The position numbers were made by a program, and so were the translations under genes. The notes beneath the pieces are model-generated. The model made no database searches, was not told the DNA's origin, and saw nothing but the letters and a program-made list of their open reading frames with translations. Below are positions 1 to 64,000 of a stretch of 64,000 nucleotides of DNA, one piece after another. The number at the start of each line of letters is the position of its first letter. Within the stretch, counting starts at the first letter, position 1. This DNA comes from Micromonospora carbonacea. Lineage in GTDB: Bacteria > Actinomycetota > Actinomycetes > Mycobacteriales > Micromonosporaceae. The DNA lies in NCBI RefSeq assembly GCF_014205165.1, contig NZ_JACHMZ010000001.1, positions 5,252,501 through 5,316,500 on the forward strand, given 5' to 3'.

Positions 1-1185
1 CTGTCGGCGCTGTGGCAGCTCTACGGCGACGCCGACCGCCCCGACCTGAAGGACCCGCCGTTCGTGCCGGCCACCCATCCCCGGCTCACCGAGGGCGAGG
101 TGCCACGCAGCGTCTTCGCCACCCTGCGCGACGGCGACGTGCTGGTGCACCACCCGTACCACTCGTTCGCGACCAGCGTGCAGCGCTTCATCGAACAGGC
201 CGCCGCCGACCCCGACGTGCTGGCCATCAAGCAGACCCTCTACCGCACCAGCGGGGACTCCCCCATCGTCGACGCGCTGGTCGACGCGGCGGCGGCCGGC
301 AAGCAGGTGGTGGTGCTGGTGGAGCTGAAGGCCCGCTTCGACGAGGTGGCCAACATCGGCTGGGCGCGCACCCTGGAACGCGCAGGCTGCCACGTCGTCT
401 ACGGCCTGGTGGGCCTCAAGACGCACTGCAAGACCGCCCTGGTCGTCCGCCAGGAGGGCAACCAGATCCGCCGCTACTGCCACATCGGCACCGGCAACTA
501 CCACCCGAAGACGGCCCGGCTCTACGAGGACTTCGGCATGCTCACCGCCGACCCCGAGATCGGCGCGGACCTGACGGACCTGTTCAACGTGCTGACCGGC
601 TACAGCCGGCAGACCGCGTACCGCCGGCTGCTGGTGGCACCGCAGGGCATCCGGCGGGGGCTGATCGAGCGGATCGAGCGGGAGGTCAGCCACGTCCGGA
701 TCGGCATGCCGGGCCTGGTCCAGTTCAAGGTCAACTCGCTGGTCGACGAGGAGGTCACCGACGCGCTCTACCGGGCGTCCCGGGCCGGGGTGCACGTGGA
801 CCTGCTGATCCGGGGCATGTGCACGCTGCGCCCGGGGGTGCCGGGGCTGTCGGAGAACATCCGGGTCCGCTCGATCCTCGGCCGGTTCCTGGAACACTCC
901 CGGATCTTCCGGTTCGGCAACAACGGCTCGGCCGAGTTCTGGATGGGCTCGGCCGACCTGATGCACCGCAACCTGGACCGCCGCGTGGAGGCGCTGGTGC
1001 AGGTGAGCGACCCGGTGGCCCGCGCCGAACTGGACCACGTGCTCACCGCCGCGTTCAGCCCCGACGTGGAGGCGTTCGAGCTGCACGGCGACGGCTCCTG
1101 GACCCGGAGCACCGGCACGGGGCAGGCCCCGCCGACCCACCTACAGGACCTGCTGCTACGCCGGGTCGGCGGCACGGCCGGATGA
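1..1185 (+). CDS. ppk: Polyphosphate kinase 1, C-terminal part (5' truncated by window edge)
   Basis: The reading frame is open from base 1, so the true start lies outside the window; 394 residues are visible. PPK1 reversibly polymerises the terminal phosphate of ATP into inorganic polyphosphate. The fragment covers the two phospholipase-D-like C-terminal domains: the segment LKTHCK (His near visible residue 142) matches the autophosphorylated active-site histidine region, and [11 protein letters not shown] (His near 298) matches the second conserved histidine. The conserved segment [14 protein letters not shown] is intact. The next gene, a MutT1-like hydrolase, follows on the same strand after 15 bases, an arrangement common in actinobacteria. 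No frameshift or missing catalytic residue is seen. Identification is firm; only the N-terminal half is unseen. Confidence 0.95.
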
Positions 1186-1188
1186 GCC

Positions 1189-1194
1189 TAGGCT
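1189..1194 (+). promoter_or_regulatory. -10 element TAGGCT for a leaderless mutT1 transcript
   Basis: TAGGCT lies exactly 6 nt before the ATG at 1201, so transcription would start at or next to the start codon. No Shine-Dalgarno sequence precedes the ATG, consistent with leaderless translation. Inferred from spacing; no clear -35 is visible. Confidence 0.55.
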
Positions 1195-1200
1195 GAGCGG

Positions 1201-2079
1201 ATGCCGGAGGGGGAACGCGTGATCCGGGCGGCGGGCGGGGTGGCCTGGCGTCAGGCCGACGGCGGCGTGCTGGTCTGCCTCGTGCACCGCCCCCGCTACG
1301 GCGACTGGTCGCTGCCGAAGGGCAAGCTGGAGCCGGGCGAGCACCCGCTGCTGGCCGCCGTGCGGGAGGTCGCCGAGGAGGCCGACGTGCGGGCGGTGCC
1401 GCAGGTGCGGCTGCCCACCGTGCGCTACCGCAGCGAGGGCCGGCCGAAGGTCGTCCACTACTGGTCGATGCGGGCCGTCGACACGGGGGGCTTCCAGCCC
1501 GACACCGAGGTCGACGACATCCGCTGGCTGCCCGTCGGGGAGGCCGCCCGGCTGGTCAGCTACCCGCACGACGCCGAGGTGCTGACCGCGTTCGCCGCCC
1601 TCCCACCGGTCACCGCGACGGTGGCCCTGGTCCGGCACGCCCAGGCCGGCCGGCGCGGCACCTGGTCCGGCCCGGACTCCGCCCGGCCGCTCGACGAGAC
1701 CGGTCGGGCCCAGGCGCACGCCCTCGCGCCCCTGGTGGCCCTCGTCCGCCCGACCCGGCTGCTGTCCGCCTCCGCCCGCCGGTGCGTGCAGACCCTCGAC
1801 CCGGCCGCCGCCCTGCTCGACCTGCCGGTCGAGGTGACCGGCGACCTGGACGAGCCACGGCCCGGTCAGGACCCGCACGAGCGGGCGCTGGCCGCCGCCG
1901 CCTGCCTGGCCGAGCTGGCCGCCGCCGGGGGTGCGGCCGGGGCGTGCAGCCAGGGCCGGGTGATGCCCGGCGCGCTGGAGCGCCTCACCGGCCACGCCGG
2001 CGACTTCACCACCGAGAAGGGCGGCGGCTGGCTGCTCGCCTTCGCCGCCGACCGTCTCCTCGCCGCCGACCGCTGGTAA
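1201..2079 (+). CDS. MutT1-type Nudix hydrolase fused to histidine phosphatase domain
   Basis: A 292-residue two-domain protein like mycobacterial MutT1. The N-terminal Nudix domain (about residues 6-130) should hydrolyse oxidised or other nucleoside polyphosphates; the C-terminal histidine-phosphatase domain (about 138-290) removes phosphate. The Nudix box is at residues 41-63 (GKLEPGE then REVAEEADV); the usual Gly near its end is Asp here. The phosphatase has the RH dipeptide at 145-146 (VALVRHAQAG), and CSQGRVMPG replaces the second catalytic-site segment, as in MutT1. The adjacent ppk suggests a shared nucleotide/polyphosphate housekeeping role. The ATG at 1201 is chosen because a -10-like hexamer sits 6 nt upstream. 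Function is inferred from domain architecture. Confidence 0.88.
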   Translation: MPEGERVIRAAGGVAWRQADGGVLVCLVHRPRYGDWSLPKGKLEPGEHPLLAAVREVAEEADVRAVPQVRLPTVRYRSEGRPKVVHYWSMRAVDTGGFQPDTEVDDIRWLPVGEAARLVSYPHDAEVLTAFAALPPVTATVALVRHAQAGRRGTWSGPDSARPLDETGRAQAHALAPLVALVRPTRLLSASARRCVQTLDPAAALLDLPVEVTGDLDEPRPGQDPHERALAAAACLAELAAAGGAAGACSQGRVMPGALERLTGHAGDFTTEKGGGWLLAFAADRLLAADRW

Positions 2080-2129
2080 GGAAGGGCCCCTTCCTAACGC
2101 ATTCGGTAGAGAGGGGTTCCCCTCTCACC
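2077..2129. repeat. Double-palindrome intergenic element, copy A (bidirectional terminator)
   Basis: Two GC-rich palindromes (GGAAGGGCCCCTTCC and GAGGGGTTCCCCTC) flank the linker TAACGCATTCGGTA. The element begins at the mutT1 stop codon and lies between that gene and the convergent EEP gene. Three further copies sit between other convergent pairs in this window (near 21.2, 25.8 and 40.2 kb), so it probably works as a bidirectional terminator and is a dispersed repeat. Confidence 0.75.
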
Positions 2130-2226
2130 CCCACGCCCGCAGCACGACGCAGCGGGCGGGCGCGACAGGGCCCCGGGCGGGTGCGGCAGGCGGCGCGCGG
2201 GTGTCGCAGCCGGGCTGGGGCGGGCG

Positions 2227-4203
2227 TCACGGCAGGGCCAGGGTCACCGCGACGGGGAGGTGGTCGCTGGCGGTGCTGCGGGGCGCCACCGGGCCGGCGG
2301 GCCGCACGCCCGCCGAGACCAGCACGTGGTCGATCTGCTCGCGCGGCTCGTCGGCCGGGCTCGTGGGCAGGGGCCGGGCCGCGGCCAGCGCGTCGACCAG
2401 CCCGACGCGGGTGAACTCCGCGTACCCCGGTGCGCCCGGCTCCGTGTTCAGGTCACCGGCGACCACGAGGGGCAGCCCGGCGGCGTACCGCAGGGCGAAG
2501 CCCGCCACCGCGCGGGCCTGCGCCACCGGCTCCCGCCCCGGCGGCGGTTGCAGGTGGGTGGCGACCACCGCGAGGCGTACGCCGCCGCCGACGTCGACGG
2601 TCACGCCGAGCGCCTGGGCGCCGGTGGGCGCGCCGGCCGGGGCCAGCCGCTCGCTGCGGGCCGCCGCCACGGGAAACCGGCTGAGGACCGCGTCGCCCCA
2701 GAGCGGATCGGCGGCGGGCGCGAAGACGTACGGCATGCGCAGCCGCGCCGCGAGCAGGGCGAGGGTGTCGTGGCCGCCGTTGAGCAGCCAGCCCCGGTCC
2801 ACCTCGCCGAGCACCACCACGTCGGGGCGTTCGCGGGCGACCACCCGGGCCAGCCCGTCGGGGTCGAACCGCCCGTCCAGTCCGTACCCCATCCGGATGT
2901 TGTAGGCCACCACCCGGACCGCCGCCGGGGGCGTGCCCGGCCGCGACGGGACGGGGACGCCGGCCGGCAGTCCCGTCGCGGCGAGCACGACGAGGCCGCC
3001 GGCCGCGGCGATGCCCGGCACCCACCGCCTAGGCGGCGCGGACGTCGCCCGCCGGGGCCCGCCGAGGGCCACGGCGGCGACGAGGGCGGCCATCGCGACC
3101 GGCACGGCGGCGTTGGGGTAGCCGAGGTCGTAGGCGGCGTAGTAGCCGACGGCGGCGACGGCGAAGAGCAGCATGCCCAGCACCGCCGCGAGGCCGGGCC
3201 GGGACGCCCGCCTCGGGTCCCTGCCGGGTGACGGCGCGGCGGGGGCCCCGACGGCGGGTGACGCGGCGGCGGAGGGCGGCACAGTGGCGGAGGGCGGCCC
3301 GGCGGCAGCGGGCGGTGCGACGACGGTCGGTGCGCTGCCGGCGAGGGCGAGGCAGGCACCCGTGCCGGCGGCGGTCAGCACCACCGCCGGCCCCAGCAGC
3401 CCGGGGTCGCCGGTGGCGAACAGCACCGCGCCCGCCACCAGCGCCAGCGGGCCGGCCAGCCGCCAGCGCCCCCGGGGCGGCCGGCCCAGCGCGGCGAGCA
3501 GGAAGATGCCGACCGCCCAGGCCGGCAGGGTGGCGATGTCGCCGGGTTCCGGCGGCCAGGAGAGCCCGCCGCCGGGGCCACGCCAGTAGGAGGCGGCGGT
3601 CGCGGCCACCGCCGGGGAGAGCGCCACGAGGCCGGTCAGCAGCAACGCCGGGCCGGCGAGCAGCCACGCGCGGGCCCCGCCCGGTTCCGCCGGCCGCGCG
3701 GGGCCCGCCGCGGCAGCCAGGAACACCACCACGAGGGCCACGCTGCCGGCCCACCCGACCGGGCCACCCCGCCAGACCAGGTCGTACGTGCCGAGCACCG
3801 CGTGCCCGACCGCGCCGAGGGCGATGCCCAGCGCCAGCCCCGGCACCGGCCGGCCGATGGTGGCGGCGGTGCCGGCCAGCCAGAGCAGTCCGGCGAGCAG
3901 GCCGGCGGTGGCCAGCCAGAGCTGCGTACGACCGCCCGGCGCGGCGGTGAGGGCGAGCCGCGCGCCGCCCAGCGCGACCGCGGCGGCGAGCGTGACGGGC
4001 CGCGCCCCGAGCCGGCGGACCAGCGGCGGGAACGCGAGGGCGAGCACGAACCAGCCCAGCGCGAACGCGCCGAGCAGCTCGGCGGGGGTGGTGGCGGCCT
4101 GCCCGAAGATGGTGATGACCGACGGGAGGAAGACCCGCAGCACGTCGGTGAGCACGACGACGCCGAGGGCGAGCGCGGCGGTGCTGAGGTGGCGGTAGCG
4201 CAC
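2227..4203 (-). CDS. Polytopic membrane protein with C-terminal endonuclease/exonuclease/phosphatase domain
   Basis: About 658 residues. The N-terminal ~400 residues are a run of hydrophobic helices (starting STAALALGVVVLTDVL) broken by an Ala/Pro-rich cytoplasmic or linker stretch. The C-terminal ~250 residues form a DNase-I-like EEP domain with the family motifs: VVAYNIRMG, a glutamate in VVLGEVDRG, ATHLQ, AGDLNTEPG and SDHLPVAV with QIDHVL before it. Proteins of this type hydrolyse phosphodiester bonds of nucleic acids or lipids; the substrate cannot be told. The GTG at 4203 is preferred over an upstream ATG because GAAAGG lies just before it and the first membrane helix follows directly. 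It is convergent with mutT1, with a hairpin repeat between them. Confidence 0.82.
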   Translation of the reverse strand: MRYRHLSTAALALGVVVLTDVLRVFLPSVITIFGQAATTPAELLGAFALGWFVLALAFPPLVRRLGARPVTLAAAVALGGARLALTAAPGGRTQLWLATAGLLAGLLWLAGTAATIGRPVPGLALGIALGAVGHAVLGTYDLVWRGGPVGWAGSVALVVVFLAAAAGPARPAEPGGARAWLLAGPALLLTGLVALSPAVAATAASYWRGPGGGLSWPPEPGDIATLPAWAVGIFLLAALGRPPRGRWRLAGPLALVAGAVLFATGDPGLLGPAVVLTAAGTGACLALAGSAPTVVAPPAAAGPPSATVPPSAAASPAVGAPAAPSPGRDPRRASRPGLAAVLGMLLFAVAAVGYYAAYDLGYPNAAVPVAMAALVAAVALGGPRRATSAPPRRWVPGIAAAGGLVVLAATGLPAGVPVPSRPGTPPAAVRVVAYNIRMGYGLDGRFDPDGLARVVARERPDVVVLGEVDRGWLLNGGHDTLALLAARLRMPYVFAPAADPLWGDAVLSRFPVAAARSERLAPAGAPTGAQALGVTVDVGGGVRLAVVATHLQPPPGREPVAQARAVAGFALRYAAGLPLVVAGDLNTEPGAPGYAEFTRVGLVDALAAARPLPTSPADEPREQIDHVLVSAGVRPAGPVAPRSTASDHLPVAVTLALP

Positions 4204-4302
4204 GGGCTGCCTTTCGCCGACCGGTGAGGGGTTCGGCGATTCTCCGCGCGTGGCACGCCGTCGGTCAACGGTCGGGGAGCGACGCTGCCCCACCCAGGCA
4301 CG

Positions 4303-4339
4303 CCGCGGGGCGCCCACCGTTCGGGTGGACGCCCCGCGG
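4303..4339 (-). terminator. Hairpin downstream of the HU gene
   Basis: Inverted repeat CCGCGGGGCGCCCACC / GGGTGGACGCCCCGCGG with a 4-nt loop and one bulged base, 16 bases past the HU stop codon. Strong GC stem without a long U-run, as usual for actinobacterial terminators. Confidence 0.7.
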
Positions 4340-4354
4340 GACGGTGCCGGCCGG

Positions 4355-5074
4355 TCAGCGCTTGGTGGCCGCCTTCTTGGCCGGGGACTTCTTCGCCGGC
4401 GCCTTCTTGGCCGCCGTGCTCTTGGCCGTGGTGCTCTTGGTCGCCGCCGTGGTGGTCTTCTTTGCCGCGGTCGACTTGGTCGCCGCCGCCGACTTCTTCG
4501 CCGGGGCGGCCTTCTTCGTGGCGGTCTTGGCCGCCGTCGTCTTGGTCGCCTTCGCCGGGGCGGCCTTCTTCGTCGCGGCGGCCTTCGCGGTGGTGGCCTT
4601 CGCCCCCGCCGCCTTGGCCCCCGCCGCCTTGGCCGTGGTGGCCTTCGCCCCGGTGGCCTTGGCCCCGGCCGCCTTCGCGGTGGTGGCCTTGGCCGTGGTG
4701 GCCTTGGTCCCGGCCGCCTTGGCCGTGGTGGCCTTGGCGGTCGTCGCCTTGGTGGCGGCCGTGGCGGTCTTCTTCGCCGCCACCGTGGCCTTCGGCACCT
4801 TCCCGCTGGCCACCATCTCCTTGAAACCGGCGCCGGCCCGGAAGGTCGGGACGGATGTCTTCTTGACCTTCACCGCCTCGCCGGTACGCGGGTTGCGCGC
4901 TGTTCGCGCACCCCGGACGCGCTTCTCGAACGCTCCGAATCCGGTGATCGCCACCTTCTCGCCCTTGGTGACCGCCGCCTGGACCTCAGCGAGGACCGCG
5001 TCGAGCGCGGCCGTCGCCGTCTTCCGGTCCCCCAGGCGAACGGCGAGCGCCTCGATGAGCTCGGCCTTGTTCAC
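4355..5074 (-). CDS. hup: HU-family nucleoid protein with Lys/Ala-rich C-terminal tail
   Basis: A 239-residue DNA-binding protein of the Hlp/HupB type. Residues 1-93 are a complete HU domain beginning [10 protein letters not shown], with the signature [21 protein letters not shown] in the DNA-binding arm. Residues 94-239 are a low-complexity tail made almost entirely of Lys, Ala and Thr in short repeats ([20 protein letters not shown]), resembling the C-terminal tails of mycobacterial HupB and streptomycete HupS, which add non-specific DNA compaction. The GTG at 5074 is chosen because GGGAGGA sits just upstream and it matches the family N-terminus exactly; the longer upstream open frame is not coding. 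A good promoter lies 50-80 bases upstream. Confidence 0.95.
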
Positions 5075-5123
5075 TACTTCCTCCCGATTGTGCAACTGAC
5101 TCGACGCGAGCCATTCTGCGCGC

Positions 5124-5152
5124 ACGGTATGCCCTGTGCTGCCTGGACACAA
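5124..5152 (-). promoter_or_regulatory. Probable hup promoter (-35 TTGTGT, -10 TACCGT)
   Basis: On the minus strand TTGTGT (5152-5147) and TACCGT (5129-5124) are separated by 17 bases, giving a predicted start about 43 nt before the GTG of hup. Inferred by pattern. Confidence 0.55.
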
Positions 5153-5190
5153 ACATTCGGTGGAAAAAAGCCCTTGTGTCGTAACGGATT

Positions 5191-5219
5191 CGCCCCCACC
5201 GGCGGGGCCGGTGGGGGCG
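5191..5219 (-). terminator. Hairpin terminator downstream of leuCD
   Basis: A perfect 13-bp stem (CGCCCCCACCGGC / GCCGGTGGGGGCG) with a 3-nt loop lies 28 bases after the leuD stop codon, between leuD and the hup promoter. Confidence 0.7.
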
Positions 5220-5246
5220 GAAACCGATGCGGGATCGGGCGTACGG

Positions 5247-5834
5247 CTATGCCACGGAGGGCAGGAACGGGCTCCGGCCGCGCTCGTAGGAGGTGATGTC
5301 GGCCTCGTGCCGAAGTGTGAGTCCAATGTCATCCAACCCCTCCATCAGCCGCCACCGGCTGAAGTCGTCGAGGGGGAAGGACCAGGTGGCGTCACCGGCC
5401 CGGACCTCACGGGACGTCAGGTCGACGGTGACCGGGGTCGTCGGGTCGGACTCGACGAGGGCCCACAGCTCCTCGACGGCCCGCAATTCCAACTCGACCG
5501 GCAGCAGACCCTCCTTGAGGGCATTGCCACGGAAGATGTCACCGAAGCGGGGCGAGACCACCGCCTTGAACCCCCAGTCGCGCAGCGCCCACACGGCGTG
5601 CTCCCGGGACGACCCCGTGCCGAACTCCGGGCCCGCCACAAGAATCGACGCACCCGAATACGCGGCATCGTTCAACACGAATGAGGGATCCTCCCGCCAC
5701 GCGTTGAAGAGCCCGTCGGCGAATCCCGTCCGGGTCACCCGCTTGAGGTACACGGCGGGGATGATCTGATCCGTGTCCACGTTGGAGCGGCGCAGCGGCA
5801 CGGCGGTGCCGGTGTGCACGGTGAACTTGTCCAT
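5247..5834 (-). CDS. leuD: 3-isopropylmalate dehydratase small subunit
   Basis: A 195-residue subunit that forms isopropylmalate isomerase with LeuC, converting 2- to 3-isopropylmalate in leucine synthesis. The N-terminus [26 protein letters not shown] and the substrate-loop motif [13 protein letters not shown] are typical of the family, and the length is normal. It starts 16 bases after the leuC stop codon, so the two are co-transcribed as leuC-leuD. The ATG at 5834 is the family start; the longer frame upstream runs into leuC. The gene ends before a strong hairpin. Regulation is probably by the divergent NdgR-type IclR regulator. Confidence 0.96.
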
Positions 5835-5850
5835 CTGTGCGGCTGCCCTT

Positions 5851-7293
5851 CTACAGGTCGGCGGGGGCGGCGAGCCGGCCGACCACGGCGGTGGCGGCGG
5901 CGACCGGAGGCGACACCAGGTGGGTGCGTCCGCCCCGGCCCTGGCGGCCCTCGAAGTTGCGGTTGGAGGTCGAGGCGGAACGCTCACCCGGGGCGAGCGT
6001 GTCCGGGTTCATGCCCAGGCACATCGAGCAGCCGGCGAACCGCCACTCGGCCCCGGCGTCGGTGAAGACCTTGTCCAGCCCCTCGGCCTCGGCGGCCTCC
6101 CGGACGGCGGCCGAGCCGGGCACCACGAGCATCCGTACGCCGTCGGCGACCGTGTGTCCGCGCAGCACGTCGGCGGCGGCGCGGAGGTCCTCCAGGCGGC
6201 CGTTGGTGCAGGAGCCGACGAAGACCACGTCGACGGAGAGGTCGCGCAGCGGGGTGCCGGGGGTGAGGTCCATGTACTCCAGCGCGCGGCGGGCGGCGGC
6301 CCGCTCGGACTCGCCGGCGAACGCCTCCGGGTCGGGGACGGCAGCGCCCAGCGGCGCGCCCTGGCCCGGGTTCGTGCCCCAGGTCACGAACGGCGTGATC
6401 CGGCTCGCGTCGAGGGTCACCTCGGCGTCGAACGTCGCGCCGTCGTCGGTGGGCAGGCTCCGCCAGTACTCCACCGCCGCGTCCCAGTCGGCCCCCTGGG
6501 GCGCGTTCGGCCGCCCCTTGAGGTACGCGAACGTGGTCTCGTCCGGCGCGATCATGCCGGCCTTGGCGCCCCACTCGATCGACATGTTGGCGACGGTCAT
6601 CCGCCCCTCCATGGAGAGCGCGCGGATCGCCTCGCCCCGGTACTCCACGATGTGACCCCGCCCACCGCCGGTGCCGACCTGGGCGATGAGGGCGAGCACC
6701 AGGTCCTTGGCGGTGACGCCGGGGCCGAGCTGGCCGGTGACGTTCACGGCCATCGTCTTCGGGCGGGCCTGCGGCAGCGTCTGGGTCGCCAGCACGTGCT
6801 CGACCTCGCTGGTGCCGATGCCGAACGCGAGCGCGCCGAACGCGCCGTGGGTGGCGGTGTGGGAATCGCCACAGACGATCGTCATGCCGGGCTGGGTGAC
6901 GCCCAGCTGCGGGCCGATGACGTGCACGATGCCCTGGTTGGCGTCGCCGAGCGGGTGCAGCCGCACACCGAACTCGGCGCAGTTGCGGCGCAGCGTCTCG
7001 ATCTGGGTGCGGGAGGTGGGGTCCGCGATCGTGAGCAGGTCGCCGCGCCGCTGCGAGAACGCCGGGTCGGCGTACCCCGTGGGGGTGTTGTGGTCCTCGG
7101 TCGCGAGCGTGAGGTCGGTGCGGCGCACGGGGCGGCCGGCGAGCCGCAGGCCGTCGAAGGCCTGCGGGCTGGTGACCTCGTGCAGCAGGTGCAGGTCGAT
7201 GTAGAGCAGGTCCGGTTCACCGTCGGCGGACCGGACGACGTGCGCGTCCCAGACCTTCTCGGCCAGGGTCCTCGGTCGAGTGTCTCCCACCAT
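5851..7293 (-). CDS. leuC: 3-isopropylmalate dehydratase large subunit
   Basis: A 480-residue aconitase-family subunit carrying the [4Fe-4S] cluster. The three cluster cysteines are visible: C362 in GSCTNG and C422/C425 in CSMCLGMN. The N-terminal [18 protein letters not shown] and the ATEDHNTPT segment are standard. With LeuD it isomerises isopropylmalate in the leucine pathway. The ATG at 7293 has AGGATG just upstream; a GTG one codon downstream is an alternative. Only 37 bases separate it from the divergent regulator gene, so both promoters and the operator must overlap there. Confidence 0.96.
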
Positions 7294-7330
7294 CTGGACA
7301 TCCTAAATTCTGGGAGGTAAATTTCGGCTT
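7294..7330. promoter_or_regulatory. leuC/ndgR divergent control region
   Basis: A 37-bp gap between divergent starts. It contains two AAATT tracts (TAAATTC and TAAATTT) flanking TGGGAGG, an unusually AT-rich pair for this genome and a plausible operator for the IclR regulator. GGGAGG also serves as a possible ribosome site for the regulator. The operator role is inference. Confidence 0.5.
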
Positions 7331-8029
7331 GTGGGACACAGTATGAGCGGTGTCGGCGTTCTCGACAAGGCGGTGGTCATCCTGGCCGCCTGTGTCGACG
7401 GCGCCAGCCTGGCCGAACTCGTTGAACGCACCAAGCTGCCCCGGGCCACCGCGCACCGGCTGGCGCAGGCGCTGGAGATCCACCGGATGCTCGTCCGGGA
7501 CACCCAGGGCCGCTGGCGCCCCGGGCCCCGGCTCGGTGAGCTCGCCAACGCCGCGCCGGACGTGCTGCTGACGGCGGCGGAGCCGCTGCTGGCCGCGCTG
7601 CGCGACGCCACCGGGGAGAGCGCCCAGCTCTACCTGCGCCGCGCGGACGAGCGGATCTGCGTGGCCGCCGCCGAGCGGGCCAGCGGGCTGCGGGACACCG
7701 TCCCGGTGGGCTCGGTGCTGCCGATGACCGCCGGTTCGGCGGCGCAGATCCTGCTGGCCTGGGAGCCGCCGGAGGCGGTGATGCCGCTGCTGCCCCGGTC
7801 GAAGTTCACCGGGCGCACCCTCGCCGAGGTGCGCCGGCGCGGCTGGGCGCAGAGCGTCGCCGAGCGGGAGGCGGGTGTGGCGAGCGTCTCGGCCCCGATC
7901 CGGGACCGCACGGGCCGGGTGATCGCCGCGATCAGCATCTCCGGCCCCATCGAGCGCCTCGGCCGCCGCCCCGGCGAACGTCACGCCATGGCCGTCGTCC
8001 GAGCCGGCCAACGCCTGAGCGGCCTCTAA
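7331..8029 (+). CDS. ndgR: IclR-family transcriptional regulator, NdgR-like
   Basis: A 232-residue regulator with an N-terminal winged helix-turn-helix (about residues 8-70, VGVLDKAVVILAACVDG...PRATAHRLAQALE) and a C-terminal effector-binding domain containing ESAQLYLRR, CVAAAERASGLRDTVPVG and AGSAAQILLAW. This is the pattern of streptomycete NdgR, which controls leuCD and other amino acid genes and sits divergent to leuC, exactly as here. The GTG at 7331 has GGGAGG 13 bases upstream; an internal ATG at 7343 is an equally possible start. The symbol is transferred by context and similarity. Confidence 0.85.
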   Translation: MGHSMSGVGVLDKAVVILAACVDGASLAELVERTKLPRATAHRLAQALEIHRMLVRDTQGRWRPGPRLGELANAAPDVLLTAAEPLLAALRDATGESAQLYLRRADERICVAAAERASGLRDTVPVGSVLPMTAGSAAQILLAWEPPEAVMPLLPRSKFTGRTLAEVRRRGWAQSVAEREAGVASVSAPIRDRTGRVIAAISISGPIERLGRRPGERHAMAVVRAGQRLSGL

Positions 8030-8060
8030 CCCCCACCCCCCGTTCCGCCCCGTCCGCCCC

Positions 8061-8119
8061 GGTGATCAAGAGGTTGCGTCAGATTCGGCGCGACAGCTGA
8101 CGCGAACCTCTTGATCACC
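8061..8119. repeat. Long inverted repeat between ndgR and the tRNA genes
   Basis: Arms of 22-23 bases, with inner sequence GCGTCAG / CTGACGC and outer GGTGATCAAGAGGTT / AACCTCTTGATCACC, around a 14-nt loop, with one bulged G. It lies between convergent units (ndgR to the left, minus-strand tRNA genes to the right). Probable bidirectional terminator; unrelated in sequence to the double-palindrome elements. Confidence 0.7.
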
Positions 8120-8207
8120 GGCACGGGAGGGGCGCGGAGGGCGCGCACGAGGTGGGTGGGACGGGGGAAGGCCCGGCTCACCGGGGTGAGACGGGCCTTC
8201 CTGGGTG

Positions 8208-8280
8208 TAGCCCCGACGGGATTCGAACCCGCGCTACCGCCTTGAGAGGGCGGCGTCCTGGGCCGCTAGACGACGGGGCC
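8208..8280 (-). tRNA. tRNA-Glu (anticodon CTC), copy 1
   Basis: 73 nt with a complete cloverleaf: acceptor GGCCCCG / CGGGGCT (first pair G-U), TPsiC arm with GGTTCGAATCC, and anticodon stem CCGCC / GGCGG enclosing CTCTCAA (anticodon CTC). The 3' CCA is not encoded. Confidence 0.95.
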
Positions 8281-8475
8281 AGAACTTTCCTGCTTCACCG
8301 CCCTGCCGGACGGTGCCGCTGTAGTCTAGCGACGGGTCCCCGGGGCGCGCGCGCAGGGGTGGACGGAGCGCGAAGGCGCGCCGACGGGACGACCATGCCG
8401 AGAGGACCCGCCGCGGGCGGGCCCGTGACGCAAATCAGCCCGCCTCACCGCAGTGAGACGGGCTGGAGACACCTG

Positions 8476-8548
8476 TAGCCCCGACGGGATTCGAACCCGC
8501 GCTACCGCCTTGAGAGGGCGGCGTCCTGGGCCGCTAGACGACGGGGCC
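8476..8548 (-). tRNA. tRNA-Glu (anticodon CTC), copy 2
   Basis: Identical in sequence to the copy 268 bases to the left. The 5' flanking sequence (CACCGCCCTGCCGG...) is also similar in both, indicating a local tandem duplication. CCA not encoded. Confidence 0.95.
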
Positions 8549-8682
8549 AGAACCTGCCTTGCTCCACCGCCCTGCCGGGCGGTGCCACTGAACACTACCG
8601 GTCGATCACTCCTGCCTGCTCGCGCGGGCCGGAACGCTCTCCGACGTGATCCAGCGACCGACACTCTCGCGAACGCCGGTTG

Positions 8683-8754
8683 CTGGGGTACCAGGACTCG
8701 AACCTAGACTAACTGAACCAGAATCAGTCGGGCTGCCAATTACCCCATACCCCA
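8683..8754 (-). tRNA. tRNA-Gln (anticodon CTG)
   Basis: 72 nt: acceptor TGGGGTA / TACCCCA with discriminator G, anticodon stem ACTGA / TCAGT enclosing TTCTGGT (anticodon CTG), and GGTTCGAGTCC in the T arm. CCA not encoded. It clusters with the two tRNA-Glu genes on the same strand. Confidence 0.95.
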
Positions 8755-8879
8755 TTGGCACCTCGCGGTGCCGTTCGGTGCCTTGCGGCACCGGAGAGAA
8801 ACTTTACCCTCCCGCCCCCCACAGGCCAAATCGGGGGCCCGAAACCGCATCTGGCCTGCGGCTTCGGGCTTCCGACGAC

Positions 8880-9683
8880 TCAGGTCACCGGGACGACCGG
8901 GTTGCTCAGCTCCCCGATCCCCTCGATACGCACGGTGACCGTATCCCCCTCCGTGAGCGGGCTAACCCCGGCCGGCGTACCGGTGAGGACCACGTCGCCG
9001 GGGAGCAGCGTCATCACGTGCGAGACGTACGACACCAGGGCCGGCACGTCGAAGACCATGTCCCGGGTGCGGCCGAGCTGGCGTACCTCCATCTCCTCCG
9101 GGTTGCGGCCGACCTCGCAGCGGACCTCCAGGTCGGTCACGTCGAGCCCCGTGGTGATCCACGGGCCGATGGGGCAGAACGAGTCGAAGCCCTTGGCCCG
9201 GGTCCACTGCCCGTCGGAACGCTGGAGGTCCCGCGCGGTGACGTCGTTGGCGCAGGTGTAGCCGAAGATGGCCCGCTCGGCGGCGGCCCGGTCGGCCCGG
9301 CGGGCGCCCGGCGCGCCGATCACCACGGCCAGCTCGGCCTCGTGCTCGACCTGCTTGGAGAAGATCGGCAGCCGGATGGCGTCCCGGGGCCCGATCACGG
9401 AGGTGGACGGCTTGAGGAACAGCAGTGGCTCCTTGGGCACGTCGTTGCCCAGCTCGGCGGCGTGCTCGGCGTAGTTGCGGCCGACGCAGACCACCTTGCT
9501 GGGCAGGATCGGGGAGAGCAGCCGGACGTCGGAGAGCGCCCACCGGGCGCCGCTGAACTGGATCTGGCCGAACGGGTGGCCCTCGATCTCGGCGATGGTC
9601 AGGCCCTCGGGGCCCGCCCCCGGTTCGCCCTCGACGACCCCGAACGACATTCCCTTGGCATGAGCGAAACGAGCGATACGCAC
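8880..9683 (-). CDS. Fumarylacetoacetate hydrolase (FAH) family protein
   Basis: A 267-residue FAH-fold enzyme. The N-terminal cap precedes a catalytic domain starting at VVCVGRNYAEHAAELG, with the metal-binding acidic motif E-HEAELAVVIG and the C-terminal LLPGDVVLTGTPAGV. Members cleave or decarboxylate acylpyruvates or isomerise ring-cleavage products (2-hydroxyhepta-2,4-diene-1,7-dioate-type); the exact substrate cannot be assigned. The GTG at 9683 is supported by a -10-like TAGATT 6 nt upstream, indicating a leaderless mRNA. It stands alone on the minus strand beside the tRNA cluster. Confidence 0.88.
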   Translation of the reverse strand: MRIARFAHAKGMSFGVVEGEPGAGPEGLTIAEIEGHPFGQIQFSGARWALSDVRLLSPILPSKVVCVGRNYAEHAAELGNDVPKEPLLFLKPSTSVIGPRDAIRLPIFSKQVEHEAELAVVIGAPGARRADRAAAERAIFGYTCANDVTARDLQRSDGQWTRAKGFDSFCPIGPWITTGLDVTDLEVRCEVGRNPEEMEVRQLGRTRDMVFDVPALVSYVSHVMTLLPGDVVLTGTPAGVSPLTEGDTVTVRIEGIGELSNPVVPVT

Positions 9684-9689
9684 CGGGCC

Positions 9690-9695
9690 AATCTA
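9690..9695 (-). promoter_or_regulatory. -10 element TAGATT for the leaderless FAH gene
   Basis: TAGATT ends 6 nt before the GTG at 9683 on the minus strand; there is no ribosome-binding site in the gap. Confidence 0.55.
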
Positions 9696-9850
9696 GCCCG
9701 CCCGGCCGGGGCGGCACCGGCGCGTCGGCCACGGGCCGGCGCGCGGCGGGCCAGCGTACGCCGGATGCCGCCGCCGCGGGCCGGGTTCGCCGCTTCGTAC
9801 CCGCACGGCGGGGAGCCGCACCTAGCGTCGGCTACCGGAGGTTCGTTCGT

Positions 9851-11326
9851 ATGCCTGCATCGAGACGACACCACAGGGCCCTCGCAGTGTTCGTGCACTG
9901 CCTCGGCATTCTCGCCGCCGTTCCGGCGCTGCCCACGGTGGCCCCGGAGCCCGCCGCACCGGAGGCCACCGCACCCCGGGCCGCCGCGCCACCGGCCACC
10001 GCACCCCGGGCCGCCGCCGCGTCACCGGGGGTGCTCCGGGCGGCGGCGGCCACGCTGACGCCGACGCCGACGGGCACCGCGGCGACGCCCGCGGCCCCCG
10101 CGCCGCCGCCGCTGGTCTCCCCGTCCGTGGTCGTGCCGACGCGGGGCGCGGCGTCGGCCGTGACGGTGCTGGTCACGCCGGCCGGCACGCCGGCCCCGGG
10201 CTACCAGGTCCAGGTGCGCAACGCCAGCAGCATGGCCGTGGCCACCACGGTGCGCCAGGAGCTGCCGCCCGGCACGTCGGCCACCTGGGTCACGCCCGGT
10301 GGGCGGACCAGCCGCTCGGCCACCACCACGGAGGTGACCTGGCAGCTACGGCTCCCGGCGCGCAGCACCACCACCCTGCACACGGCGCTCACCACCGCCG
10401 CGCCGGGCCGCGCCCTGTCCGCGCCCGCCTGCGCCTTCGCGGCCGGCGGCGACCGGCCGTACGACTGCGCGACCGCGACCTGGGACCGCTCCCCGGTCCC
10501 GGCGGCCCAGGCCACCGACGCGCCGGCCTGGCGACGGCCCGCGGCGCTGCTCGCCGCGCTGGCCGGAGTGCTCCTGCTCACGGCCGCCGGGCTCTGGTGG
10601 TGGCAGCGACGCCGCCGGGCCCGGGCCACGGCCGGGCCGACCGGCCCGGGTGCCGGATCCGCCGGGGCGGGGATCCGCGCCGCCGGGGCGGGGACCGTCT
10701 ACGCGGGCACCGGCGCGGGGTCCGCCGACGTGGGCGCGGCGGCACCCGGCGGGGCGGGCGGGCCGCCCCGCCCGGTCCCGACGGTCGCCGTGGGCCGCCG
10801 CCGCAGGCCCCCGGTGTGGCTGGTGGTGGGGGCGGCCGTCGCGGTCCTGGCCGGCGTGGTGCTCGCCGCGACGGTGACGGCCACGCAGCGGGTGGCCGCG
10901 ATCGACACGACCAAGCAGCCGAGCAGCGGCGCGTGGGTGGGCACCAGCACCACCGGCGTGGTCGGCGTGCCGCTGCGGGAGCAGGCGCTGGAGTTCACCG
11001 TCTACCGGGTCGCCTGCCCGTCGACGCCGTCCGTCGCGGGGCGGCAGTGCCAGGCCACGGTCGGGGTGCGCAACCTCACCCCCGAGCAGCAGACCTGGCA
11101 CGGCGAGATGCAGCGGGCGTACCTGCCGGGTGGCACCTGGGTCGGCGTCGACGAGGCCGCCACCCGGCTGGCCAACCAGGGGCGGGACGTCTTCGGCCAG
11201 CCCCTCGCCGCGGGCAGCCGGCTGGTGCTGCCGCTGGTGTTCACCGTCGACGACGGGGACCGGCCCGAGCAACTGGAGCTGCGCAGCGGGGTGTTCTCCG
11301 CCGGGGTCCGGGTCGACGTTCCCTGA
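9851..11326 (+). CDS. Secreted/membrane protein with two transmembrane segments and an extracellular DUF4352-like domain
   Basis: 491 residues; function not recognised. An N-terminal signal-like helix (residues 8-28) is followed by an Ala/Pro/Thr-rich stretch, then a beta-rich region (about 90-215). A transmembrane helix lies near 231-252 (AALLAALAGVLLLTAAGLWWW), followed by a Gly/Ala-rich basic linker and a second helix near 325-345 (WLVVGAAVAVLAGVVLAATV). The last ~135 residues contain a domain like extracellular DUF4352 folds with two cysteines (VACPS, RQCQA). GGAGG lies 9 bases before the ATG. A cell-envelope role is likely but unproven. Confidence 0.75.
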   Translation: MPASRRHHRALAVFVHCLGILAAVPALPTVAPEPAAPEATAPRAAAPPATAPRAAAASPGVLRAAAATLTPTPTGTAATPAAPAPPPLVSPSVVVPTRGAASAVTVLVTPAGTPAPGYQVQVRNASSMAVATTVRQELPPGTSATWVTPGGRTSRSATTTEVTWQLRLPARSTTTLHTALTTAAPGRALSAPACAFAAGGDRPYDCATATWDRSPVPAAQATDAPAWRRPAALLAALAGVLLLTAAGLWWWQRRRRARATAGPTGPGAGSAGAGIRAAGAGTVYAGTGAGSADVGAAAPGGAGGPPRPVPTVAVGRRRRPPVWLVVGAAVAVLAGVVLAATVTATQRVAAIDTTKQPSSGAWVGTSTTGVVGVPLREQALEFTVYRVACPSTPSVAGRQCQATVGVRNLTPEQQTWHGEMQRAYLPGGTWVGVDEAATRLANQGRDVFGQPLAAGSRLVLPLVFTVDDGDRPEQLELRSGVFSAGVRVDVP

Positions 11327-11351
11327 GGCCGGGTCGGCCGGGCGGCGGTCG

Positions 11352-11357
11352 TACGCT
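11352..11357 (+). promoter_or_regulatory. -10 element TACGCT for the leaderless gene at 11364
   Basis: TACGCT, then exactly 6 nt, then the GTG start; no Shine-Dalgarno sequence between them. Confidence 0.5.
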
Positions 11358-11363
11358 GGTCGG

Positions 11364-12236
11364 GTGACCGCCGCCCTCGCCCCCGCCGCGCCGCTCGACC
11401 TGGCCGACTGGCAGGCGCGGCGCCGGGCCCACGAGGAGCGGGTCGACGGGTGGCTGGCCCCGCACCTGGCCCGCCGCCGCGCCGGGCGCAAGCACCCGGT
11501 GGAGGACTTCCTCTTCACCTACTACTCGCACCGCCCCGCCCAGCTGCGCCGCTGGCACCCGGGCGCGGGGGCGGTGCTGCGGGGCGCGGACCCGGCCGAG
11601 TTCGGCCGGGACTACCGCGCCACCGCCGCCGGGCTCACCCTCGACACCGATGCGGTACGCGCCCGGCGGGCCGGGTCGGTCGACTGGATCCGTGCCCTGC
11701 TCACGGCGACGGCGGGCCGCCCGGCGCACCTGGGCTGCTTCGGGATGCACGAGTGGGCGATGGTCTACCGGCAGACCCAGGAGGAGGTGCGCCACAACGC
11801 GTGGCCGCTGCGGCTCAGCCCGGCGCGCACCGCCGAGGTCGTGCAGGAGCGGGGCGTGCGGTGCAGCCACTTCGACGCGTACCGGTTCTTCACCGCGCCG
11901 GCCCGGCCGCTGAACGTGCTCACCCCGACCCGGGAGCGCCAGCACGAGCTGGAGCAGCCGGGCTGTCTGCACGCCAACATGGATCTCTACAAGTGGGCCT
12001 ACAAACTGTCGCCGCTGGTGCCCAGCGAGCTGGTCGCCGACGCGTTCGCGCTGGCCCGCGAGATCCGCACGCTGGACATGCGGGCCAGCCCCTACGATCT
12101 GGCCGCGCTCGGCTACCCGCCGGTGCGGGTGGAGACGCCGGAGGGCCGGGCCGAGTACGCCGCCGCCCAGCGGGGCTTCGCCGAGCGCGCCGCCGGCCTG
12201 CGGGCCCGCCTGCTCGCCGCGCTGAACATCGCCTGA
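11364..12236 (+). CDS. Conserved actinobacterial protein (often labelled 3-methyladenine DNA glycosylase)
   Basis: 290 residues with motifs shared across actinomycetes: HPVEDFLFTYYSHRPAQL near the N-terminus, LGCFGMHEWAMVYRQ in the middle, and CLHANMDLYKWAYKLSP later. Automatic annotation in Streptomyces and relatives often calls this family a 3-methyladenine DNA glycosylase, but no helix-hairpin-helix or glycosylase catalytic signature is evident here, so the activity should be treated as unassigned. The GTG at 11364 is chosen because TACGCT lies 6 nt upstream and the family N-terminus begins here; the frame open further upstream overlaps the previous gene. Confidence 0.8.
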   Translation: MTAALAPAAPLDLADWQARRRAHEERVDGWLAPHLARRRAGRKHPVEDFLFTYYSHRPAQLRRWHPGAGAVLRGADPAEFGRDYRATAAGLTLDTDAVRARRAGSVDWIRALLTATAGRPAHLGCFGMHEWAMVYRQTQEEVRHNAWPLRLSPARTAEVVQERGVRCSHFDAYRFFTAPARPLNVLTPTRERQHELEQPGCLHANMDLYKWAYKLSPLVPSELVADAFALAREIRTLDMRASPYDLAALGYPPVRVETPEGRAEYAAAQRGFAERAAGLRARLLAALNIA

Positions 12237-12323
12237 TCCTCCCCTTTTCGCACCTTTCATCACCTTTCGCGCTTTCCGTTCGTTGGCTTCCTGTACCCGC
12301 GGGACCGAGGAAACGGGAGCACC

Positions 12324-13040
12324 ATGACCAGACGATCACTCGCCGGGCGGGCGCGGGGCCTGATCCGACGCACCGCGCCCGGCATCCCCCGCTCCCGCCG
12401 CGAGGCGCAGACGTCGCTGGAGGCGCTGGCCACCCTGCGCGGGCAGGGCTGGCACCGGTCGGTGGGGGCGGCGCCCGTCGACGGCGAGGGCCGGCCGCTG
12501 CCCTGGCTCAGCTACTCCGCCGTGCGGTGGCTGGACGACGTGCTGCACCCCGGGGTGCGGGTGTTCGAGTACGGCTCGGGGTCGTCGACGTCCTGGTTCG
12601 CCCGGCCCGGCCGGGTCGGCGAGATCGTCTCCGTCGAGCACGACGCCGCCTGGTTCGCCCAGCTCCCCCAGCCGGCCAACGGGGAGATCCGGCACGTGCC
12701 CTGCGCCGACGGCTGGTGGGACGGCTCGGCGGACTCCCCCTACGTGACGGCGGTCGCCGACGGGGCCCCCTGGGACGTGGTGGTGATCGACGGCGCCTCC
12801 CGCACCGTCTGCGCCCGGGTCGCGCCGAAGCACCTCGCCCCGTCCGGCCTGGTGGTCCTCGACGACACGGACCTGGCGACGACCGACCCGGCGGCGGCGG
12901 AGCTGGCCGCGCACGGCCTCGGCCGGCTCGACCTCTGGGGCTTCAAGCCCGGCATCCAGCGGATGACCTGCACCTCGGTCTTCGGCTGGGACTTCAACCA
13001 CTGGCTGCTGCCGGGGCGGGCCCACGGGCACGCCCGCTGA
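12324..13040 (+). CDS. SAM-dependent methyltransferase-like protein
   Basis: 238 residues. After a basic N-terminus (residues 1-30) comes a Rossmann-type core with a motif-I-like VFEYGSGSSTSWFA (about residues 75-88), an acidic residue after strand 2 (IVSVEHDAAWF), and strand-4 DVVVIDG. This pattern occurs in class I methyltransferases attached to sugar or polysaccharide gene clusters; the target is unknown. GGAAACGGGAG precedes the ATG. It is convergent with the SGNH hydrolase gene and ends before a hairpin repeat. Confidence 0.78.
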   Translation: MTRRSLAGRARGLIRRTAPGIPRSRREAQTSLEALATLRGQGWHRSVGAAPVDGEGRPLPWLSYSAVRWLDDVLHPGVRVFEYGSGSSTSWFARPGRVGEIVSVEHDAAWFAQLPQPANGEIRHVPCADGWWDGSADSPYVTAVADGAPWDVVVIDGASRTVCARVAPKHLAPSGLVVLDDTDLATTDPAAAELAAHGLGRLDLWGFKPGIQRMTCTSVFGWDFNHWLLPGRAHGHAR

Positions 13041-13105
13041 CGGCGACGCCGCGCGCCGGCCTCCACCGACCGACCCGCCGACCCACCCCCGCACCCGCCG
13101 CTTCT

Positions 13106-13185
13106 CCGCCCTTTGCTCTGCACCCACGGGCGCAGCGGTCACCGAGGGCGACCGTTGCGTGTCAGGGTGCAGGGCAAAGGGGCGG
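13106..13185. repeat. Nested inverted repeat between convergent genes
   Basis: Outer arms CCGCCCTTTGCTCTGCACCC / GGGTGCAGGGCAAAGGGGCGG (imperfect) enclose a second stem CGCAGCGGTC / GACCGTTGCG. It lies between the methyltransferase-like gene and the SGNH hydrolase gene, both of which end here. Probable bidirectional terminator, and a third hairpin sequence type in this window. Confidence 0.7.
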
Positions 13186-13241
13186 AAACGGGGGGCGGCG
13201 ACGGCAGGTCGGTCGGCCCGAGCGCACGGCCCGGCCGGGGA

Positions 13242-14411
13242 TCAGGACGTGGCGCAGCTCGGCTGCGGCACCGGGTTGCTGGCGCCGGCGCTGCCGAGGA
13301 ACCCGAAGGCCGCCTCGGCGCCGGGCGCGAGGGCCCCGTTCCAGCTGACGTTCCGTGCGGTCACCGCGGTTCCGCTCTGCGTCACGTCGGCGTTCCACGC
13401 CTGGTCGATCCGCTGGCCGTCGGCGTAGCCGAACCGGACCGTCCAGCCCTTCAGCGCCGCGGTGCCCGTGTTGCGTACGGTCACCTCGCCCTGGAAGCCG
13501 CCCTGCCACTGCCCGACGATCCGGTAGCTGGCCGTGCACCCGCCGCCGGGGTTCGAGGTCGGGGTGACCGGCGGCGACAGCGTCGGCGTGACGGTGGGGG
13601 TGGGCGTCGGCGTGACCGACGGCGTCGCGCTGGGGGTGGCCGTGGGCGTGGCCGTCGGGGTCACCGTGGGCGTGGCCGTCGGGGTGCCGCCGGTCAGCGC
13701 GGCGACCAACGCCGGATACCAGCGGTCCGACATCTTCTGGTCGCCGGCGGCGTTCGGGTGCACCCCGTCGTAGGTGTCGGCGGCGGTGCTGAAGCCCGTC
13801 CACTGGTCGACGACCACGATCGGCGACTGCGCGGTGGTCTTGCCCGCCGCCCAGCCGTCGATCGCGCTGTTGAGCGCCACCGCCCGCTGCCCGCACTCGG
13901 CGCAGCTCGCGGGGGCCATCGGGATGATCTTCGCAACGATCACCCGCATCGCCGGGTTGCTGGCCCGCATCTGGTCGACCAGCTTGGAGTACGCGGCCAG
14001 GATGGTCGCCGGGGGGATGTTGCTCCACACGTCGTTGGTGCCGAAGTGCATGAGCACGACGTCGGGGTCGGTGGCGGAGAGCCAGCCGGGCAGCAGGTTC
14101 TGGTTGGCGACGTTCGTCACCAGGTATCCGCCGTGGCCCTCGTTGTCGCCGTCGTACGGCTGGCCGCAGCCCTGCGGGCCGAGGGTGCCGACGAAGTCGA
14201 CGCCGGTGTGGCCGGTCGACTGGAGGCGGTTCCAGAGCAGGGAGCGCCAGCAGCCGGGCGAGCCGGTGATCGAGTCGCCCAGCGGCATGACGCGCACCGG
14301 GTCGGCGGCGGCCGGCAGGGCGGGCGGCGCGGCGACGAGCCCGAGCAGCAACGTCAGCGGCACGGCCGCGAGGGCGGCGAGGAGGGCGGTGAGGAAGGGC
14401 TTTCGGGGCAT
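13242..14411 (-). CDS. Secreted SGNH/GDSL hydrolase with C-terminal CBM2 cellulose-binding module
   Basis: 389 residues. A signal peptide (about 1-36, ending ALPAAADP) is followed by an SGNH esterase domain with the block-I serine in GDSIT, GTND in block III, and DGVHPN carrying the catalytic Asp and His. A Thr/Pro-rich linker of repeated TPT units joins it to a CBM2 module (last ~105 residues, GCTASYRIVGQWQGGFQGEVTVRNTG...) with terminal cysteines for the usual disulfide. The enzyme is probably an acetylxylan or carbohydrate esterase acting on plant cell-wall polysaccharide outside the cell; the substrate is inference. AGGAG precedes the ATG. Confidence 0.92.
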   Translation of the reverse strand: MPRKPFLTALLAALAAVPLTLLLGLVAAPPALPAAADPVRVMPLGDSITGSPGCWRSLLWNRLQSTGHTGVDFVGTLGPQGCGQPYDGDNEGHGGYLVTNVANQNLLPGWLSATDPDVVLMHFGTNDVWSNIPPATILAAYSKLVDQMRASNPAMRVIVAKIIPMAPASCAECGQRAVALNSAIDGWAAGKTTAQSPIVVVDQWTGFSTAADTYDGVHPNAAGDQKMSDRWYPALVAALTGGTPTATPTVTPTATPTATPSATPSVTPTPTPTVTPTLSPPVTPTSNPGGGCTASYRIVGQWQGGFQGEVTVRNTGTAALKGWTVRFGYADGQRIDQAWNADVTQSGTAVTARNVSWNGALAPGAEAAFGFLGSAGASNPVPQPSCATS

Positions 14412-14545
14412 GGTGGAGGGACTCCTGTCACGTGACGTCGTGCGGTCGGTGACGGCCCTGTTGCTCCCGAAGCCATTCCAGCAGACCCCGGCGCGGCGGG
14501 CAACGCGCGGAGGTGGCAGTCGCGCCGGTGCAGGGCGCGGCGCGG

Positions 14546-14971
<426 letters not shown>

Positions 14972-14977
14972 GTGAGC

Positions 14978-14983
14978 AGGCTA
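14978..14983 (-). promoter_or_regulatory. -10 element TAGCCT for leaderless arfB
   Basis: On the minus strand TAGCCT ends 6 nt before the GTG start of arfB. Confidence 0.5.
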
Positions 14984-15039
14984 GCGCCCCGCCCGGGCGT
15001 GGTGGGTGGCCGTGGGGCCCGGCGGCGGCCCGGCCGGGG

Positions 15040-15903
15040 TCAGCCGCCCTTTCCGATGATCGCGTCGGCGCTCTGCTGCACCTGCTCGATCGGGATGGCG
15101 AAGCCGATGCCGATCGAGCCGCTGCCGTCGATGGTGGCGATGGCGGTGTTCACGCCGACCACCTCGCCCCGGGCGTTGACCAGCGGGCCGCCGGAGTTGC
15201 CCGGGTTGATGGACGCGTCGGTCTGCACGGCGCGGTGCCGGGTCGCGCCGAGGCGCACCTGACGGTCGAGGGCGCTGACGATGCCCGCGGTGACGGTGCC
15301 GGCGAGCCCGAGCGGGGAGCCGACCGCGAGCACCGGCTCGCCGACCCGAGTGGCCCCCGGCTTGGCCAGCGGCAGCGGGGCCAGGCCGGCGTCCGGCGGC
15401 ACCCGCAGCACGGCCAGGTCGCTGCCCGGTTCCCGACCGACGACCTCGGCGGCGAACCGCCGGCCGTCCGGCAGCTCCACCGTCACCGCCCCGCCGCCGC
15501 CCTTGGCGAGGATGTGGTCGTTGGTGATCAGGTGCTGCTGGTCGTCGATGGCGAAGCCGGACCCCGTCGCCGCGCTGCCGGTGGCCCCGCCGACCAGCAC
15601 CGACACCACCCCCGGCACGGTGCGCTCGGCGGCGGTCACCAGCTCCGCCGGCACGGGCGCGGCCGACGCCGCCTCCGGGCCCGGCGCGGCGGCCGGGTCG
15701 GCGACCCAGGCGCCCGCCGCCGCGCCGGACAGGGTGGACAGCGCCACCACCCCGGCGGCGGCCAGCAGCCGGCCCTGCCAGGTCCGACGCCGGTCGGCCC
15801 CGCCCCCACCGGGTACGTCCCGCCGGCCACGCCCGTCGGGGTCGAGCTCGGGCGAGACGAACCACGGCCCGCGCGGCTCGCCCAGTCCGGTCTGTACTGC
15901 CAT
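15040..15903 (-). CDS. Membrane-anchored trypsin-like serine protease (HtrA-like, no PDZ)
   Basis: 287 residues: a cytoplasmic Gly/Pro/Arg-rich N-terminus, one transmembrane helix (about 45-67), then a chymotrypsin-fold protease domain outside the cell. The catalytic triad is visible as H130 (ITNDHIL), D162 (GSDLAVL) and S237 (NPGNSGGP). The chain ends after the protease domain, so the PDZ domain of typical HtrA/DegP is absent. GAGGAG lies upstream of the ATG. It is followed by arfB on the same strand and preceded by the VWA gene. It probably degrades or processes envelope proteins. Confidence 0.9.
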   Translation of the reverse strand: MAVQTGLGEPRGPWFVSPELDPDGRGRRDVPGGGGADRRRTWQGRLLAAAGVVALSTLSGAAAGAWVADPAAAPGPEAASAAPVPAELVTAAERTVPGVVSVLVGGATGSAATGSGFAIDDQQHLITNDHILAKGGGGAVTVELPDGRRFAAEVVGREPGSDLAVLRVPPDAGLAPLPLAKPGATRVGEPVLAVGSPLGLAGTVTAGIVSALDRQVRLGATRHRAVQTDASINPGNSGGPLVNARGEVVGVNTAIATIDGSGSIGIGFAIPIEQVQQSADAIIGKGG

Positions 15904-15973
15904 CCGCTGCTCCTCACGTCGACGTCTGTCGGGGAGTCCGGCCGGACCGGGCCGGCCGGTGGGGCCGCCGTGT

Positions 15974-16933
15974 TCAGGGCAGCCGGGAGAACCACCGCAT
16001 CGATCCCGCCGCGGCCCCCATGGCCAGCACCAGTCCCAGCCCGATGAACCGGGCGGAGACGTCCTGCCGCTGGGTGCGGTAGCCGACGGAGGTGCCGATG
16101 TCGTCGTACACCGCCCGCAGCTCCTCGCGGGTGGTCGCCTCGTGGAAGCCGCCGCCGGTGGAGTCGGCGACCGCCTTGAGGGTCTGCCCGTCCACCGGCA
16201 CCTGGATGGGCCGCCCGCCCCGGTCGACGAACCCGGACGGGGTGCCGAACGAGATGGTGTGCACCGGCACCTTCGCGTCGACGGCCTCGGCGGCGGCCTC
16301 CATCGGGTCCATGCCGGAGGTGTTCGCGCCGTCGGAGAGCAGGATGATCCGGGCCGGCGGCAGGTCCTGCGCGGCCTGGCTGTCCAGCGCCTTCACCGCG
16401 CCGAGGGAGGTGTTGATCGCCTCCCCGATGGCGGTGCCCTGCACGCCGGTGCTGCCCTCGGCGAGGCGTTCGATGCCGTCGTGCAGGGCCTGGCGGTCCG
16501 TGCCGGGCGGCACCAGCACGGCGGCGCTGCCGGCGAACGCGACGAGCCCGACGTTGAACTCGTCGGGCAGGCCGTCGACGAAGCGCCGGGCCGCCTCCTT
16601 GGCGGCGCTGAGCCGGTCCGGTTCCACGTCGGAGGCGAGCATCGAGGTGGACACGTCGACCGCCACCATGACGGTGGCCCGTTCCCGGGGCACCCGCACC
16701 TCGGCGCTGGGCCGGGCGAAGCCCACCACCAGCAGCGCCAGCATGGCCAGGAACAGGCCCGCCGGCACGTGCCGCCGCCAGGCCGGGCGGTGCGGGGCCA
16801 CCCGGTCGAGCAGCCGCAGGTTGGTGAAGCGGACCGCGTACCGGCTGTGGCGGCGCTGGGCGAGCAGGTAGCCGACGGCGAGCGCGGCGACCCCGAGCAG
16901 CAGCCAGAGCCGCAGGGGCGACTCCCAGCTCAC
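15974..16933 (-). CDS. VWA-domain membrane protein (MoxR-associated, BatA-like)
   Basis: 319 residues: two N-terminal transmembrane helices (about 8-25 and 57-73), a von Willebrand A domain with an intact MIDAS metal site (DVSTS at 93-97; T in GTAIGEAI; D in LLSDGANTS), and a C-terminal helix (about 295-312). The GTG at 16933 overlaps the stop of the upstream DUF58 gene by 4 bases and has GGGAGG 6 nt upstream. With MoxR and DUF58 it forms the common MoxR-type complex thought to assist maturation of membrane or metalloprotein targets. Confidence 0.9.
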   Translation of the reverse strand: MSWESPLRLWLLLGVAALAVGYLLAQRRHSRYAVRFTNLRLLDRVAPHRPAWRRHVPAGLFLAMLALLVVGFARPSAEVRVPRERATVMVAVDVSTSMLASDVEPDRLSAAKEAARRFVDGLPDEFNVGLVAFAGSAAVLVPPGTDRQALHDGIERLAEGSTGVQGTAIGEAINTSLGAVKALDSQAAQDLPPARIILLSDGANTSGMDPMEAAAEAVDAKVPVHTISFGTPSGFVDRGGRPIQVPVDGQTLKAVADSTGGGFHEATTREELRAVYDDIGTSVGYRTQRQDVSARFIGLGLVLAMGAAAGSMRWFSRLP

Positions 16934-18033
16934 GCGGCACCTCCCGACAGCGCTCCGGAGCGGGCCGTCCGGCCGGTGCCGCTGGCCGCCGGGGCCAGGG
17001 CGAGCCGGCGCTGGGCGTGCACGTGCCGGACGATGTCGGCGCACCAGTCGCGGTCGGTGCGCAGCGGCAGGTGGGCCGCCCCGCACCGGCGCAGCACCTG
17101 GCGGACCTGGTCGCGCTGGGCGCGGGCCGCCTCGGCGTACCGCTCGCGCAGCCGGCGGTCGCCGGTGCAGACCTCCCGCCGGCGGCCGGTCTCCGGGTCG
17201 ACCAGGGTGATCAGGCCGACGTCCGGCAGTTCCAGCTCGCGCGGGTCGGTCACCTCCACGGCGAGCACCTGGTGCCGGACCGCGAGCCGGCGCAGCGCCA
17301 CCTCCCAGGGCGGCGGGTCCGCCGGGTCGTCCGGCAGCCCGTCGAGGAGGTCGGAGACCACCACGACCAGGCCGCGCCGGGTGGCGGCCCGGCCCACGGC
17401 GGCCAGCCCGTCGGCGAGGCCGGGCGCGGCGGGCGGGCCGGCGGCCGGGTCGGTCGCGGCGGCGCGCGGCGCGGCCAGCAGGGCCCGCAGCAGACCGAGC
17501 AGGTGGGTACGCCCGCCCCGGGCGGGGAACCGGCGCAGCCCGTGCGCGCCGAGCAGCTGCGCGCCGAGCCGGTTACCGGAGCCCGCCGTGAGGAAGCCGA
17601 CCGCCGCCACGGCGGCCACCGCCAGCTCGCGCTTGTCCAGCTCGGCGGTGCCGAACTCCATGCTGGGGCTGGCGTCGACCAGCAGCCAGGTGGTCAGCTC
17701 CCGGTCGGCGTCGACCTCGCGGACGTGCGGGACGGTGGTCCGGGCGGTGACCGCCCAGTCCATCCGGCGCACCTCGTCCTCGCCGGGCCGGTACTCGCGG
17801 CTGCCGGCGATCTCGCTGCCGGGGCCGGGCAGCAGGCCCCGGTGCTCGCCGTGCAGCAGCCCGTCGAGGCGGCGGGTGACGGTCAGCTCCAGCCGGCGCA
17901 GCCGCCGGTCCGGCGCGAGGTCGGCGAGGGTCGGGTCCGGCGGCACCGACCCGGCTCCCCCGGCGGCGGGTGCTCCCCCGGCGGCCCGCGTCGCCCGGGC
18001 GGCGCCGGCGGGCGGGCCGGCGAAGCCCCTCAC
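16930..18033 (-). CDS. DUF58 domain-containing protein
   Basis: 367 residues. The DUF58 signature EIAGSREYRPGEDEVRRMDWAVTART is followed by a VWA-like fold (LLVDASPSMEFG). The N-terminal 30 residues are Ala/Gly/Pro-rich. The partner genes are moxR upstream (GTGA overlap at 18030-18033) and the VWA gene downstream (GTGA overlap), so the three are translationally coupled. Its molecular role is unknown; in the family it works with MoxR ATPases. Confidence 0.9.
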   Translation of the reverse strand: MRGFAGPPAGAARATRAAGGAPAAGGAGSVPPDPTLADLAPDRRLRRLELTVTRRLDGLLHGEHRGLLPGPGSEIAGSREYRPGEDEVRRMDWAVTARTTVPHVREVDADRELTTWLLVDASPSMEFGTAELDKRELAVAAVAAVGFLTAGSGNRLGAQLLGAHGLRRFPARGGRTHLLGLLRALLAAPRAAATDPAAGPPAAPGLADGLAAVGRAATRRGLVVVVSDLLDGLPDDPADPPPWEVALRRLAVRHQVLAVEVTDPRELELPDVGLITLVDPETGRRREVCTGDRRLRERYAEAARAQRDQVRQVLRRCGAAHLPLRTDRDWCADIVRHVHAQRRLALAPAASGTGRTARSGALSGGAA

Positions 18034-19079
18034 GCCGCCGCCAGGTCGGTGGCGTGTCCGGTGTGCTGGGCGGCGACCCGGGGCGGGGGCACGGCCTGGA
18101 TCAGCCGGTGCACCACCGCCTCGGCGGAGACCCCGTCGGCGACCGCGTCGAAGGAGAGCACCAGCCGGTGGGCCAGGACGTCCACCGCCAGTTCCCGGAC
18201 GTCCTCGGGCAGCACGTGGTCGCGGCCCCGCAGCAGGGCCTGGGCGCGGGCGGCGGCGACCAGGCCGAGGGTGGCCCGGGGGCTCGCCCCGTACGCCAGC
18301 AGCGGCGCGATCTCGGGCAACCCGAACCGGCCCGGGTCCCGGGTGGCCAGGATCAGCCGCACGACGTACTCGGCGACGGCGTGGTGCACGAAGACGTCGC
18401 CGGCCCGCCGCTGGAGCGCGCGCAGCCGGTCGGGGTCGAGGACCCGGCGCGGGGTGGGCCGGTCGGTGCTCATCCGGTAGAGGATGGCCAGCTCGTCGGC
18501 GTCCCCGGGGTAGTCGACGACGATCTTCATGAGGAACCGGTCCCGCTGCGCCTCGGGGAGCTGGTAGACCCCCTCCGACTCGATCGGGTTCTGGGTGGCC
18601 AGCACCAGGAACGGCACGGGGACCGGCCAGGCGCGCCCGCCGATGGAGACCTGCCGTTCGGCCATCGCCTCCAGCAGGGCGGACTGCACCTTCGCCGGGG
18701 CCCGGTTGATCTCGTCGGCGAGCACGAGGTTGGCCATGATCGGGCCGAGCTCGACGTCGAAGCTCTCCTTCGACGCCCGGTAGATGCGGGTGCCGACGAT
18801 GTCGGAGGGGACCAGGTCCGGGGTGAACTGGATCCGGGAGAACGTCCCGCCGACCACGGTCGCGAGGGTCTGCGCGGCGAGGGTCTTCGCCACGCCGGGT
18901 ACCCCCTCCAGGAGGCAGTGGCCGCCGGCGACGAGGGCGGTGAGCAGTCGCTCGACGAGCCGATCCTGCCCGACGATCACGCGTTTGACCTCGAAGAGGG
19001 TCTGTTCCAGCTCGACGCCGCTCGGATCGGGATCGACCGCGGTGGGCAGGCTGGCCAGGGTGTCCGAGATGTCCGTCAC
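18030..19079 (-). CDS. MoxR-family AAA+ ATPase
   Basis: 349 residues. Walker A is in LLEGVPGVAKTLAA, Walker B in LVLADEINRAPAKVQSALLEAM, and sensor 1 in VLATQNPIESEGVYQLPEAQRDRF, a MoxR hallmark. It acts as a chaperone-like ATPase with the coupled DUF58 and VWA proteins. The GTG at 19079 has GGGAAG 9 nt upstream and is preferred; another in-frame GTG exists at 19103. It is the first gene of the moxR-DUF58-VWA operon. Confidence 0.92.
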   Translation of the reverse strand: MTDISDTLASLPTAVDPDPSGVELEQTLFEVKRVIVGQDRLVERLLTALVAGGHCLLEGVPGVAKTLAAQTLATVVGGTFSRIQFTPDLVPSDIVGTRIYRASKESFDVELGPIMANLVLADEINRAPAKVQSALLEAMAERQVSIGGRAWPVPVPFLVLATQNPIESEGVYQLPEAQRDRFLMKIVVDYPGDADELAILYRMSTDRPTPRRVLDPDRLRALQRRAGDVFVHHAVAEYVVRLILATRDPGRFGLPEIAPLLAYGASPRATLGLVAAARAQALLRGRDHVLPEDVRELAVDVLAHRLVLSFDAVADGVSAEAVVHRLIQAVPPPRVAAQHTGHATDLAAA

Positions 19080-19197
19080 GGTGCTTGCTTCCCGGGCCGG
19101 CACCCGGGCAAACGTCGGAATTCGAGCACCTTACCGGGCCGAACCGGGACGAGCGCCCTCAACCGCGACCGAAGGCCGCAGGGCTCGCGGGCGGCAC

Positions 19198-19233
19198 GCG
19201 GGTGCCGGCCCCGTCACCGGGGCCGGCACCCGC
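19198..19233 (-). terminator. Perfect 16-bp hairpin after the secreted protein gene
   Basis: GCGGGTGCCGGCCCCG and its complement with loop TCAC, 17 bases beyond the stop codon at 19250. It separates that gene from the moxR operon. Confidence 0.75.
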
Positions 19234-19249
19234 GCCGGGCGGTACGGGG

Positions 19250-19780
19250 TCAGGGAGTGAACACGGCCAGGTGGAACGGCCGGTCCGCGGGCGCGCCGGT
19301 GGAGTCGTACGTCTGCACGAAGACCCCGTTCGGCGTGGCCAGCCGCGGCGCGACCGAGATCTCGCCGGCCGGCGGGATGCAGCACGAGTCCGTGGTGCCG
19401 ATGGTGGCCACGAAGGCGGCACTGGTCAGGCTGCGGTTGAAGATGACCTGGTACTGGCCGGGGCCGTACTTGGTCGCGGAGACGGCGTCCCGCGAGCGGA
19501 GCAGGGTGCCGGCGCTGCTGACGACGGCGAAGGACGTCGAGCCGTTGACGTAGGAGGGGCTCACCCCCTTCTTCATCGCCGCCTTGGCCGCCGCCGCCTC
19601 GGCCACCGTCGGCTGCGGCTGTCCGGACGGCGCGACGGCGCTTCCACCCGGCTGCCCGGTCTGGGCCGCGGGCCTGGCCGCCGTGGTGGTCTGGGCGGCG
19701 GCGATCCCGCCGCCGGCCAGCGTCAGCACCAGCGCGCCGAACGTGACCGCGACCGCCCTACGGGAAATGATTCTTGCCAT
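19250..19780 (-). CDS. Small secreted protein, function unknown
   Basis: 176 residues. The N-terminus MARIISRRAVAVTFGALVLTLAGGGIAAAQ is a clear signal peptide, cleaved near AAAQ. A Thr/Ala/Gln/Pro-rich stretch follows, then a beta-rich C-terminal domain (about 85-176) with the pattern GQYQVIFNRSLTSAAFVATIG, a vicinal Cys-Cys pair (DSCCIP) and VFVQTYDSTGAPADRPFHLAVF. Similar beta domains are found in actinomycete exported proteins of unknown role. The ATG at 19780 has GGGGGA upstream. The track of open frame beyond it is not coding. Confidence 0.75.
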   Translation of the reverse strand: MARIISRRAVAVTFGALVLTLAGGGIAAAQTTTAARPAAQTGQPGGSAVAPSGQPQPTVAEAAAAKAAMKKGVSPSYVNGSTSFAVVSSAGTLLRSRDAVSATKYGPGQYQVIFNRSLTSAAFVATIGTTDSCCIPPAGEISVAPRLATPNGVFVQTYDSTGAPADRPFHLAVFTP

Positions 19781-20127
19781 GACAGGTCCCCCTTGTTGAC
19801 CGTGTCGACACGACCGACCCGCGAAACAACGAGCCGGCTTTATCCGAGCCTGCCAGCACCGAAAAATGTCGCTGAAGCGACCACCGTCAAGCCGGCTGAA
19901 GAAGCACCCACACCCGCCTTGAGCAGCTATTACTCCCTGAGAATCGGGGCTGGAACCAGGTGGAAAGTAGCACCGGCAAAAGCGCGGGGTCAATGGCGGA
20001 AGGCGGCGTTTCAGACTGTTCCAGCCCAGCCCACAAATTGCGAAACATGAACGCTCGACAATTCACGATGCCCGCCGCTCCGGCACGGGCGGCGTCGCCG
20101 GTCGCGCCCTGCCGCTACGGTGTCGAC
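19781..20127. other. Intergenic region between divergent genes with palindrome GTCGCTGAAGCGAC
   Basis: 347 bases without a credible gene and with clearly lower GC than its surroundings. It should hold the promoter of the secreted protein (minus) and, at its right end, TACGGT for the EEP gene (plus). A 14-bp near-palindrome GTCGCT-GA-AGCGAC at 19868-19881 could be a regulator site. Nothing else is recognisable. Confidence 0.5.
20116..20121 (+). promoter_or_regulatory. -10 element TACGGT for the leaderless EEP gene
   Basis: TACGGT ends 6 nt before the GTG at 20128; there is no ribosome-binding site between them. Confidence 0.5.
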
Positions 20128-21126
20128 GTGCTCACCCACGCCGACACCCCCGCCCGACCGGCCGCTCGCGCCGCCCGGACCCGGGCCTGGCTGTGCTGGC
20201 TCGCCGTCGCCCCCGGGGTGGTGTGGGCGGCGGTGCGCCTGCCCGGCCTCGAACGGGGGCCGGCGGTGCAGGCGGTCGCCTTCACCCCGTACGTCGCCGC
20301 CTGGACGCCCGTGCCGCTGCTGCTCGCGCTCGCCCTGCGGCGGCGCTGGCCGGCGGCGGTCGCGGCCCTGGTCGCGGCGGCGCTGATCGCCGTGGTCGTG
20401 CCCCGGGCCGTGCCGTCGGCGCAGCCGCCGGCCGGCGGGCCGACGCTGCGGGTGCTCACCGCCAACCTGCTGGCCGGCGCCGCCGACGCCGGCACCGTCG
20501 TCGGGCTGGTGCGCGACCTGCGGGTCGACGTGCTGGCCGTGCAGGAGTTCACCCCGGGCGCGGCGGCCGAGCTGGACCGGCTCGGCCTGGCCGCCCTGCT
20601 GCCCCACCGGCAGCTCAACCCGCAGGTCGGCACCGTCGGCTCGGGGCTCTACGCCCGCTTCCCGATCGCCGGGGGCGGCATCCGGCAGCACCGCGGCGGC
20701 TGGGGCTTCACCCAGGCGTACGGGACGATCACCCCGCCCGGCGGGCCGCCGGTGCGGGTCGAGTCGGTCCACCCGTCGGCCCCGTACGCGCTGGACCAGG
20801 TCGGCTTCTGGCGCGCCGACCTGGCGGCGCAGCCGCCGGCCACCCCCGATGCGGGGCTGTCGATCCTCGCCGGGGACTTCAACGCCACCCTCGACCACGC
20901 CCCGCTGCGCGACCTGCTCGCCACCGGGTACGTCGACGCGGCCGACGCCACCGGCACCGGGCTCGTCGGCACCTGGGGGCCGTACGACGGCGACCCGATC
21001 CCGCCGGTGACGATCGACCACGTGTTGGCGGACCGGCGGATCGCAGTCCGGTCCGTGTCGGTGCGCGCGGTGCCGGGCAGCGACCACCGCGCGGTCCTCG
21101 CCGAGCTGCGCCTGCCCGCCGCCTGA
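20128..21126 (+). CDS. Membrane-anchored endonuclease/exonuclease/phosphatase family protein
   Basis: 332 residues: three N-terminal hydrophobic segments (about 18-110) followed by an EEP (DNase-I-like) domain. Its motifs are LRVLTANLLAG, VDVLAVQEFTPG (catalytic Glu), VESVHPSAP, LAGDFNATLDH, TIDHVLADRR and GSDHRAVLAEL, so the metal-dependent phosphoesterase site is complete. It is a smaller relative of the EEP membrane protein at 2.2-4.2 kb. The substrate is not evident. The GTG at 20128 is chosen for its leaderless-type promoter. It is convergent with cimA, with a repeat element between. Confidence 0.85.
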   Translation: MLTHADTPARPAARAARTRAWLCWLAVAPGVVWAAVRLPGLERGPAVQAVAFTPYVAAWTPVPLLLALALRRRWPAAVAALVAAALIAVVVPRAVPSAQPPAGGPTLRVLTANLLAGAADAGTVVGLVRDLRVDVLAVQEFTPGAAAELDRLGLAALLPHRQLNPQVGTVGSGLYARFPIAGGGIRQHRGGWGFTQAYGTITPPGGPPVRVESVHPSAPYALDQVGFWRADLAAQPPATPDAGLSILAGDFNATLDHAPLRDLLATGYVDAADATGTGLVGTWGPYDGDPIPPVTIDHVLADRRIAVRSVSVRAVPGSDHRAVLAELRLPAA

Positions 21127-21171
21127 GCCTCGCGCCGCGCCGCCCCGCGCCGCGCCGCGCCGCCTGCGGTG

Positions 21172-21220
21172 GCGAGAAGGGGACCCTTCTCTACCGCAGG
21201 CGTTAACCGGGGGCCCCTCC
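21172..21220. repeat. Double-palindrome intergenic element, copy B
   Basis: Palindrome GAGAAGGGGACCCTTCTC, linker TACCGCAGGCGTTA (reverse complement of the copy A/D linker type) and a second GC-rich arm CCGGGGGCCCCTCC. It abuts the cimA stop codon and lies between convergent genes. Probable bidirectional terminator, in the opposite orientation to copies A and D. Confidence 0.75.
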
Positions 21221-22804
21221 TTACACGCGGGCGCGGTCCAGGCCGTAGGTGAGGGCGTCGACGAGGGCGTGCCAGGACGCCTCGACGACGTTGGGGTGCA
21301 CGCCGACCGTGGTCCAGTCGCGGCCCGCCCCGTCGGCCGTCTCCACCAGCACCCGGGTCACCGCGCCGGTGCCGTGGCTGCCCTCCAGGATGCGCACCTT
21401 GTAGTCGGCCAGCTCGAAGTCGCGCAGCTCCGGGTAGTGCCGGGACAAGCCGACCCGCAGCGCCTCGTCGAGGGCGTTGACCGGGCCGTTGCCCTCGGCC
21501 GTGGCGATCAGCCGCTCGCCGCGTACCCGGATCTTGACGGTGGCCTCGGAGACCACCGAGCCGTCCTCCCGGTGCTCGACCAGCACCCGGTAGGACTCCA
21601 GGGCGAACGGCCGGGCCGGGGCGGCGTCGGGCAGCTCGGAGCGGACCAGCAGCTCGAACGAGGCGTCGGCGGCCTCGAAGGACCAGCCGCCGGCCTCCAG
21701 CTCCTTGACCCGCCTGGTCACCCGGGACAGGGTCTCCGGATGGCCGGCCAGGTCCAGGCCCAGCTCGCGGCTCTTCAGCTCGACGCTGGCCCGGCCGGCC
21801 ATCTCGGTGACCAGGATCCGCATGTCGTTGCCCACCACGGTCGGGTCGACGTGGTTGTAGAGCAGCGGATCCACCTTGATCGCGCTCGCGTGCAGCCCCG
21901 CCTTGTGGGCGAAGGCGGCGGCCCCGGCGTACGCCTGGTGGGTGTCGGGGGCGATGTTGGCGATCTCGGCGATGGCGTGGGAGACCCGCACCATCTGCTC
22001 CAGGCAGCCCTCCGGTAGGACCGGCAGCCCGAGCTTGAGCTGGAGGTTGGCGGCGACGGCGAAGATGTCGGCGTTGCCGGGGCGCTCGCCGTAGCCGTTG
22101 GCGGTGCCCTGCACGTGCCGGACGCCGGCCTCGACGGCGGCGATGGTGTTGGCCACCGCGCAGGCGGTGTCGTTCTGGGCGTGCATGCCCAGGCGGGCGG
22201 GGTCGACCCCGGTGCGGGCGGTCAGGTCGGCGATCGCCGCGCTCACGTGGGACGGCAGCATGCCGCCGTTGGTGTCGCAGAGCACCATCACCTCGGCCCC
22301 GGCGGCCAGGGCGGTCTGCACGACCTCCGCGCCGTACGCGGGGTCGTTGCGGTAGCCGTCGAAGAAGTGCTCCCCGTCGACGAAGACCCGACGCCCTTCG
22401 GCGACGAGGTGGCGCACCGTGTCCCGGATCATCGCCAGGTTCTCCTGCGCGGTGGTGCGCAGCGCCCGCTCGACGTGCCGCAGGTCGGCCTTGGCGACCA
22501 GCGCGACGGCCGGCGTCTGCGCGTCCAGCAGCGCCCGCACCTGCGGGTCGTCGGCGACGGCGACGCCGGCCTTGCGGGTGGCCCCGAACGCGACGAGCAG
22601 GGCGTTCTTCAGGTCGAGCTCGGTGCGGGCCCGGCGGAAGAACTCGGTGTCCTTGGGCACCGCGCCCGGCCAGCCGCCCTCGATGAAGCCCACCCCGAAC
22701 TCGTCGAGCAGCCGGGCCACGGCGAGCTTGTCGACGACCGAGTAGGTGAGCCCCTCGCGCTGGGCGCCGTCGCGCAGCGTCGTGTCGTACAGCTGGAACG
22801 TCAT
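21221..22804 (-). CDS. cimA: Citramalate synthase
   Basis: 527 residues. CimA condenses pyruvate and acetyl-CoA to (R)-citramalate, the threonine-independent entry to isoleucine. The catalytic TIM barrel begins YDTTLRDGAQREGL, with metal-binding GMHAQNDT and GTANGYGERPGNAD, which fit the citramalate/homocitrate branch more than LeuA. A C-terminal LeuA-type regulatory domain follows (about 390-527), expected to bind isoleucine. AAAGGA precedes the ATG at 22804. A leader peptide plus terminator upstream shows control by attenuation. The adjacent ilvE, leuB and ilv genes fit a role in branched-chain amino acid synthesis. Confidence 0.92.
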   Translation of the reverse strand: MTFQLYDTTLRDGAQREGLTYSVVDKLAVARLLDEFGVGFIEGGWPGAVPKDTEFFRRARTELDLKNALLVAFGATRKAGVAVADDPQVRALLDAQTPAVALVAKADLRHVERALRTTAQENLAMIRDTVRHLVAEGRRVFVDGEHFFDGYRNDPAYGAEVVQTALAAGAEVMVLCDTNGGMLPSHVSAAIADLTARTGVDPARLGMHAQNDTACAVANTIAAVEAGVRHVQGTANGYGERPGNADIFAVAANLQLKLGLPVLPEGCLEQMVRVSHAIAEIANIAPDTHQAYAGAAAFAHKAGLHASAIKVDPLLYNHVDPTVVGNDMRILVTEMAGRASVELKSRELGLDLAGHPETLSRVTRRVKELEAGGWSFEAADASFELLVRSELPDAAPARPFALESYRVLVEHREDGSVVSEATVKIRVRGERLIATAEGNGPVNALDEALRVGLSRHYPELRDFELADYKVRILEGSHGTGAVTRVLVETADGAGRDWTTVGVHPNVVEASWHALVDALTYGLDRARV

Positions 22805-22859
22805 GGGGAGTCCTTTCGGGCACGGACGGGACGGGGTACGGCGGCGGAGGGGGACCAAC

Positions 22860-22888
22860 AAAAAGACCCCCCGCGGATGCGGGAGGTC
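22860..22888 (-). terminator. Attenuator terminator in the cimA leader
   Basis: On the minus strand a 10-bp stem (GACCTCCCGC / GCGGGGGGTC, one U-G pair, loop ATCC) is followed directly by TTTTT, 55 nt before the cimA ATG. An intrinsic terminator inside a 5' leader, rare in so GC-rich a genome, indicates attenuation. Confidence 0.85.
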
Positions 22889-22919
22889 TGCGCGCTCGGC
22901 GAGTCGGTTGCCGGGCGCG

Positions 22920-22952
22920 CTAGCTGCCAATAATGGCGACGGTGCTGGTCAC
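22920..22952 (-). CDS. cimA leader peptide MTSTVAIIGS
   Basis: A 10-codon open frame, GTG to TAG, reads MTSTVAIIGS and includes tandem ATT-ATT isoleucine codons plus Thr and Val. ATT is very rare in this genome, where isoleucine is nearly always ATC, so a ribosome would be sensitive to Ile-tRNA level here. An in-frame GTG three codons upstream would give MATVTSTVAIIGS. It lies 31 bases before the attenuator stem. Shortage of charged Ile-tRNA should stall the ribosome and favour read-through into cimA. The reading is direct; the regulatory role is inference. Confidence 0.7.
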   Translation of the reverse strand: MTSTVAIIGS

Positions 22953-23176
22953 GGTCGCCACTCTGCCACCCGCACCCGGGTTTCGGGAGGAACAATCCAC
23001 ATACCGGGACGGTCACGGAGGGTTGCATACCGCAGGGCGGGCCCCACCCGGGGCGGAACGCGCCGTCGGTGATCGACTTCACAAGTCATCCGGCCGCTAT
23101 CGAGCCGAAACACCGCTGCGGCAGTATCTGGAACCGATCAAGTTACCGGCCCCGTGCCGCTGCCAAGGAGGACCCC
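22953..23176. other. Divergent cimA leader / ahpC promoter region
   Basis: 224 bases with no gene. The right half should contain the ahpC promoter; it is less GC-rich (for example TATCTGGAACCGATCAAGTTACC) and ends in AAGGAGGA before the ahpC start. No certain regulator site is recognised. Confidence 0.4.
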
Positions 23177-23737
23177 GTGCTCACTGTCGGTGACCGCTTT
23201 CCCGAGTACGAGCTGACCGCCTGCGTCTCGCTGGACGCCGACCGGGCGTTCGAGTCGATCAACCACAAGTCGTACGAGGGCAAGTGGCGGGTGGTCTTCT
23301 TCTGGCCGAAGGACTTCACGTTCATCTGCCCGACGGAGATCGCCGAGTTCGGCCGGCTCAACGGCGAGTTCGCCGACCGGGACGCCCAGGTGCTCGGCGT
23401 GTCGGTGGACAACGAGTTCGTCCACTACGCCTGGCGCAAGGACCACCCCGACCTGCGTGAGCTGCCGTTCCCGATGCTCAGCGACATCAAGCGCGAGCTG
23501 ACCGACGCCTGCGGCGTGCTCGGCGCCGACGGCGTGGCCCAGCGGGCCACCTTCATCGTCGACCCGGACAACGAGATCCAGTTCGCCATGGTGACCGCCG
23601 GCTCCGTCGGCCGCAACGTCTCCGAGGTGCTGCGCGTGCTCGACGCCCTCCAGACCGACGAGCTGTGCCCGTGCAACTGGAACAAGGGCGGCGACACCCT
23701 CGACGCCACCAAGCTGCTCGCCGGGGCCGGGGCCTGA
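23177..23737 (+). CDS. ahpC: Alkyl hydroperoxide reductase, peroxiredoxin subunit
   Basis: 186 residues, typical 2-Cys peroxiredoxin. The peroxidatic cysteine is C51 in FTFICPTEI; the C-terminal resolving region is ELCPCNWNKGG (C164, C166). It reduces hydrogen peroxide, organic peroxides and peroxynitrite. AAGGAGGA lies 6 nt before the GTG at 23177. ahpD follows 2 bases after the stop codon, the classic actinobacterial ahpCD pair in which AhpD replaces AhpF as the reductant. No oxyR is visible beside it. Confidence 0.96.
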   Translation: MLTVGDRFPEYELTACVSLDADRAFESINHKSYEGKWRVVFFWPKDFTFICPTEIAEFGRLNGEFADRDAQVLGVSVDNEFVHYAWRKDHPDLRELPFPMLSDIKRELTDACGVLGADGVAQRATFIVDPDNEIQFAMVTAGSVGRNVSEVLRVLDALQTDELCPCNWNKGGDTLDATKLLAGAGA

Positions 23738-23739
23738 CG

Positions 23740-24270
23740 ATGGGCCTCGACGCGATCAAGGCGGCCCTGCCCGAGTACGCCAAGGACATCAAGCTCAACC
23801 TGGGCTCCACCGTCGGCGCCTCCACGCTCAAGCCGGAGCAGGCGTGGGGCACGGCGCTGGCCTGCGCCGTCGCCGCCCGCAACCCGGTCGTGCTGCGGGA
23901 GATCGCCGCCGAGGCGGCCGGCCACCTCACCGCCGAGGCGGTCGAGGCCGCCAAGGGCGCCGCGACGATCATGGCGATGAACAACGTCTACTACCGGGCC
24001 AAGCACCTCATCGGCGACGAGAACTACGCGTCGATGCCGGCCCGGCTGCGGATGCAGATCATCGCGCGGCCGGGCGTGGAGAAGGGCGACTTCGAGCTGT
24101 GGTGCCTCGCCGTCTCGGCGATCACCGGCTGCGGGGTCTGCCTGGAGTCGCACGAGAAGACCCTGCGCGCCGCCGGGTTCACCCGGGAGCAGGTGCACGA
24201 GGGGCTGCGCATCGCCGCCGTCGTGCACGCCGCCGCCGTGGCCCTCGACGCGCAGGCCGCGCTCGCCTGA
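23740..24270 (+). CDS. ahpD: Alkyl hydroperoxidase AhpD
   Basis: 176 residues with the active-site CxxC as CGVC (C131, C134) and the following His138 in CLESHEK, the proton relay of AhpD. It reduces oxidised AhpC using lipoyl-linked electrons in Mycobacterium tuberculosis. The ATG at 23740 is 2 bases after the ahpC stop, so translation is coupled. Length and all catalytic residues are normal. Confidence 0.96.
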   Translation: MGLDAIKAALPEYAKDIKLNLGSTVGASTLKPEQAWGTALACAVAARNPVVLREIAAEAAGHLTAEAVEAAKGAATIMAMNNVYYRAKHLIGDENYASMPARLRMQIIARPGVEKGDFELWCLAVSAITGCGVCLESHEKTLRAAGFTREQVHEGLRIAAVVHAAAVALDAQAALA

Positions 24271-24424
24271 GCCGTACGCCCGGGACACCCGCCGACGCCG
24301 CACCCCGCGGCCCGGCGGGTGTCCGCGTGTAGGCGGCCCGGGGCCCGGGTAGGTGGTCGTTCGGGGACGACCCCGCCGAGACGATCCCTCTCAGACGACC
24401 ACGACGGTCGGGGCAGGAGCACCC

Positions 24425-24883
24425 ATGGACAGGCTCGACCCGCACGCCGCCACCGGCACGCCCGACCCGATGCGGCACGGCGACCAGGGCGCGATCGCCG
24501 GCGGCGCCCCCGCCGGGGCGTTCGACCCGTGGAGCTACCGCGACCGGCCCTCGGTCGCCGACGCCGACCTCGTCGGCTACCACGTCGAGGCCACCGACGG
24601 CGGCATCGGCAAGATCGACAGCGCGAGCCACGAGGTCGGCGGCAGCTACCTGGTGGTCGACACCGGCCCCTGGATCTTCGGCAGGAAGGTCATGCTGCCC
24701 GCCGGCACGGTCAACCACGTCGACCACGACGCCCGCACCGTGCACGTCGACCGGACGCGCGACCAGATCAAGGCCGCCCCCGAGTACGACGAGGACAGCC
24801 ACGGCGACCCGGCGTTCCGCGACCGGCTCGGCGGCTACTACGACGAGAGCTACGGCAACCTGCCCCCGGGCACCGCCCGCTGA
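24425..24883 (+). CDS. PRC-barrel domain protein
   Basis: 152 residues. The PRC-barrel-like core runs from about residue 40 to 120 (VADADLVGYHVEATDGGIGKIDSAS...YLVVDTGPWIFGRKVMLPAG). The N-terminus is Gly/Ala/Pro-rich and the C-terminus is Tyr/Gly/Asp-rich (GGYYDESYGNLPPG). PRC-barrels bind RNA-processing or photosynthetic partners, but in actinomycetes such small proteins appear stress-related with unknown partners. GGAGCACCC precedes the ATG at 24425. Confidence 0.82.
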   Translation: MDRLDPHAATGTPDPMRHGDQGAIAGGAPAGAFDPWSYRDRPSVADADLVGYHVEATDGGIGKIDSASHEVGGSYLVVDTGPWIFGRKVMLPAGTVNHVDHDARTVHVDRTRDQIKAAPEYDEDSHGDPAFRDRLGGYYDESYGNLPPGTAR

Positions 24884-24930
24884 GCCGCCGCCCGCCGCGG
24901 TGGCGGTGCCGGTGCGGCGCTCGCCATGGT

Positions 24931-25026
24931 GGCCACCGCCCGCCGTGCCCGGCGGCGCTCGCCGCGCCGGCCACCGCCCGCCGTAACCGGCGGCGCTCAC
25001 CGCGACGGCCACCGCCCGCCGTGACG
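24931..25026. repeat. 38-bp tandem repeat, about 2.5 units
   Basis: Units at 24931-24968 and 24969-25006 and a partial one at 25007-25026 start GGCCACCGCCCGCCGT and differ at a few bases. A degenerate version lies just to the left (24890-24930). Noncoding, between the PRC-barrel and phosphatase genes. No spacer structure, so not CRISPR. Confidence 0.7.
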
Positions 25027-25054
25027 GCCGGTGGGGTTCCGACCCACCGGCCGT

Positions 25055-25060
25055 TACCTT
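25055..25060 (+). promoter_or_regulatory. -10 element TACCTT for the leaderless phosphatase gene
   Basis: TACCTT ends exactly 6 nt before the GTG at 25067, with no ribosome-binding site. Confidence 0.5.
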
Positions 25061-25066
25061 GTCAGC

Positions 25067-25807
25067 GTGGACGCGACCGAGGACAAGCGCAGGATCCCCT
25101 TCACCGCCCTGTTCAACTTCCGCGACGTCGGCGGCTACCCGGCCGGCGACGGGCGCACGGTCCGCTGGGGCCGGCTCTACCGCTCCGACTCCCCGCACCG
25201 CATCGACGGCCCCGACCGGGACGCGTTCGTCGCCCTCGGCGTGCGCACCGTGATCGACCTGCGCCGCCCGACCGAGGTGGCCCGGGACGGCCGGGTGCCG
25301 GAGCTGCCCGGGCTCGCCTACCGGCACATCCACCCGGAGCACGCCGACTGGGCGGAGGCCCAGTACGAGCCCGGGGCCAGCCTCGCCCGCTTCCTCGCCG
25401 ACCGGTACGCCGACCTCGCCGGCACCGGCGCGGCCGGGCTCGCCGAGGCGGTCGGGCTGATCGCCGACAGCGCTGCCGAGCCGGTCGTCGTGCACTGCGT
25501 GGCCGGCAAGGACCGCACCGGCATCGTCTGCGCGCTGACCCTGTCGGCGCTGGGCGTGAGCGACGCCGACATCGCCGCCGACTACGCGCTGAGCACCGAG
25601 GCGTCGCAGCGGTTCAGCGCCTGGGTGGCCGCCACGATGCCGGACGCCCGGGAGCTGCCGGCGCCCTATCTGGCCTCGCCCGCCGAGGCGATGACGCTGT
25701 TCCTGGCCGAGCTGCGGGAGGGGCACGGCTCGGCGGAGGGCTACCTGCGGCACGCCGGCGTCACCGACGCCCAGCTCGCCGCGCTCCGCGCGCACCTGCT
25801 GACCTGA
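25067..25807 (+). CDS. Tyrosine-protein phosphatase family protein
   Basis: 246 residues of the bacterial tyrosine/lipid phosphatase group (PtpB-like). The N-terminal FRDVGGYPAGDGRTVRWGRLYRS is the family signature, and the CX5R loop is HCVAGKDRTG with catalytic C144 and R150; Lys and Asp inside the loop (AGKD) are typical of the PtpB/phosphoinositide-type subgroup. No signal peptide is seen. The GTG at 25067 is set by the leaderless promoter. It is convergent with ilvE, separated by repeat copy C. Confidence 0.9.
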   Translation: MDATEDKRRIPFTALFNFRDVGGYPAGDGRTVRWGRLYRSDSPHRIDGPDRDAFVALGVRTVIDLRRPTEVARDGRVPELPGLAYRHIHPEHADWAEAQYEPGASLARFLADRYADLAGTGAAGLAEAVGLIADSAAEPVVVHCVAGKDRTGIVCALTLSALGVSDADIAADYALSTEASQRFSAWVAATMPDARELPAPYLASPAEAMTLFLAELREGHGSAEGYLRHAGVTDAQLAALRAHLLT

Positions 25808-25832
25808 GCCGCACCACCCCCGCTCCGGCGGG

Positions 25833-25888
25833 AGTGAGAAGGGGCCCCTTCTCTACGCCAGGTGTTAAGAAGGGGCCCTTCCTTGCAC
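25833..25888. repeat. Double-palindrome intergenic element, copy C
   Basis: Palindrome GAGAAGGGGCCCCTTCTC, linker TACGCCAGGTGTTA and second arm GAAGGGGCCCTTCC, lying between the convergent phosphatase and ilvE genes and ending at the ilvE stop codon. Same orientation as copy B. Probable bidirectional terminator. Confidence 0.75.
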
Positions 25889-26983
<1,095 letters not shown>

Positions 26984-27159
26984 CGCGCGTGCCTCCCTGG
27001 GGAACGACGGCGCGCGGGACCGCACGCCGGGGGAAAGTGCTGCCAGAAACCTACCCCGAACGCTCGTTCAGCGGGTAGCGCCAACCGACGGGCGGTGGCC
27101 TCCGACAGGGTGCCGGCGGTGCCGGCCGGTCACCGGGTGCTCGCGACGGCCCCGGCGGC

Positions 27160-28191
27160 TCAGGCCACCGCGTAGCCGGCGAGCCGGTCGCCTACCTCGG
27201 CGGTGCGCAGCGGTACGCCGGCCGTGCGGTTGGCCAGCTCCGTGCCGACGGCGGCGGTGACCCGGGCGGCGGCCTCGGCGTGCCCGAGCTGGTCGAGCAG
27301 CAGGGCGGCGGAGAGCACGGCGGCGACCGGGTCGGCGACGCCCTGGCCGGCGATGTCCGGCGCGGAGCCGTGCACCGGCTCGAACATCGACGGGTACGCC
27401 CCGGACGGGTTGATGCAGCCGCTGGCGGCCAGCCCGATCCCGCCGGTGACGGCGGCGGCGATGTCGGTGAGGATGTCGCCGAAGAGGTTGTCGGTGACCA
27501 CCACGTCGTAGCGCTGGGGCTGGGTGACGAGGAACATCGCGGCGGCGTCGACGTGCTGGTACTCCGTGGTGACGTCGGGGTGCTCGGCGGCCACGGCCTC
27601 GAAGGCGCGGGCCCACAGCGACCCGGCGTGGGTCAGCACGTTGGTCTTGTGCACCAGGGTCACCTTGCGCCGCTCGCGGCGCGCCGCCCGGGCGAACGCG
27701 TCGCGGATGACCCGCTCCACGCCGTGCCGGGTGTTCAGGCTCTCCTCGGTGGCCACCTCGGCCGGGGTGTCCCGGTGCAGGGAGCCGCCGGCGCCGGCGT
27801 AGAGCCCCTCGGTGCCCTCGCGGACCACGACCAGGTCGACCTCGCCCGGCTTGACGCTGGCCAGCGGGCCGGCCACGCCCGGCCACAGCCGGGAGGGGCG
27901 CAGGTTGACGTACTGGTCGAAGGCGAAGCGGAGCTTGAGCAGCAGGCCCCGCTCCAGCACGCCCGGCGGGACCGTCGGGTCGCCGACCGCGCCGAGCAGG
28001 ATGGCGTCGTGCCCGGCCAGCTCGGTCAGCACCGACTCCGGCAGCACCTCGCCGGTGCGGTGGTAGCGGGCCGCGCCGAGGTCGTAGGCGGTGGTCTCCA
28101 CCCCGGGGAGCACGGCGTCGACGACCTTGAGGGCCTGCGCGACCACCTCGGGTCCGATCCCGTCCCCGGCCACCACCGCGATGCGTGCCAC
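27160..28191 (-). CDS. leuB: 3-isopropylmalate dehydrogenase
   Basis: 343 residues of the isocitrate/isopropylmalate dehydrogenase family. Visible motifs are [17 protein letters not shown] at the N-terminus, [19 protein letters not shown], and the metal/substrate segment [13 protein letters not shown] followed by [15 protein letters not shown]. It oxidises and decarboxylates 3-isopropylmalate with NAD in leucine synthesis. The start is GTG at 28191 with GTGAGGGAG upstream. The ApbE-like gene is divergent, 225 bases away. Confidence 0.96.
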
Positions 28192-28416
28192 GTCGTCAGC
28201 TCCCTCACCTCGTCGTCTCCGCCCAACGGTACGGCCCCGTCCCGCCTCCCGGTACGAGCCTTCCACAATTCGGGAAAGCGGAATGCACAGCAGGCTCCCA
28301 GGTGAGATTCATGGTGCGGTCAACTTCCCTGCGTAGGGTCGGTGGCGAACGGGTCACGGGGGCCCGGACGGGTGGTCGCCGCGGTGCCGCGGCACCGTCA
28401 GCGAAGGAGCGGCAGG

Positions 28417-29292
28417 ATGCGCATCGACGAGCAGCCTCGGCACCGCCGGGTCGACGAACAGCCGCGCACCCGCTGGGTCGACCAGTCGACGTTCGCCAGC
28501 CGCCGCCCCGACCTGCGGCTGGGCGCCCGCAGCCACCGCCTCGACCCCGCCGGTGGCGCCGCCGTCGACCGGATCGCCGTGCAGCACACCGTCCGGACCG
28601 GCACCGCCGAATACTCGCTGCTGCTCAACGCCCCGAGCTGGCTGGGCCGGCGCGGGGTCGGCGAGGCGCTGGCCGACGCCGTCGCCGAGCTGCGCGCCGT
28701 CGACCTCACCTACAGCCCGACCCGCCCCGACAGCCTGGTCTCCCGGCTGCGCCGGGGAGAGATCAGCCCCGAGTCGTACGCGCCGCTGACCGACCTGGTC
28801 GACCGGTGCGCCGCGATGCGGGCGGCCACCGACGGCTGGTTCGACGCGTGGGCGGTGCCCGGCGGCTTCGACCCGGGCGGCCTGCTCGGCGGCTGGGCGG
28901 TGGAGCGGGCCGCGGCCCGGCTGCGCGCCGCCGGCATCCACGACTACGCCGTGGTCGCCGGCGCCGACCTCGTCGTCCGCGGCCACGCCCCGCACGGCGG
29001 CCCGTGGCGGGTGGCGGTGCACCACCCGACCGACCCCCGGCGCGCCCCGCTGGCGCTGGAGATGACGGCCGGGGCGGTGGGGACCTCCGGGGTGACCGGC
29101 CGGCGGGGACACGTGGTCGACCCGCACACCGGGGAGCCGGCCGACCAGCTCGACGCGGCCACCGTGATCGGCCCGGACCTGGCCGTGGCCGACGCCTACG
29201 CCACCGCGCTCTACGCCGCCGGCCCGGCGGGGCTGGCCTGGTTCCGCAACGGATCGGACTACCGGGCGCTGTTCGCCCACCGCCGGCGCTGA
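28417..29292 (+). CDS. FAD:protein FMN transferase (ApbE-like)
   Basis: 291 residues. The ApbE fold is indicated by DPGGLLGGWAVERAAARLRAAGIHDYAVVAGADLVVRG (in place of the usual DLGGIAKG...) and GRRGHVVDPHTGEPA with the metal-site residues near the C-terminus. ApbE enzymes attach FMN to Thr/Ser of flavoproteins such as NqrC or reductases. No signal peptide is seen, and the N-terminal ~40 residues are Arg/Asp/Gln-rich. GAAGGAG precedes the ATG. No flavoprotein partner is adjacent, so the target is unknown. Confidence 0.82.
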   Translation: MRIDEQPRHRRVDEQPRTRWVDQSTFASRRPDLRLGARSHRLDPAGGAAVDRIAVQHTVRTGTAEYSLLLNAPSWLGRRGVGEALADAVAELRAVDLTYSPTRPDSLVSRLRRGEISPESYAPLTDLVDRCAAMRAATDGWFDAWAVPGGFDPGGLLGGWAVERAAARLRAAGIHDYAVVAGADLVVRGHAPHGGPWRVAVHHPTDPRRAPLALEMTAGAVGTSGVTGRRGHVVDPHTGEPADQLDAATVIGPDLAVADAYATALYAAGPAGLAWFRNGSDYRALFAHRRR

Positions 29293-29403
29293 GCCGGCCT
29301 CGACGCCGGGCCCGCCGCCGGGTGAACCGGCACGACCCACCGGTCGCGGGCCGCCGCCACCCGCGCCGGCCGGCTTTCGCATCCCGGCCGCCGGGTGGTC
29401 GGC

Positions 29404-29445
29404 GATCGGCCCCCACGGTCTCGGCAACGACCGTGGGGGCCGATC
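29404..29445 (+). terminator. Perfect 17-bp hairpin after the ApbE-like gene
   Basis: GATCGGCCCCCACGGTC and its exact complement around the 8-nt loop TCGGCAAC, about 110 bases after the stop codon at 29292. The rest of the 405-base gap (29293-29697) contains no credible gene. Confidence 0.6.
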
Positions 29446-29697
29446 AGCGACGAGTGCGCGTGGCTCGCGCAATCGAGGGGTGCGGGACCGGCCGGGCCCG
29501 AGGTCAGACCACGCCACCCGAAGACGGGCCGACGACCGAACTCAGCCAGTGACCGCACGAGTACGCTAGCGAATCGACGCAACTCGACGCAAGAGTCTCC
29601 ACAGCGGACCGTCCCGGAGGGACGTTCGGAACTTTCCCCGTTCACCTGCGGTGGGGTCGCGGTGACTTCCCGGGCCCAAGATGGCACGCTGTCCGCC

Positions 29698-30054
29698 GTG
29701 AGTTTCGATCTGAGCGTGTGGGCCCTCCCGGACGGGGCCACGCCCGCGGACGTGCGGGCAGCGGTGCAACGGTGCCGGCAGGGGCAGCACGGCGAACGTT
29801 ACCCGGACCCGCGGGTCGTCGCCTTCTACCGGGCGATCACGGCCAGCTATCCCGACCGGCCGGCCGGCCCGGGTTCACCGTGGGAGGTCGTGCCGCTGCA
29901 CGCGGCGAACGACCACATCGAGATGAACCTCAACCCCGCCTGCGAGGACCAGGTGCTGCTCGACATCGAGCGGCTGGCCGGCGAGTACGACCTGATGCTC
30001 TTCGACTACCAGGACGGCTCGGTCTATCCGCCGCCCGCCCGCACCCGGCGCTGA
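29698..30054 (+). CDS. Conserved hypothetical protein
   Basis: 118 residues, function not recognised. The sequence begins MSFDLSVWALPDGATPADVRAAVQRC and ends in an acidic/aromatic stretch LMLFDYQDGSVYPPP, with an IEMNLNPACEDQVLLDIERLA helix before it. Small proteins with this layout are common in Micromonosporaceae. The GTG at 29698 has a weak -10-like CACGCT 7 nt upstream and no ribosome-binding site. It ends opposite serA with two hairpins between. Confidence 0.7.
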   Translation: MSFDLSVWALPDGATPADVRAAVQRCRQGQHGERYPDPRVVAFYRAITASYPDRPAGPGSPWEVVPLHAANDHIEMNLNPACEDQVLLDIERLAGEYDLMLFDYQDGSVYPPPARTRR

Positions 30055-30115
30055 CCCGTCCGCTCCCGCCCGTCCGCCCATCCGAACGACACGATCCGAC
30101 GCCGTCCGACACGAC

Positions 30116-30146
30116 GCGGGGCCCGGCCGATCCGGCCGGGCCCCGC
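30116..30146. terminator. GC-rich 14-bp hairpin between convergent genes
   Basis: GCGGGGCCCGGCCG and its complement with loop ATC, between the hypothetical gene and serA. A second hairpin, GTGGACCGT / ACGGTCCAC, follows at 30158-30180. Together they likely terminate both transcripts. Confidence 0.7.
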
Positions 30147-30193
30147 GGTCGTCCCGGGTGGACCGTGCGCGACGGTCCACGGTGGACGGATGC

Positions 30194-31792
30194 CTACTCG
30201 TCGCGCAGGTCCGCGGCGCTGGCCGCGGTCGCGCCGATCGAGTCGGCCGCCGAGGTGAGCAGGTCGGCGCCGAGGGCCTGGTCGACCGTGAGGGTCATCA
30301 GGGTCTCGCCGCCGGCCTCCCGGCGGGCCACCTGCATCGCGGCGATGTTGATGCCGGCCTCGCCGAGCAGCGTGCCGACGGTGCCGACCACGCCCGGACG
30401 GTCCACGTAGCGCAGGAAGAGCAGGATGCCCTCCGCGCCGATCTCCACGTCGAAGCCGTCCACCTCGGTCAGCTTCAGCACGTCGCGGGCGCCCGCCGCG
30501 GCGACCGTGCCGGAGACGCTGACCGTGCGGCCGTCGGGCAGCGCGCCGCGGACCGTCACCAGGGTCGGGTGGTCGGTCGTCTCGGCCTGGCTGGCCAGGT
30601 TGACCTCGACGCCCCGCTCGGCGGCCAGGTGCGGCGCGTTGACGTAGGTGACCTGCTCCTCGACCACCGAGCTGAACAGGCCCTTGGTCGCGGCGAGCTT
30701 GAGCACCGACACGTCGTGGGCGACGGCCGCGCCGCGCACCTCGACGGTGACGCTGGCGGCCACCCCGCCGGCCACGGCGGTGAACGCCCGGCCCAGCTTC
30801 TCGGCCAGCGGCAGCAGCGGGCGGATGTCCTCGGCGACGACGCCGCCGGCCTGGACGTTGACCGCGTCCGGCACGAACTCGCCCTGGAGGGCCAGCTTCA
30901 CGCTCTTGGCCACGGCGAGGCCGGCCTTGTCCTGCGCCTCGGCGGTGGACGCGCCCAGGTGCGGGGTGGCCACCACGTTGTCGAAGGCGAACAGCGGCGA
31001 GGAGGTGCACGGCTCCTTGGCGTACACGTCGACGCCCGCGCCGCCGACGCGGCCCTCGGCGATCGCGTCGGCGAGGGCCTGCTCGTCGACCAGCCCGCCC
31101 CGGGCGGCGTTGACGATCCGCACGCCCGGCTTGACGATCGACAGCTCCTTCTCGCCGATCAGGCCCACGGTCTCCGGGGTCTTCGGCAGGTGGATCGAGA
31201 TGAAGTCGCTCTCCCGCAGCAGCTCCTCCAGCCCGACCAGGCGCACGCCGAGCTGGGCGGCGCGGGCCGGCTGGATGTAGGGGTCGTACGCGATCAGCCG
31301 GGTGCCGAAGGCGGCCATCCGGGACGCGAAGAGCACCCCGATGCGGCCGAGGCCGACGACGCCCACGGTCTTGCCCTGCACCTCGACGCCGGTGTACTTG
31401 GACCGCTTCCACTCGCCGGCCTTGAGCGCGGCGCTGGCGCTGGCGGTGTTGCGGGCCACGGCGAGCAGCAGCGCGACGGCCTGCTCGGCGGCGGAGACGA
31501 TGTTGGAGGTGGGGGCGTTGACGACCATGACGCCCCGCGCGGTGGCGGCCGGCACCTCGACGTTGTCCAGGCCCACACCGGCCCGGGCGACCACCTTCAG
31601 CCGCGGGGCGGCGGCGATCGCCTCGGCGTCGATCTGCGTGGCGCTGCGCACGATCACCGCGTCGGCCTCGGAGAGCGCGGAGAGCAGGGCCGGGCGGTCG
31701 GTGCCGTCGACGTGACGGACGTCGAAGTCGTGGGCGAGCACCTCGATGGCGGCGGGAGCGAGTTCTTCGGCGATCAGTACGACAGGATTCAT
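30194..31792 (-). CDS. serA: D-3-phosphoglycerate dehydrogenase
   Basis: 532 residues, the long actinobacterial form of SerA. The NAD-binding Rossmann fold has VGVVGLGRIGVLFASRM, the catalytic region includes NAARGGLVDEQAL and the His in ATPHLGAST, and the C-terminus carries the intervening and ACT domains (FLRYVDRPGVVGTVGTLLGEAGINIAAMQVAR) for serine feedback. It is the first step of serine synthesis. GAGGACCG precedes the ATG. It lies downstream of ilvC, separated by a terminator, as in many actinobacteria. Confidence 0.96.
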   Translation of the reverse strand: MNPVVLIAEELAPAAIEVLAHDFDVRHVDGTDRPALLSALSEADAVIVRSATQIDAEAIAAAPRLKVVARAGVGLDNVEVPAATARGVMVVNAPTSNIVSAAEQAVALLLAVARNTASASAALKAGEWKRSKYTGVEVQGKTVGVVGLGRIGVLFASRMAAFGTRLIAYDPYIQPARAAQLGVRLVGLEELLRESDFISIHLPKTPETVGLIGEKELSIVKPGVRIVNAARGGLVDEQALADAIAEGRVGGAGVDVYAKEPCTSSPLFAFDNVVATPHLGASTAEAQDKAGLAVAKSVKLALQGEFVPDAVNVQAGGVVAEDIRPLLPLAEKLGRAFTAVAGGVAASVTVEVRGAAVAHDVSVLKLAATKGLFSSVVEEQVTYVNAPHLAAERGVEVNLASQAETTDHPTLVTVRGALPDGRTVSVSGTVAAAGARDVLKLTEVDGFDVEIGAEGILLFLRYVDRPGVVGTVGTLLGEAGINIAAMQVARREAGGETLMTLTVDQALGADLLTSAADSIGATAASAADLRDE

Positions 31793-32003
31793 CGGTCCTC
31801 GTAGAGGTCGTTTGGCGGTCGGCCGGGGCGACGGGGCGCCGCGCTGCGCCCTGCGCTGGTTCGTGCCATGGCCGTCAGGTGCCGGCTACGCACCTACCCG
31901 CGATCGTAGGGCGCGGGCCGCCCGGCGTGCCCCGGACGCTGGGGTGAGTGCCCTCACAAACCCGACATGTCAAGGGTGTTAAGGCTGGGTGAAATGACAC
32001 GGC

Positions 32004-32039
32004 GACCCGCCCGACGCCGGGGAGAGCGTCGGGCGGGTC
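32004..32039 (-). terminator. Terminator of the ilvBNC operon
   Basis: Perfect 14-bp stem GACCCGCCCGACGC / GCGTCGGGCGGGTC with an 8-nt loop, 19 bases beyond the ilvC stop codon, in the 266-base gap before serA. Confidence 0.8.
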
Positions 32040-32058
32040 GCCGCGGTGCGGGCAGTGC

Positions 32059-33672
<1,614 letters not shown>

Positions 33673-33717
33673 TCATGCCCTCATGGCCCTCGCTGCGCTC
33701 GGTGCATTCGGTCATGA

Positions 33718-35598
33718 CTAGATGTCGTCCTCGTCGAAGGCCGGGCGGACGCCGCGGGCGAACATGATCTCGTCGTTGCTGGTGCCGGCGGCGACCATCG
33801 GCCACACCATCGCGTCCTTGCCGACCACGAAGTCGATCACGACGGGGGCGTCGTTGATCGCCATCGCCGCCTCGATGGTCTTGTCGACGTCGGCGGCGTT
33901 CTCGCAGCGCAGGCCGACGCAGCCGAGGGCCTCGCCGAGCTTGACGAAGTCGGGGATGCGGTGCTTGTGGGTGCCCAGCTCGGTGTTGGAGTAGCGCTCG
34001 TTGTAGAACAGCGTCTGCCACTGCCGGACCATGCCGAGGTTGCCGTTGTTGATCACGGCGATCTTGACCGGGATGCCCTCCAGCGCGCAGGTGGCCAGCT
34101 CCTGGTTGGTCATCTGGAAGCAGCCGTCGCCGTCGATCGCCCAGACCACCGTGTCCGGCCGGCCCACCTTGGCGCCCATCGCGGCCGGGACCGCGTAGCC
34201 CATCGTGCCGAGGCCGCCGGAGTTGAGCCAGGTGCCCGGCTTCTCGTACGAGATGAACTGCGACGCCCACATCTGGTGCTGGCCGACGCCCGCCACGTAG
34301 ACGGCGTCCGGGCCGGCGATCTTGCCCAGCCGCTCGATCACGTACTGCGGGGAGAGGGTGCCGTCGGCCGGCTCCTCGTAGCCCAGCGGGTAGCGCTCGC
34401 GCAGGTCGTCGAGCTGGGTCCACCAGTCGCCCAGGTCGGCCGGTCGCCCGGCGGCCCGCTCGGTGGTGACCGCCGCGATCAGCTCCTCGATCACGTGCTT
34501 CGCGTCGCCGACGATCGGCACGTCCGCGTGCCGGTTCTTGCCGATCTCGGCCGGGTCGATGTCGGCGTGCACGACCGTCGCGTCCGGGGCGAAGGAGTCC
34601 AGCTTGCCGGTCACCCGGTCGTCGAACCGGGCCCCCAGCGCCACGATCAGGTCGGCCTTCTGGAGGCCGTAGACGGCCGCCACGGTGCCGTGCATGCCGG
34701 GCATGCCCAGGTGCTGCCGGTGCGAGTCGGGGAACGCCCCGAGCGCCATCAGCGTGGTCACCACCGGGATGCCGGTCAGCTCCGCCAGCCGGCGCAGCCC
34801 CTCGGTGGCCCCGGCCTTGAGCACGCCGCCGCCGACGTAGAGCACCGGCCGGCGGGCGCTGGTCATCAGCCGGGCCGCCTCGCGGATCTGCTTGCCGTGC
34901 GGGTGCAGGGTCGGCCGGTAGCCGGGCAGGTCCAGCATCGGCGGCCAGGAGAACGTGGTCTGCGCCTGGAGGACGTCCTTCGGGATGTCGACCAGCACCG
35001 GGCCGGGACGGCCCGTCGAGGCCAGGTGGAACGCCTCGGCGAGCACCCGCGGGATCTCCTCGGCCGTCTGGACCAGGAAGTTGTGCTTGGTGATCGGCAG
35101 GGTGATGCCCTGGATGTCCGCCTCCTGGAAGGCGTCCGTGCCGATCGACGGCCGCGCGACCTGGCCGGTGATCGCCACCATCGGCACCGAGTCCATGTAC
35201 GCGTCGGCGATCGGGGTGACCAGGTTCGTCGCGCCCGGGCCGGAGGTGGCCATGCAGACGCCGACCCGGCCGGTGGCCTGGGCGTAGCCGGTGGCGGCGT
35301 GGCCGGCGCCCTGCTCGTGCCGGACCAGGATGTGCCGGACGGTGGAGTCGTAGAGCGGGTCGTACGCCGGCAGGATCGCCCCACCCGGGATGCCGAAGAC
35401 GACGTCGACGCCGAGCGCCTCCAGGGACCGCACGAGGGAACCGGCCCCGGAGAGCTGGACCGGCTCGGGCTGCCGTACGGCCGGGGCGGCCGGGACGGCG
35501 GCGGCGCGGCCGGTCGCCGCGGCGTCGGTCGCGGGCTCGGCGCCGGCGCGGGCCCGGCGGGCGGAGTGGGCAAGTGTCTCTGGCGTGGGTCTCGTCAT
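33718..35598 (-). CDS. ilvB: Acetolactate synthase large (catalytic) subunit
   Basis: 626 residues of the ThDP-dependent acetohydroxyacid synthase family. Visible are [16 protein letters not shown] with the catalytic Glu in [15 protein letters not shown], and the ThDP/Mg motif [29 protein letters not shown] near the C-terminus. It is the first common step of branched-chain amino acid synthesis. The N-terminal ~50 residues (Ala/Arg/Pro-rich) precede the conserved fold; the ATG at 35598 is used but a shorter start cannot be excluded. Expression is controlled by the attenuator upstream. Confidence 0.97.
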
Positions 35599-35690
35599 TG
35601 CGGTTCAGGCCTTCGGCTGGAGTGGCTGGTGCTCTGCGGGCGTGCGGCGCGGGCGGGTGCCCGCCCCGATGCGATGGGTCCGATGGCAAT

Positions 35691-35723
35691 AAAAACGGCC
35701 CTCGTGCAGACATGCACGGGGCC
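35691..35723 (-). terminator. Attenuator terminator in the ilvB leader
   Basis: On the minus strand GGCCCCGTGCA / TGCACGAGGGCC (11 pairs, one bulge, loop TGTC) is followed by GTTTTTATT, about 93 nt before the ilvB start. An intrinsic terminator with a U-run inside a leader. Confidence 0.85.
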
Positions 35724-35752
35724 AGCGCACTCTCGACGACGGAGAGTGCGCT
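35724..35752 (-). promoter_or_regulatory. Pause/anti-terminator hairpin of the ilvB leader
   Basis: A perfect 11-bp stem (AGCGCACTCTC / GAGAGTGCGCT, 7-nt loop) that touches the leader-peptide stop codon and lies directly before the terminator stem. A ribosome on the leader peptide would melt it. Attenuation role inferred. Confidence 0.7.
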
Positions 35753-35787
35753 CAGGTAAGTACTCGCGGAGACCGGTTCGACGACAT
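35752..35787 (-). CDS. ilvB leader peptide MSSNRSPRVLT
   Basis: An 11-codon open frame, ATG to TGA, reads MSSNRSPRVLT and ends with Val (GTA), Leu (CTT) and Thr (ACC). GTA and CTT are rare codons in this genome, so translation would be sensitive to charged Val- and Leu-tRNA. The stop codon overlaps the first hairpin of the leader. The -10 element ends 7 nt before the ATG, so the leader mRNA is probably leaderless. The layout matches the peptide-dependent attenuators described for actinobacterial ilvB operons. The peptide itself is inferred, not demonstrated. Confidence 0.75.
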   Translation of the reverse strand: MSSNRSPRVLT

Positions 35788-35791
35788 GCGG

Positions 35792-38242
35792 TCAAGCCTG
35801 CCGCATCTCACGCGATGAGTCAACTGATCCCACATTTTGGTTAACGGATGTCGGCGCGTCCTGCCCCGCCGCGCCGCCCGCACCCCCCGCGAGCTGCGCG
35901 GACCCGTCCCAGTCGGCCCGTGGGGCGGGCCCCTCCCAGTCCGCGCGCTGGGCGGGCAGACGCGCCGGCCGCACCGGGGCCGGCGGCCCGGCCGGGGCCG
36001 CCGGGGCCGGCACCGGGGAACGGCGCGCCCCGGACGACGTCGCCGCCTCCAGCATCGCCTCCAGGTGCTCGGCCGGCACCCCCCAGCCGAAGAGCGCGCC
36101 CTGGCCGAACCGGCAGCCGGCGGCGACCACGGCGGCCAGCTCGGTGGGGTTGGTCACCCCCTCGGCGATCACCTCCAGCCCGAGCTGGTGCCCCAGGCGC
36201 ATCACGATGTCCACCATCGGGGCGAAGGGCGGGCCGTCCGCGCCGGCCGGGCGGACCGGCTCGTGCTCGGCCACCAGCCCGTGATCGATCTTGAGGATGT
36301 CGATCGGCAGCCGGCGGAGCTGGCCGAGTGACGAATATCCCGCGCCGAAGTCGTCGAGGGCGATCCGGACGCCGGTGCGCCGCAGCGCGGTCAGCCGCCG
36401 GATCAGCTCGTCGAGGTCGGTGGCGACGGCGTGCTCGGTGACCTCCAGCACCAGCCGCTGCGGCGGCACGTGGTGGGCACGCAGCGCGTCGGCGACCTGC
36501 ACCACGTATTCCGGCGCGTGCAGTTCCCGGGGCGAGACGTTCACCGACACCCAGACGTCGTGCCCGTCGGCCAGCCAGCGGGAGAGCTGGTAGCACGCCT
36601 GGTGCAGCACCCACGCGCCGAGCTTGGCGATCATCCCGCACTCCTCGGCCAGCGGGATGAACTCGTCCGGGCGCACGTGGCCCAGCTCCGGGTGGTGCCA
36701 GCGCAGCAGCGCCTCCGCCCCCACCGGGCGCACCGAGGGCAACGACGCCACCGGCTGGAACACCAGCCGCAGCTCGTCGCGCTCGATCGCGCCGCGCAGC
36801 TCGTGCTCCACCGTCGTGCGGCGGCGCAAGAGCTTGTCGTACGCGCCGTCGTAGTGCTCGATCCGGTTCTTGCCGCGCTGCTTGGCGTAGCGCAGGGCCA
36901 GGTCGGCGTGGCGCAGCAGCAGCTCCGTGTCCGGCTCGTCGGGCAGCCCGGCCACCCCGATGCTCACCGACAGGAAGACCGGCCCGCCCGGCTGGTCGTA
37001 CGGGTCGCCGAGCACCCCGAGCAGCCGCTCGGCGACCCGCCCCGCCTCGGCCGGGCGGCCCGGCACGAGCACCGCGAACTCGTCCCCGCCGAGCCGGGCG
37101 GCCAGGTCGTCGGGGCGCAGGTTGCCGCGCAGCCGCCGGCCCACCTCCGCCAGCACCTCGTCGCCCACGTCGTGCCCGCGCATGTCGTTGACGTTCTTGA
37201 AGCCGTCCAGGTCCAGCCCGAGCAGCACGCACGGGTCACCGGAGCCGGTCGCTTGGTGCAGGGCGCGCAGCAGCCCCCGCCGGTTGGCCAGGCCGGTCAG
37301 CGGGTCGGTGTGCGCCAGCTCGCGGAAGTGCGCCTCCCGCTCGGCCAGCCGGCCCGCGTAGCGGCGCACGTCGTGCAGGGCCAGGTATTGCCGGGCCACC
37401 AGCGCGAAGCCCTCCAGGCTGCCGGCGACGATGCCCAGCGCGTCGAACCGGCCGCCCTGGAGCAGGTGGTACATCGCGGAGGCGGCCATCGCGCCCATCG
37501 GCACGAAGGCGTACGCGCCGTCGGCGCCGATCAGGTCGACGTCGAGCTGCCCCGGCGGGTCGGCCCGGCGTACGACCAGCGCGGCGGTCAGCAGCCCCGC
37601 CGCGAGCAGCACGGCCCCCGCCAGCGCCATGCCCGGCACGGCCTGGCAGAGCCCGCCGGCGATGCCGAGCCCGCCGGAGGTCACCGCCGTGATCCCGGTG
37701 CCGAGCAGGGCCAGCCGGCGGCGGGGCCGGGCGGCCCGCAGGAGCACGATCAGGGTGAGCCCGGCGGTGAGCGCGACGCTGACGGTGGCCAGCAGGATCG
37801 GCGCGCAGGCCATCGGCGTGGCCGCGCCGAGCAGCCGGGTCGGCTCGGAGAAGAGCACCCAGCCCACGAACCAGAGCGCGGTGGCCATCGTCACACTGTC
37901 GAGGACCAGGCGGGCCGTCGCCGCGCGGGTCGCCCCCGCGCCGGGCAGCCGCAGCAGGCCCGCGCCGAAGGCGAGCGCGCTCGCCGCGACCCCGGCGGAG
38001 ACCAGGGTGGCCCAGCCGGTGCGCTGCCCCTGGCGGTGGGCCAGGTGCTCGCCGGCCAGCGCCACGGCCAGCCCGACCGCGAGGCCGGCCACCGCGAAGC
38101 CCCCCGCCACGGCGACCAGCCCGGCGGCCCGCCCGCACTGGCGGCCGGAGCGCCGGGCGGAGACGACCAACAGGGCGGTCGCGCCGGCGGCGACGAGCCC
38201 GCTCAGCACCGCGACGGCGATCATGCCCGGGGGGAAGTGCAC
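35792..38242 (-). CDS. Membrane GGDEF-EAL protein (cyclic di-GMP cyclase/phosphodiesterase)
   Basis: 816 residues. The N-terminal ~300 residues hold about eight hydrophobic helices. A GGDEF domain follows with intact [11 protein letters not shown] (near residue 386) and then an EAL domain with intact [12 protein letters not shown] (near 509), [13 protein letters not shown] and EGV. Both sites look complete, so the protein may synthesise or break c-di-GMP, sensing through its membrane part. The last ~75 residues are Ala/Pro-rich without structure. The GTG at 38242 is used (a -10-like CACAGT lies 7 nt upstream); ATG 38224 is an alternative. Its 3' end contains the ilvB promoter. Confidence 0.9.
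35795..35823 (-). promoter_or_regulatory. ilvB promoter (-35 TTGACT, -10 CAGGCT) inside the upstream gene
   Basis: TTGACT (35823-35818) and CAGGCT (35800-35795) are 17 bases apart. Both lie within the last codons of the GGDEF-EAL gene, whose stop codon is at 35794-35792. The predicted start coincides with the leader-peptide ATG. Confidence 0.7.
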
Positions 38243-38353
38243 GCTCCCAACTGTGCCGGATGCCCGCTGCCCATGGGGGGCCGGGTGTGCAACTGTTGGG
38301 ATACGGGGCCGCGCCCCGGCGGTTGCCCCTCCGACGGTGCAAGACTGGTACCC

Positions 38354-40201
38354 ATGCCTGAGCTGCGGTCGAGGACCTCCACCCACGGTCGGACGATGGC
38401 CGGCGCCCGGGCCCTCTGGCGGGCCACCGGGATGACCGACGACGACTTCGGCAAGCCGATCGTCGCCATCGCCAACAGTTTCACCCAGTTCGTCCCCGGC
38501 CACGTACACCTCAAGGACCTCGGCGGCCTCGTCGCCGACGCGGTCGCGGAGGCCGGCGGGGTCGGCCGCGAGTTCAACACCATCGCCGTGGACGACGGCA
38601 TCGCCATGGGCCACGGCGGCATGCTCTACTCGCTGCCCAGCCGCGAGCTGATCGCCGACGCGGTGGAGTACATGGTCAACGCGCACTGCGCCGACGCCCT
38701 GGTCTGCATCTCCAACTGCGACAAGATCACCCCCGGCATGCTGCTGGCCGCGCTGCGGCTCGACATCCCCACCGTCTTCGTCTCCGGCGGCCCGATGGAG
38801 GCCGGCAAGACCGTGGCGATCGAGGGCGTCGTCCACTCCAAGATCGACCTGATCGACGCCATGATCGCCTCGTCCAACGAGGCGGTCACCGACGACCAGC
38901 TCGGCGAGATCGAGCGGTCCGCCTGCCCGACCTGCGGCTCCTGCTCCGGCATGTTCACCGCCAACTCGATGAACTGCCTGACCGAGGCCATCGGCCTGGC
39001 CCTGCCCGGCAACGGCTCGACGCTGGCCACCCACGCCGCCCGCCGGTCGCTGTTCGTCGAGGCCGGGCGCACCGTCGTGGAGATCGCCAAGCGGTGGTAC
39101 GACGGCGACGACTCCTCCGTGCTGCCCCGGCAGATCGCCAACCGGGCCGCGTTCGAGAACGCCATCGCCCTCGACGTGGCCATGGGCGGGTCCACCAACA
39201 CGATCCTGCACCTGCTCGCCGCCGCGCGGGAGGCCGAGCTCGACTTCTCCGTCGCCGACATCGACGCCGTCTCCCGCCGGGTGCCCTGCCTGGCCAAGGT
39301 CGCGCCGAACTCCCCGAACTACCACATGGAGGACGTGCACCGCGCCGGCGGCATCCCCGCCATCCTCGGCGAGCTGGACCGCGCCGGGCTGCTGCACCGC
39401 GACGTGCACGCCGTGCACTCCCCCTCGCTGGCGCAGTGGCTCGCCGACTGGGACGTCCGCGGCGGCTCCGCCACCCCGGAGGCGATCGAGTTGTTCCACG
39501 CCGCCCCGGGCGGGGTGCGCACCACCGAGCCGTTCTCCACCACCAACCGCTGGTCGACGCTGGACACCGACGCGGCCGGCGGCTGCGTGCGCGACCGCGA
39601 GCACGCGTACAGCGCCGACGGTGGGCTGGCCATCCTGCACGGCAACCTCGCCCCGGACGGGTGCGTGGTGAAGACCGCCGGCGTGCCCGACGAGTGCCTG
39701 ACCTTCCGCGGCCCGGCCAAGGTCTACGAGTCGCAGGACGACGCGGTCACGGCCATCCTGGCCAAGGAGATCGTCGCCGGCGACGTGGTGGTGATCCGCT
39801 ACGAGGGCCCCAAGGGCGGGCCCGGCATGCAGGAGATGCTCTACCCCACCTCGTTCCTCAAGGGGCGCGGGCTGGGCCGCTCCTGCGCGCTGCTCACCGA
39901 CGGCCGGTTCTCCGGCGGCACCTCCGGGCTGTCCATCGGGCACGTCTCCCCCGAGGCGGCCTCCGGCGGCCTCATCGCCCTGGTCGAGCCCGGCGACGAG
40001 ATCGTCATCGACATCCCGGGCCGGTCCATCGAGCTGAACGTGCCCGACGACGTGCTGGAGGCGCGGCGCATCGCGCAGGAGAAGCGCCCCAGGCCGTACA
40101 CGCCGGCCGACCGGCAGCGCCCGGTGTCGGCGGCGCTGCGCGCGTACGCGTCGATGGCCACGTCGGCCAGCGACGGCGCCTACCGCCGCGTCCCCGAGTG
40201 A
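38354..40201 (+). CDS. ilvD: Dihydroxy-acid dehydratase
   Basis: 615 residues of the IlvD/Edd family, with Fe-S ligand cysteines in [11 protein letters not shown] and [17 protein letters not shown], and the N-terminal [27 protein letters not shown]. It dehydrates dihydroxy acids to the keto acids for valine, isoleucine and leucine. The ATG at 38354 matches the family start; the long open frame further upstream is an artefact of base composition. AAGACT lies 7 nt before the ATG, suggesting a leaderless mRNA. It is divergent from the GGDEF-EAL gene, 111 bases away. Confidence 0.97.
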
Positions 40202-40259
40202 GGTGAAAGGAGGGGCCCCTTGTTAACGCCTGGCGTATAGAAGGGGCCCCTCCTCACCA
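40202..40259. repeat. Double-palindrome intergenic element, copy D
   Basis: Arms AGGAGGGGCCCCTT and AAGGGGCCCCTCCT flank linker TAACGCCTGGCGTA; the outer arms are also complementary to each other, so one long or two short hairpins can form. It lies directly after the ilvD stop codon and between convergent genes. Same orientation as copy A. It is the last core-type repeat before the defence island. Confidence 0.78.
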
Positions 40260-40318
40260 CGCTCGGCGACGGGTGACCAGGGGCGAACAGATTCTCGCCC
40301 CGGACCACCGTTCGCCCG

Positions 40319-40720
40319 CTACGTGCCGCCGAACGGATCAGGCAGGAACAGGAACTCCTTGGCGAGGGCACGTACCTCGATCCACTCCGGGGCCGTCGAC
40401 AGTGCCTCCGGTTCCCACAGGTACGCCTTCTCCGCACCGCTCATCAGGTCGAGCATTTCGTCGATGCGGCGGGCCAACTCGGCCTGTGCCGGATCGACGA
40501 GATCAGCCTCTTCCAACGGATCCAGGAGAGCGACCACGGCTTCGATCTGCAACGCCAGCTCGTCCGCCAAGCTGCCGGCGCCAGCCCTGCGCAGGTACTC
40601 CCGCTGGTCGTCCGGCGCCAGCGCGAGTCGGGCGACCACCCGCGTCAGCCCGCACAGCGCCGAGGTCACGCGAGCCGGGTGCAGGAGATCACTCGGGTCG
40701 TAGCTCGAGGCCTGATACAT
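40319..40720 (-). CDS. Small alpha-helical protein downstream of brxHI, unknown function
   Basis: 133 residues, not recognised. It is predicted almost fully helical: RVTSALCGLTRVVARLALAPDDQREYLRR, then ELALQIEAVVALLDPLEEADLVDPAQAELARRIDEML. GGAGAGG lies 7 bases before the ATG at 40720. It starts 35 bases after the brxHI stop codon on the same strand and may be the last gene of the BREX operon, though no named BREX component of this kind is known to me. It ends opposite ilvD, which marks the border with core genes. Confidence 0.65.
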   Translation of the reverse strand: MYQASSYDPSDLLHPARVTSALCGLTRVVARLALAPDDQREYLRRAGAGSLADELALQIEAVVALLDPLEEADLVDPAQAELARRIDEMLDLMSGAEKAYLWEPEALSTAPEWIEVRALAKEFLFLPDPFGGT

Positions 40721-40755
40721 CGGATCGCCTCTCCAGACCGTTCGTGGTCAAAGCA

Positions 40756-42912
40756 CTACAAGGCAGCGAAGCGGACCGGTTCCGCCAGGACCGCCGCCGC
40801 CCCGGGTAGGTCGGCGAGGCGCGCGGCGAGGGTCGCGCGGGCCAGGCGTTCCGGCAGCGCGACGCCGAACTTCAGCCCGGCGAGAGCCCGTGCGTTGACC
40901 TCGGGCAGGCAGATCCGCTGTCCCGCGTCGGCCACCAGTGAGCGCCACTGCGACCGGTCCAGGTCCGCGCGCAGCCGGATCATGTAGTCGTCGTACCGCT
41001 GCATCGGGTCGACGACCTCACTGAGCGTCGCGGCCAAGGTCGCGTTCGCCCGCAGCCCGGCCCACGTCCACCAGGTCAGGTCGCCGCCTTCGGCCCGGAC
41101 TACAAGGCTGCCGCCCGGGTGCACCACGGCCGAGCGGTCGGCCCGTTCGGCCGCCAGCCGGTCCGTTGCCCTCCCGGTCAGCCGTACGGACGGATCGTCG
41201 CCCAGCAGGACGTCCCGCATCGTCCGGGTCAGCGGGTGGCTCCAGCCCACCCAGCCCGGGGACGTCCACCGCGCCCGGCCGCCGTCGTCGACCGGTTCGA
41301 CGAAGCAGCGCCGCCGACGCCAGTCGACGTACGTGACCCGCCAGCTCCGCCCACCGAGCAGCAGCCGCCGATCGCCTCGTACCTCCTCGGTGAGCAGGCT
41401 CGGGTCGACCCGGCCGAGTTCCTGGCGACCGTGCAGCACGGTGAACTCCGGCGGGCCGGTGAAGACGGCGGTCATGTCCATGAAGTGCCGCCGGCCGAAC
41501 CGTCGCTCCGCCTCCGGCCCGATGAACAGCAGTCCACCGTCGCTGTCGAGGTAGCCGTGGTCGACAAGGTGCCGGACGATCGGCTCGGCACCCGGCCCGA
41601 AGGGCGGCAGGCCGTTCCACGCCTGCGTCCAGAGGCGGTCACCGACCCGGTGTTCCTGCAGGCAGAGCGCGAGCACCTGTTGGGCGACGATGTGCCGGGG
41701 GTCTGGCGGCGGGACGACCGGCTCCACCCATCCTCGCCCCCAGAGCGACAGCAGCGCCGCCGCCCGGACCAGATCCTGCCCCGTACGACACAGGAAGAGG
41801 CAGTTTCGGGTGCTGCCCGGACGGCGGCCGGTGCGGCCGAGCCGCTGCAGGAACGACGCCACCGTGGCAGGCGCGTCGATCTGCACGACCCGGTCCAGGT
41901 CGCCCACGTCGATGCCCAGCTCCAGGGTGCTGGTGGAGACGATGACGCAGTCCCTGGCCTCGGCGAACGCCTGCTCGGAGCGGCGTCGCTCGTCGGCGGA
42001 GAGTGAGGCGTGCGACAGGAACGTGGTCACCCCCCGTTCCCGCAGCAGTTGGCCGAGTTCCTCGACGGTTTGCCGGGATTCGCAGAAGACCAGCCGCTTC
42101 TCCCCCGCGTGCAGGGCGGCGATCACCTTCGCGGCGTTGAACAGCGACCCGACGTAGTCGAGTTCCACGTCACCGGGCGGCGGGCCGGCAGCGGCGGAAG
42201 AGCCCGTGGCGGTGGAAGGCGCGGCAGCAGCGGAAAGGCCGGCAGCGGCGGGCACACCGGGGGCGACGACCCGCCCGGGGCGGCTGCCCGTCGCCGATCC
42301 CTGCAGCCAGGTCAGCAGGTCCGCCGGGTTGCCGACGGTCGCGGAGAGCCCCACCCGCTGCAGTGGCCGCCCGGCCACCCGGGTCAGCCTCTCCAGCACC
42401 GCGAGCAGGTGCCAGCCACGGTCGTCCCCGGCGAAGGCGTGCACCTCGTCGACCACCACCGCCCGCAGCCCGGCGAAGAAGCCCCGGTGGTCGACGTTGA
42501 CGCTCACCAGCATCGCCTCGAGGGACTCGGGCGTGGTCAGCAGGATGTCGGGGCGTTGCCACAGCACCGCCCGGCGGGCGGCGGTGTGCACGTCGCCGTG
42601 CCACAGGGCCGCCGTGCGGCCCAACCAGCCGGCGTACCGCTCGATGCGGGGGTGCAGGTTGTTGAGCAGGGCCCGCAGCGGGCACAGGTAGAGCACCGAG
42701 GTGCCGGTCCAGCCGTCCCGCGCCATTCGGGACAGCAGAGGGAACGTGACCGCCTCGGTCTTCCCGCCCGCCGTCGGGGCGAGCAGCAGCGCGTCGTCGC
42801 CGTCGAGCAGCGGCCCGATCGCGGCCCGCTGCAACGGCCGCAGCTCGGGCCAGCCGAGGCTGTTGACGACGTGGTGCAGCAGCACGGGGTGCAGCAGCGC
42901 CTCGTCGTTCAC
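40756..42912 (-). CDS. brxHI: BREX type 2 DEAD/DEAH-box helicase BrxHI
   Basis: 718 residues of superfamily 2. Walker A is LLAPTAGGKTEAV near residue 46, the DEVH box is in VVVDEVHAFAGDD near residue 152, and helicase motifs VIVSTSTLELGIDVGDLDRVVQ and FLQRLGRTGRRPG follow in the second RecA domain, giving an Lhr-like layout with a C-terminal extension. Helicases of this type are part of type 2 BREX loci. The GTG start at 42912 overlaps the brxD stop codon by 4 bases. It acts in DNA handling during phage defence; its exact step is unknown. Confidence 0.88.
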   Translation of the reverse strand: MNDEALLHPVLLHHVVNSLGWPELRPLQRAAIGPLLDGDDALLLAPTAGGKTEAVTFPLLSRMARDGWTGTSVLYLCPLRALLNNLHPRIERYAGWLGRTAALWHGDVHTAARRAVLWQRPDILLTTPESLEAMLVSVNVDHRGFFAGLRAVVVDEVHAFAGDDRGWHLLAVLERLTRVAGRPLQRVGLSATVGNPADLLTWLQGSATGSRPGRVVAPGVPAAAGLSAAAAPSTATGSSAAAGPPPGDVELDYVGSLFNAAKVIAALHAGEKRLVFCESRQTVEELGQLLRERGVTTFLSHASLSADERRRSEQAFAEARDCVIVSTSTLELGIDVGDLDRVVQIDAPATVASFLQRLGRTGRRPGSTRNCLFLCRTGQDLVRAAALLSLWGRGWVEPVVPPPDPRHIVAQQVLALCLQEHRVGDRLWTQAWNGLPPFGPGAEPIVRHLVDHGYLDSDGGLLFIGPEAERRFGRRHFMDMTAVFTGPPEFTVLHGRQELGRVDPSLLTEEVRGDRRLLLGGRSWRVTYVDWRRRRCFVEPVDDGGRARWTSPGWVGWSHPLTRTMRDVLLGDDPSVRLTGRATDRLAAERADRSAVVHPGGSLVVRAEGGDLTWWTWAGLRANATLAATLSEVVDPMQRYDDYMIRLRADLDRSQWRSLVADAGQRICLPEVNARALAGLKFGVALPERLARATLAARLADLPGAAAVLAEPVRFAAL

Positions 42913-44210
42913 AGGGTCAGGTCGACGTCGTCGGCCGACGCGGCGTTGCGCTCGACCGCCGTCAGCTCGTCCGACCGGAGCGTCAGCGCGTAGTGCTCCC
43001 GGGGGTTCCAGTCGGCGAACTGGTCCACCCGGTCGAAGACGTCGGCGACGAGCTTCTTGAGGTAGATGCGGGGGGCGACCCCGACCTGGCCGCCCAGCCG
43101 GCCGGCGACGGCGCGGGCGAGTTCCCCGAGATAGGCGTCGTCGGCGACCTCGCTCACCCGGGCGCTGCCGTAGATGTCGCGCACCCGCACCCCGAGCTGG
43201 ACCAGGGCGGCCTCGGTGAAGCCGGGCAGGCGGAGCTGGGTGGCACGTGGGTTGTCCCAGCGCGGCTCCGGCCCGAAGTCGGTGGCGAGGCGCTGTGCCA
43301 GCGGCGCGAGCCGCTGCACGCCCTGCTGGCCGTCGAAGAACGCCGGGGTGCCGGTGATCAGCAGGAAGAGGCCGGGGAACCGGCCGGCGTAGATGTCGTC
43401 CACGAGTTGCCGCAGCGCGTTGAGGGCCTTGTCGCGGGCGTCCGACCGGACCCGCTGCAGGGTCTCGACCTCGTCGAGGACCAGGAGCAGGCCGGGGTGG
43501 CCGCTGTCCCGCAGCACCGTCAGCAGGCCCTGCAGGAAGCTGAGCGCCCCGAAGTGGTCGAGGTCGCCCTTGACCCCGGCGGCCCGCCTCGCCGAGGCCG
43601 CGACGTGGGGCTGGCCGCCTAGCCAGGCGGCCAGCCCGCCGGCGGTCACCTGGTCGCCGGTGGCGATCGCGGCGCGGTAGCCCCGCAGCGCCGCCGCGAA
43701 CCCTGGGGTGCTGCGGGAGATGTCCGCGAGCCGGCGTTCGAGCAGCTCACCGACCGCCCGGTCGAGGCCGTCCGCGTCGGCCTCGGCGACCGTGCCTGCG
43801 GCCAGCACGTCCTCCTCCAGGGCGAAGATCCAACCGTCGAGTACGGGTCGCAGCGCGCTCGGCGCGAACTGCTCGGTGGTCAGTTGCTCGACGAGCCGGC
43901 GGTAGACCGTCTCCATCCGGTGCAGCGGCGTCTCCAGCTCGGAGACCTGCACCTCCGCCACCGCGAAGCCCCGGCGCTTCGCCCGCTCTCCGAGCCAGCG
44001 GGTGAAGAAGGTCTTGCCGGCCCCGTACTCACCCCGGACGGCCTTGAACACGCTGCCGCCGCCGGCCACCCGGGCCAGGTCCTCGTCGAGGGCGGTGGCG
44101 AAGCGGTCGAGCCCGACGGCGAGGGCGTCCAGGCCGTTGGCGGGCACCGCTCCCCGGCGGAGCGCGTCGACGATGTCCTTGCGCCGCCGGGCGCTCACCT
44201 CGACCGTCAC
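42909..44210 (-). CDS. brxD: BREX ATP-binding protein BrxD
   Basis: 433 residues. A P-loop ATPase with Walker A GEYGAGKT at residues 60-67 and Walker B in PGLLLVLDEVETLQ. This is the BrxD family (P-loop, DUF2791-like), a regular partner of PglZ and BrxHI in type 2 BREX. The GTG at 44210 (MTVEVSARRRKDIVDAL) overlaps the pglZ stop codon by 4 bases, which settles the start; the longer upstream frame overlaps pglZ. It is coupled downstream to brxHI by another GTGA overlap. Confidence 0.87.
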   Translation of the reverse strand: MTVEVSARRRKDIVDALRRGAVPANGLDALAVGLDRFATALDEDLARVAGGGSVFKAVRGEYGAGKTFFTRWLGERAKRRGFAVAEVQVSELETPLHRMETVYRRLVEQLTTEQFAPSALRPVLDGWIFALEEDVLAAGTVAEADADGLDRAVGELLERRLADISRSTPGFAAALRGYRAAIATGDQVTAGGLAAWLGGQPHVAASARRAAGVKGDLDHFGALSFLQGLLTVLRDSGHPGLLLVLDEVETLQRVRSDARDKALNALRQLVDDIYAGRFPGLFLLITGTPAFFDGQQGVQRLAPLAQRLATDFGPEPRWDNPRATQLRLPGFTEAALVQLGVRVRDIYGSARVSEVADDAYLGELARAVAGRLGGQVGVAPRIYLKKLVADVFDRVDQFADWNPREHYALTLRSDELTAVERNAASADDVDLTL

Positions 44211-46975
44211 GGGACCGCCAGCCCGAACTGCTCGACCATGAGGGCGATGTCGAGCTTGGCCGTCCGCCCGTCTGGGTCGAGGCTGAGCACGGGGTACCCC
44301 TCGACCTGCAGCAGGCGGCGCAGGACGGTGAACGTGCCGGTGACCCGGTGCACGGGTATCCCGGCCCTGGTCGCCAGGGTCTCCAGGGTCGCCCGCCCGT
44401 TGCCGGCGACGAGGGTGGCGACCATGGCGGCCACCCGCTCGTCGGGCAGGGGCGCGCGGGTGCCCCGACGGTCGGCGTAGACGGGGCTGGCCAGCAGCGC
44501 CGCCACGAGGGCCGCCGCCGAATCGGCCGGGGCCGGGGACGACGGGACCTGTGGGGAGGTCGGAGCGGACGGGGGCGGCGCGGTCGCGGCGACCGGGGCT
44601 GGCAGGTCGAACAGGCCCTCGTCCTGCACCGGCGGCCGGGCGGGGCGGCGGGCGGGGCGGCGGTTCTCCGTCGGCGCAGGCTCGGGGGAGGTCGTCTCCC
44701 CCGCCGCCTGGCGCAGCGGCTCCCGCCACCACTCCGGGCTGGACACCGGCGCGCCCGCCCACCCCGGCACGGCGTTCTCGTCGTGGGCGGCGAAGAGCAG
44801 CAGCGGGATCGCCGCCTCGGCAGGGGCTGCCCCACCGTGGTATCCGGCCTTGCGCGGGCCGTACCGCAGCTCCTCCCGCCAGGGCAGGATCACCTCGCCG
44901 CCGCCGAGCGCCACCCGGCTGCCCTTGAAGAGCAGCTCGCCGTCACCGGGCTCGCCCGTCGCCGGCCGCCACCGGTTCTCGCTGGTGTCGGCGGGCCGCA
45001 GGACCGCCTCGGTGCCCCGGTCGACGACGTGGCCGTGGTCCGAGACCAGCACCACGACCCGGTCCTGGGCGACCACGAGCAGGTTCCGCAGCCCGTTGAC
45101 GGTGTCGGTGCTCCACTCGGTGATGCCGGGGTCGCTGCGGTCGAGGGCGTCGTCGATGGTGTTGATGACGGCGGCGACCAGCGGGACGGCCGGGTCACCG
45201 AGGGCGGCGGCCACCTCGGGGTCGACGGCCAGCCCGGCCGGGGTGCGCAGGTCGGACTTGTGCAACAGCACGCCGCCCGGGAACTGCTCGCGGAAGGCCC
45301 GCAGTTCGGCGCCACGGTCGCCCACGGCGATCCGCCCGCTGAACAGGCTGCACCGGTTGACCTGCGTGACCGTCGGCAGCGCGGCGAGGACGCCGACGCG
45401 GGGGCCGCCGCCGGGCGTCAGCTCCTCCCAGGCGCCGCCACGGCCGAGGGACTCGGCGATCTCGATGGCCGCCGCGGTTCCCATGCCGTCGAGGACGAGC
45501 ATCAGGACCCGTCGTCCGTTGTCCACGATGGGACGGACGACGCGGTCGAGCACGTCCTCCACGCGCAGCAGCGTGCCCGGGTCCCGCTCGGCGGTGGTGG
45601 TGTCCTGCAGCAGCTCGGCGAACTGGTGGTCGTGGCGGGCACGACGAGCTTCCACGGCCGCGTGCAGCAGCCGGTAGGCCTGCGCGACCTGCGGGTCGAC
45701 GTCCCCGACGAAGATGTCGAGGCGGGCCCGGTCGACCCAGCCGTCGTCGCGGACCTGCCGCTGCACGGCGTCGAGCATCGTGGCGGGGGCGGGCCCTTCG
45801 GGCGTGGCCAGCCAGCGCAGCAGGCGGACGGCCATCCGGGCGGTCTCCACCCGGGAGCGCTCGGCCGACCGGTGGGTCTCCACCTCGGCGAGCCGGTCCT
45901 GCGCCCGCTCGATCAGCTCACCGGCGGGCGAGACGGGAGCCCCGGCCGCCGGCACGGCGAGTCGCACGGACTCCCCGAAGGCACGCATCCGCTGTGTGAA
46001 GCCGGCCGGCAGCAGGTCGGACGCGGCGAGCCGCCCGGCGACGTCGATCTCGGCCGCGATGTCCTCCGCCCGGCGCAGCATCCGGCGCGCGTCGTGGCGT
46101 ACCGCGTGGTCGCCGTCGAGGGCCCGGTAGATCCACGCCTCGGTCGCCTCACCGAAGGCGATGGCCTGCGACTCCGTGAGGCGGGCACCGCCGAAGCGCG
46201 GCTCGAGCCGGGTGCGGGCGACCACCAGGTCCAGGTCGGGCCGCGACTCGGCGGCCCGGGGCCAGAGCACCCCGGCGAGCAGGCCGAGTGGTATGGCGTC
46301 GACGCCGTGCCCGGCTCCGACAGCGGCGAGGACCGGCACGGCGACCGGGCCGGCGACCTCGCGGAGGAACGTGGCGATCCCGTCGGACCATTCGGTGGGC
46401 AGGTCGCCGAAGCGGAGCTGGTTGGGTGCGTCGGTGCTCCACTGGAGGAGGCCGGCGCCGTCCAGTGCGTCGGGGTCGAGGCCGAGCACCGCACCGGCGA
46501 GGTGCCGCAGCGCGTGGTCCCGGGTGAGGATGAGGCCGGCGGGCGGCGGCCAGCCCTGGGTCGGGGCGAGGTCGGTAAGAGCGTCGGCGACCCATCGGCC
46601 GGTGCGCACGAGGGTGGAGTCGAGCCGCACCTGGCCGCCGAACACCTGGGTGACCAGGTCCCACGGGTCGACGCTGCGGCCCTTCTGCATGCTGACGTGG
46701 GTCAGCAGGCCGTCGCCCAGCTCCATGTCGGTGAGGTCGGTCAGCAGGACCAGCTTCTCGTGTCCGGCCCGGTCGGCGAGCGCGGCCCGCGCGGCGAGCG
46801 GCGTCCGGCAGGGTACGACCCGCACGGGCGTGTCCCCCACGGTGAGCACCGGCTCGTCGGTCCACTCGGGGCGGGCGTGCAGCACGATCGCGTCGCTGCC
46901 GTCGCGCTCGGCGAGCCACGACTCGACCTTGCGCCGCACTGCGGCGGGGCGGACGGCGGCCCGGGTGACGCTCAC
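44207..46975 (-). CDS. pglZ: BREX phosphatase-like protein PglZ
   Basis: 922 residues. It contains the alkaline-phosphatase superfamily PglZ domain, with metal-site motif VLMLVLDGMGTAAAIE near residue 495 and VVLVSDHGHVVDRG near 645. PglZ is the signature protein of all BREX systems and restrains the toxicity of PglX in Streptomyces coelicolor Pgl. The region from about 780 is Pro-rich and disordered, followed by a small C-terminal domain. The GTG at 46975 overlaps the pglY stop codon by 4 bases. Gene order pglY-pglZ-brxD-brxHI is that of type 2 BREX. Confidence 0.93.
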   Translation of the reverse strand: MSVTRAAVRPAAVRRKVESWLAERDGSDAIVLHARPEWTDEPVLTVGDTPVRVVPCRTPLAARAALADRAGHEKLVLLTDLTDMELGDGLLTHVSMQKGRSVDPWDLVTQVFGGQVRLDSTLVRTGRWVADALTDLAPTQGWPPPAGLILTRDHALRHLAGAVLGLDPDALDGAGLLQWSTDAPNQLRFGDLPTEWSDGIATFLREVAGPVAVPVLAAVGAGHGVDAIPLGLLAGVLWPRAAESRPDLDLVVARTRLEPRFGGARLTESQAIAFGEATEAWIYRALDGDHAVRHDARRMLRRAEDIAAEIDVAGRLAASDLLPAGFTQRMRAFGESVRLAVPAAGAPVSPAGELIERAQDRLAEVETHRSAERSRVETARMAVRLLRWLATPEGPAPATMLDAVQRQVRDDGWVDRARLDIFVGDVDPQVAQAYRLLHAAVEARRARHDHQFAELLQDTTTAERDPGTLLRVEDVLDRVVRPIVDNGRRVLMLVLDGMGTAAAIEIAESLGRGGAWEELTPGGGPRVGVLAALPTVTQVNRCSLFSGRIAVGDRGAELRAFREQFPGGVLLHKSDLRTPAGLAVDPEVAAALGDPAVPLVAAVINTIDDALDRSDPGITEWSTDTVNGLRNLLVVAQDRVVVLVSDHGHVVDRGTEAVLRPADTSENRWRPATGEPGDGELLFKGSRVALGGGEVILPWREELRYGPRKAGYHGGAAPAEAAIPLLLFAAHDENAVPGWAGAPVSSPEWWREPLRQAAGETTSPEPAPTENRRPARRPARPPVQDEGLFDLPAPVAATAPPPSAPTSPQVPSSPAPADSAAALVAALLASPVYADRRGTRAPLPDERVAAMVATLVAGNGRATLETLATRAGIPVHRVTGTFTVLRRLLQVEGYPVLSLDPDGRTAKLDIALMVEQFGLAVP

Positions 46976-49900
46976 GACGGCTGCTCCGACTCCTCGGCCT
47001 GCCAGGCAACGGTGATCCGCCGTCCGGCGGTGACCTCGGCGCGCAGCTCGCCGACGAGCCGATCCAGTTCCCGCACGTCGGCGACGGTGACGCGGCGGGC
47101 AGCGGGCGGCGGGAGGACGGGGTCCGCCGGCTCGCGCTTCCCCGGGATGACGACTCGCGGGTTCGAGTTGTCCGGCGGCGTGACGATGACCGGATCGCGG
47201 TCGACGACCGGTGGGTTCGGGACGACGGCCGGGTTCGGCGGGACGGGCGGGTCCGGGACGGGCGGGTTCGGGGGGACCGGCGGGGTGTGCTCGGCCAGCA
47301 GGGCGGCTGCGGCGGCGACGGCCTCCTGCAGCGCCTTGACCAGGTCGGAGCCGTGCTGCTCGTCCCGGGCGGCGGCTCGGAGCCGGTCGAGCAGCGCGCG
47401 GGCGCGGGGGTCACTGCCGGCCCGCTGCTCCACCGCGTTGATCAGCGGCCACTGCGCGCCGGCCAGCGCCGAGGTGAGCCGCTGGGCCTGCTTGAAGACG
47501 CCGCTCGCCGCCTGGCCGTCCAGGCCGCCGAGGCGCTCCTCCCCCTCGGCGGCCACCCCGACGAGCACCACGTCGTCCCGCTCGCCGGCGACCTGGGTGA
47601 GCAGCTCGGCGACCCGCCGGGCGGTGGCGAGCCGGCCGGTGGGCGCGCCCAGGTCCAGGCCGAGGGGCACCGCGTGCGTCTCCAGGCTGGTCACGAGGCT
47701 CCGGGCGGATTCGGCGTACGTGGTGGCGACCTCGCGCATGTCCTTGGCCATGTCGGTGAGGTTGGCGGGGGTGCGGAAGCGGGGCAGGACGACACCGAAG
47801 AAGGGCTGCCCGAACTCCAGGGCCGCCTTCCACGCCTTCTCGCCCGGCATCGGCGGGTGACGCAGCTCGAAGCGGTCCTCCACGCCGTTGACCGCGCCGA
47901 CGGTCGTCTTGACGCCGTTGTCGTACCAGCTCAACTGCTGTTCGAGCGCGAAGACGGCGATGATGAGGTTCTGCAGGTCCCGGTCGAATCCGCGCCGCTT
48001 CGGCACGTCCAGCCACGCCCGCAGCCGGTGCACGGGGAAGTGGTCGCGGTAGTCCTCCTTGGCCGCCTCCTGCAGCAGGTGCCGGCTCCAGTGGCAGGTG
48101 GTGATCGCCAGCACGTACCGGTGGTCGACCACCTCGCCGAGCTGCAGGGGGTTGCAGATGCGGCGGAGCACCCGCTGGTCGGCCGGTGAGTCGATGGAGA
48201 CGCCGCGGGTGGGGTCGGCGGCGGCCCGCCTGGCGTACTCCAGGACCTTGGCGAGGTCGCCGCGGGTGAGCGGCTTCTCGTCCACTGGCAGGGCCGGGGT
48301 GCCCGGGTACGACCAATCCAGCAGCTCGGCGGTGAGGTTGCGGAACGCGTCGGTGAGCGTGCCGCCCCGGGGGTCGCCGATGCGCAGCCCCTCGGCCAGG
48401 GTGTGCAGCACCCCGACGGTGTCGTCGTGCACGTCGGAGGGCTGCGGGCTGGCCGCCCCGTACGCCTGCTTGAGGGCGGTGACCAGGCCGTCGCGGAGCT
48501 GGCTCTGCCGCTGCAGCAGGTAGACCCGGCCCTGCTGCCGGTCGGCCTTGGGCCAGTCGGCGGCGAGGGTGTTGAGCCGCTCCCCCGCGCCGCCGACGCC
48601 GAGCAAGTAGTTGATCTTTGCGAGCTGGGCGACCCGGCTCATCATGTCGTCGGTGAGATACAGGGGCAGCCAGAACACGGTGTTGGAGCCCCGAGGCAGT
48701 TCCTCGATGCGGGCCCGGTCGGCGCTGCGCGGGTAGTCCTGCGGGTCGAACGGGTAGTCGATGACGATCCGCCACGACTCGCCCGGGGCGAGCAGCGCGG
48801 CGATCGGCATCGCGTCGGTGTCCCGGACGTTGCCGAACTTCACCTGGACGATGTGCCGCCGCCCCCGCCACTCGCGCGGCTGCTGCAGCTCGCCGTGGCT
48901 GCCCTCGCTGCCGGCCAGCCCCATCTCGGCGCTGATCAGCTCGCGCAGCAGTTGCTGCCGGACGCCGGCCGAGGTCTCGTTGTGCGGGACCAGGTCGAGC
49001 AGTTTGTCGAAGTCGACGGTATGCAGCTTGAGCGACACGACCGGGTCGTGGTCGTCGGTCAGGTGCAGCTCGCCGGCATCCTGTTCGATCTTGCGCAGCC
49101 GGTTGAGCACCATCGTGTTCTCGTAGCCGGGGATCGGCGAGGAGATGGAGCCGAAGTTCAGCGCGTGCAGCTTCGCGGCGGTGAGGCTGTGCAGGGCCGG
49201 CACGTCGGGCACCAGCGCGCCCAGCAGGATCGTCTTGACGAGCCTGTCGTCGAGCTGGAACTGGGTGTGCGAGGCGGCCTTCTCCTCGTCGATGCCGTTG
49301 AGGGTGAGCAGGATGGGGCGCAGCTTGCGCAGGTAGAGGGTGCGGGCGGCCTCGAACTGCTGGCGCAGCTTGGGCCGGTCGGGCAGCTCGCCGTGCAGCA
49401 CCAGCGGGTCGAACAGGGCGGCGACGCCGATGAGGTCGTTGACCCGCAGGCTGTCCCGCCGCTCGACCAGCAGCTCCGTCATCACCTTCAGCGCCGTCCG
49501 CTCGCGCTGCAGCGCCTGGGAGAGCGCGACGAGGGTCGCCACCAGGGCCGGCGAGAACGGATAGAGCTGGCGGAAGGCGGTGGCGTCGGAGCCGATGCCC
49601 GCGTCGCCGTACTGCGCGCCGAGCAGCAGGGTGTCCCACACCTCGCGGTGGTGCCGCACGGCGGCGAAGGCGTTGTCGATCACCGCGCGGGCCGTGTCGT
49701 CGTTCGGCTTGAGCAGCCGCTTCTCGGTGATCTCGGGCAGGTTCGTGTCGGCCAGGACGATCTCCCCGAACCGCCCCTGGAGGCTGCGCATCACGTGCGC
49801 CAGCGCCTCCCGCTCGGTGCCGCCGACCTGCGGGCCGAGGAAGTCCTCCAGGTTGCGCTGGCGGGCCACGAAGGAGACCAGCGGCAGCGGCCGGGCGGCG

Positions 49901-50778
49901 TCGGCGGACTCGACCAGCTTGTTGAGCTTCGCGCCCTCGGTGTTGACGAAGGTGTAGTCGGCGATCCGGCCGGAGAGCCAGAGGATCAGCTCGTCGAGGA
50001 AGAGCACGATCGCGTCGTACCCGAGGGCCTTCGCGTGCCGGGTGATCACCGCGAGGCCGGTGTCGAGGTCAAGGTATTCGGCGCTGTGCACCGCACCGCT
50101 GAAGAACGCCTGGGTGAGCGCGCTGACCAGGGCGTCGCGCTCCTTGGTGCCGGGCGGCTGCGCGGCGGCCTCGGCGTACCGCTGCGGGTTCCAGCCCTCG
50201 GCCTGGGCGCGCATCGCGGCCAGGCCGACGGCCGCGCCGGGCGCGGTCGCGCCGCCGCCCAGGGCCGCGAAGAACTTGTCGTCACCGAGCGTCCGGCGCA
50301 GGCCGGCGGCGTTCTCCAGCAGCGCGTCCGACCGGTGTACGGCGGGAACGGGCGCGTCCGGGTGGGCGACGGCGACGTGGCGCAGGTAGCCCTCAAGGAT
50401 CGCCTGCTCCACCGAACGCGCGTCGAGCATGTGCAGGGTCAGCGTGAGGAACTTCCGGCCGGGCAGCCAGGGGTCGGCGGCGACGACCGGGCCCGTCAAG
50501 TTCCGCACCTTCCGGGCCTCGGGGTTGTGCGCGAGGACCTCCCGCAGCACGGCCATGAAGTGCGACTTGCCGGAGCCGAACGAGCCGTGCAGGAACGCCG
50601 CCTGGGAACGGCCGGTGGTGACCGCGTGCCCGATCCGGCGCAGCGCGTCGGCGAAGTTGTCCCGAAGCTGGTCGGTGACCACGTACCGGCTCAGATCCGC
50701 GCCCTCGGCGGCCTTCACCACGAAGTCGCCCTCACCGACGGACGTCGGGATGTCGATCAGGTCGCGCAGCAGCGTCAC
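46972..50778 (-). CDS. pglY: BREX ATPase PglY (BrxC-like)
   Basis: 1268 residues, close to the size of S. coelicolor PglY. Walker A is HGSFGSGKS at residues 64-72, in the N-terminal AAA-like ATPase domain beginning DLIDIPTSVGEGDFVVKAAEG. The long C-terminal part is helical with a Pro-rich segment near 1165-1200 (repeated PPVPPNP-like units). It is the BrxC-type large ATPase of the system. GGAGGA precedes the GTG at 50778. It is the first gene of the second BREX operon, divergent from the qatB-like gene. Confidence 0.92.
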   Translation of the reverse strand: MTLLRDLIDIPTSVGEGDFVVKAAEGADLSRYVVTDQLRDNFADALRRIGHAVTTGRSQAAFLHGSFGSGKSHFMAVLREVLAHNPEARKVRNLTGPVVAADPWLPGRKFLTLTLHMLDARSVEQAILEGYLRHVAVAHPDAPVPAVHRSDALLENAAGLRRTLGDDKFFAALGGGATAPGAAVGLAAMRAQAEGWNPQRYAEAAAQPPGTKERDALVSALTQAFFSGAVHSAEYLDLDTGLAVITRHAKALGYDAIVLFLDELILWLSGRIADYTFVNTEGAKLNKLVESADAARPLPLVSFVARQRNLEDFLGPQVGGTEREALAHVMRSLQGRFGEIVLADTNLPEITEKRLLKPNDDTARAVIDNAFAAVRHHREVWDTLLLGAQYGDAGIGSDATAFRQLYPFSPALVATLVALSQALQRERTALKVMTELLVERRDSLRVNDLIGVAALFDPLVLHGELPDRPKLRQQFEAARTLYLRKLRPILLTLNGIDEEKAASHTQFQLDDRLVKTILLGALVPDVPALHSLTAAKLHALNFGSISSPIPGYENTMVLNRLRKIEQDAGELHLTDDHDPVVSLKLHTVDFDKLLDLVPHNETSAGVRQQLLRELISAEMGLAGSEGSHGELQQPREWRGRRHIVQVKFGNVRDTDAMPIAALLAPGESWRIVIDYPFDPQDYPRSADRARIEELPRGSNTVFWLPLYLTDDMMSRVAQLAKINYLLGVGGAGERLNTLAADWPKADRQQGRVYLLQRQSQLRDGLVTALKQAYGAASPQPSDVHDDTVGVLHTLAEGLRIGDPRGGTLTDAFRNLTAELLDWSYPGTPALPVDEKPLTRGDLAKVLEYARRAAADPTRGVSIDSPADQRVLRRICNPLQLGEVVDHRYVLAITTCHWSRHLLQEAAKEDYRDHFPVHRLRAWLDVPKRRGFDRDLQNLIIAVFALEQQLSWYDNGVKTTVGAVNGVEDRFELRHPPMPGEKAWKAALEFGQPFFGVVLPRFRTPANLTDMAKDMREVATTYAESARSLVTSLETHAVPLGLDLGAPTGRLATARRVAELLTQVAGERDDVVLVGVAAEGEERLGGLDGQAASGVFKQAQRLTSALAGAQWPLINAVEQRAGSDPRARALLDRLRAAARDEQHGSDLVKALQEAVAAAAALLAEHTPPVPPNPPVPDPPVPPNPAVVPNPPVVDRDPVIVTPPDNSNPRVVIPGKREPADPVLPPPAARRVTVADVRELDRLVGELRAEVTAGRRITVAWQAEESEQPS

Positions 50779-51127
50779 CGGTGTTCCTCCAGCCTCCCCA
50801 GGGTGCCCGACACGCTACCCATCGACCCGAATGCTCGGGTACCGCACCGGATGGCCATTTTGCGGGCCGGGCGACGGGTCCATGGTGGACCGTTGGCGGA
50901 CAGTTGCGCCGTTCGTCGGAGAAGGCGCAGCTCAGCCGGCAACCTCTCAGCAAAGGACACTGATCGGCAGCCCGCATAGGTCAACTTCCCGACAGATGCG
51001 CACGCTCGATGAGAACTGGCTGGCCAACCGGCCCGGGGATCGAGATCGCAACCGTCGGGATATAGACGACTACTTTTAGTTCTCATACACTCCGCTCGGC
51101 GGCTGCCTACCCGGTGGGGATGAGCAG
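50779..51127. other. Divergent control region between pglY and the qatB-like gene
   Basis: 349 bases with no convincing gene. The minus-strand promoter of pglY must lie on the left. The right part has an AT-rich patch (about 51055-51092) with a -35/-10 pair for the plus strand. A 27-codon frame (50996-51079) exists but lacks a ribosome site. Confidence 0.55.
51063..51091 (+). promoter_or_regulatory. Candidate promoter of the qatBC-like pair (-35 TAGACG, -10 TACACT)
   Basis: TAGACG (51063-51068) and TACACT (51086-51091) are 17 bases apart in an AT-rich patch unusual for this genome, 36 bases before the ATG at 51128. Pattern-based inference. Confidence 0.5.
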
Positions 51128-51928
51128 ATGGGCACATCGACGAAATTGCCGGGACCGCGCGGCGGGCCCTGGACACCGACTCGCGGCCAGTTGAGCCGAT
51201 GGGGCGGCGCGGCTGGCCGGCCCGCGCCCTCAACGGATCATTCGTCCCCGGCGGGCCGCCCCTGCCCTGACACCCGGGAATCGGCGGAACACCTCGCCAG
51301 GCGGTGCCGGCGCGCATTGACGGACACCCTCCGCAGCGACCCGGAGATGTCCGGTCTCCACCAGGCCGCTCTTCGTGCCGGCCACGAACTCGTCAGCGTC
51401 CTCGCGGCCTTTCTCGACCGCGAATCAACCCTGTGGACCGAGGTGCCTGGTGCCACGAGCCAGACGCGAGAGGACGAGTTCGTGGCGCGGTTCGTCGCCG
51501 TCGTCGGTGGCGAGGGCGGCCTGGTGGGCGACTCCGTCGCGCGTCGCGCGGCCCGCCGGACAGCCGAGAAGCTACTGGACGGCTGCCCAGCGGCGGCCTC
51601 CGCCCTTCGCTCCGGGCGAGAACCCGCGCGCATCGACGGCGAGGCCTTCTGCGCCCTCTACCGGTTCTTCTTCGGCGAGTTCGTGGGCCAATTCGTCAGC
51701 ACGGTGATTGCCGAGGGCCTGCCCATGGTGATGCCGCTGGCACTTCCGTTCGATCCCACGGGCCTCATCGCCAGCGCCGTCACGAGACAGGTCATCCAGG
51801 TGCTCCCCGACCCCTGCGCCGAGGCCGGCGGCCGTGAGCCTCGGCAGAGTCTGCTGGCCGAGACGGCTGACGAACTGGTGACCGACATGGTCGAGCACGC
51901 ATTCGGGTTACGGGAGACGAGCCCATGA
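51128..51928 (+). CDS. QatB-like protein of a Qat-type anti-phage pair
   Basis: 266 residues. The N-terminus MGTSTKLPGPRGGPWTPTRG has the form typical of QatB (MGTS followed by a Gly/Pro/Trp-rich segment), and the rest is a helical domain (about 55-260, including ALRAGHELVSVLAAFLDR and CALYRFFFGEFVGQFVSTVIAEGL). QatB works with QatA, QatC and QatD in Qat defence. The next gene, QueC-like, overlaps its stop codon by 4 bases, exactly as qatB-qatC. No qatA ATPase gene lies upstream. After Met removal the N-terminal residue would be Gly. The match is from memory of the family, without a search. Confidence 0.68.
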   Translation: MGTSTKLPGPRGGPWTPTRGQLSRWGGAAGRPAPSTDHSSPAGRPCPDTRESAEHLARRCRRALTDTLRSDPEMSGLHQAALRAGHELVSVLAAFLDRESTLWTEVPGATSQTREDEFVARFVAVVGGEGGLVGDSVARRAARRTAEKLLDGCPAAASALRSGREPARIDGEAFCALYRFFFGEFVGQFVSTVIAEGLPMVMPLALPFDPTGLIASAVTRQVIQVLPDPCAEAGGREPRQSLLAETADELVTDMVEHAFGLRETSP

Positions 51929-53223
51929 CCACGCACCGGTACGCCTACCACTACGTCACTGACGGGGCGGCGAGGACTTCCCACGCCGGCCATCTCGTGA
52001 ACGACCGGCTGTTCCGGGCCCGAGGCAGCGCCATCGAGCGAAACCTGTCCCCGGCGCCACCGCCGCCCGTCTGGGCGCAGGATCTCCTCCGCATCGCCAA
52101 GGCCACCTACCTCGCCGACAAGCTCTCCCGGCGGGACCGCACACCGGACCGCTGGACTCGGGACATCGACCTGTCCATCCAACTCGTCGAGCCGGACAGG
52201 TGGAGCAATCGCGCCGAGCCGCTGCTGGCCGCGTTGCTGGAGACCCTGACGGCGGACCGCTGGGAAATTCGGTTCCGTCCCGGCGCGGTCGGCCACCGGG
52301 GCGTACCCGGCTGGCTGTTCGACGACGCACCGGCGGAGGAGGTGGCGCTCTTCTCCGGCGGACTCGACTCCACCGCCTACGCGGCAGAACGGGTTGGGAC
52401 GGCCGGCGGCCCGCTGTTGCTGGTGTCCTACTACGACCCCGCGCTCAAGCACCGACAGGAGGAACTCCTCGACGCCGTCCGGCGTCTCGGCTCCCGCCCG
52501 CTTATACACCGGGCCGTGCTCCTGCAGTCCAGGGCCAACGGCGTACGCCTCGAGCCGAGTTCCCGCTCCCGGGGGCTCCTGTTCCTGTCCACCGCCGTCT
52601 ACGCGGCTGCCGCGCATCTCGCCTCCCGGGTCACGGTCCCCGAGAACGGGCAGTTGGCGGTGAACCCGCCGTTGACACCGGCGCGCATTGCCGCCTGCTC
52701 CACCCGCTCCGTGCACCCTCGGACCCTGCACCTGGTCAATCAGCTCATCGAAACGGTCGGCGGGAGGGTCGAGGTGGTGAACCCTCTGTTGTTCGACACC
52801 AAGGGTGAGGTGTGCCGCCGAGCCCTCGACGCGGGACTGCCACCCGCCACACTGATGGCGACGGTGAGCTGCGGCCACCCGCCCCGGAACTACAGCGCCA
52901 GCCGCTTCGACCACTGCGGGCACTGCTACCCCTGCCTGGTACGACAGTCCGGCTTGCTCGCGGCCTCGGGACGGGACGACACGCCGTACGAAAGGGATGT
53001 CTGGGCCCCGGCAGCCGGCAGGAACGACGTCGGCCATCGCGACGCCCTGCACGCATGGCTGGGACGGGGTTTCGGCATCCGCGAAGTGACGACAGACGTT
53101 CCCCTCCCCCCGCAGACAGACACATCCGCCCTCCTGCGGACCCTGCTACGGGGGCGGAGGGAACTGAACGACCTCTTCGCCCGCCATCACATGCCCGGCT
53201 CGACCAGAACGCCAGCAGCCTGA
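51925..53223 (+). CDS. QatC-like protein (QueC-family PP-loop enzyme)
   Basis: 432 residues, nearly twice the length of housekeeping QueC (about 230) but the usual size of QatC. The ATP-binding PP-loop is SGGLDST at 144-150 and the zinc-site cysteines are C316, C331, C334 and C337 (VSCGHPP...HCGHCYPCLVRQ). QueC turns carboxydeazaguanine into preQ0; defence-associated relatives use the chemistry on a partner instead. The N-terminal ~135 residues are specific to the longer group. The ATG at 51925 overlaps the previous stop (ATGA). No queuosine or deazaguanine genes (queD, queE, tgt) and no qatD (TatD-type) gene are adjacent. Confidence 0.8.
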   Translation: MTTHRYAYHYVTDGAARTSHAGHLVNDRLFRARGSAIERNLSPAPPPPVWAQDLLRIAKATYLADKLSRRDRTPDRWTRDIDLSIQLVEPDRWSNRAEPLLAALLETLTADRWEIRFRPGAVGHRGVPGWLFDDAPAEEVALFSGGLDSTAYAAERVGTAGGPLLLVSYYDPALKHRQEELLDAVRRLGSRPLIHRAVLLQSRANGVRLEPSSRSRGLLFLSTAVYAAAAHLASRVTVPENGQLAVNPPLTPARIAACSTRSVHPRTLHLVNQLIETVGGRVEVVNPLLFDTKGEVCRRALDAGLPPATLMATVSCGHPPRNYSASRFDHCGHCYPCLVRQSGLLAASGRDDTPYERDVWAPAAGRNDVGHRDALHAWLGRGFGIREVTTDVPLPPQTDTSALLRTLLRGRRELNDLFARHHMPGSTRTPAA

Positions 53224-53271
53224 ACAGCCTCGGCGCCCCGGTTCTCGCGGCAAGCCAGGTGCCGGGCCCGT

Positions 53272-55239
53272 TCAGAAGGGATTCAGAGCTGCCAGGGCGG
53301 CGGGCAGGTCGTCGCCCTCGGCCAGCAGCACCGGCCCCTCGTCGGCGTGGCGGTGGATGGTGCAGCCGCCCCGGGTGAACCGGACGGTGAGCGGCTGGTC
53401 GGGGTGCCCGGCGGCGAGGCGCAGCAGGGCCGGCACCGGGTCGGCGGGCAGCGGCCGGGCGCCGGACCGGGGCACGGGGACCGGCGCGTCCGGGTCGGCG
53501 GGGACGGTCTCGGGGAGGGTGGCGTCGAGGCCCTCGACGCAGTGCGCCACGGCCGCCTCCGGGCTGGGCCGGCACGGCAGGTCGTCGGGGTGCACCGGGG
53601 CGGCCGGCGGGCGCAGCTCGACCGACCAGAGCACGCCGTGCGCCCGCAGCAGCCCAGCCGGGTGATTCCGCAGATCGACCAGATTGACCACCAGCGCCAG
53701 GTCCAGGCCGTGGGCGAGCCGGAGCAGCTCGGCCAGCGGCGGCGCGTCGGGGCGTACGGCGGTGACCAGCAGGCGCGCGGCGGGCAGCGCCGGGCCGACG
53801 GCGGCCACCTGCTCGGCCACCGGGTCCGCGCCCGCCCAGGGCAGGGTGACGTAGCCCTCGCGCACGTCCGGCGAGAGGTCGTGGCCGCCGTCGGCCTCGG
53901 CGAGGTCTTCCGGGCGTACGCCGAACACGGCCGCCCAGGCGGCCAGCCGGTAGCGTTCGGGGAGCCGGACGACGAGCCGGCCGCCCGCCCCGCCGCCCGC
54001 CGTGGTGACCGCCTCGGGTGTGCCGGCCCACCAGGCCAGGTGCACCACCCGGTGCCGCAGGTCGGTCAGGGTGAGCAGCGCCGCGTCGTGCACCCGGCCC
54101 GTGCCGCCGCAGGTCGTGCAGACGCGCCGGGTCGGGCGGCAGTCGGGGCAGCGGCGCTCGGGCAGCGGCGCACCGAGCCACGGCGGGTCCGGGGGCTCGG
54201 CCGCGCGTTGCAGCGGCGTCCGGGTGCGGCGGAGGACCTGCCCGGTGGACTGCTCGACCAGGGTTTCCACCGGCTCGCCGGTGCGCAGCCCGGTGTGCCA
54301 CCAGCGGCCGTCCCGCCAGATCGCCTGCGCCCCGGGCCGCCCGTCGCCGCCCGGCGGCCCCGCGCAGTCGGCGCGGACGCGGCGGGCGACCCCGGCCACG
54401 TCGACCGTCGCCGCCGGCAGCAGCGGCCGGAGCGGGTCGGGGCACAGCGTGCGGGCGGGGGCGGCCTCGCCGCGTTCGCCCAGCCCGGCCAGCGCGTCGG
54501 CCACGTCGGTGGCCGCGAGGGCGGCGGCCAGGTCGGCGTACGCCGCCTCCGGCGGGTGGGCGGGCACCGGGGAGCCGGGCACCTCGTAGCGCACGGCCCA
54601 GCGCAGCTCCCCGTCGTGGCGGCGGGCCTCCACGACCAGGTCGAGCAGGAGCAGGTCGGCCAGCGCGCAGAGCCGGGCCAGCCGCCGCCCCGGGTCGACC
54701 GGGGGCGGGGCGGCCGACCGGCCCAGCCACACCCGCCACGCCGGCCGCGCGGCCTCCGCGACGGCCCGCGCTGCCAGCTCGTGCCGCTGCGCCGCCGGCA
54801 GGTCGGGCCGCCAGGCCGCCGGCAGCCGTACGCTCGGCGGCTCCCCGACGGTGGCGGGGGCGACGCCGGCCCGGGCGGCCAGTTCGCGCACCCGGGGCGT
54901 CAGCTCCACCGCCCAGCCGCCCGTCGCATCCGGGCGCGGGTCGAGGTCGGCCGGCAGCACCTCGTGGGAGGCGACCGCGCCGGTGTCCAGGTTGGCCACC
55001 GTGAGCACGAGCTGGGCTCGCAGCCGGCCCCGCAGCCCGCAGCGGCGGCAGGCCACGGCCACGCTGCCGGCGCCCCGGCACAGCCGGCACCGCCGGTACG
55101 GCTCCCGCTGCCCGCCGACGCCGCCGCCCGGCGCGTCGTCGGCCAGGTCGAGGTTGCCGTAGCGGGTGCAGCGGCACGGGTCGAGCCGGAAGGTCAGGCC
55201 GTCGCAGTCCGGGCAGGCGACGGTGGTCGCGGCGGTCAC
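53272..55239 (-). CDS. Large zinc-ribbon protein, function unknown
   Basis: 655 residues, not assigned. It has three cysteine clusters: ACPDCDGLTFRLDPCRC near the N-terminus, YRRCRLCRGAGSVAVACRRCG (about residues 50-70), and RRCPDCRPTRRVCTTCGGTGRV near the middle, the latter with the CxxCxGxG pattern of DnaJ zinc centres. The remainder is mixed alpha/beta, with no catalytic motif recognised. The GTG at 55239 overlaps the preceding gene's stop codon by 4 bases, so the two are coupled. It converges with the QatC-like gene with only 48 bases between. A defence role is possible from location only. Confidence 0.72.
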   Translation of the reverse strand: MTAATTVACPDCDGLTFRLDPCRCTRYGNLDLADDAPGGGVGGQREPYRRCRLCRGAGSVAVACRRCGLRGRLRAQLVLTVANLDTGAVASHEVLPADLDPRPDATGGWAVELTPRVRELAARAGVAPATVGEPPSVRLPAAWRPDLPAAQRHELAARAVAEAARPAWRVWLGRSAAPPPVDPGRRLARLCALADLLLLDLVVEARRHDGELRWAVRYEVPGSPVPAHPPEAAYADLAAALAATDVADALAGLGERGEAAPARTLCPDPLRPLLPAATVDVAGVARRVRADCAGPPGGDGRPGAQAIWRDGRWWHTGLRTGEPVETLVEQSTGQVLRRTRTPLQRAAEPPDPPWLGAPLPERRCPDCRPTRRVCTTCGGTGRVHDAALLTLTDLRHRVVHLAWWAGTPEAVTTAGGGAGGRLVVRLPERYRLAAWAAVFGVRPEDLAEADGGHDLSPDVREGYVTLPWAGADPVAEQVAAVGPALPAARLLVTAVRPDAPPLAELLRLAHGLDLALVVNLVDLRNHPAGLLRAHGVLWSVELRPPAAPVHPDDLPCRPSPEAAVAHCVEGLDATLPETVPADPDAPVPVPRSGARPLPADPVPALLRLAAGHPDQPLTVRFTRGGCTIHRHADEGPVLLAEGDDLPAALAALNPF

Positions 55240-55577
55240 CGGGGCGGCCGGGCGGAGCACGGCCCGTCGTGGTCGGTGCGGCGGGCGCAGCGGCGGCGGT
55301 CGGGCAGCGGCAGGTCGCAGAAGACCGGTTCGCGTACGCCATGCTCGTCCTCGGCCGAGACGGTCGTCTGCCCGGCGTCCACCTCGGGCAGGAACGTCAC
55401 CGACCGGGCCAGCGCCGCCGCGAATCGCCGGGCGGTGGGCAGGTCGGCGGCGGTGAACGGCAGGTGCACCACCCAGCGCCCGCTCACCGGCGGATCGCCT
55501 GGCGGGTGCGGACCGGACGGACAGGATGGGGAATCGCGCGCACGGCGCACCTCCTCGACGACCATTCGATGCGGCAA
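55236..55577 (-). CDS. Small conserved hypothetical protein with C-terminal Cys motif
   Basis: Up to 113 residues. The conserved part begins near SGRWVVHLPFTAADLPTARRFAAALARSVTFLP and ends in CDLPLPDRRRCARRTDHDGPCSARP, a likely small metal site. It overlaps the zinc-ribbon gene by 4 bases. The start is uncertain: ATG 55577 gives the full length, while a GTG at 55487 starting at VSGRW fits the conserved domain better. Function unknown; probably works with the downstream protein. Confidence 0.6.
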   Translation of the reverse strand: MPHRMVVEEVRRARDSPSCPSGPHPPGDPPVSGRWVVHLPFTAADLPTARRFAAALARSVTFLPEVDAGQTTVSAEDEHGVREPVFCDLPLPDRRRCARRTDHDGPCSARPPR

Positions 55578-55729
55578 TTAATGGGCCGTGGAAATTCCAC
55601 GGCCATCGCCTTTGTCAGGGCCATCTTGTAAGGTCAGAGGCACTATCACAACGAATGCCCCCTCACACTGTTCCGCTAATCGTCCGCAACATTCGGTGTT
55701 CCAGAACGGGGCGTCGAGATGTTGCAAAA

Positions 55730-55745
55730 CGCAACGGGGAAAGGA
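55730..55745 (+). promoter_or_regulatory. Palindrome GTTGCAAAACGCAAC upstream of the XRE regulator
   Basis: An inverted repeat of GTTGC around AAAAC lies just before the ribosome site of the XRE gene, with a further GCAACATT to the left. A plausible autoregulatory operator; inference. Confidence 0.4.
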
Positions 55746-55751
55746 GGCCGG

Positions 55752-56633
55752 ATGGCCGAGGACATGGGCTCGACGGTGCCGCGACGCCGGCTCGGCAAGG
55801 CACTGCGTGACCTGCGCACCGAGGCGGGCATCACCCTGGACGCCGCCGCCGAGGCGCTGGAGTGCAGCCGGCAGAAGGTGTGGCGCATCGAGAGCGGGCT
55901 CGGCTCCGCGCGCGGCGTCGACGTGCGCGCCATGTGCGAGTTGTACGCGGCGGCGCCCGACATGACCCGCGCGCTGCTCGCGCTGGCCGCCGAGACCAAG
56001 ACGAAGGGCTGGTGGCACGCCTACGGCGACGCCATCCCCGACTGGTTCGAGCTGTACGTCGGCCTCGAATCCGCCGCCTCCCGGCTGCGCTTCTACAACG
56101 AATCGATGGTGCCTGGGCTGCTCCAACACCGGGACTACGCGCTTGGGGTCTATCAACACCGCACGGAGGTGAGCGACGAAGATCGGGAGCGCTTCGTACA
56201 GGTCCGGCTGCAGCGTCAGGCCCTGCTCAAACGTCGCCTGCCACCGCCGCCGAAGCTGGATGTGATCCTCTCTGAGGCAGCCTTGCTACGCACGGTCGGC
56301 GACGCTGCAACGATGGTGAACCAACTCCGTCACCTGTTGGCGCTGGCAGACATGGCAACGGTCTCGATCCGAATCTTGCCGCTCGCCGCCGGCCTGCACC
56401 GTGGCTCTGAGGCAGGTTCCTTCGTGCTGCTTGAGTTTCCGCTAGGAAATCGAGCGACCCCCGAGCCATCAGTGGTCTACAGCGAGTCATGGACGGGCGC
56501 TCTCTACCTCGACCGGCCCGAGGAGTTCAACGCTTACGAGAAGGTCTGGACAAGCCTGGATCTACTCGCCCTCGATGAAGGACAATCGAGGCACTTCATT
56601 AACAAGATCATCGGGGAGGTCCACCATGGCTGA
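55752..56633 (+). CDS. XRE-family regulator with DUF5753 domain
   Basis: 293 residues. An N-terminal helix-turn-helix (about residues 8-66, LGKALRDLRTEAGITLDAAAEALECSRQKVWRIESG) is followed by the DUF5753 sensor-like domain (WFELYVGLESAASRLRFYNESMVPGLLQHRDYA). Such proteins are abundant in actinomycetes and pair with a small DUF397 protein, as here. AAAGGAGG precedes the ATG at 55752. The DUF397 gene starts 8 bases before its stop codon. The target genes are unknown. Confidence 0.9.
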   Translation: MAEDMGSTVPRRRLGKALRDLRTEAGITLDAAAEALECSRQKVWRIESGLGSARGVDVRAMCELYAAAPDMTRALLALAAETKTKGWWHAYGDAIPDWFELYVGLESAASRLRFYNESMVPGLLQHRDYALGVYQHRTEVSDEDRERFVQVRLQRQALLKRRLPPPPKLDVILSEAALLRTVGDAATMVNQLRHLLALADMATVSIRILPLAAGLHRGSEAGSFVLLEFPLGNRATPEPSVVYSESWTGALYLDRPEEFNAYEKVWTSLDLLALDEGQSRHFINKIIGEVHHG

Positions 56634-56814
56634 TCTGAGCAACGCCCACTGGCGCAAGAGCACCCGCAGCGGAAGCAACGGCGGCGAGTGCGTCGAAGTT
56701 GCCGACAACCTGGCGGGCATCGTCGCCGTACGCGACAGCAAAGACCCCCACGGCCCGGCGCTCACCTTCCCGGCCACCGCCTGGGCCACCTTCGTCGGCG
56801 CGATCCGCCGCTGA
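56626..56814 (+). CDS. DUF397 domain protein
   Basis: 62 residues, MADLSNAHWRKSTRSGSNGGECVEV onwards with VAVRDSKDPHGPALTF, the DUF397 signature. It partners the XRE-DUF5753 regulator, whose stop it overlaps by 8 bases (shared ATGGCTGA). In some streptomycetes such pairs behave like toxin-antitoxin modules, but that is not shown here. GGGGAGG lies upstream of the ATG. Confidence 0.92.
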   Translation: MADLSNAHWRKSTRSGSNGGECVEVADNLAGIVAVRDSKDPHGPALTFPATAWATFVGAIRR

Positions 56815-56830
56815 CGCCGTAGCTTTGACC

Positions 56831-56868
56831 GCAGCAGCGCCCCGAGCGATCGGCAGGGGCGCTGCTGC
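56831..56868 (+). terminator. 13-bp hairpin after the DUF397 gene
   Basis: GCAGCAGCGCCCC and its complement with a 12-nt loop, 17 bases past the DUF397 stop codon. Confidence 0.75.
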
Positions 56869-56936
56869 TTGCTCCGCTGCCTCCGGCACCAGGCAGCAAG
56901 GCGCGATTCGCTCCAGACACCCCGAAGAGAGAACTG

Positions 56937-57572
56937 ATGCCCGCATCATTGCAGCCAGTCCCGACGCCATCGCCCGACCAGGTGCGGGAGCACCTTGCAC
57001 GTTGGCGTGAAGGCGACAACGAGAAGATCGATGCAGCGCTGAGGGTGACATTCGCAGCGATGCCCGAGAACACCGACATCGGTGCGGTCGGGGTCAAGGT
57101 CGCAGCACTGAACAGCCTTTACGCGACCGGCATGTTGGGCGTGCTTCAGGTCGCGCGGCACATCGTCAGCCGGGGCATCGACGCCGCACTGGCCGAGCCC
57201 GAGGTGAGACCCGACCTCATCGAAACGATCGCCAACGTTGAGTTCGGCAGCAAGAAGCGGCGCAACTACTCTTTTGCTACCAAGTACTGCAGCTTCCACA
57301 GACCGGACGTCTACCCCATTTACGACTCTCTGGTAGCCGAGGTTCTCAACACACTGCTCAAACAGGGCGAGACGTTCGACACCTTCACCCCTGGCGAGCG
57401 CTGGTCAGCCGACTATGCGGTCTGGCACCGCTCGATCAACAGGTTCCGCATCCACTACGGCCTTGAAGAATTCTCCATCCGGGAGATCGACAAATACCTG
57501 TGGACCCTGGGCAAGGATCGACAGGCCACACCCGCCGGCCAGCCCTCCGCATCTGATGACCCCCAGCCGTAG
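56937..57572 (+). CDS. Unassigned protein in the BREX gap (possible DNA-glycosylase-like helical domain)
   Basis: 211 residues, function not recognised. A helical N-terminal part is followed by a strongly conserved-looking stretch FGSKKRRNYSFATKYCSFHRPDVYPIYDSLVAEVL near residues 102-136; segments of the type 'SFATKYCxFHxPDxxPIYD' occur in proteins annotated as OGG-fold glycosylase-like and found in mobile or defence contexts. No catalytic Lys-Asp pair can be identified with confidence. Codon use is less GC-biased than the core genes. AAGAGAG precedes the ATG. It lies between the DUF397 pair and a small membrane protein. Confidence 0.6.
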   Translation: MPASLQPVPTPSPDQVREHLARWREGDNEKIDAALRVTFAAMPENTDIGAVGVKVAALNSLYATGMLGVLQVARHIVSRGIDAALAEPEVRPDLIETIANVEFGSKKRRNYSFATKYCSFHRPDVYPIYDSLVAEVLNTLLKQGETFDTFTPGERWSADYAVWHRSINRFRIHYGLEEFSIREIDKYLWTLGKDRQATPAGQPSASDDPQP

Positions 57573-57742
57573 GCGGCACCCGACCAGGCACTCTGCTTCC
57601 TCGCCACCGCCCGAGCCTGATTCGTGAGAACCCTCGCGCGACCTACCTCCGACGACGCCCGTCGACCCGGGAACAGCGGACGACCGCGCTTTGGGCCGGT
57701 CGATAGAATCGCTCGGATCGAGCTGGGGAGAGGAAGTCGCGG

Positions 57743-58135
57743 ATGGGCAATTTAGGGAACTATCAGGACATGACGACCCTCGCCAAGAAATTGGGTGGCC
57801 CAGCGGCGCTTCTTTTGGCGACTCTCGGCAGTGGATACGTCCTCGGTCGGGGCCTTGAGGCGGGCGGCAAGAAGGCGTTCAAAGCGGCGCTAGCCGCGTA
57901 CAAGAAGAGGAACACGCCGTGCGCGACGAAAGGCCAGCTCTTCAGTGTCGTCACCGACGGTGAGGACAACAGGGGCTTGAAGCTCAGTGCAGGTGACGAG
58001 TACCGGGTTCTGGAGTGCGACGGCGATGCAATCCTCATCGAAGTCCTGAACGATGCCGACAACCCGTACTTCGTGTCCGGCGAGTTCCTGGCGACGATTT
58101 CAGACTTCCCGGCAGCGGACACAGGCGAGGTCTGA
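57743..58135 (+). CDS. Small protein with one transmembrane segment and a beta domain, unknown
   Basis: 130 residues. A glycine-rich hydrophobic stretch (about 14-33, GGPAALLLATLGSGYVLGRG) is followed by a basic connector and a C-terminal SH3-like beta domain (about 60-120, KGQLFSVVTDGEDNRGLKLSAGDEYRVLECDGD). AGGAAG precedes the ATG. It ends opposite the HNH nuclease gene; the 188-base gap between them has no other feature. A membrane-linked role in defence is possible but not shown. Confidence 0.6.
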   Translation: MGNLGNYQDMTTLAKKLGGPAALLLATLGSGYVLGRGLEAGGKKAFKAALAAYKKRNTPCATKGQLFSVVTDGEDNRGLKLSAGDEYRVLECDGDAILIEVLNDADNPYFVSGEFLATISDFPAADTGEV

Positions 58136-58323
58136 ACCGGCGGCCGACCCATGCCCTGCGGACGAAGGCTTTCGCGGACTGGTTGACGAAGCTCCGCCAA
58201 GACAAGATCCGCGAAGACCTCGTCCTACCGGAGCTTCGTCCTCAATCAGCACGCGACACGTCGATACGGCAATGCCACCACGCACAGCCACTCATGATCT
58301 TCGAGCGGCCCCGGCCCTCTCCG

Positions 58324-59835
58324 TCATCCGGGAAGGCCGCAGAAGCGACGGTGGTGCTTCAGTCGCTTCGGGCTGATGCCGTGTTCCTCGTGCCGGTGCA
58401 GCCTGCCAATCTCCTTGTCGTCGCTCGTCCGGCGCACCACGAACTCGTCATCGATGTAGATGGCGAAGAAGTCGAACTGGACGTGGTGGTTGGGGCAGAG
58501 GCAGAGCAGGTTGCTGATCTCGTCGGGCCCGTCGTGCGGCTTCCCCAGCCCCTGGATGTGCGCAGCCTCGCTGTAGTACCCGTCGCGGGTCTCCAGCCGA
58601 ACGCCGCAGACCTGGCACTGGTGGTCGTACATCTGCTTGATGGCCGCTGCGAACCTGCTGCTACGGACGATGCGCTCGACCTGGGCGGACTTTCTCTTGG
58701 CCGGCCCGCTCGCGCCCGGCTCACCGCCGGTCAGGGACGCCACGTCGATTGTGCCGGCAGCGGAGTCGTAGCCGGCGAGCCCGACCTGGCTCAACAGCGC
58801 CGGCCGGTCAATGCCGGGGGCCAACGCCCTGGACAGCATCGCCACGGCCCGGCCCCGCACCTCGACGTTGTCGAACAGCTCCGCGACGACTGGCAGAAAG
58901 CCCTGATAGGAACCCGTGGAACCGCCCGCTGTGGTCTCGCCGTGGAAACCTGAGGGGTCGACTTCCCATCCTTCCGGGGCCCTGACCTCCCACAGCCCGC
59001 TGCCGGCCAGAGGGCCCGACGGGTAGGGCATGGCCGCTCCGGGCCTGTCTGCCGCACCGTACCGATCGAGGATCGGCGTCAGGCTGGCGGACATGTCCTC
59101 CGACCGGACGAGCCGCTCCTCACCGGCCTCGATCCTTCCGATCGCCCAGAGGACCACCAACGGCAGGTTCCGCGCCGCCGGATCGTCCCTGCTGCGGCGC
59201 GAGGAGGTGACGAGATCCTGCAGAGCCGCGAAGAGTTGCTTGCGCTTCATCCGGGGCGCAGGCGGCTCGGGGGACGCATCCGGGCCGGGCATGGTCGGCA
59301 GAAGCGACGAGATAGCGGCGTATTGGGCGGCGGTGACCAGGGTGAGGCTGCGCAGCGGGTTGGGCAGCCCGAGTTTGGCCAGGATTGGCCCGGCCGGCAC
59401 CGGCTGGTCGAACTGCTCGACCTCGCCCAGCGCCACGATGTGTTCCCAGGTCTGCCCGTCGTCGGCGGTCTGCCACACCCGCTTTGCCACCGCCGGATTC
59501 CGAAACAGGTGCAGGATCCGAGCCCGGGAGTAGAACGTCTTTCCGGCATAGAAGAGGACGTGGTCGCCAGCCTGGCGGTTCCGGAGCGCCCGGACCTTGG
59601 CGTTGTTCACCTGCTGACTCGGCGTCGAACCCCACAACCGGGCGACCCCATCCGGGTATAGGCGCCGCAGGATCGCCAGCTCGGGCCCGAGTTCCGCAGC
59701 GATCTCCGTCAACCGGATGCCCCGCTTGACCGAATGCTCGTAGTGCTGCGGGCCACGCTCCCTGGCCCCACCACGCAACTGCAGCAGCAACTGCGGCCTC
59801 TGGCTGGCTTGCCGCTGTTTCCCCTGGTCGCTCAC
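58324..59835 (-). CDS. HNH endonuclease with N-terminal PUA/EVE-like domain, downstream of pglX
   Basis: 503 residues. The N-terminal region (about 40-180) includes AGDHVLFYAGKTFYSRARILHLF and WEHIVALGEVEQFD, similar in style to PUA/EVE-type folds that read modified bases. The C-terminal HNH nuclease has CQVCG (407), AAHI (424), NLLCLCPNHH (447-451) and FD, like McrA-type enzymes that cut modified DNA. AGGAGG lies 9 bases before the GTG at 59835, which is preferred over the longer open frame; the start lies 13 bases after the pglX stop codon, so it is in the same operon. A role against phages with modified DNA is inferred. Confidence 0.72.
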   Translation of the reverse strand: MSDQGKQRQASQRPQLLLQLRGGARERGPQHYEHSVKRGIRLTEIAAELGPELAILRRLYPDGVARLWGSTPSQQVNNAKVRALRNRQAGDHVLFYAGKTFYSRARILHLFRNPAVAKRVWQTADDGQTWEHIVALGEVEQFDQPVPAGPILAKLGLPNPLRSLTLVTAAQYAAISSLLPTMPGPDASPEPPAPRMKRKQLFAALQDLVTSSRRSRDDPAARNLPLVVLWAIGRIEAGEERLVRSEDMSASLTPILDRYGAADRPGAAMPYPSGPLAGSGLWEVRAPEGWEVDPSGFHGETTAGGSTGSYQGFLPVVAELFDNVEVRGRAVAMLSRALAPGIDRPALLSQVGLAGYDSAAGTIDVASLTGGEPGASGPAKRKSAQVERIVRSSRFAAAIKQMYDHQCQVCGVRLETRDGYYSEAAHIQGLGKPHDGPDEISNLLCLCPNHHVQFDFFAIYIDDEFVVRRTSDDKEIGRLHRHEEHGISPKRLKHHRRFCGLPG

Positions 59836-59848
59836 ACCCTCGTCCCTC

Positions 59849-62800
59849 CTACTCACCACTACTGGCCGGGGCGTTCAGCCCGCGAAGCGTGATCAAGGTC
59901 CGACGGTCGGCCCCGAGCTGGGACAGCTCGGCGTCGACCAGGTCCGTGAAGAACTGAGCCGGCGACCCGGGGAAGTCGGGCCGCTCATCGACGTACCACT
60001 GGTGCAGCCACGGCTCCAGCTCCGCGATGCCCGCCAGTAGCGGCAGCAGGCGTTCCGCCGGCCAGGCCGCCTGAAGCTTGCGGTCGAGGTAGACGGTCGC
60101 CAGCGCCTGGGCCTGCGCGAGGTGGTCCCACCCGGCCCAGCCGAGCAGCACCGTGCCGTCGTTGTCCCGGCCCGCCTTCGGGTACGAGATGAACCGCTCC
60201 TTCGGCACGTCGAGCTTGCCGCGCGCCCGCCAGTAGGATGCCTTGGCGAAGTCCGCCGAGCTGTACTTCGGCGGAACGTCTACCTGCACGCTCTCGCCCG
60301 CGTCCTCCAACCGCTGCTGCGCCCAGGTGCGCTCCCACTGCGCCCGCTTCCGCAGCCCGGACGGCTTGTAGCGGTCAACGGGCAGGTAGGGCACGTGCTC
60401 GTCGGCAACCAGCTTGGCGACCGTCTTCGTCAGGTCGTAGTCGTCGCGCCCGGCCCACAGCTCCAGCACCGAGCGGAAGTCGTCGTCGTGGCGCACCTTG
60501 TCCGCGAGCTGTGCCACCGACTGCGGCGTCGAACGGGTGCCCCACAGCTCCGGTGCCTCCAGCCGATCCAGGAGCCAGTCCCGCAGTGCCTTCGCCTGCA
60601 TGGCGTCCCAGCCGTCGGTGGCCCACCGCCGCTTGCACTCCGGCCGCTCGATCAGCGCAATGTTGCGGTCCGACTCGATGCCCTCGATCCGCCGCTGCAC
60701 CAGCGCCCGGTAGTCATCCGGCCAATGCGCAGGCAGCTCCGTGATTCTCTGAAACTTGTGGTTGCGATGTTCGAACCAAGTGGTGTCAGTTGCGCCAGCG
60801 TCGATCTCCCGTGCCATGTAGATTGCGAACGCCCGCTCACTTGAGCCAAGTCGGGGGGGATTCGCGCAAGTCAGATCGTCACTACACAGCCCGTAGAGTC
60901 GGTAGACCTCCCAGTCCATTTCTTCTTGCAGCGCAATCATTTCGCCCCGGATCAGGTCGTACTCGCGCTGCGCCGCACGCAGCCGCTGGCGGGTCGGGAC
61001 CCCTGACTCCGCGACCGCCGCCGGGGTTAGTCTGGAGAGTCGCTTCGCCAGCGAATCGAGCGCCCGCGCCCGCGCCAACGGGAAGTCGCCCGGCAGCGGA
61101 AACTCCTGCAATTTGGTGCCGGTGAACTCAAATCGATGTTCCCACGGCTCGTCCGCCCCCGCCTGCTCAGCACCAGGTCGGCCCTTGTTGTGACTGACCT
61201 GTTTGAGCCAGAAGCAGGCGGTCGAACTGTTCAGCACCCCGAGCAGCCGCAGGTGCTCGTCCTCCGTCGCTCCCTCCGGCAACTTGATCACCGGTGCCGA
61301 CTGCTTGAAGACCTTTCCGCCCCGGTCCAACACAAAGTGGTTGTGCGTCGCCACGAAAGCAAAGGAGATGGAGTTCGGGTTCCTGAAGCGAGCAGCAAAG
61401 AACATCGAGTACTCGAACCAGGCCAGACCCCGCTGGATCTGACTTTGTCCGTAGGCAACGCGGTCAACAAGGATTCGACGCAACGGCCACAGAACCTGAT
61501 TCAGCGCAGGGCAGTTTTGAGCGGATAGGGTAGATTCGTCATAAGGCCAAATAGATGCAACCGGGCCTTCGATCACCCAATCACGGGTTACGTCGCCTTC
61601 AACTATCGGCCGCTGGAACCTGATGGGGACTGATCGGCGATGCAGAAATCCTGCACCAACCATGTAGGCACTATCCTCCCGGGTCACAGCACCGAATCCG
61701 ATCTCGGAAACCGACTCTTGAAGCAGGGAGTGAGCGTTTCGACGAAGTGAGAGCATCACGTCAGAAGCCCCACCACCACTGAGGCTCCAAGGGTGAGATT
61801 TCAGCCGCCCACGTGGCGTATCTACAACGCTTACCCAATCTGCGGCATCCCGACGCCCTTCTACACCATCCACGATGGCAGACCAGACCAGACCAGCAGC
61901 CGGATCGGCTGGCTGCGATGGCTCGCCGCGAACTCCAAGAATGGTGAGGACTTTCTCCGAATGCCGGCGACTTTTGGCACGTCCGATCAGGATGACCGTC
62001 GGCGTGCCGTGACCCGGAATGTACGCTCCGGAGGTGTCGATGACCTCCGTCAACTCAACCTGATGCGCGAAGTAGTCTTCGATCAGCTTCTTACCGAACT
62101 CGCGCTTCATGAAGGCGTTTCCGGTGATCTGGCCGACGTGACCCGCCCCGTCGCCGTGCTCGTCGGAGCGCTTCGCCAAGTCGAAGAAGCGCTTGGCGAA
62201 CGGCACCGTCAGCGCGTACTGCCGGTGGCAGACGTCGGGGTAGATGTCGCGGTAGAGCTTGTTGCGGGCCGAGTCCGCCACGGTGATGTACGGCGGGTTG
62301 CCGACCACCACCGTGTACTGCCCCTCTTCGAGGTAGTCGGCGAGCATGTCGGCGTCCTCGGTCGCGTACGCGAAGCCGCTCTCGCCCTTGGCGTACTCAA
62401 GAAGGTCGCCCTGGTGCCGGGACTTGCGCCCCCAGTGCAGCAGTGAGTCGCCCGTCGCCACCCGCACCGGCCAAGCCGGCGTGCGCTCCAGCGACGTGAG
62501 CCCGCACTCCTTCATCGCGGCGACCAGCAGCCGGAACCGGGCGATCGCCACCGCGAACGGGTTGATGTCCACGCCGGTCACCTGGCCGAGCGCCCGCTCG
62601 ACCAGCACCCGCACGTCCGTCGCCGGCTCCCGGTCCCGCCACTTGCGCACCAGCCGGCCGAACGCGCCGAGCAGGAAGTGCCCCGACCCGCACGTCGGGT
62701 CGATGACCGACGTGTCGGGCAGGCCGAACTCCTTCACCGCCGGCTCGAAGGTGCGGTCGAGGATGAACTCCTCCACGAAGTCCGGCGTCTGCAGCAGCGC

Positions 62801-63373
62801 GTACGTCTTCTTCGCGTGCGCCGACAGGTCCTGGTAGAGGTCGCCGAGGAAGCGGGTGTTCAGGTCCTCCACCCGCAGCGAGGCCAGCCCCGGGCCGCGC
62901 CGGAAGAACTCCGACAGCTTCTCGGCCGCCTCGCCGGAGATGTCGAACCGCCACACCGGGTTGTGCTCGTCGAAGATCTTGCCGGTGGCGCGCAGCCCCC
63001 GCAGGTACGTGAACGCCTCGCGCAACCAGTGCCGGTCGTTGTGCCGGGGGTTCTCGATCAGGTACTGCTGGCGCTCCTGCACCGCCCGCTCGACCGGGGC
63101 GGTCGGCTCCGGGCCGCCGATCCACAGCGGCTCGACCAGCGCGTTGTCCTCGCAGAAGCGCACGAAGACGCAGCCGAGCACCCACGCCACCGCCGCCTGG
63201 TCGAGGACGTCCTCCAGCCAGGTTTCGAACGTCCCCGCCGTACGCCGGGCGTCCTTGGCCTGGCCGTGCTCCTTGCGCAGCGACGATTCCAGCTCGGAGT
63301 CCCCGGCGACCACCGTACGCAGGTCGTCGGTGAGGGCGGTGACCTGGGCCTGTAGGGCCTTCAGGGGGATCAT
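59849..63373 (-). CDS. pglX: BREX type 2 DNA adenine methyltransferase PglX
   Basis: 1174 residues, close to S. coelicolor PglX. The methyltransferase domain has SAM motif VIDPTCGSGHF at 223-233, D-I-NPFAVAIARF soon after, and catalytic NPPY at 359-362 (VVVGNPPYITV). A long C-terminal part (about 550-1174) is expected to recognise DNA. PglX modifies host DNA so that the system can tell self from phage. The ATG at 63373 (MIPLKALQAQVTALTDDLRTVVAGD) overlaps the pglW stop codon (ATGA), which fixes the start; the longer frame upstream is pglW antisense artefact. The HNH gene follows in the operon. Confidence 0.93.
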   Translation of the reverse strand: MIPLKALQAQVTALTDDLRTVVAGDSELESSLRKEHGQAKDARRTAGTFETWLEDVLDQAAVAWVLGCVFVRFCEDNALVEPLWIGGPEPTAPVERAVQERQQYLIENPRHNDRHWLREAFTYLRGLRATGKIFDEHNPVWRFDISGEAAEKLSEFFRRGPGLASLRVEDLNTRFLGDLYQDLSAHAKKTYALLQTPDFVEEFILDRTFEPAVKEFGLPDTSVIDPTCGSGHFLLGAFGRLVRKWRDREPATDVRVLVERALGQVTGVDINPFAVAIARFRLLVAAMKECGLTSLERTPAWPVRVATGDSLLHWGRKSRHQGDLLEYAKGESGFAYATEDADMLADYLEEGQYTVVVGNPPYITVADSARNKLYRDIYPDVCHRQYALTVPFAKRFFDLAKRSDEHGDGAGHVGQITGNAFMKREFGKKLIEDYFAHQVELTEVIDTSGAYIPGHGTPTVILIGRAKSRRHSEKVLTILGVRGEPSQPADPAAGLVWSAIVDGVEGRRDAADWVSVVDTPRGRLKSHPWSLSGGGASDVMLSLRRNAHSLLQESVSEIGFGAVTREDSAYMVGAGFLHRRSVPIRFQRPIVEGDVTRDWVIEGPVASIWPYDESTLSAQNCPALNQVLWPLRRILVDRVAYGQSQIQRGLAWFEYSMFFAARFRNPNSISFAFVATHNHFVLDRGGKVFKQSAPVIKLPEGATEDEHLRLLGVLNSSTACFWLKQVSHNKGRPGAEQAGADEPWEHRFEFTGTKLQEFPLPGDFPLARARALDSLAKRLSRLTPAAVAESGVPTRQRLRAAQREYDLIRGEMIALQEEMDWEVYRLYGLCSDDLTCANPPRLGSSERAFAIYMAREIDAGATDTTWFEHRNHKFQRITELPAHWPDDYRALVQRRIEGIESDRNIALIERPECKRRWATDGWDAMQAKALRDWLLDRLEAPELWGTRSTPQSVAQLADKVRHDDDFRSVLELWAGRDDYDLTKTVAKLVADEHVPYLPVDRYKPSGLRKRAQWERTWAQQRLEDAGESVQVDVPPKYSSADFAKASYWRARGKLDVPKERFISYPKAGRDNDGTVLLGWAGWDHLAQAQALATVYLDRKLQAAWPAERLLPLLAGIAELEPWLHQWYVDERPDFPGSPAQFFTDLVDAELSQLGADRRTLITLRGLNAPASSGE

Positions 63374-64000
63374 CGGGTGGCGTTCCTCTGCTGTTGTGCG
63401 GGGGCGGCGGCGCTCCACTCCTCCGGCAGCCACAGGGACTGGCTGGCCGGGGAGGTGAGCGGGAGTTGTCGACCGTCGAGCAGCACCGGCTCGGTGCGGC
63501 GGACGGGGACCAGCAGCAGCCGGGCGGCGGGGCGCGGCCGGGTGGGGTCGGCCAGCTCCTGGACCAGCCGGAGCTGGTCGTAGCGGGCCAACGGCGCGGC
63601 CTCGGTGATCAGCACCGGCCCGGGGGCCTCGGCGAGCCACCGCTCGACGGCGGGCAGCACCTCGTGCTGGAACAGCTCCACAAGGGAGCGAAAGTCGGCA
63701 TCCGTCGGCGAGCCGGTGTCGGCGGCGACGATCGCCTCCCAGGGGAAGCTGAGCGCCCGCAGCCGCTCCAGCGTGAGCGCGGTGACGTCGACCTCGGTGA
63801 GGTCGTAGCGCTGCAGCAGGGCCCGACGGGCGTGGGCGGTGCGCCGCACCGAGGTGAGCGCCACCAGGAAGCCGCGCCGGCCGATGACGTCGTGCAGCCG
63901 CCGGCTGACCTGCGCGGCGGCGTCGGGCTCCAGGATCGGGCCGACCGTGCTCTGCATGCGGGTGCCGGTGACCGAGGAGGTGCGGTCCGGCGGGGCGTAC
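63370..64000 (-). CDS. pglW: BREX serine/threonine kinase PglW, C-terminal fragment
   Basis: The frame stays open to the right edge, so only the last ~210 residues are seen (segment QSTVGPILEPDAAAQVSRRLHD, then VALTSVRRTAHARRALLQRYDL and VLITEAAPLARYDQLRLVQEL). No kinase motif is in view, since the kinase domain is N-terminal in PglW. Identity rests on position: directly upstream of pglX with a 4-base overlap, in the type 2 BREX order pglW-pglX-...-pglY-pglZ-brxD-brxHI, and on a C-terminal style that fits PglW. PglW is thought to phosphorylate components as a signal of infection. Confidence 0.75.
   Translation of the reverse strand, partial: YAPPDRTSSVTGTRMQSTVGPILEPDAAAQVSRRLHDVIGRRGFLVALTSVRRTAHARRALLQRYDLTEVDVTALTLERLRALSFPWEAIVAADTGSPTDADFRSLVELFQHEVLPAVERWLAEAPGPVLITEAAPLARYDQLRLVQELADPTRPRPAARLLLVPVRRTEPVLLDGRQLPLTSPASQSLWLPEEWSAAAPAQQQRNATR

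Follow-up and report, generated by a model that had tools for sequence, protein, structure and literature searches.

In the available text of PMC13279940, QatB and QatC of Pseudomonas aeruginosa are described as a 1:1 complex, and the QatBC pair of that species retained full defense against lambda-vir on its own. The same text reports that the Escherichia coli QatBC pair protects strongly and that P. aeruginosa defense was abolished by QatB G2D, by QatC S156A/S161A, and by mutants of QatC T278/T280, two residues called invariant there. A related arrangement is found in type IV CBASS, in which Cap9, also a QueC-family enzyme, is paired with a CD-NTase that carries an N-terminal glycine motif. 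The substrate of Cap9 is 7-carboxy-7-deazaguanine (CDG), which is made by QueE, as stated in the accessible part of PMC13329287. According to that source, roughly one in three QatC-cluster genes has qatA and qatD as neighbors, and thus QatC without qatA and qatD may be common in those data.

A literature search, from which subscription papers and preprints were largely absent, returned no paper joining QatC with BREX. Neither "QueC" nor "Qat" occurs in the main text of the BREX survey PMC12839542 as available, "Qat" does not occur in the available text of the Actinobacteria survey PMC10482375, and the accessible text of PMC13329287 makes no mention of BREX, Micromonospora, Streptomyces, or "Actinomycet".

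RESULTS

A qatB-qatC-like gene pair is nested in a type 2 BREX locus

The window, by which we mean the whole 64,000-nucleotide stretch of DNA analyzed here, from the soil actinomycete Micromonospora carbonacea, contains two plus-strand open reading frames (ORFs) that have positions 51925 to 51928 in common, consistent with the ATGA overlap described in an earlier note on this sequence. The note had also placed the pair within a type 2 BREX system, between a divergent pglY and a convergent gene for a zinc-ribbon protein, and these elements were all recovered, with PglY, PglZ, a BrxD-like ATPase, and a helicase on one side of the pair and PglX on the other. Loci and genomes used for comparison are designated by L and G numbers, respectively, and the features of the window are as follows.

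40756 to 42912, minus strand: DEAD-box helicase (PF00270, 107 bits)
42909 to 44210, minus strand: BrxD-like ATPase (PF10923, 471 bits)
44207 to 46975, minus strand: PglZ of BREX-2 (NF033446, 911 bits)
46972 to 50778, minus strand: PglY, the BREX-2 ATPase (PADLOC BrxC/PglY, 1438 bits; NF047891, 915 bits, below the cutoff of 1700)
50937 to 53284, no strand: stretch between the flanks homologous to the L147 site without qatBC (2348 bases versus 184 in L147)
51128 to 51928, plus strand: qatB-like gene, 266 aa, putative substrate/effector protein
51128 to 51139, plus strand: MGTS N-terminal motif of the QatB-like protein, with Gly2 the candidate modification site
51925 to 53223, plus strand: qatC-like gene, 432 aa, QueC-family ATP-dependent enzyme
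51925 to 51928, plus strand: 4-base ATGA overlap of the qatB-like and qatC-like genes, suggestive of translational coupling
52354 to 52371, plus strand: SGGLDS pyrophosphate-binding motif of QatC, residues 144 to 149
52699 to 52719, plus strand: STRSVHP, the end of the QatB-binding loop, residues 259 to 265, with T260/S262 aligned to QatC T278/T280
52870 to 52935, plus strand: zinc-site cysteines of QatC, residues 316, 331, 334, and 337
53272 to 55260, minus strand: zinc-ribbon-like 662-aa protein of the BREX-2 pocket, convergent with the pair, with homologues in L140, L147, and L149
55719 to 56633, plus strand: XRE/DUF5753 regulator of the BREX-2 pocket (PF19054, 168.5 bits), also in loci without qatBC
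58324 to 59859, minus strand: HNH endonuclease adjoining pglX (PF13391, 43 bits; NF045808, 74.9 bits, below the cutoff of 180)
59849 to 63373, minus strand: PglX, the BREX-2 methyltransferase (NF033451, 1734 bits), with the start taken from codon usage and an upstream start at 63640 possible

The QatB-like protein begins MGTSTKLPGPRGG. ATGA or GTGA was found at the qatB stop, in the frame of qatC, in 28 of the 36 loci with a QatB-like ORF. Because the pairing recurs in other families, the two genes are not a chance pair of ORFs. The adjacent 662-aa protein had no match in PADLOC or Pfam and matched NCBIfam at chance level only (E 0.19). Upstream of qatB, positions 51058 to 51090 resemble L092 and L093, which are nested Micromonospora loci, in an alignment judged by eye, and the stretch is perhaps a promoter or operator.

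The genes encode a QatC and a QatB-like protein

The larger protein matched QatC of PADLOC (E 4.6e-65) and the solved QatC chains in the PDB (1.2e-42 and 2.6e-40), which agrees with its earlier assignment to the QatC family, although its score against the NCBIfam QatC model NF041925 was below the curated cutoff (229.6 versus 280 bits). The low NCBIfam score may explain why many proteins of this kind are named 7-cyano-7-deazaguanine synthase in public records. The predicted fold (pLDDT 83) has a QueC core extended at both termini and matched QatC of 9y01/9y02 over its full length (TM 0.79 to 0.81), far better than it matched QueC. The PP-loop (SGGLDS) and four zinc cysteines previously read in the protein were confirmed. 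Residues were mapped by alignment to the solved chain 9zee_B, whose named residues fit the numbering in the available text of PMC13279940. Adenosine-binding residues R233/F237 of that source correspond to R216/F220, the QatB-binding loop N265-H282 corresponds to N247-H264, and T278 is kept as T260, but T280 is replaced by serine (S262). Serine occupies the T280 position in all 37 readable rows of the 38 in the clade proper of the tree described below (3 also have serine at T278), as well as in 6 of the 35 readable rows with QatA/QatD (42 in all). We conclude that the larger gene is, to judge by sequence, predicted fold, and active-site residues, a full-length qatC.

The 266-aa protein had no match in the PADLOC, Pfam, or NCBIfam HMM libraries, but its predicted fold retrieved QatB from the PDB and it aligned to QatB by hhalign with an E value of 1e-7. 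Thus, the previous reading of this protein as QatB is supported by fold comparison, although the HMM libraries miss it; the protein is predicted to be helical, starts with MGTS, and adjoins QatC. The residues GTS directly follow the start codon in 33 of the 36 loci with a QatB-like ORF, which is an open count, whereas the invariant MGTS of the A2 sample (seven of eight MGTS-starting proteins plus 20 loci chosen for an MGTS start) is circular because its members were picked by that feature. We conclude that the first gene is likely qatB-like.

The pair resembles QatB-QatC of qatABCD systems (9y01/9y02, 9zee, and 9vlk) in the full-length QatC fold, SGGxDS motif, zinc site, QatB-binding loop, C-terminal helices, QatB fold, MGTS start, and B-C gene order with overlap. 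It differs in that qatA and qatD are missing from the window, serine replaces T280, QatB escapes HMM detection, and QatC falls below the NCBIfam cutoff and within an actinomycete clade of its own. By sequence, the pair keeps what the model in the available text of PMC13279940 needs, except for the serine at T280. Type IV CBASS is similar in pairing a QueC-family enzyme with an N-terminal-glycine-motif protein, but the partner here is an all-helical QatB-like protein, the window QatC is about twice as long as Cap9 (median, about 185 residues in the accessible part of PMC13329287), and no CD-NTase was matched among the 10 window neighbors scanned. Canonical QueC shares the Rossmann-like core, PP-loop, and four-cysteine zinc site, but the window QatC has N- and C-terminal extensions and does not lie beside queD/queE.

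The pair belongs to a QatC lineage without QatA and QatD

Profiles for QatA and QatD matched no ORF in the window, in 16.5 kb to its left, or in 8.5 kb to its right. The earlier note had likewise seen no QatD or KAP-type QatA nearby but had allowed that both might lie just past the window as part of a normal operon, and the flanking stretches do not contain them; neither a KAP NTPase QatA nor a TatD-family QatD is in the operon. The genome, a single contig of 7.53 Mb, encodes a single KAP NTPase, located some 434 kb to the right of the window, which scored 52 to 53 bits against a QatA profile; for comparison, 12 of 14 actinomycete qatA neighbors of the other QatC type scored 544 to 647 bits. 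Two TatD-family matches lie at 6.06 and 1.22 Mb. Provision of QatA and QatD from elsewhere in the genome was rejected, as the KAP and TatD genes are all distant.

A scan of genome contigs gave 78 QatC loci, to which whole-genome loci and three plasmids were added, and a QatC tree of 109 rows was built by a quick method. The tree left out same-contig duplicates (L001, L007 to L009, L011, L015, L018, L020, L021, L089, and L090) and domains of less than 100 bits or of at most 260 residues (L032, L077, L120, and L121 among them). One branch separated the 35 rows having this QatB type from the 42 rows having QatA and/or QatD (SH-aLRT 99; 0 of 500 shuffles as low), and the 35 loci come from Micromonosporaceae, Streptomyces, Nocardia, and Pseudonocardiaceae. 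The clade comprises 41 rows, with QatB found in all but 6, and QatA or QatD was found in none of the 41 within up to 10 kb on each side, several loci stopping earlier at contig ends. The other 26 rows carry neither label, 23 of them being more distant QueC-like proteins. The remaining three, the Myxococcota loci L057, L058, and L065, fall inside the qatABCD side with no QatA, QatB, or QatD detected, and thus A and D may have been lost more than once.

Several other loci deserve mention. L106, L108, and L119 form a Micromonosporaceae sister group of the clade in which QatB, QatA, and QatD went undetected. Distant QatC/QueC-like proteins, several in ORFs of more than 600 codons and with no QatA/QatD detected nearby, were found in L059 to L063, L066, L068 to L072, L076, and L081 to L083. 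Some copies of the pair are broken: QatC is fragmented in L032, L102, and L105 and contains a stop in L030, which is missing the MGTS start too.

A QatC match was present in 34 of 300 Micromonosporaceae genomes: 16 of the clade, 8 of the qatABCD type, 2 of a sister group, and 8 other QueC-like, with classes assigned from the tree and fetched contexts, except that the weak matches in G006, G084, and G098 were classed by score alone. Matches were found in 10 of 394 genomes of the class, 6 of them qatABCD type and 4 (the window genome and 3 others, of one genus) in the clade. QatC relatives are also encoded on 72 viral contigs and in 137 plasmid records. The best viral segment was 36% identical, save for three short pieces (39 to 48% over 29 to 49 residues), and the plasmid relatives were all less than 60% identical (31 to 36% among the 40 matches listed), whereas clade loci were at least 43% identical, except for a 37% piece, L077, a putative member. 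A viral or plasmid carrier of the clade was rejected, as no such relative looks like a clade member when judged on identity alone. We conclude from these sequence comparisons that the pair represents a lineage spread over several families and not a deletion at one locus. A "reduced two-gene module," one of the readings proposed earlier, is the best-supported one, but "reduced" may mislead.

Most clade genomes lack a recognizable source of CDG

QueC and QueE were surveyed with two QueE models in 33 QatC-bearing genomes, 19 of the clade and 14 of the qatABCD type. Full-length QueC matches were found in three clade genomes (G298, G274, and G237) and in two qatABCD-type genomes (G079 and, at 82 bits, G057). 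QueE model TIGR04508 scored above its cutoff in exactly the same three clade genomes, in each case adjoining QueC. The remaining 16 of 19 clade genomes, including that of the window, had no canonical full-length QueC and no QueE above the cutoff. The window genome has one PTPS/QueD-like gene and a 30-bit match to TIGR03365 that is below the cutoff; sub-cutoff matches to the same model scored 28 to 31 bits in G000, G168, and G173 and 59 bits in G059. The QueC counts exclude partial PF06508 matches, seen in several genomes, that scored less than 26 bits and covered the first third of the model. Because QueC and an above-cutoff QueE were not found in the window genome, the group joined to QatB in this host is probably not host-made CDG.

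The BREX-2 pocket has variable contents

Comparison of the window with L147 by blastn gave homologous flanks of 81.7% and 87.8% identity that end at window positions 53285 and 50936, respectively, and in L147, pglY directly follows the zinc-ribbon-like gene with no insert. Among 26 PglY proteins placed on a tree, that of L147, a locus without qatBC, was nearest to the window PglY (86% identical). The pglY-side pocket of L140 (positions 6686 to 8333), a close relative of the window BREX-2, holds ShosA (213 bits) and a weak ShosT (E 0.0028), and qatBC occupies the pocket in the window, L092, and L093. The zinc-ribbon-like and XRE genes belong to BREX-2, as they are also present in loci without qatBC. 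GC3 was 0.82 for qatB and 0.86 for qatC versus 0.95 to 0.97 for pglY, pglZ, and the zinc-ribbon-like gene; it was low also for XRE, HNH, and PglX. Pocket comparison and GC3 fit an exchangeable cassette, and the best reading is that qatBC is carried as exchangeable cargo in the BREX-2 pocket.

BREX-2 PglX was found in 76 of 300 genomes of the family draw and in 52 of 394 genomes of the class. PglX was present in 10 of the 19 clade genomes, within 20 kb of the pair in 8 and on different contigs of draft assemblies in the other 2; among the 14 qatABCD-type genomes it was present in 5 and within 20 kb in 1 (G051). BREX-2 genes occur in the fetched flank of 14 of 35 tree rows, with L012 having only a short PglW-like piece. 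At least four arrangements of qatBC relative to BREX-2 were seen.

Nested between pglY and pglX: the window, L092, L093, L014, L022, and L123
Divergent from pglW: L091, L096, L097, and L102
Before pglW-pglX-pglY: L013
After pglZ and the helicase: L017
Near pglW: L019

The host locus is like other type 2 BREX (Pgl) systems in having PglX, PglY, PglZ, a BrxD-like ATPase, a helicase, and variable genes in the pglX-pglY gap, but qatBC is cargo rather than core, as only 9 of the 76 genomes of the family draw that encode PglX have a clade QatC. Two candidate partners had been suggested earlier, BREX ATPases and the nearby nuclease. A need for the former is not supported, as PglX went unmatched in 9 of the 19 clade genomes (including G059, which is only 82% complete), and BREX is therefore a frequent neighbor and not a required partner. 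The HNH nuclease was rejected because it adjoins pglX without the pair in L138 and L140 and is not seen in L092, a nested locus. The sub-cutoff NF045808 match of the HNH protein is to phosphorothioate-DNA restriction enzymes.

DISCUSSION

We consider it likely that the pair is a self-sufficient two-gene Qat defense module (qatBC only) from a QatC lineage of actinomycetes in which qatA and qatD are absent. Homology and predicted folds of both proteins, retention of active-site, zinc, and loop residues, membership in one clade, and flanks free of A and D point to this reading. In such a module, synthesis of QatB and QatC would be coupled, and the two proteins would assemble into a complex. Met1 would be removed, and the QatB tail would place Gly2 in the QatC active site, where QatC would use ATP to activate a carboxylate and then join it to Gly2; the modified QatB would then stop phage growth. 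A fuller account, which we hold tentatively and with slightly less than even confidence, is that the two-gene lineage is long-standing, that its QatC joins to the QatB glycine a group that is not host-made 7-deazaguanine, that the deazaguanine pathway was lost from its hosts or was never present in them, and that the pair, as cargo of the BREX-2 pocket, may provide a further layer of defense if BREX is defeated.

That the pair is what remains of a qatABCD operon in decay, with qatA and qatD already gone, would agree with the broken QatC copies, but a single clade across several families with coupled qatB and qatC frames in most loci makes it very unlikely. Even less credible is that the larger gene is a biosynthetic QueC, a preQ0 synthase with no role in defense. 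Many among the 120 homologues listed are named 7-cyano-7-deazaguanine synthase in their source records, and the QueC Pfam model scores above its cutoff on the C-terminal half of the protein, but QueC model TIGR00364 gave 19.7 bits against a cutoff of 150.3, the YPDC motif is not present in the sequence when read directly, the full-length fold match is to QatC, and most hosts have no QueE above the cutoff. A closer competitor, still rather unlikely, is that clade QatC performs the Cap9 reaction and joins CDG to Gly2 of QatB, the CDG coming from an unrecognized QueE, the medium, or the phage. Cap9 joins CDG in type IV CBASS, and QatC keeps the fold, ATP site, and N-terminal glycine partner (PMC13279940, available text); moreover, three clade genomes do have canonical QueC beside an above-cutoff QueE. 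Set against this are the 16 clade hosts with neither and the tyrosine and aspartate that hold CDG in QueC and Cap9, which are threonine and serine in the window QatC.

Whether the function of the pair is tied to BREX-2 is a separate matter, and we regard such a tie as improbable. In its favor, PglX lies within 20 kb of the pair in 7 of the 9 clade genomes of the family draw that carry it, for which the chance under random placement is about 1e-14, a figure that overstates the association because it ignores defense-gene clustering and copies from close kin (Micromonospora L096, L097, and L102). PglX is also commoner in clade genomes of that draw than in others (9/16 versus 67/284; Fisher P = 0.007), and attachment to BREX-2 recurs in four genera. 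Nearly half of the clade genomes have no PglX match, however, and nesting must change state 5 times on the PglY tree, a number close to the mean of 5.6 obtained when the labels were shuffled. Near kin fill the same pocket with ShosTA-like genes or nothing, and ordinary defense-gene clustering would likewise put the pair near BREX. The excess of BREX proximity in the clade over the qatABCD type (8/19 versus 1/14) is barely significant (P = 0.047) and gives no contrast in the family draw (7/16 versus 1/8; P = 0.19), in both cases uncorrected for kinship. The BREX-2 neighborhood perhaps provides joint protection or regulation, or the link may reflect nothing beyond defense genes being stacked together.

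As a two-gene module, the pair would be natural support for QatB-QatC as the functional core of Qat, a view that in the available text of PMC13279940 comes from gene deletions in longer operons. It would also be a minimal pair with which to find what QatC attaches to QatB, a question left by that text. A defense-competent host without canonical QueC or recognizable QueE would exclude host-made CDG and hence host-made deazaguanylation. The interest of the locus lies in a natural minimal pair and in hosts that call the deazaguanylation model into question. One site in BREX-2 loci accommodates interchangeable cassettes (qatBC, ShosTA-like genes, or none), and many actinomycete public records named 7-cyano-7-deazaguanine synthase are probably QatC.

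Other genes accompany the pair at some loci. In a Streptomyces group with no BREX genes in the fetched flank (L023, L024, and L122), homologous genes follow the pair; a scan of L023 identified one as a type I-like methyltransferase, and a scan of L024 identified another as a specificity subunit. Another gene near the pair is common to L012, L013, L025, and L104, and its copy in L013 has a Schlafen group 3 helicase domain.
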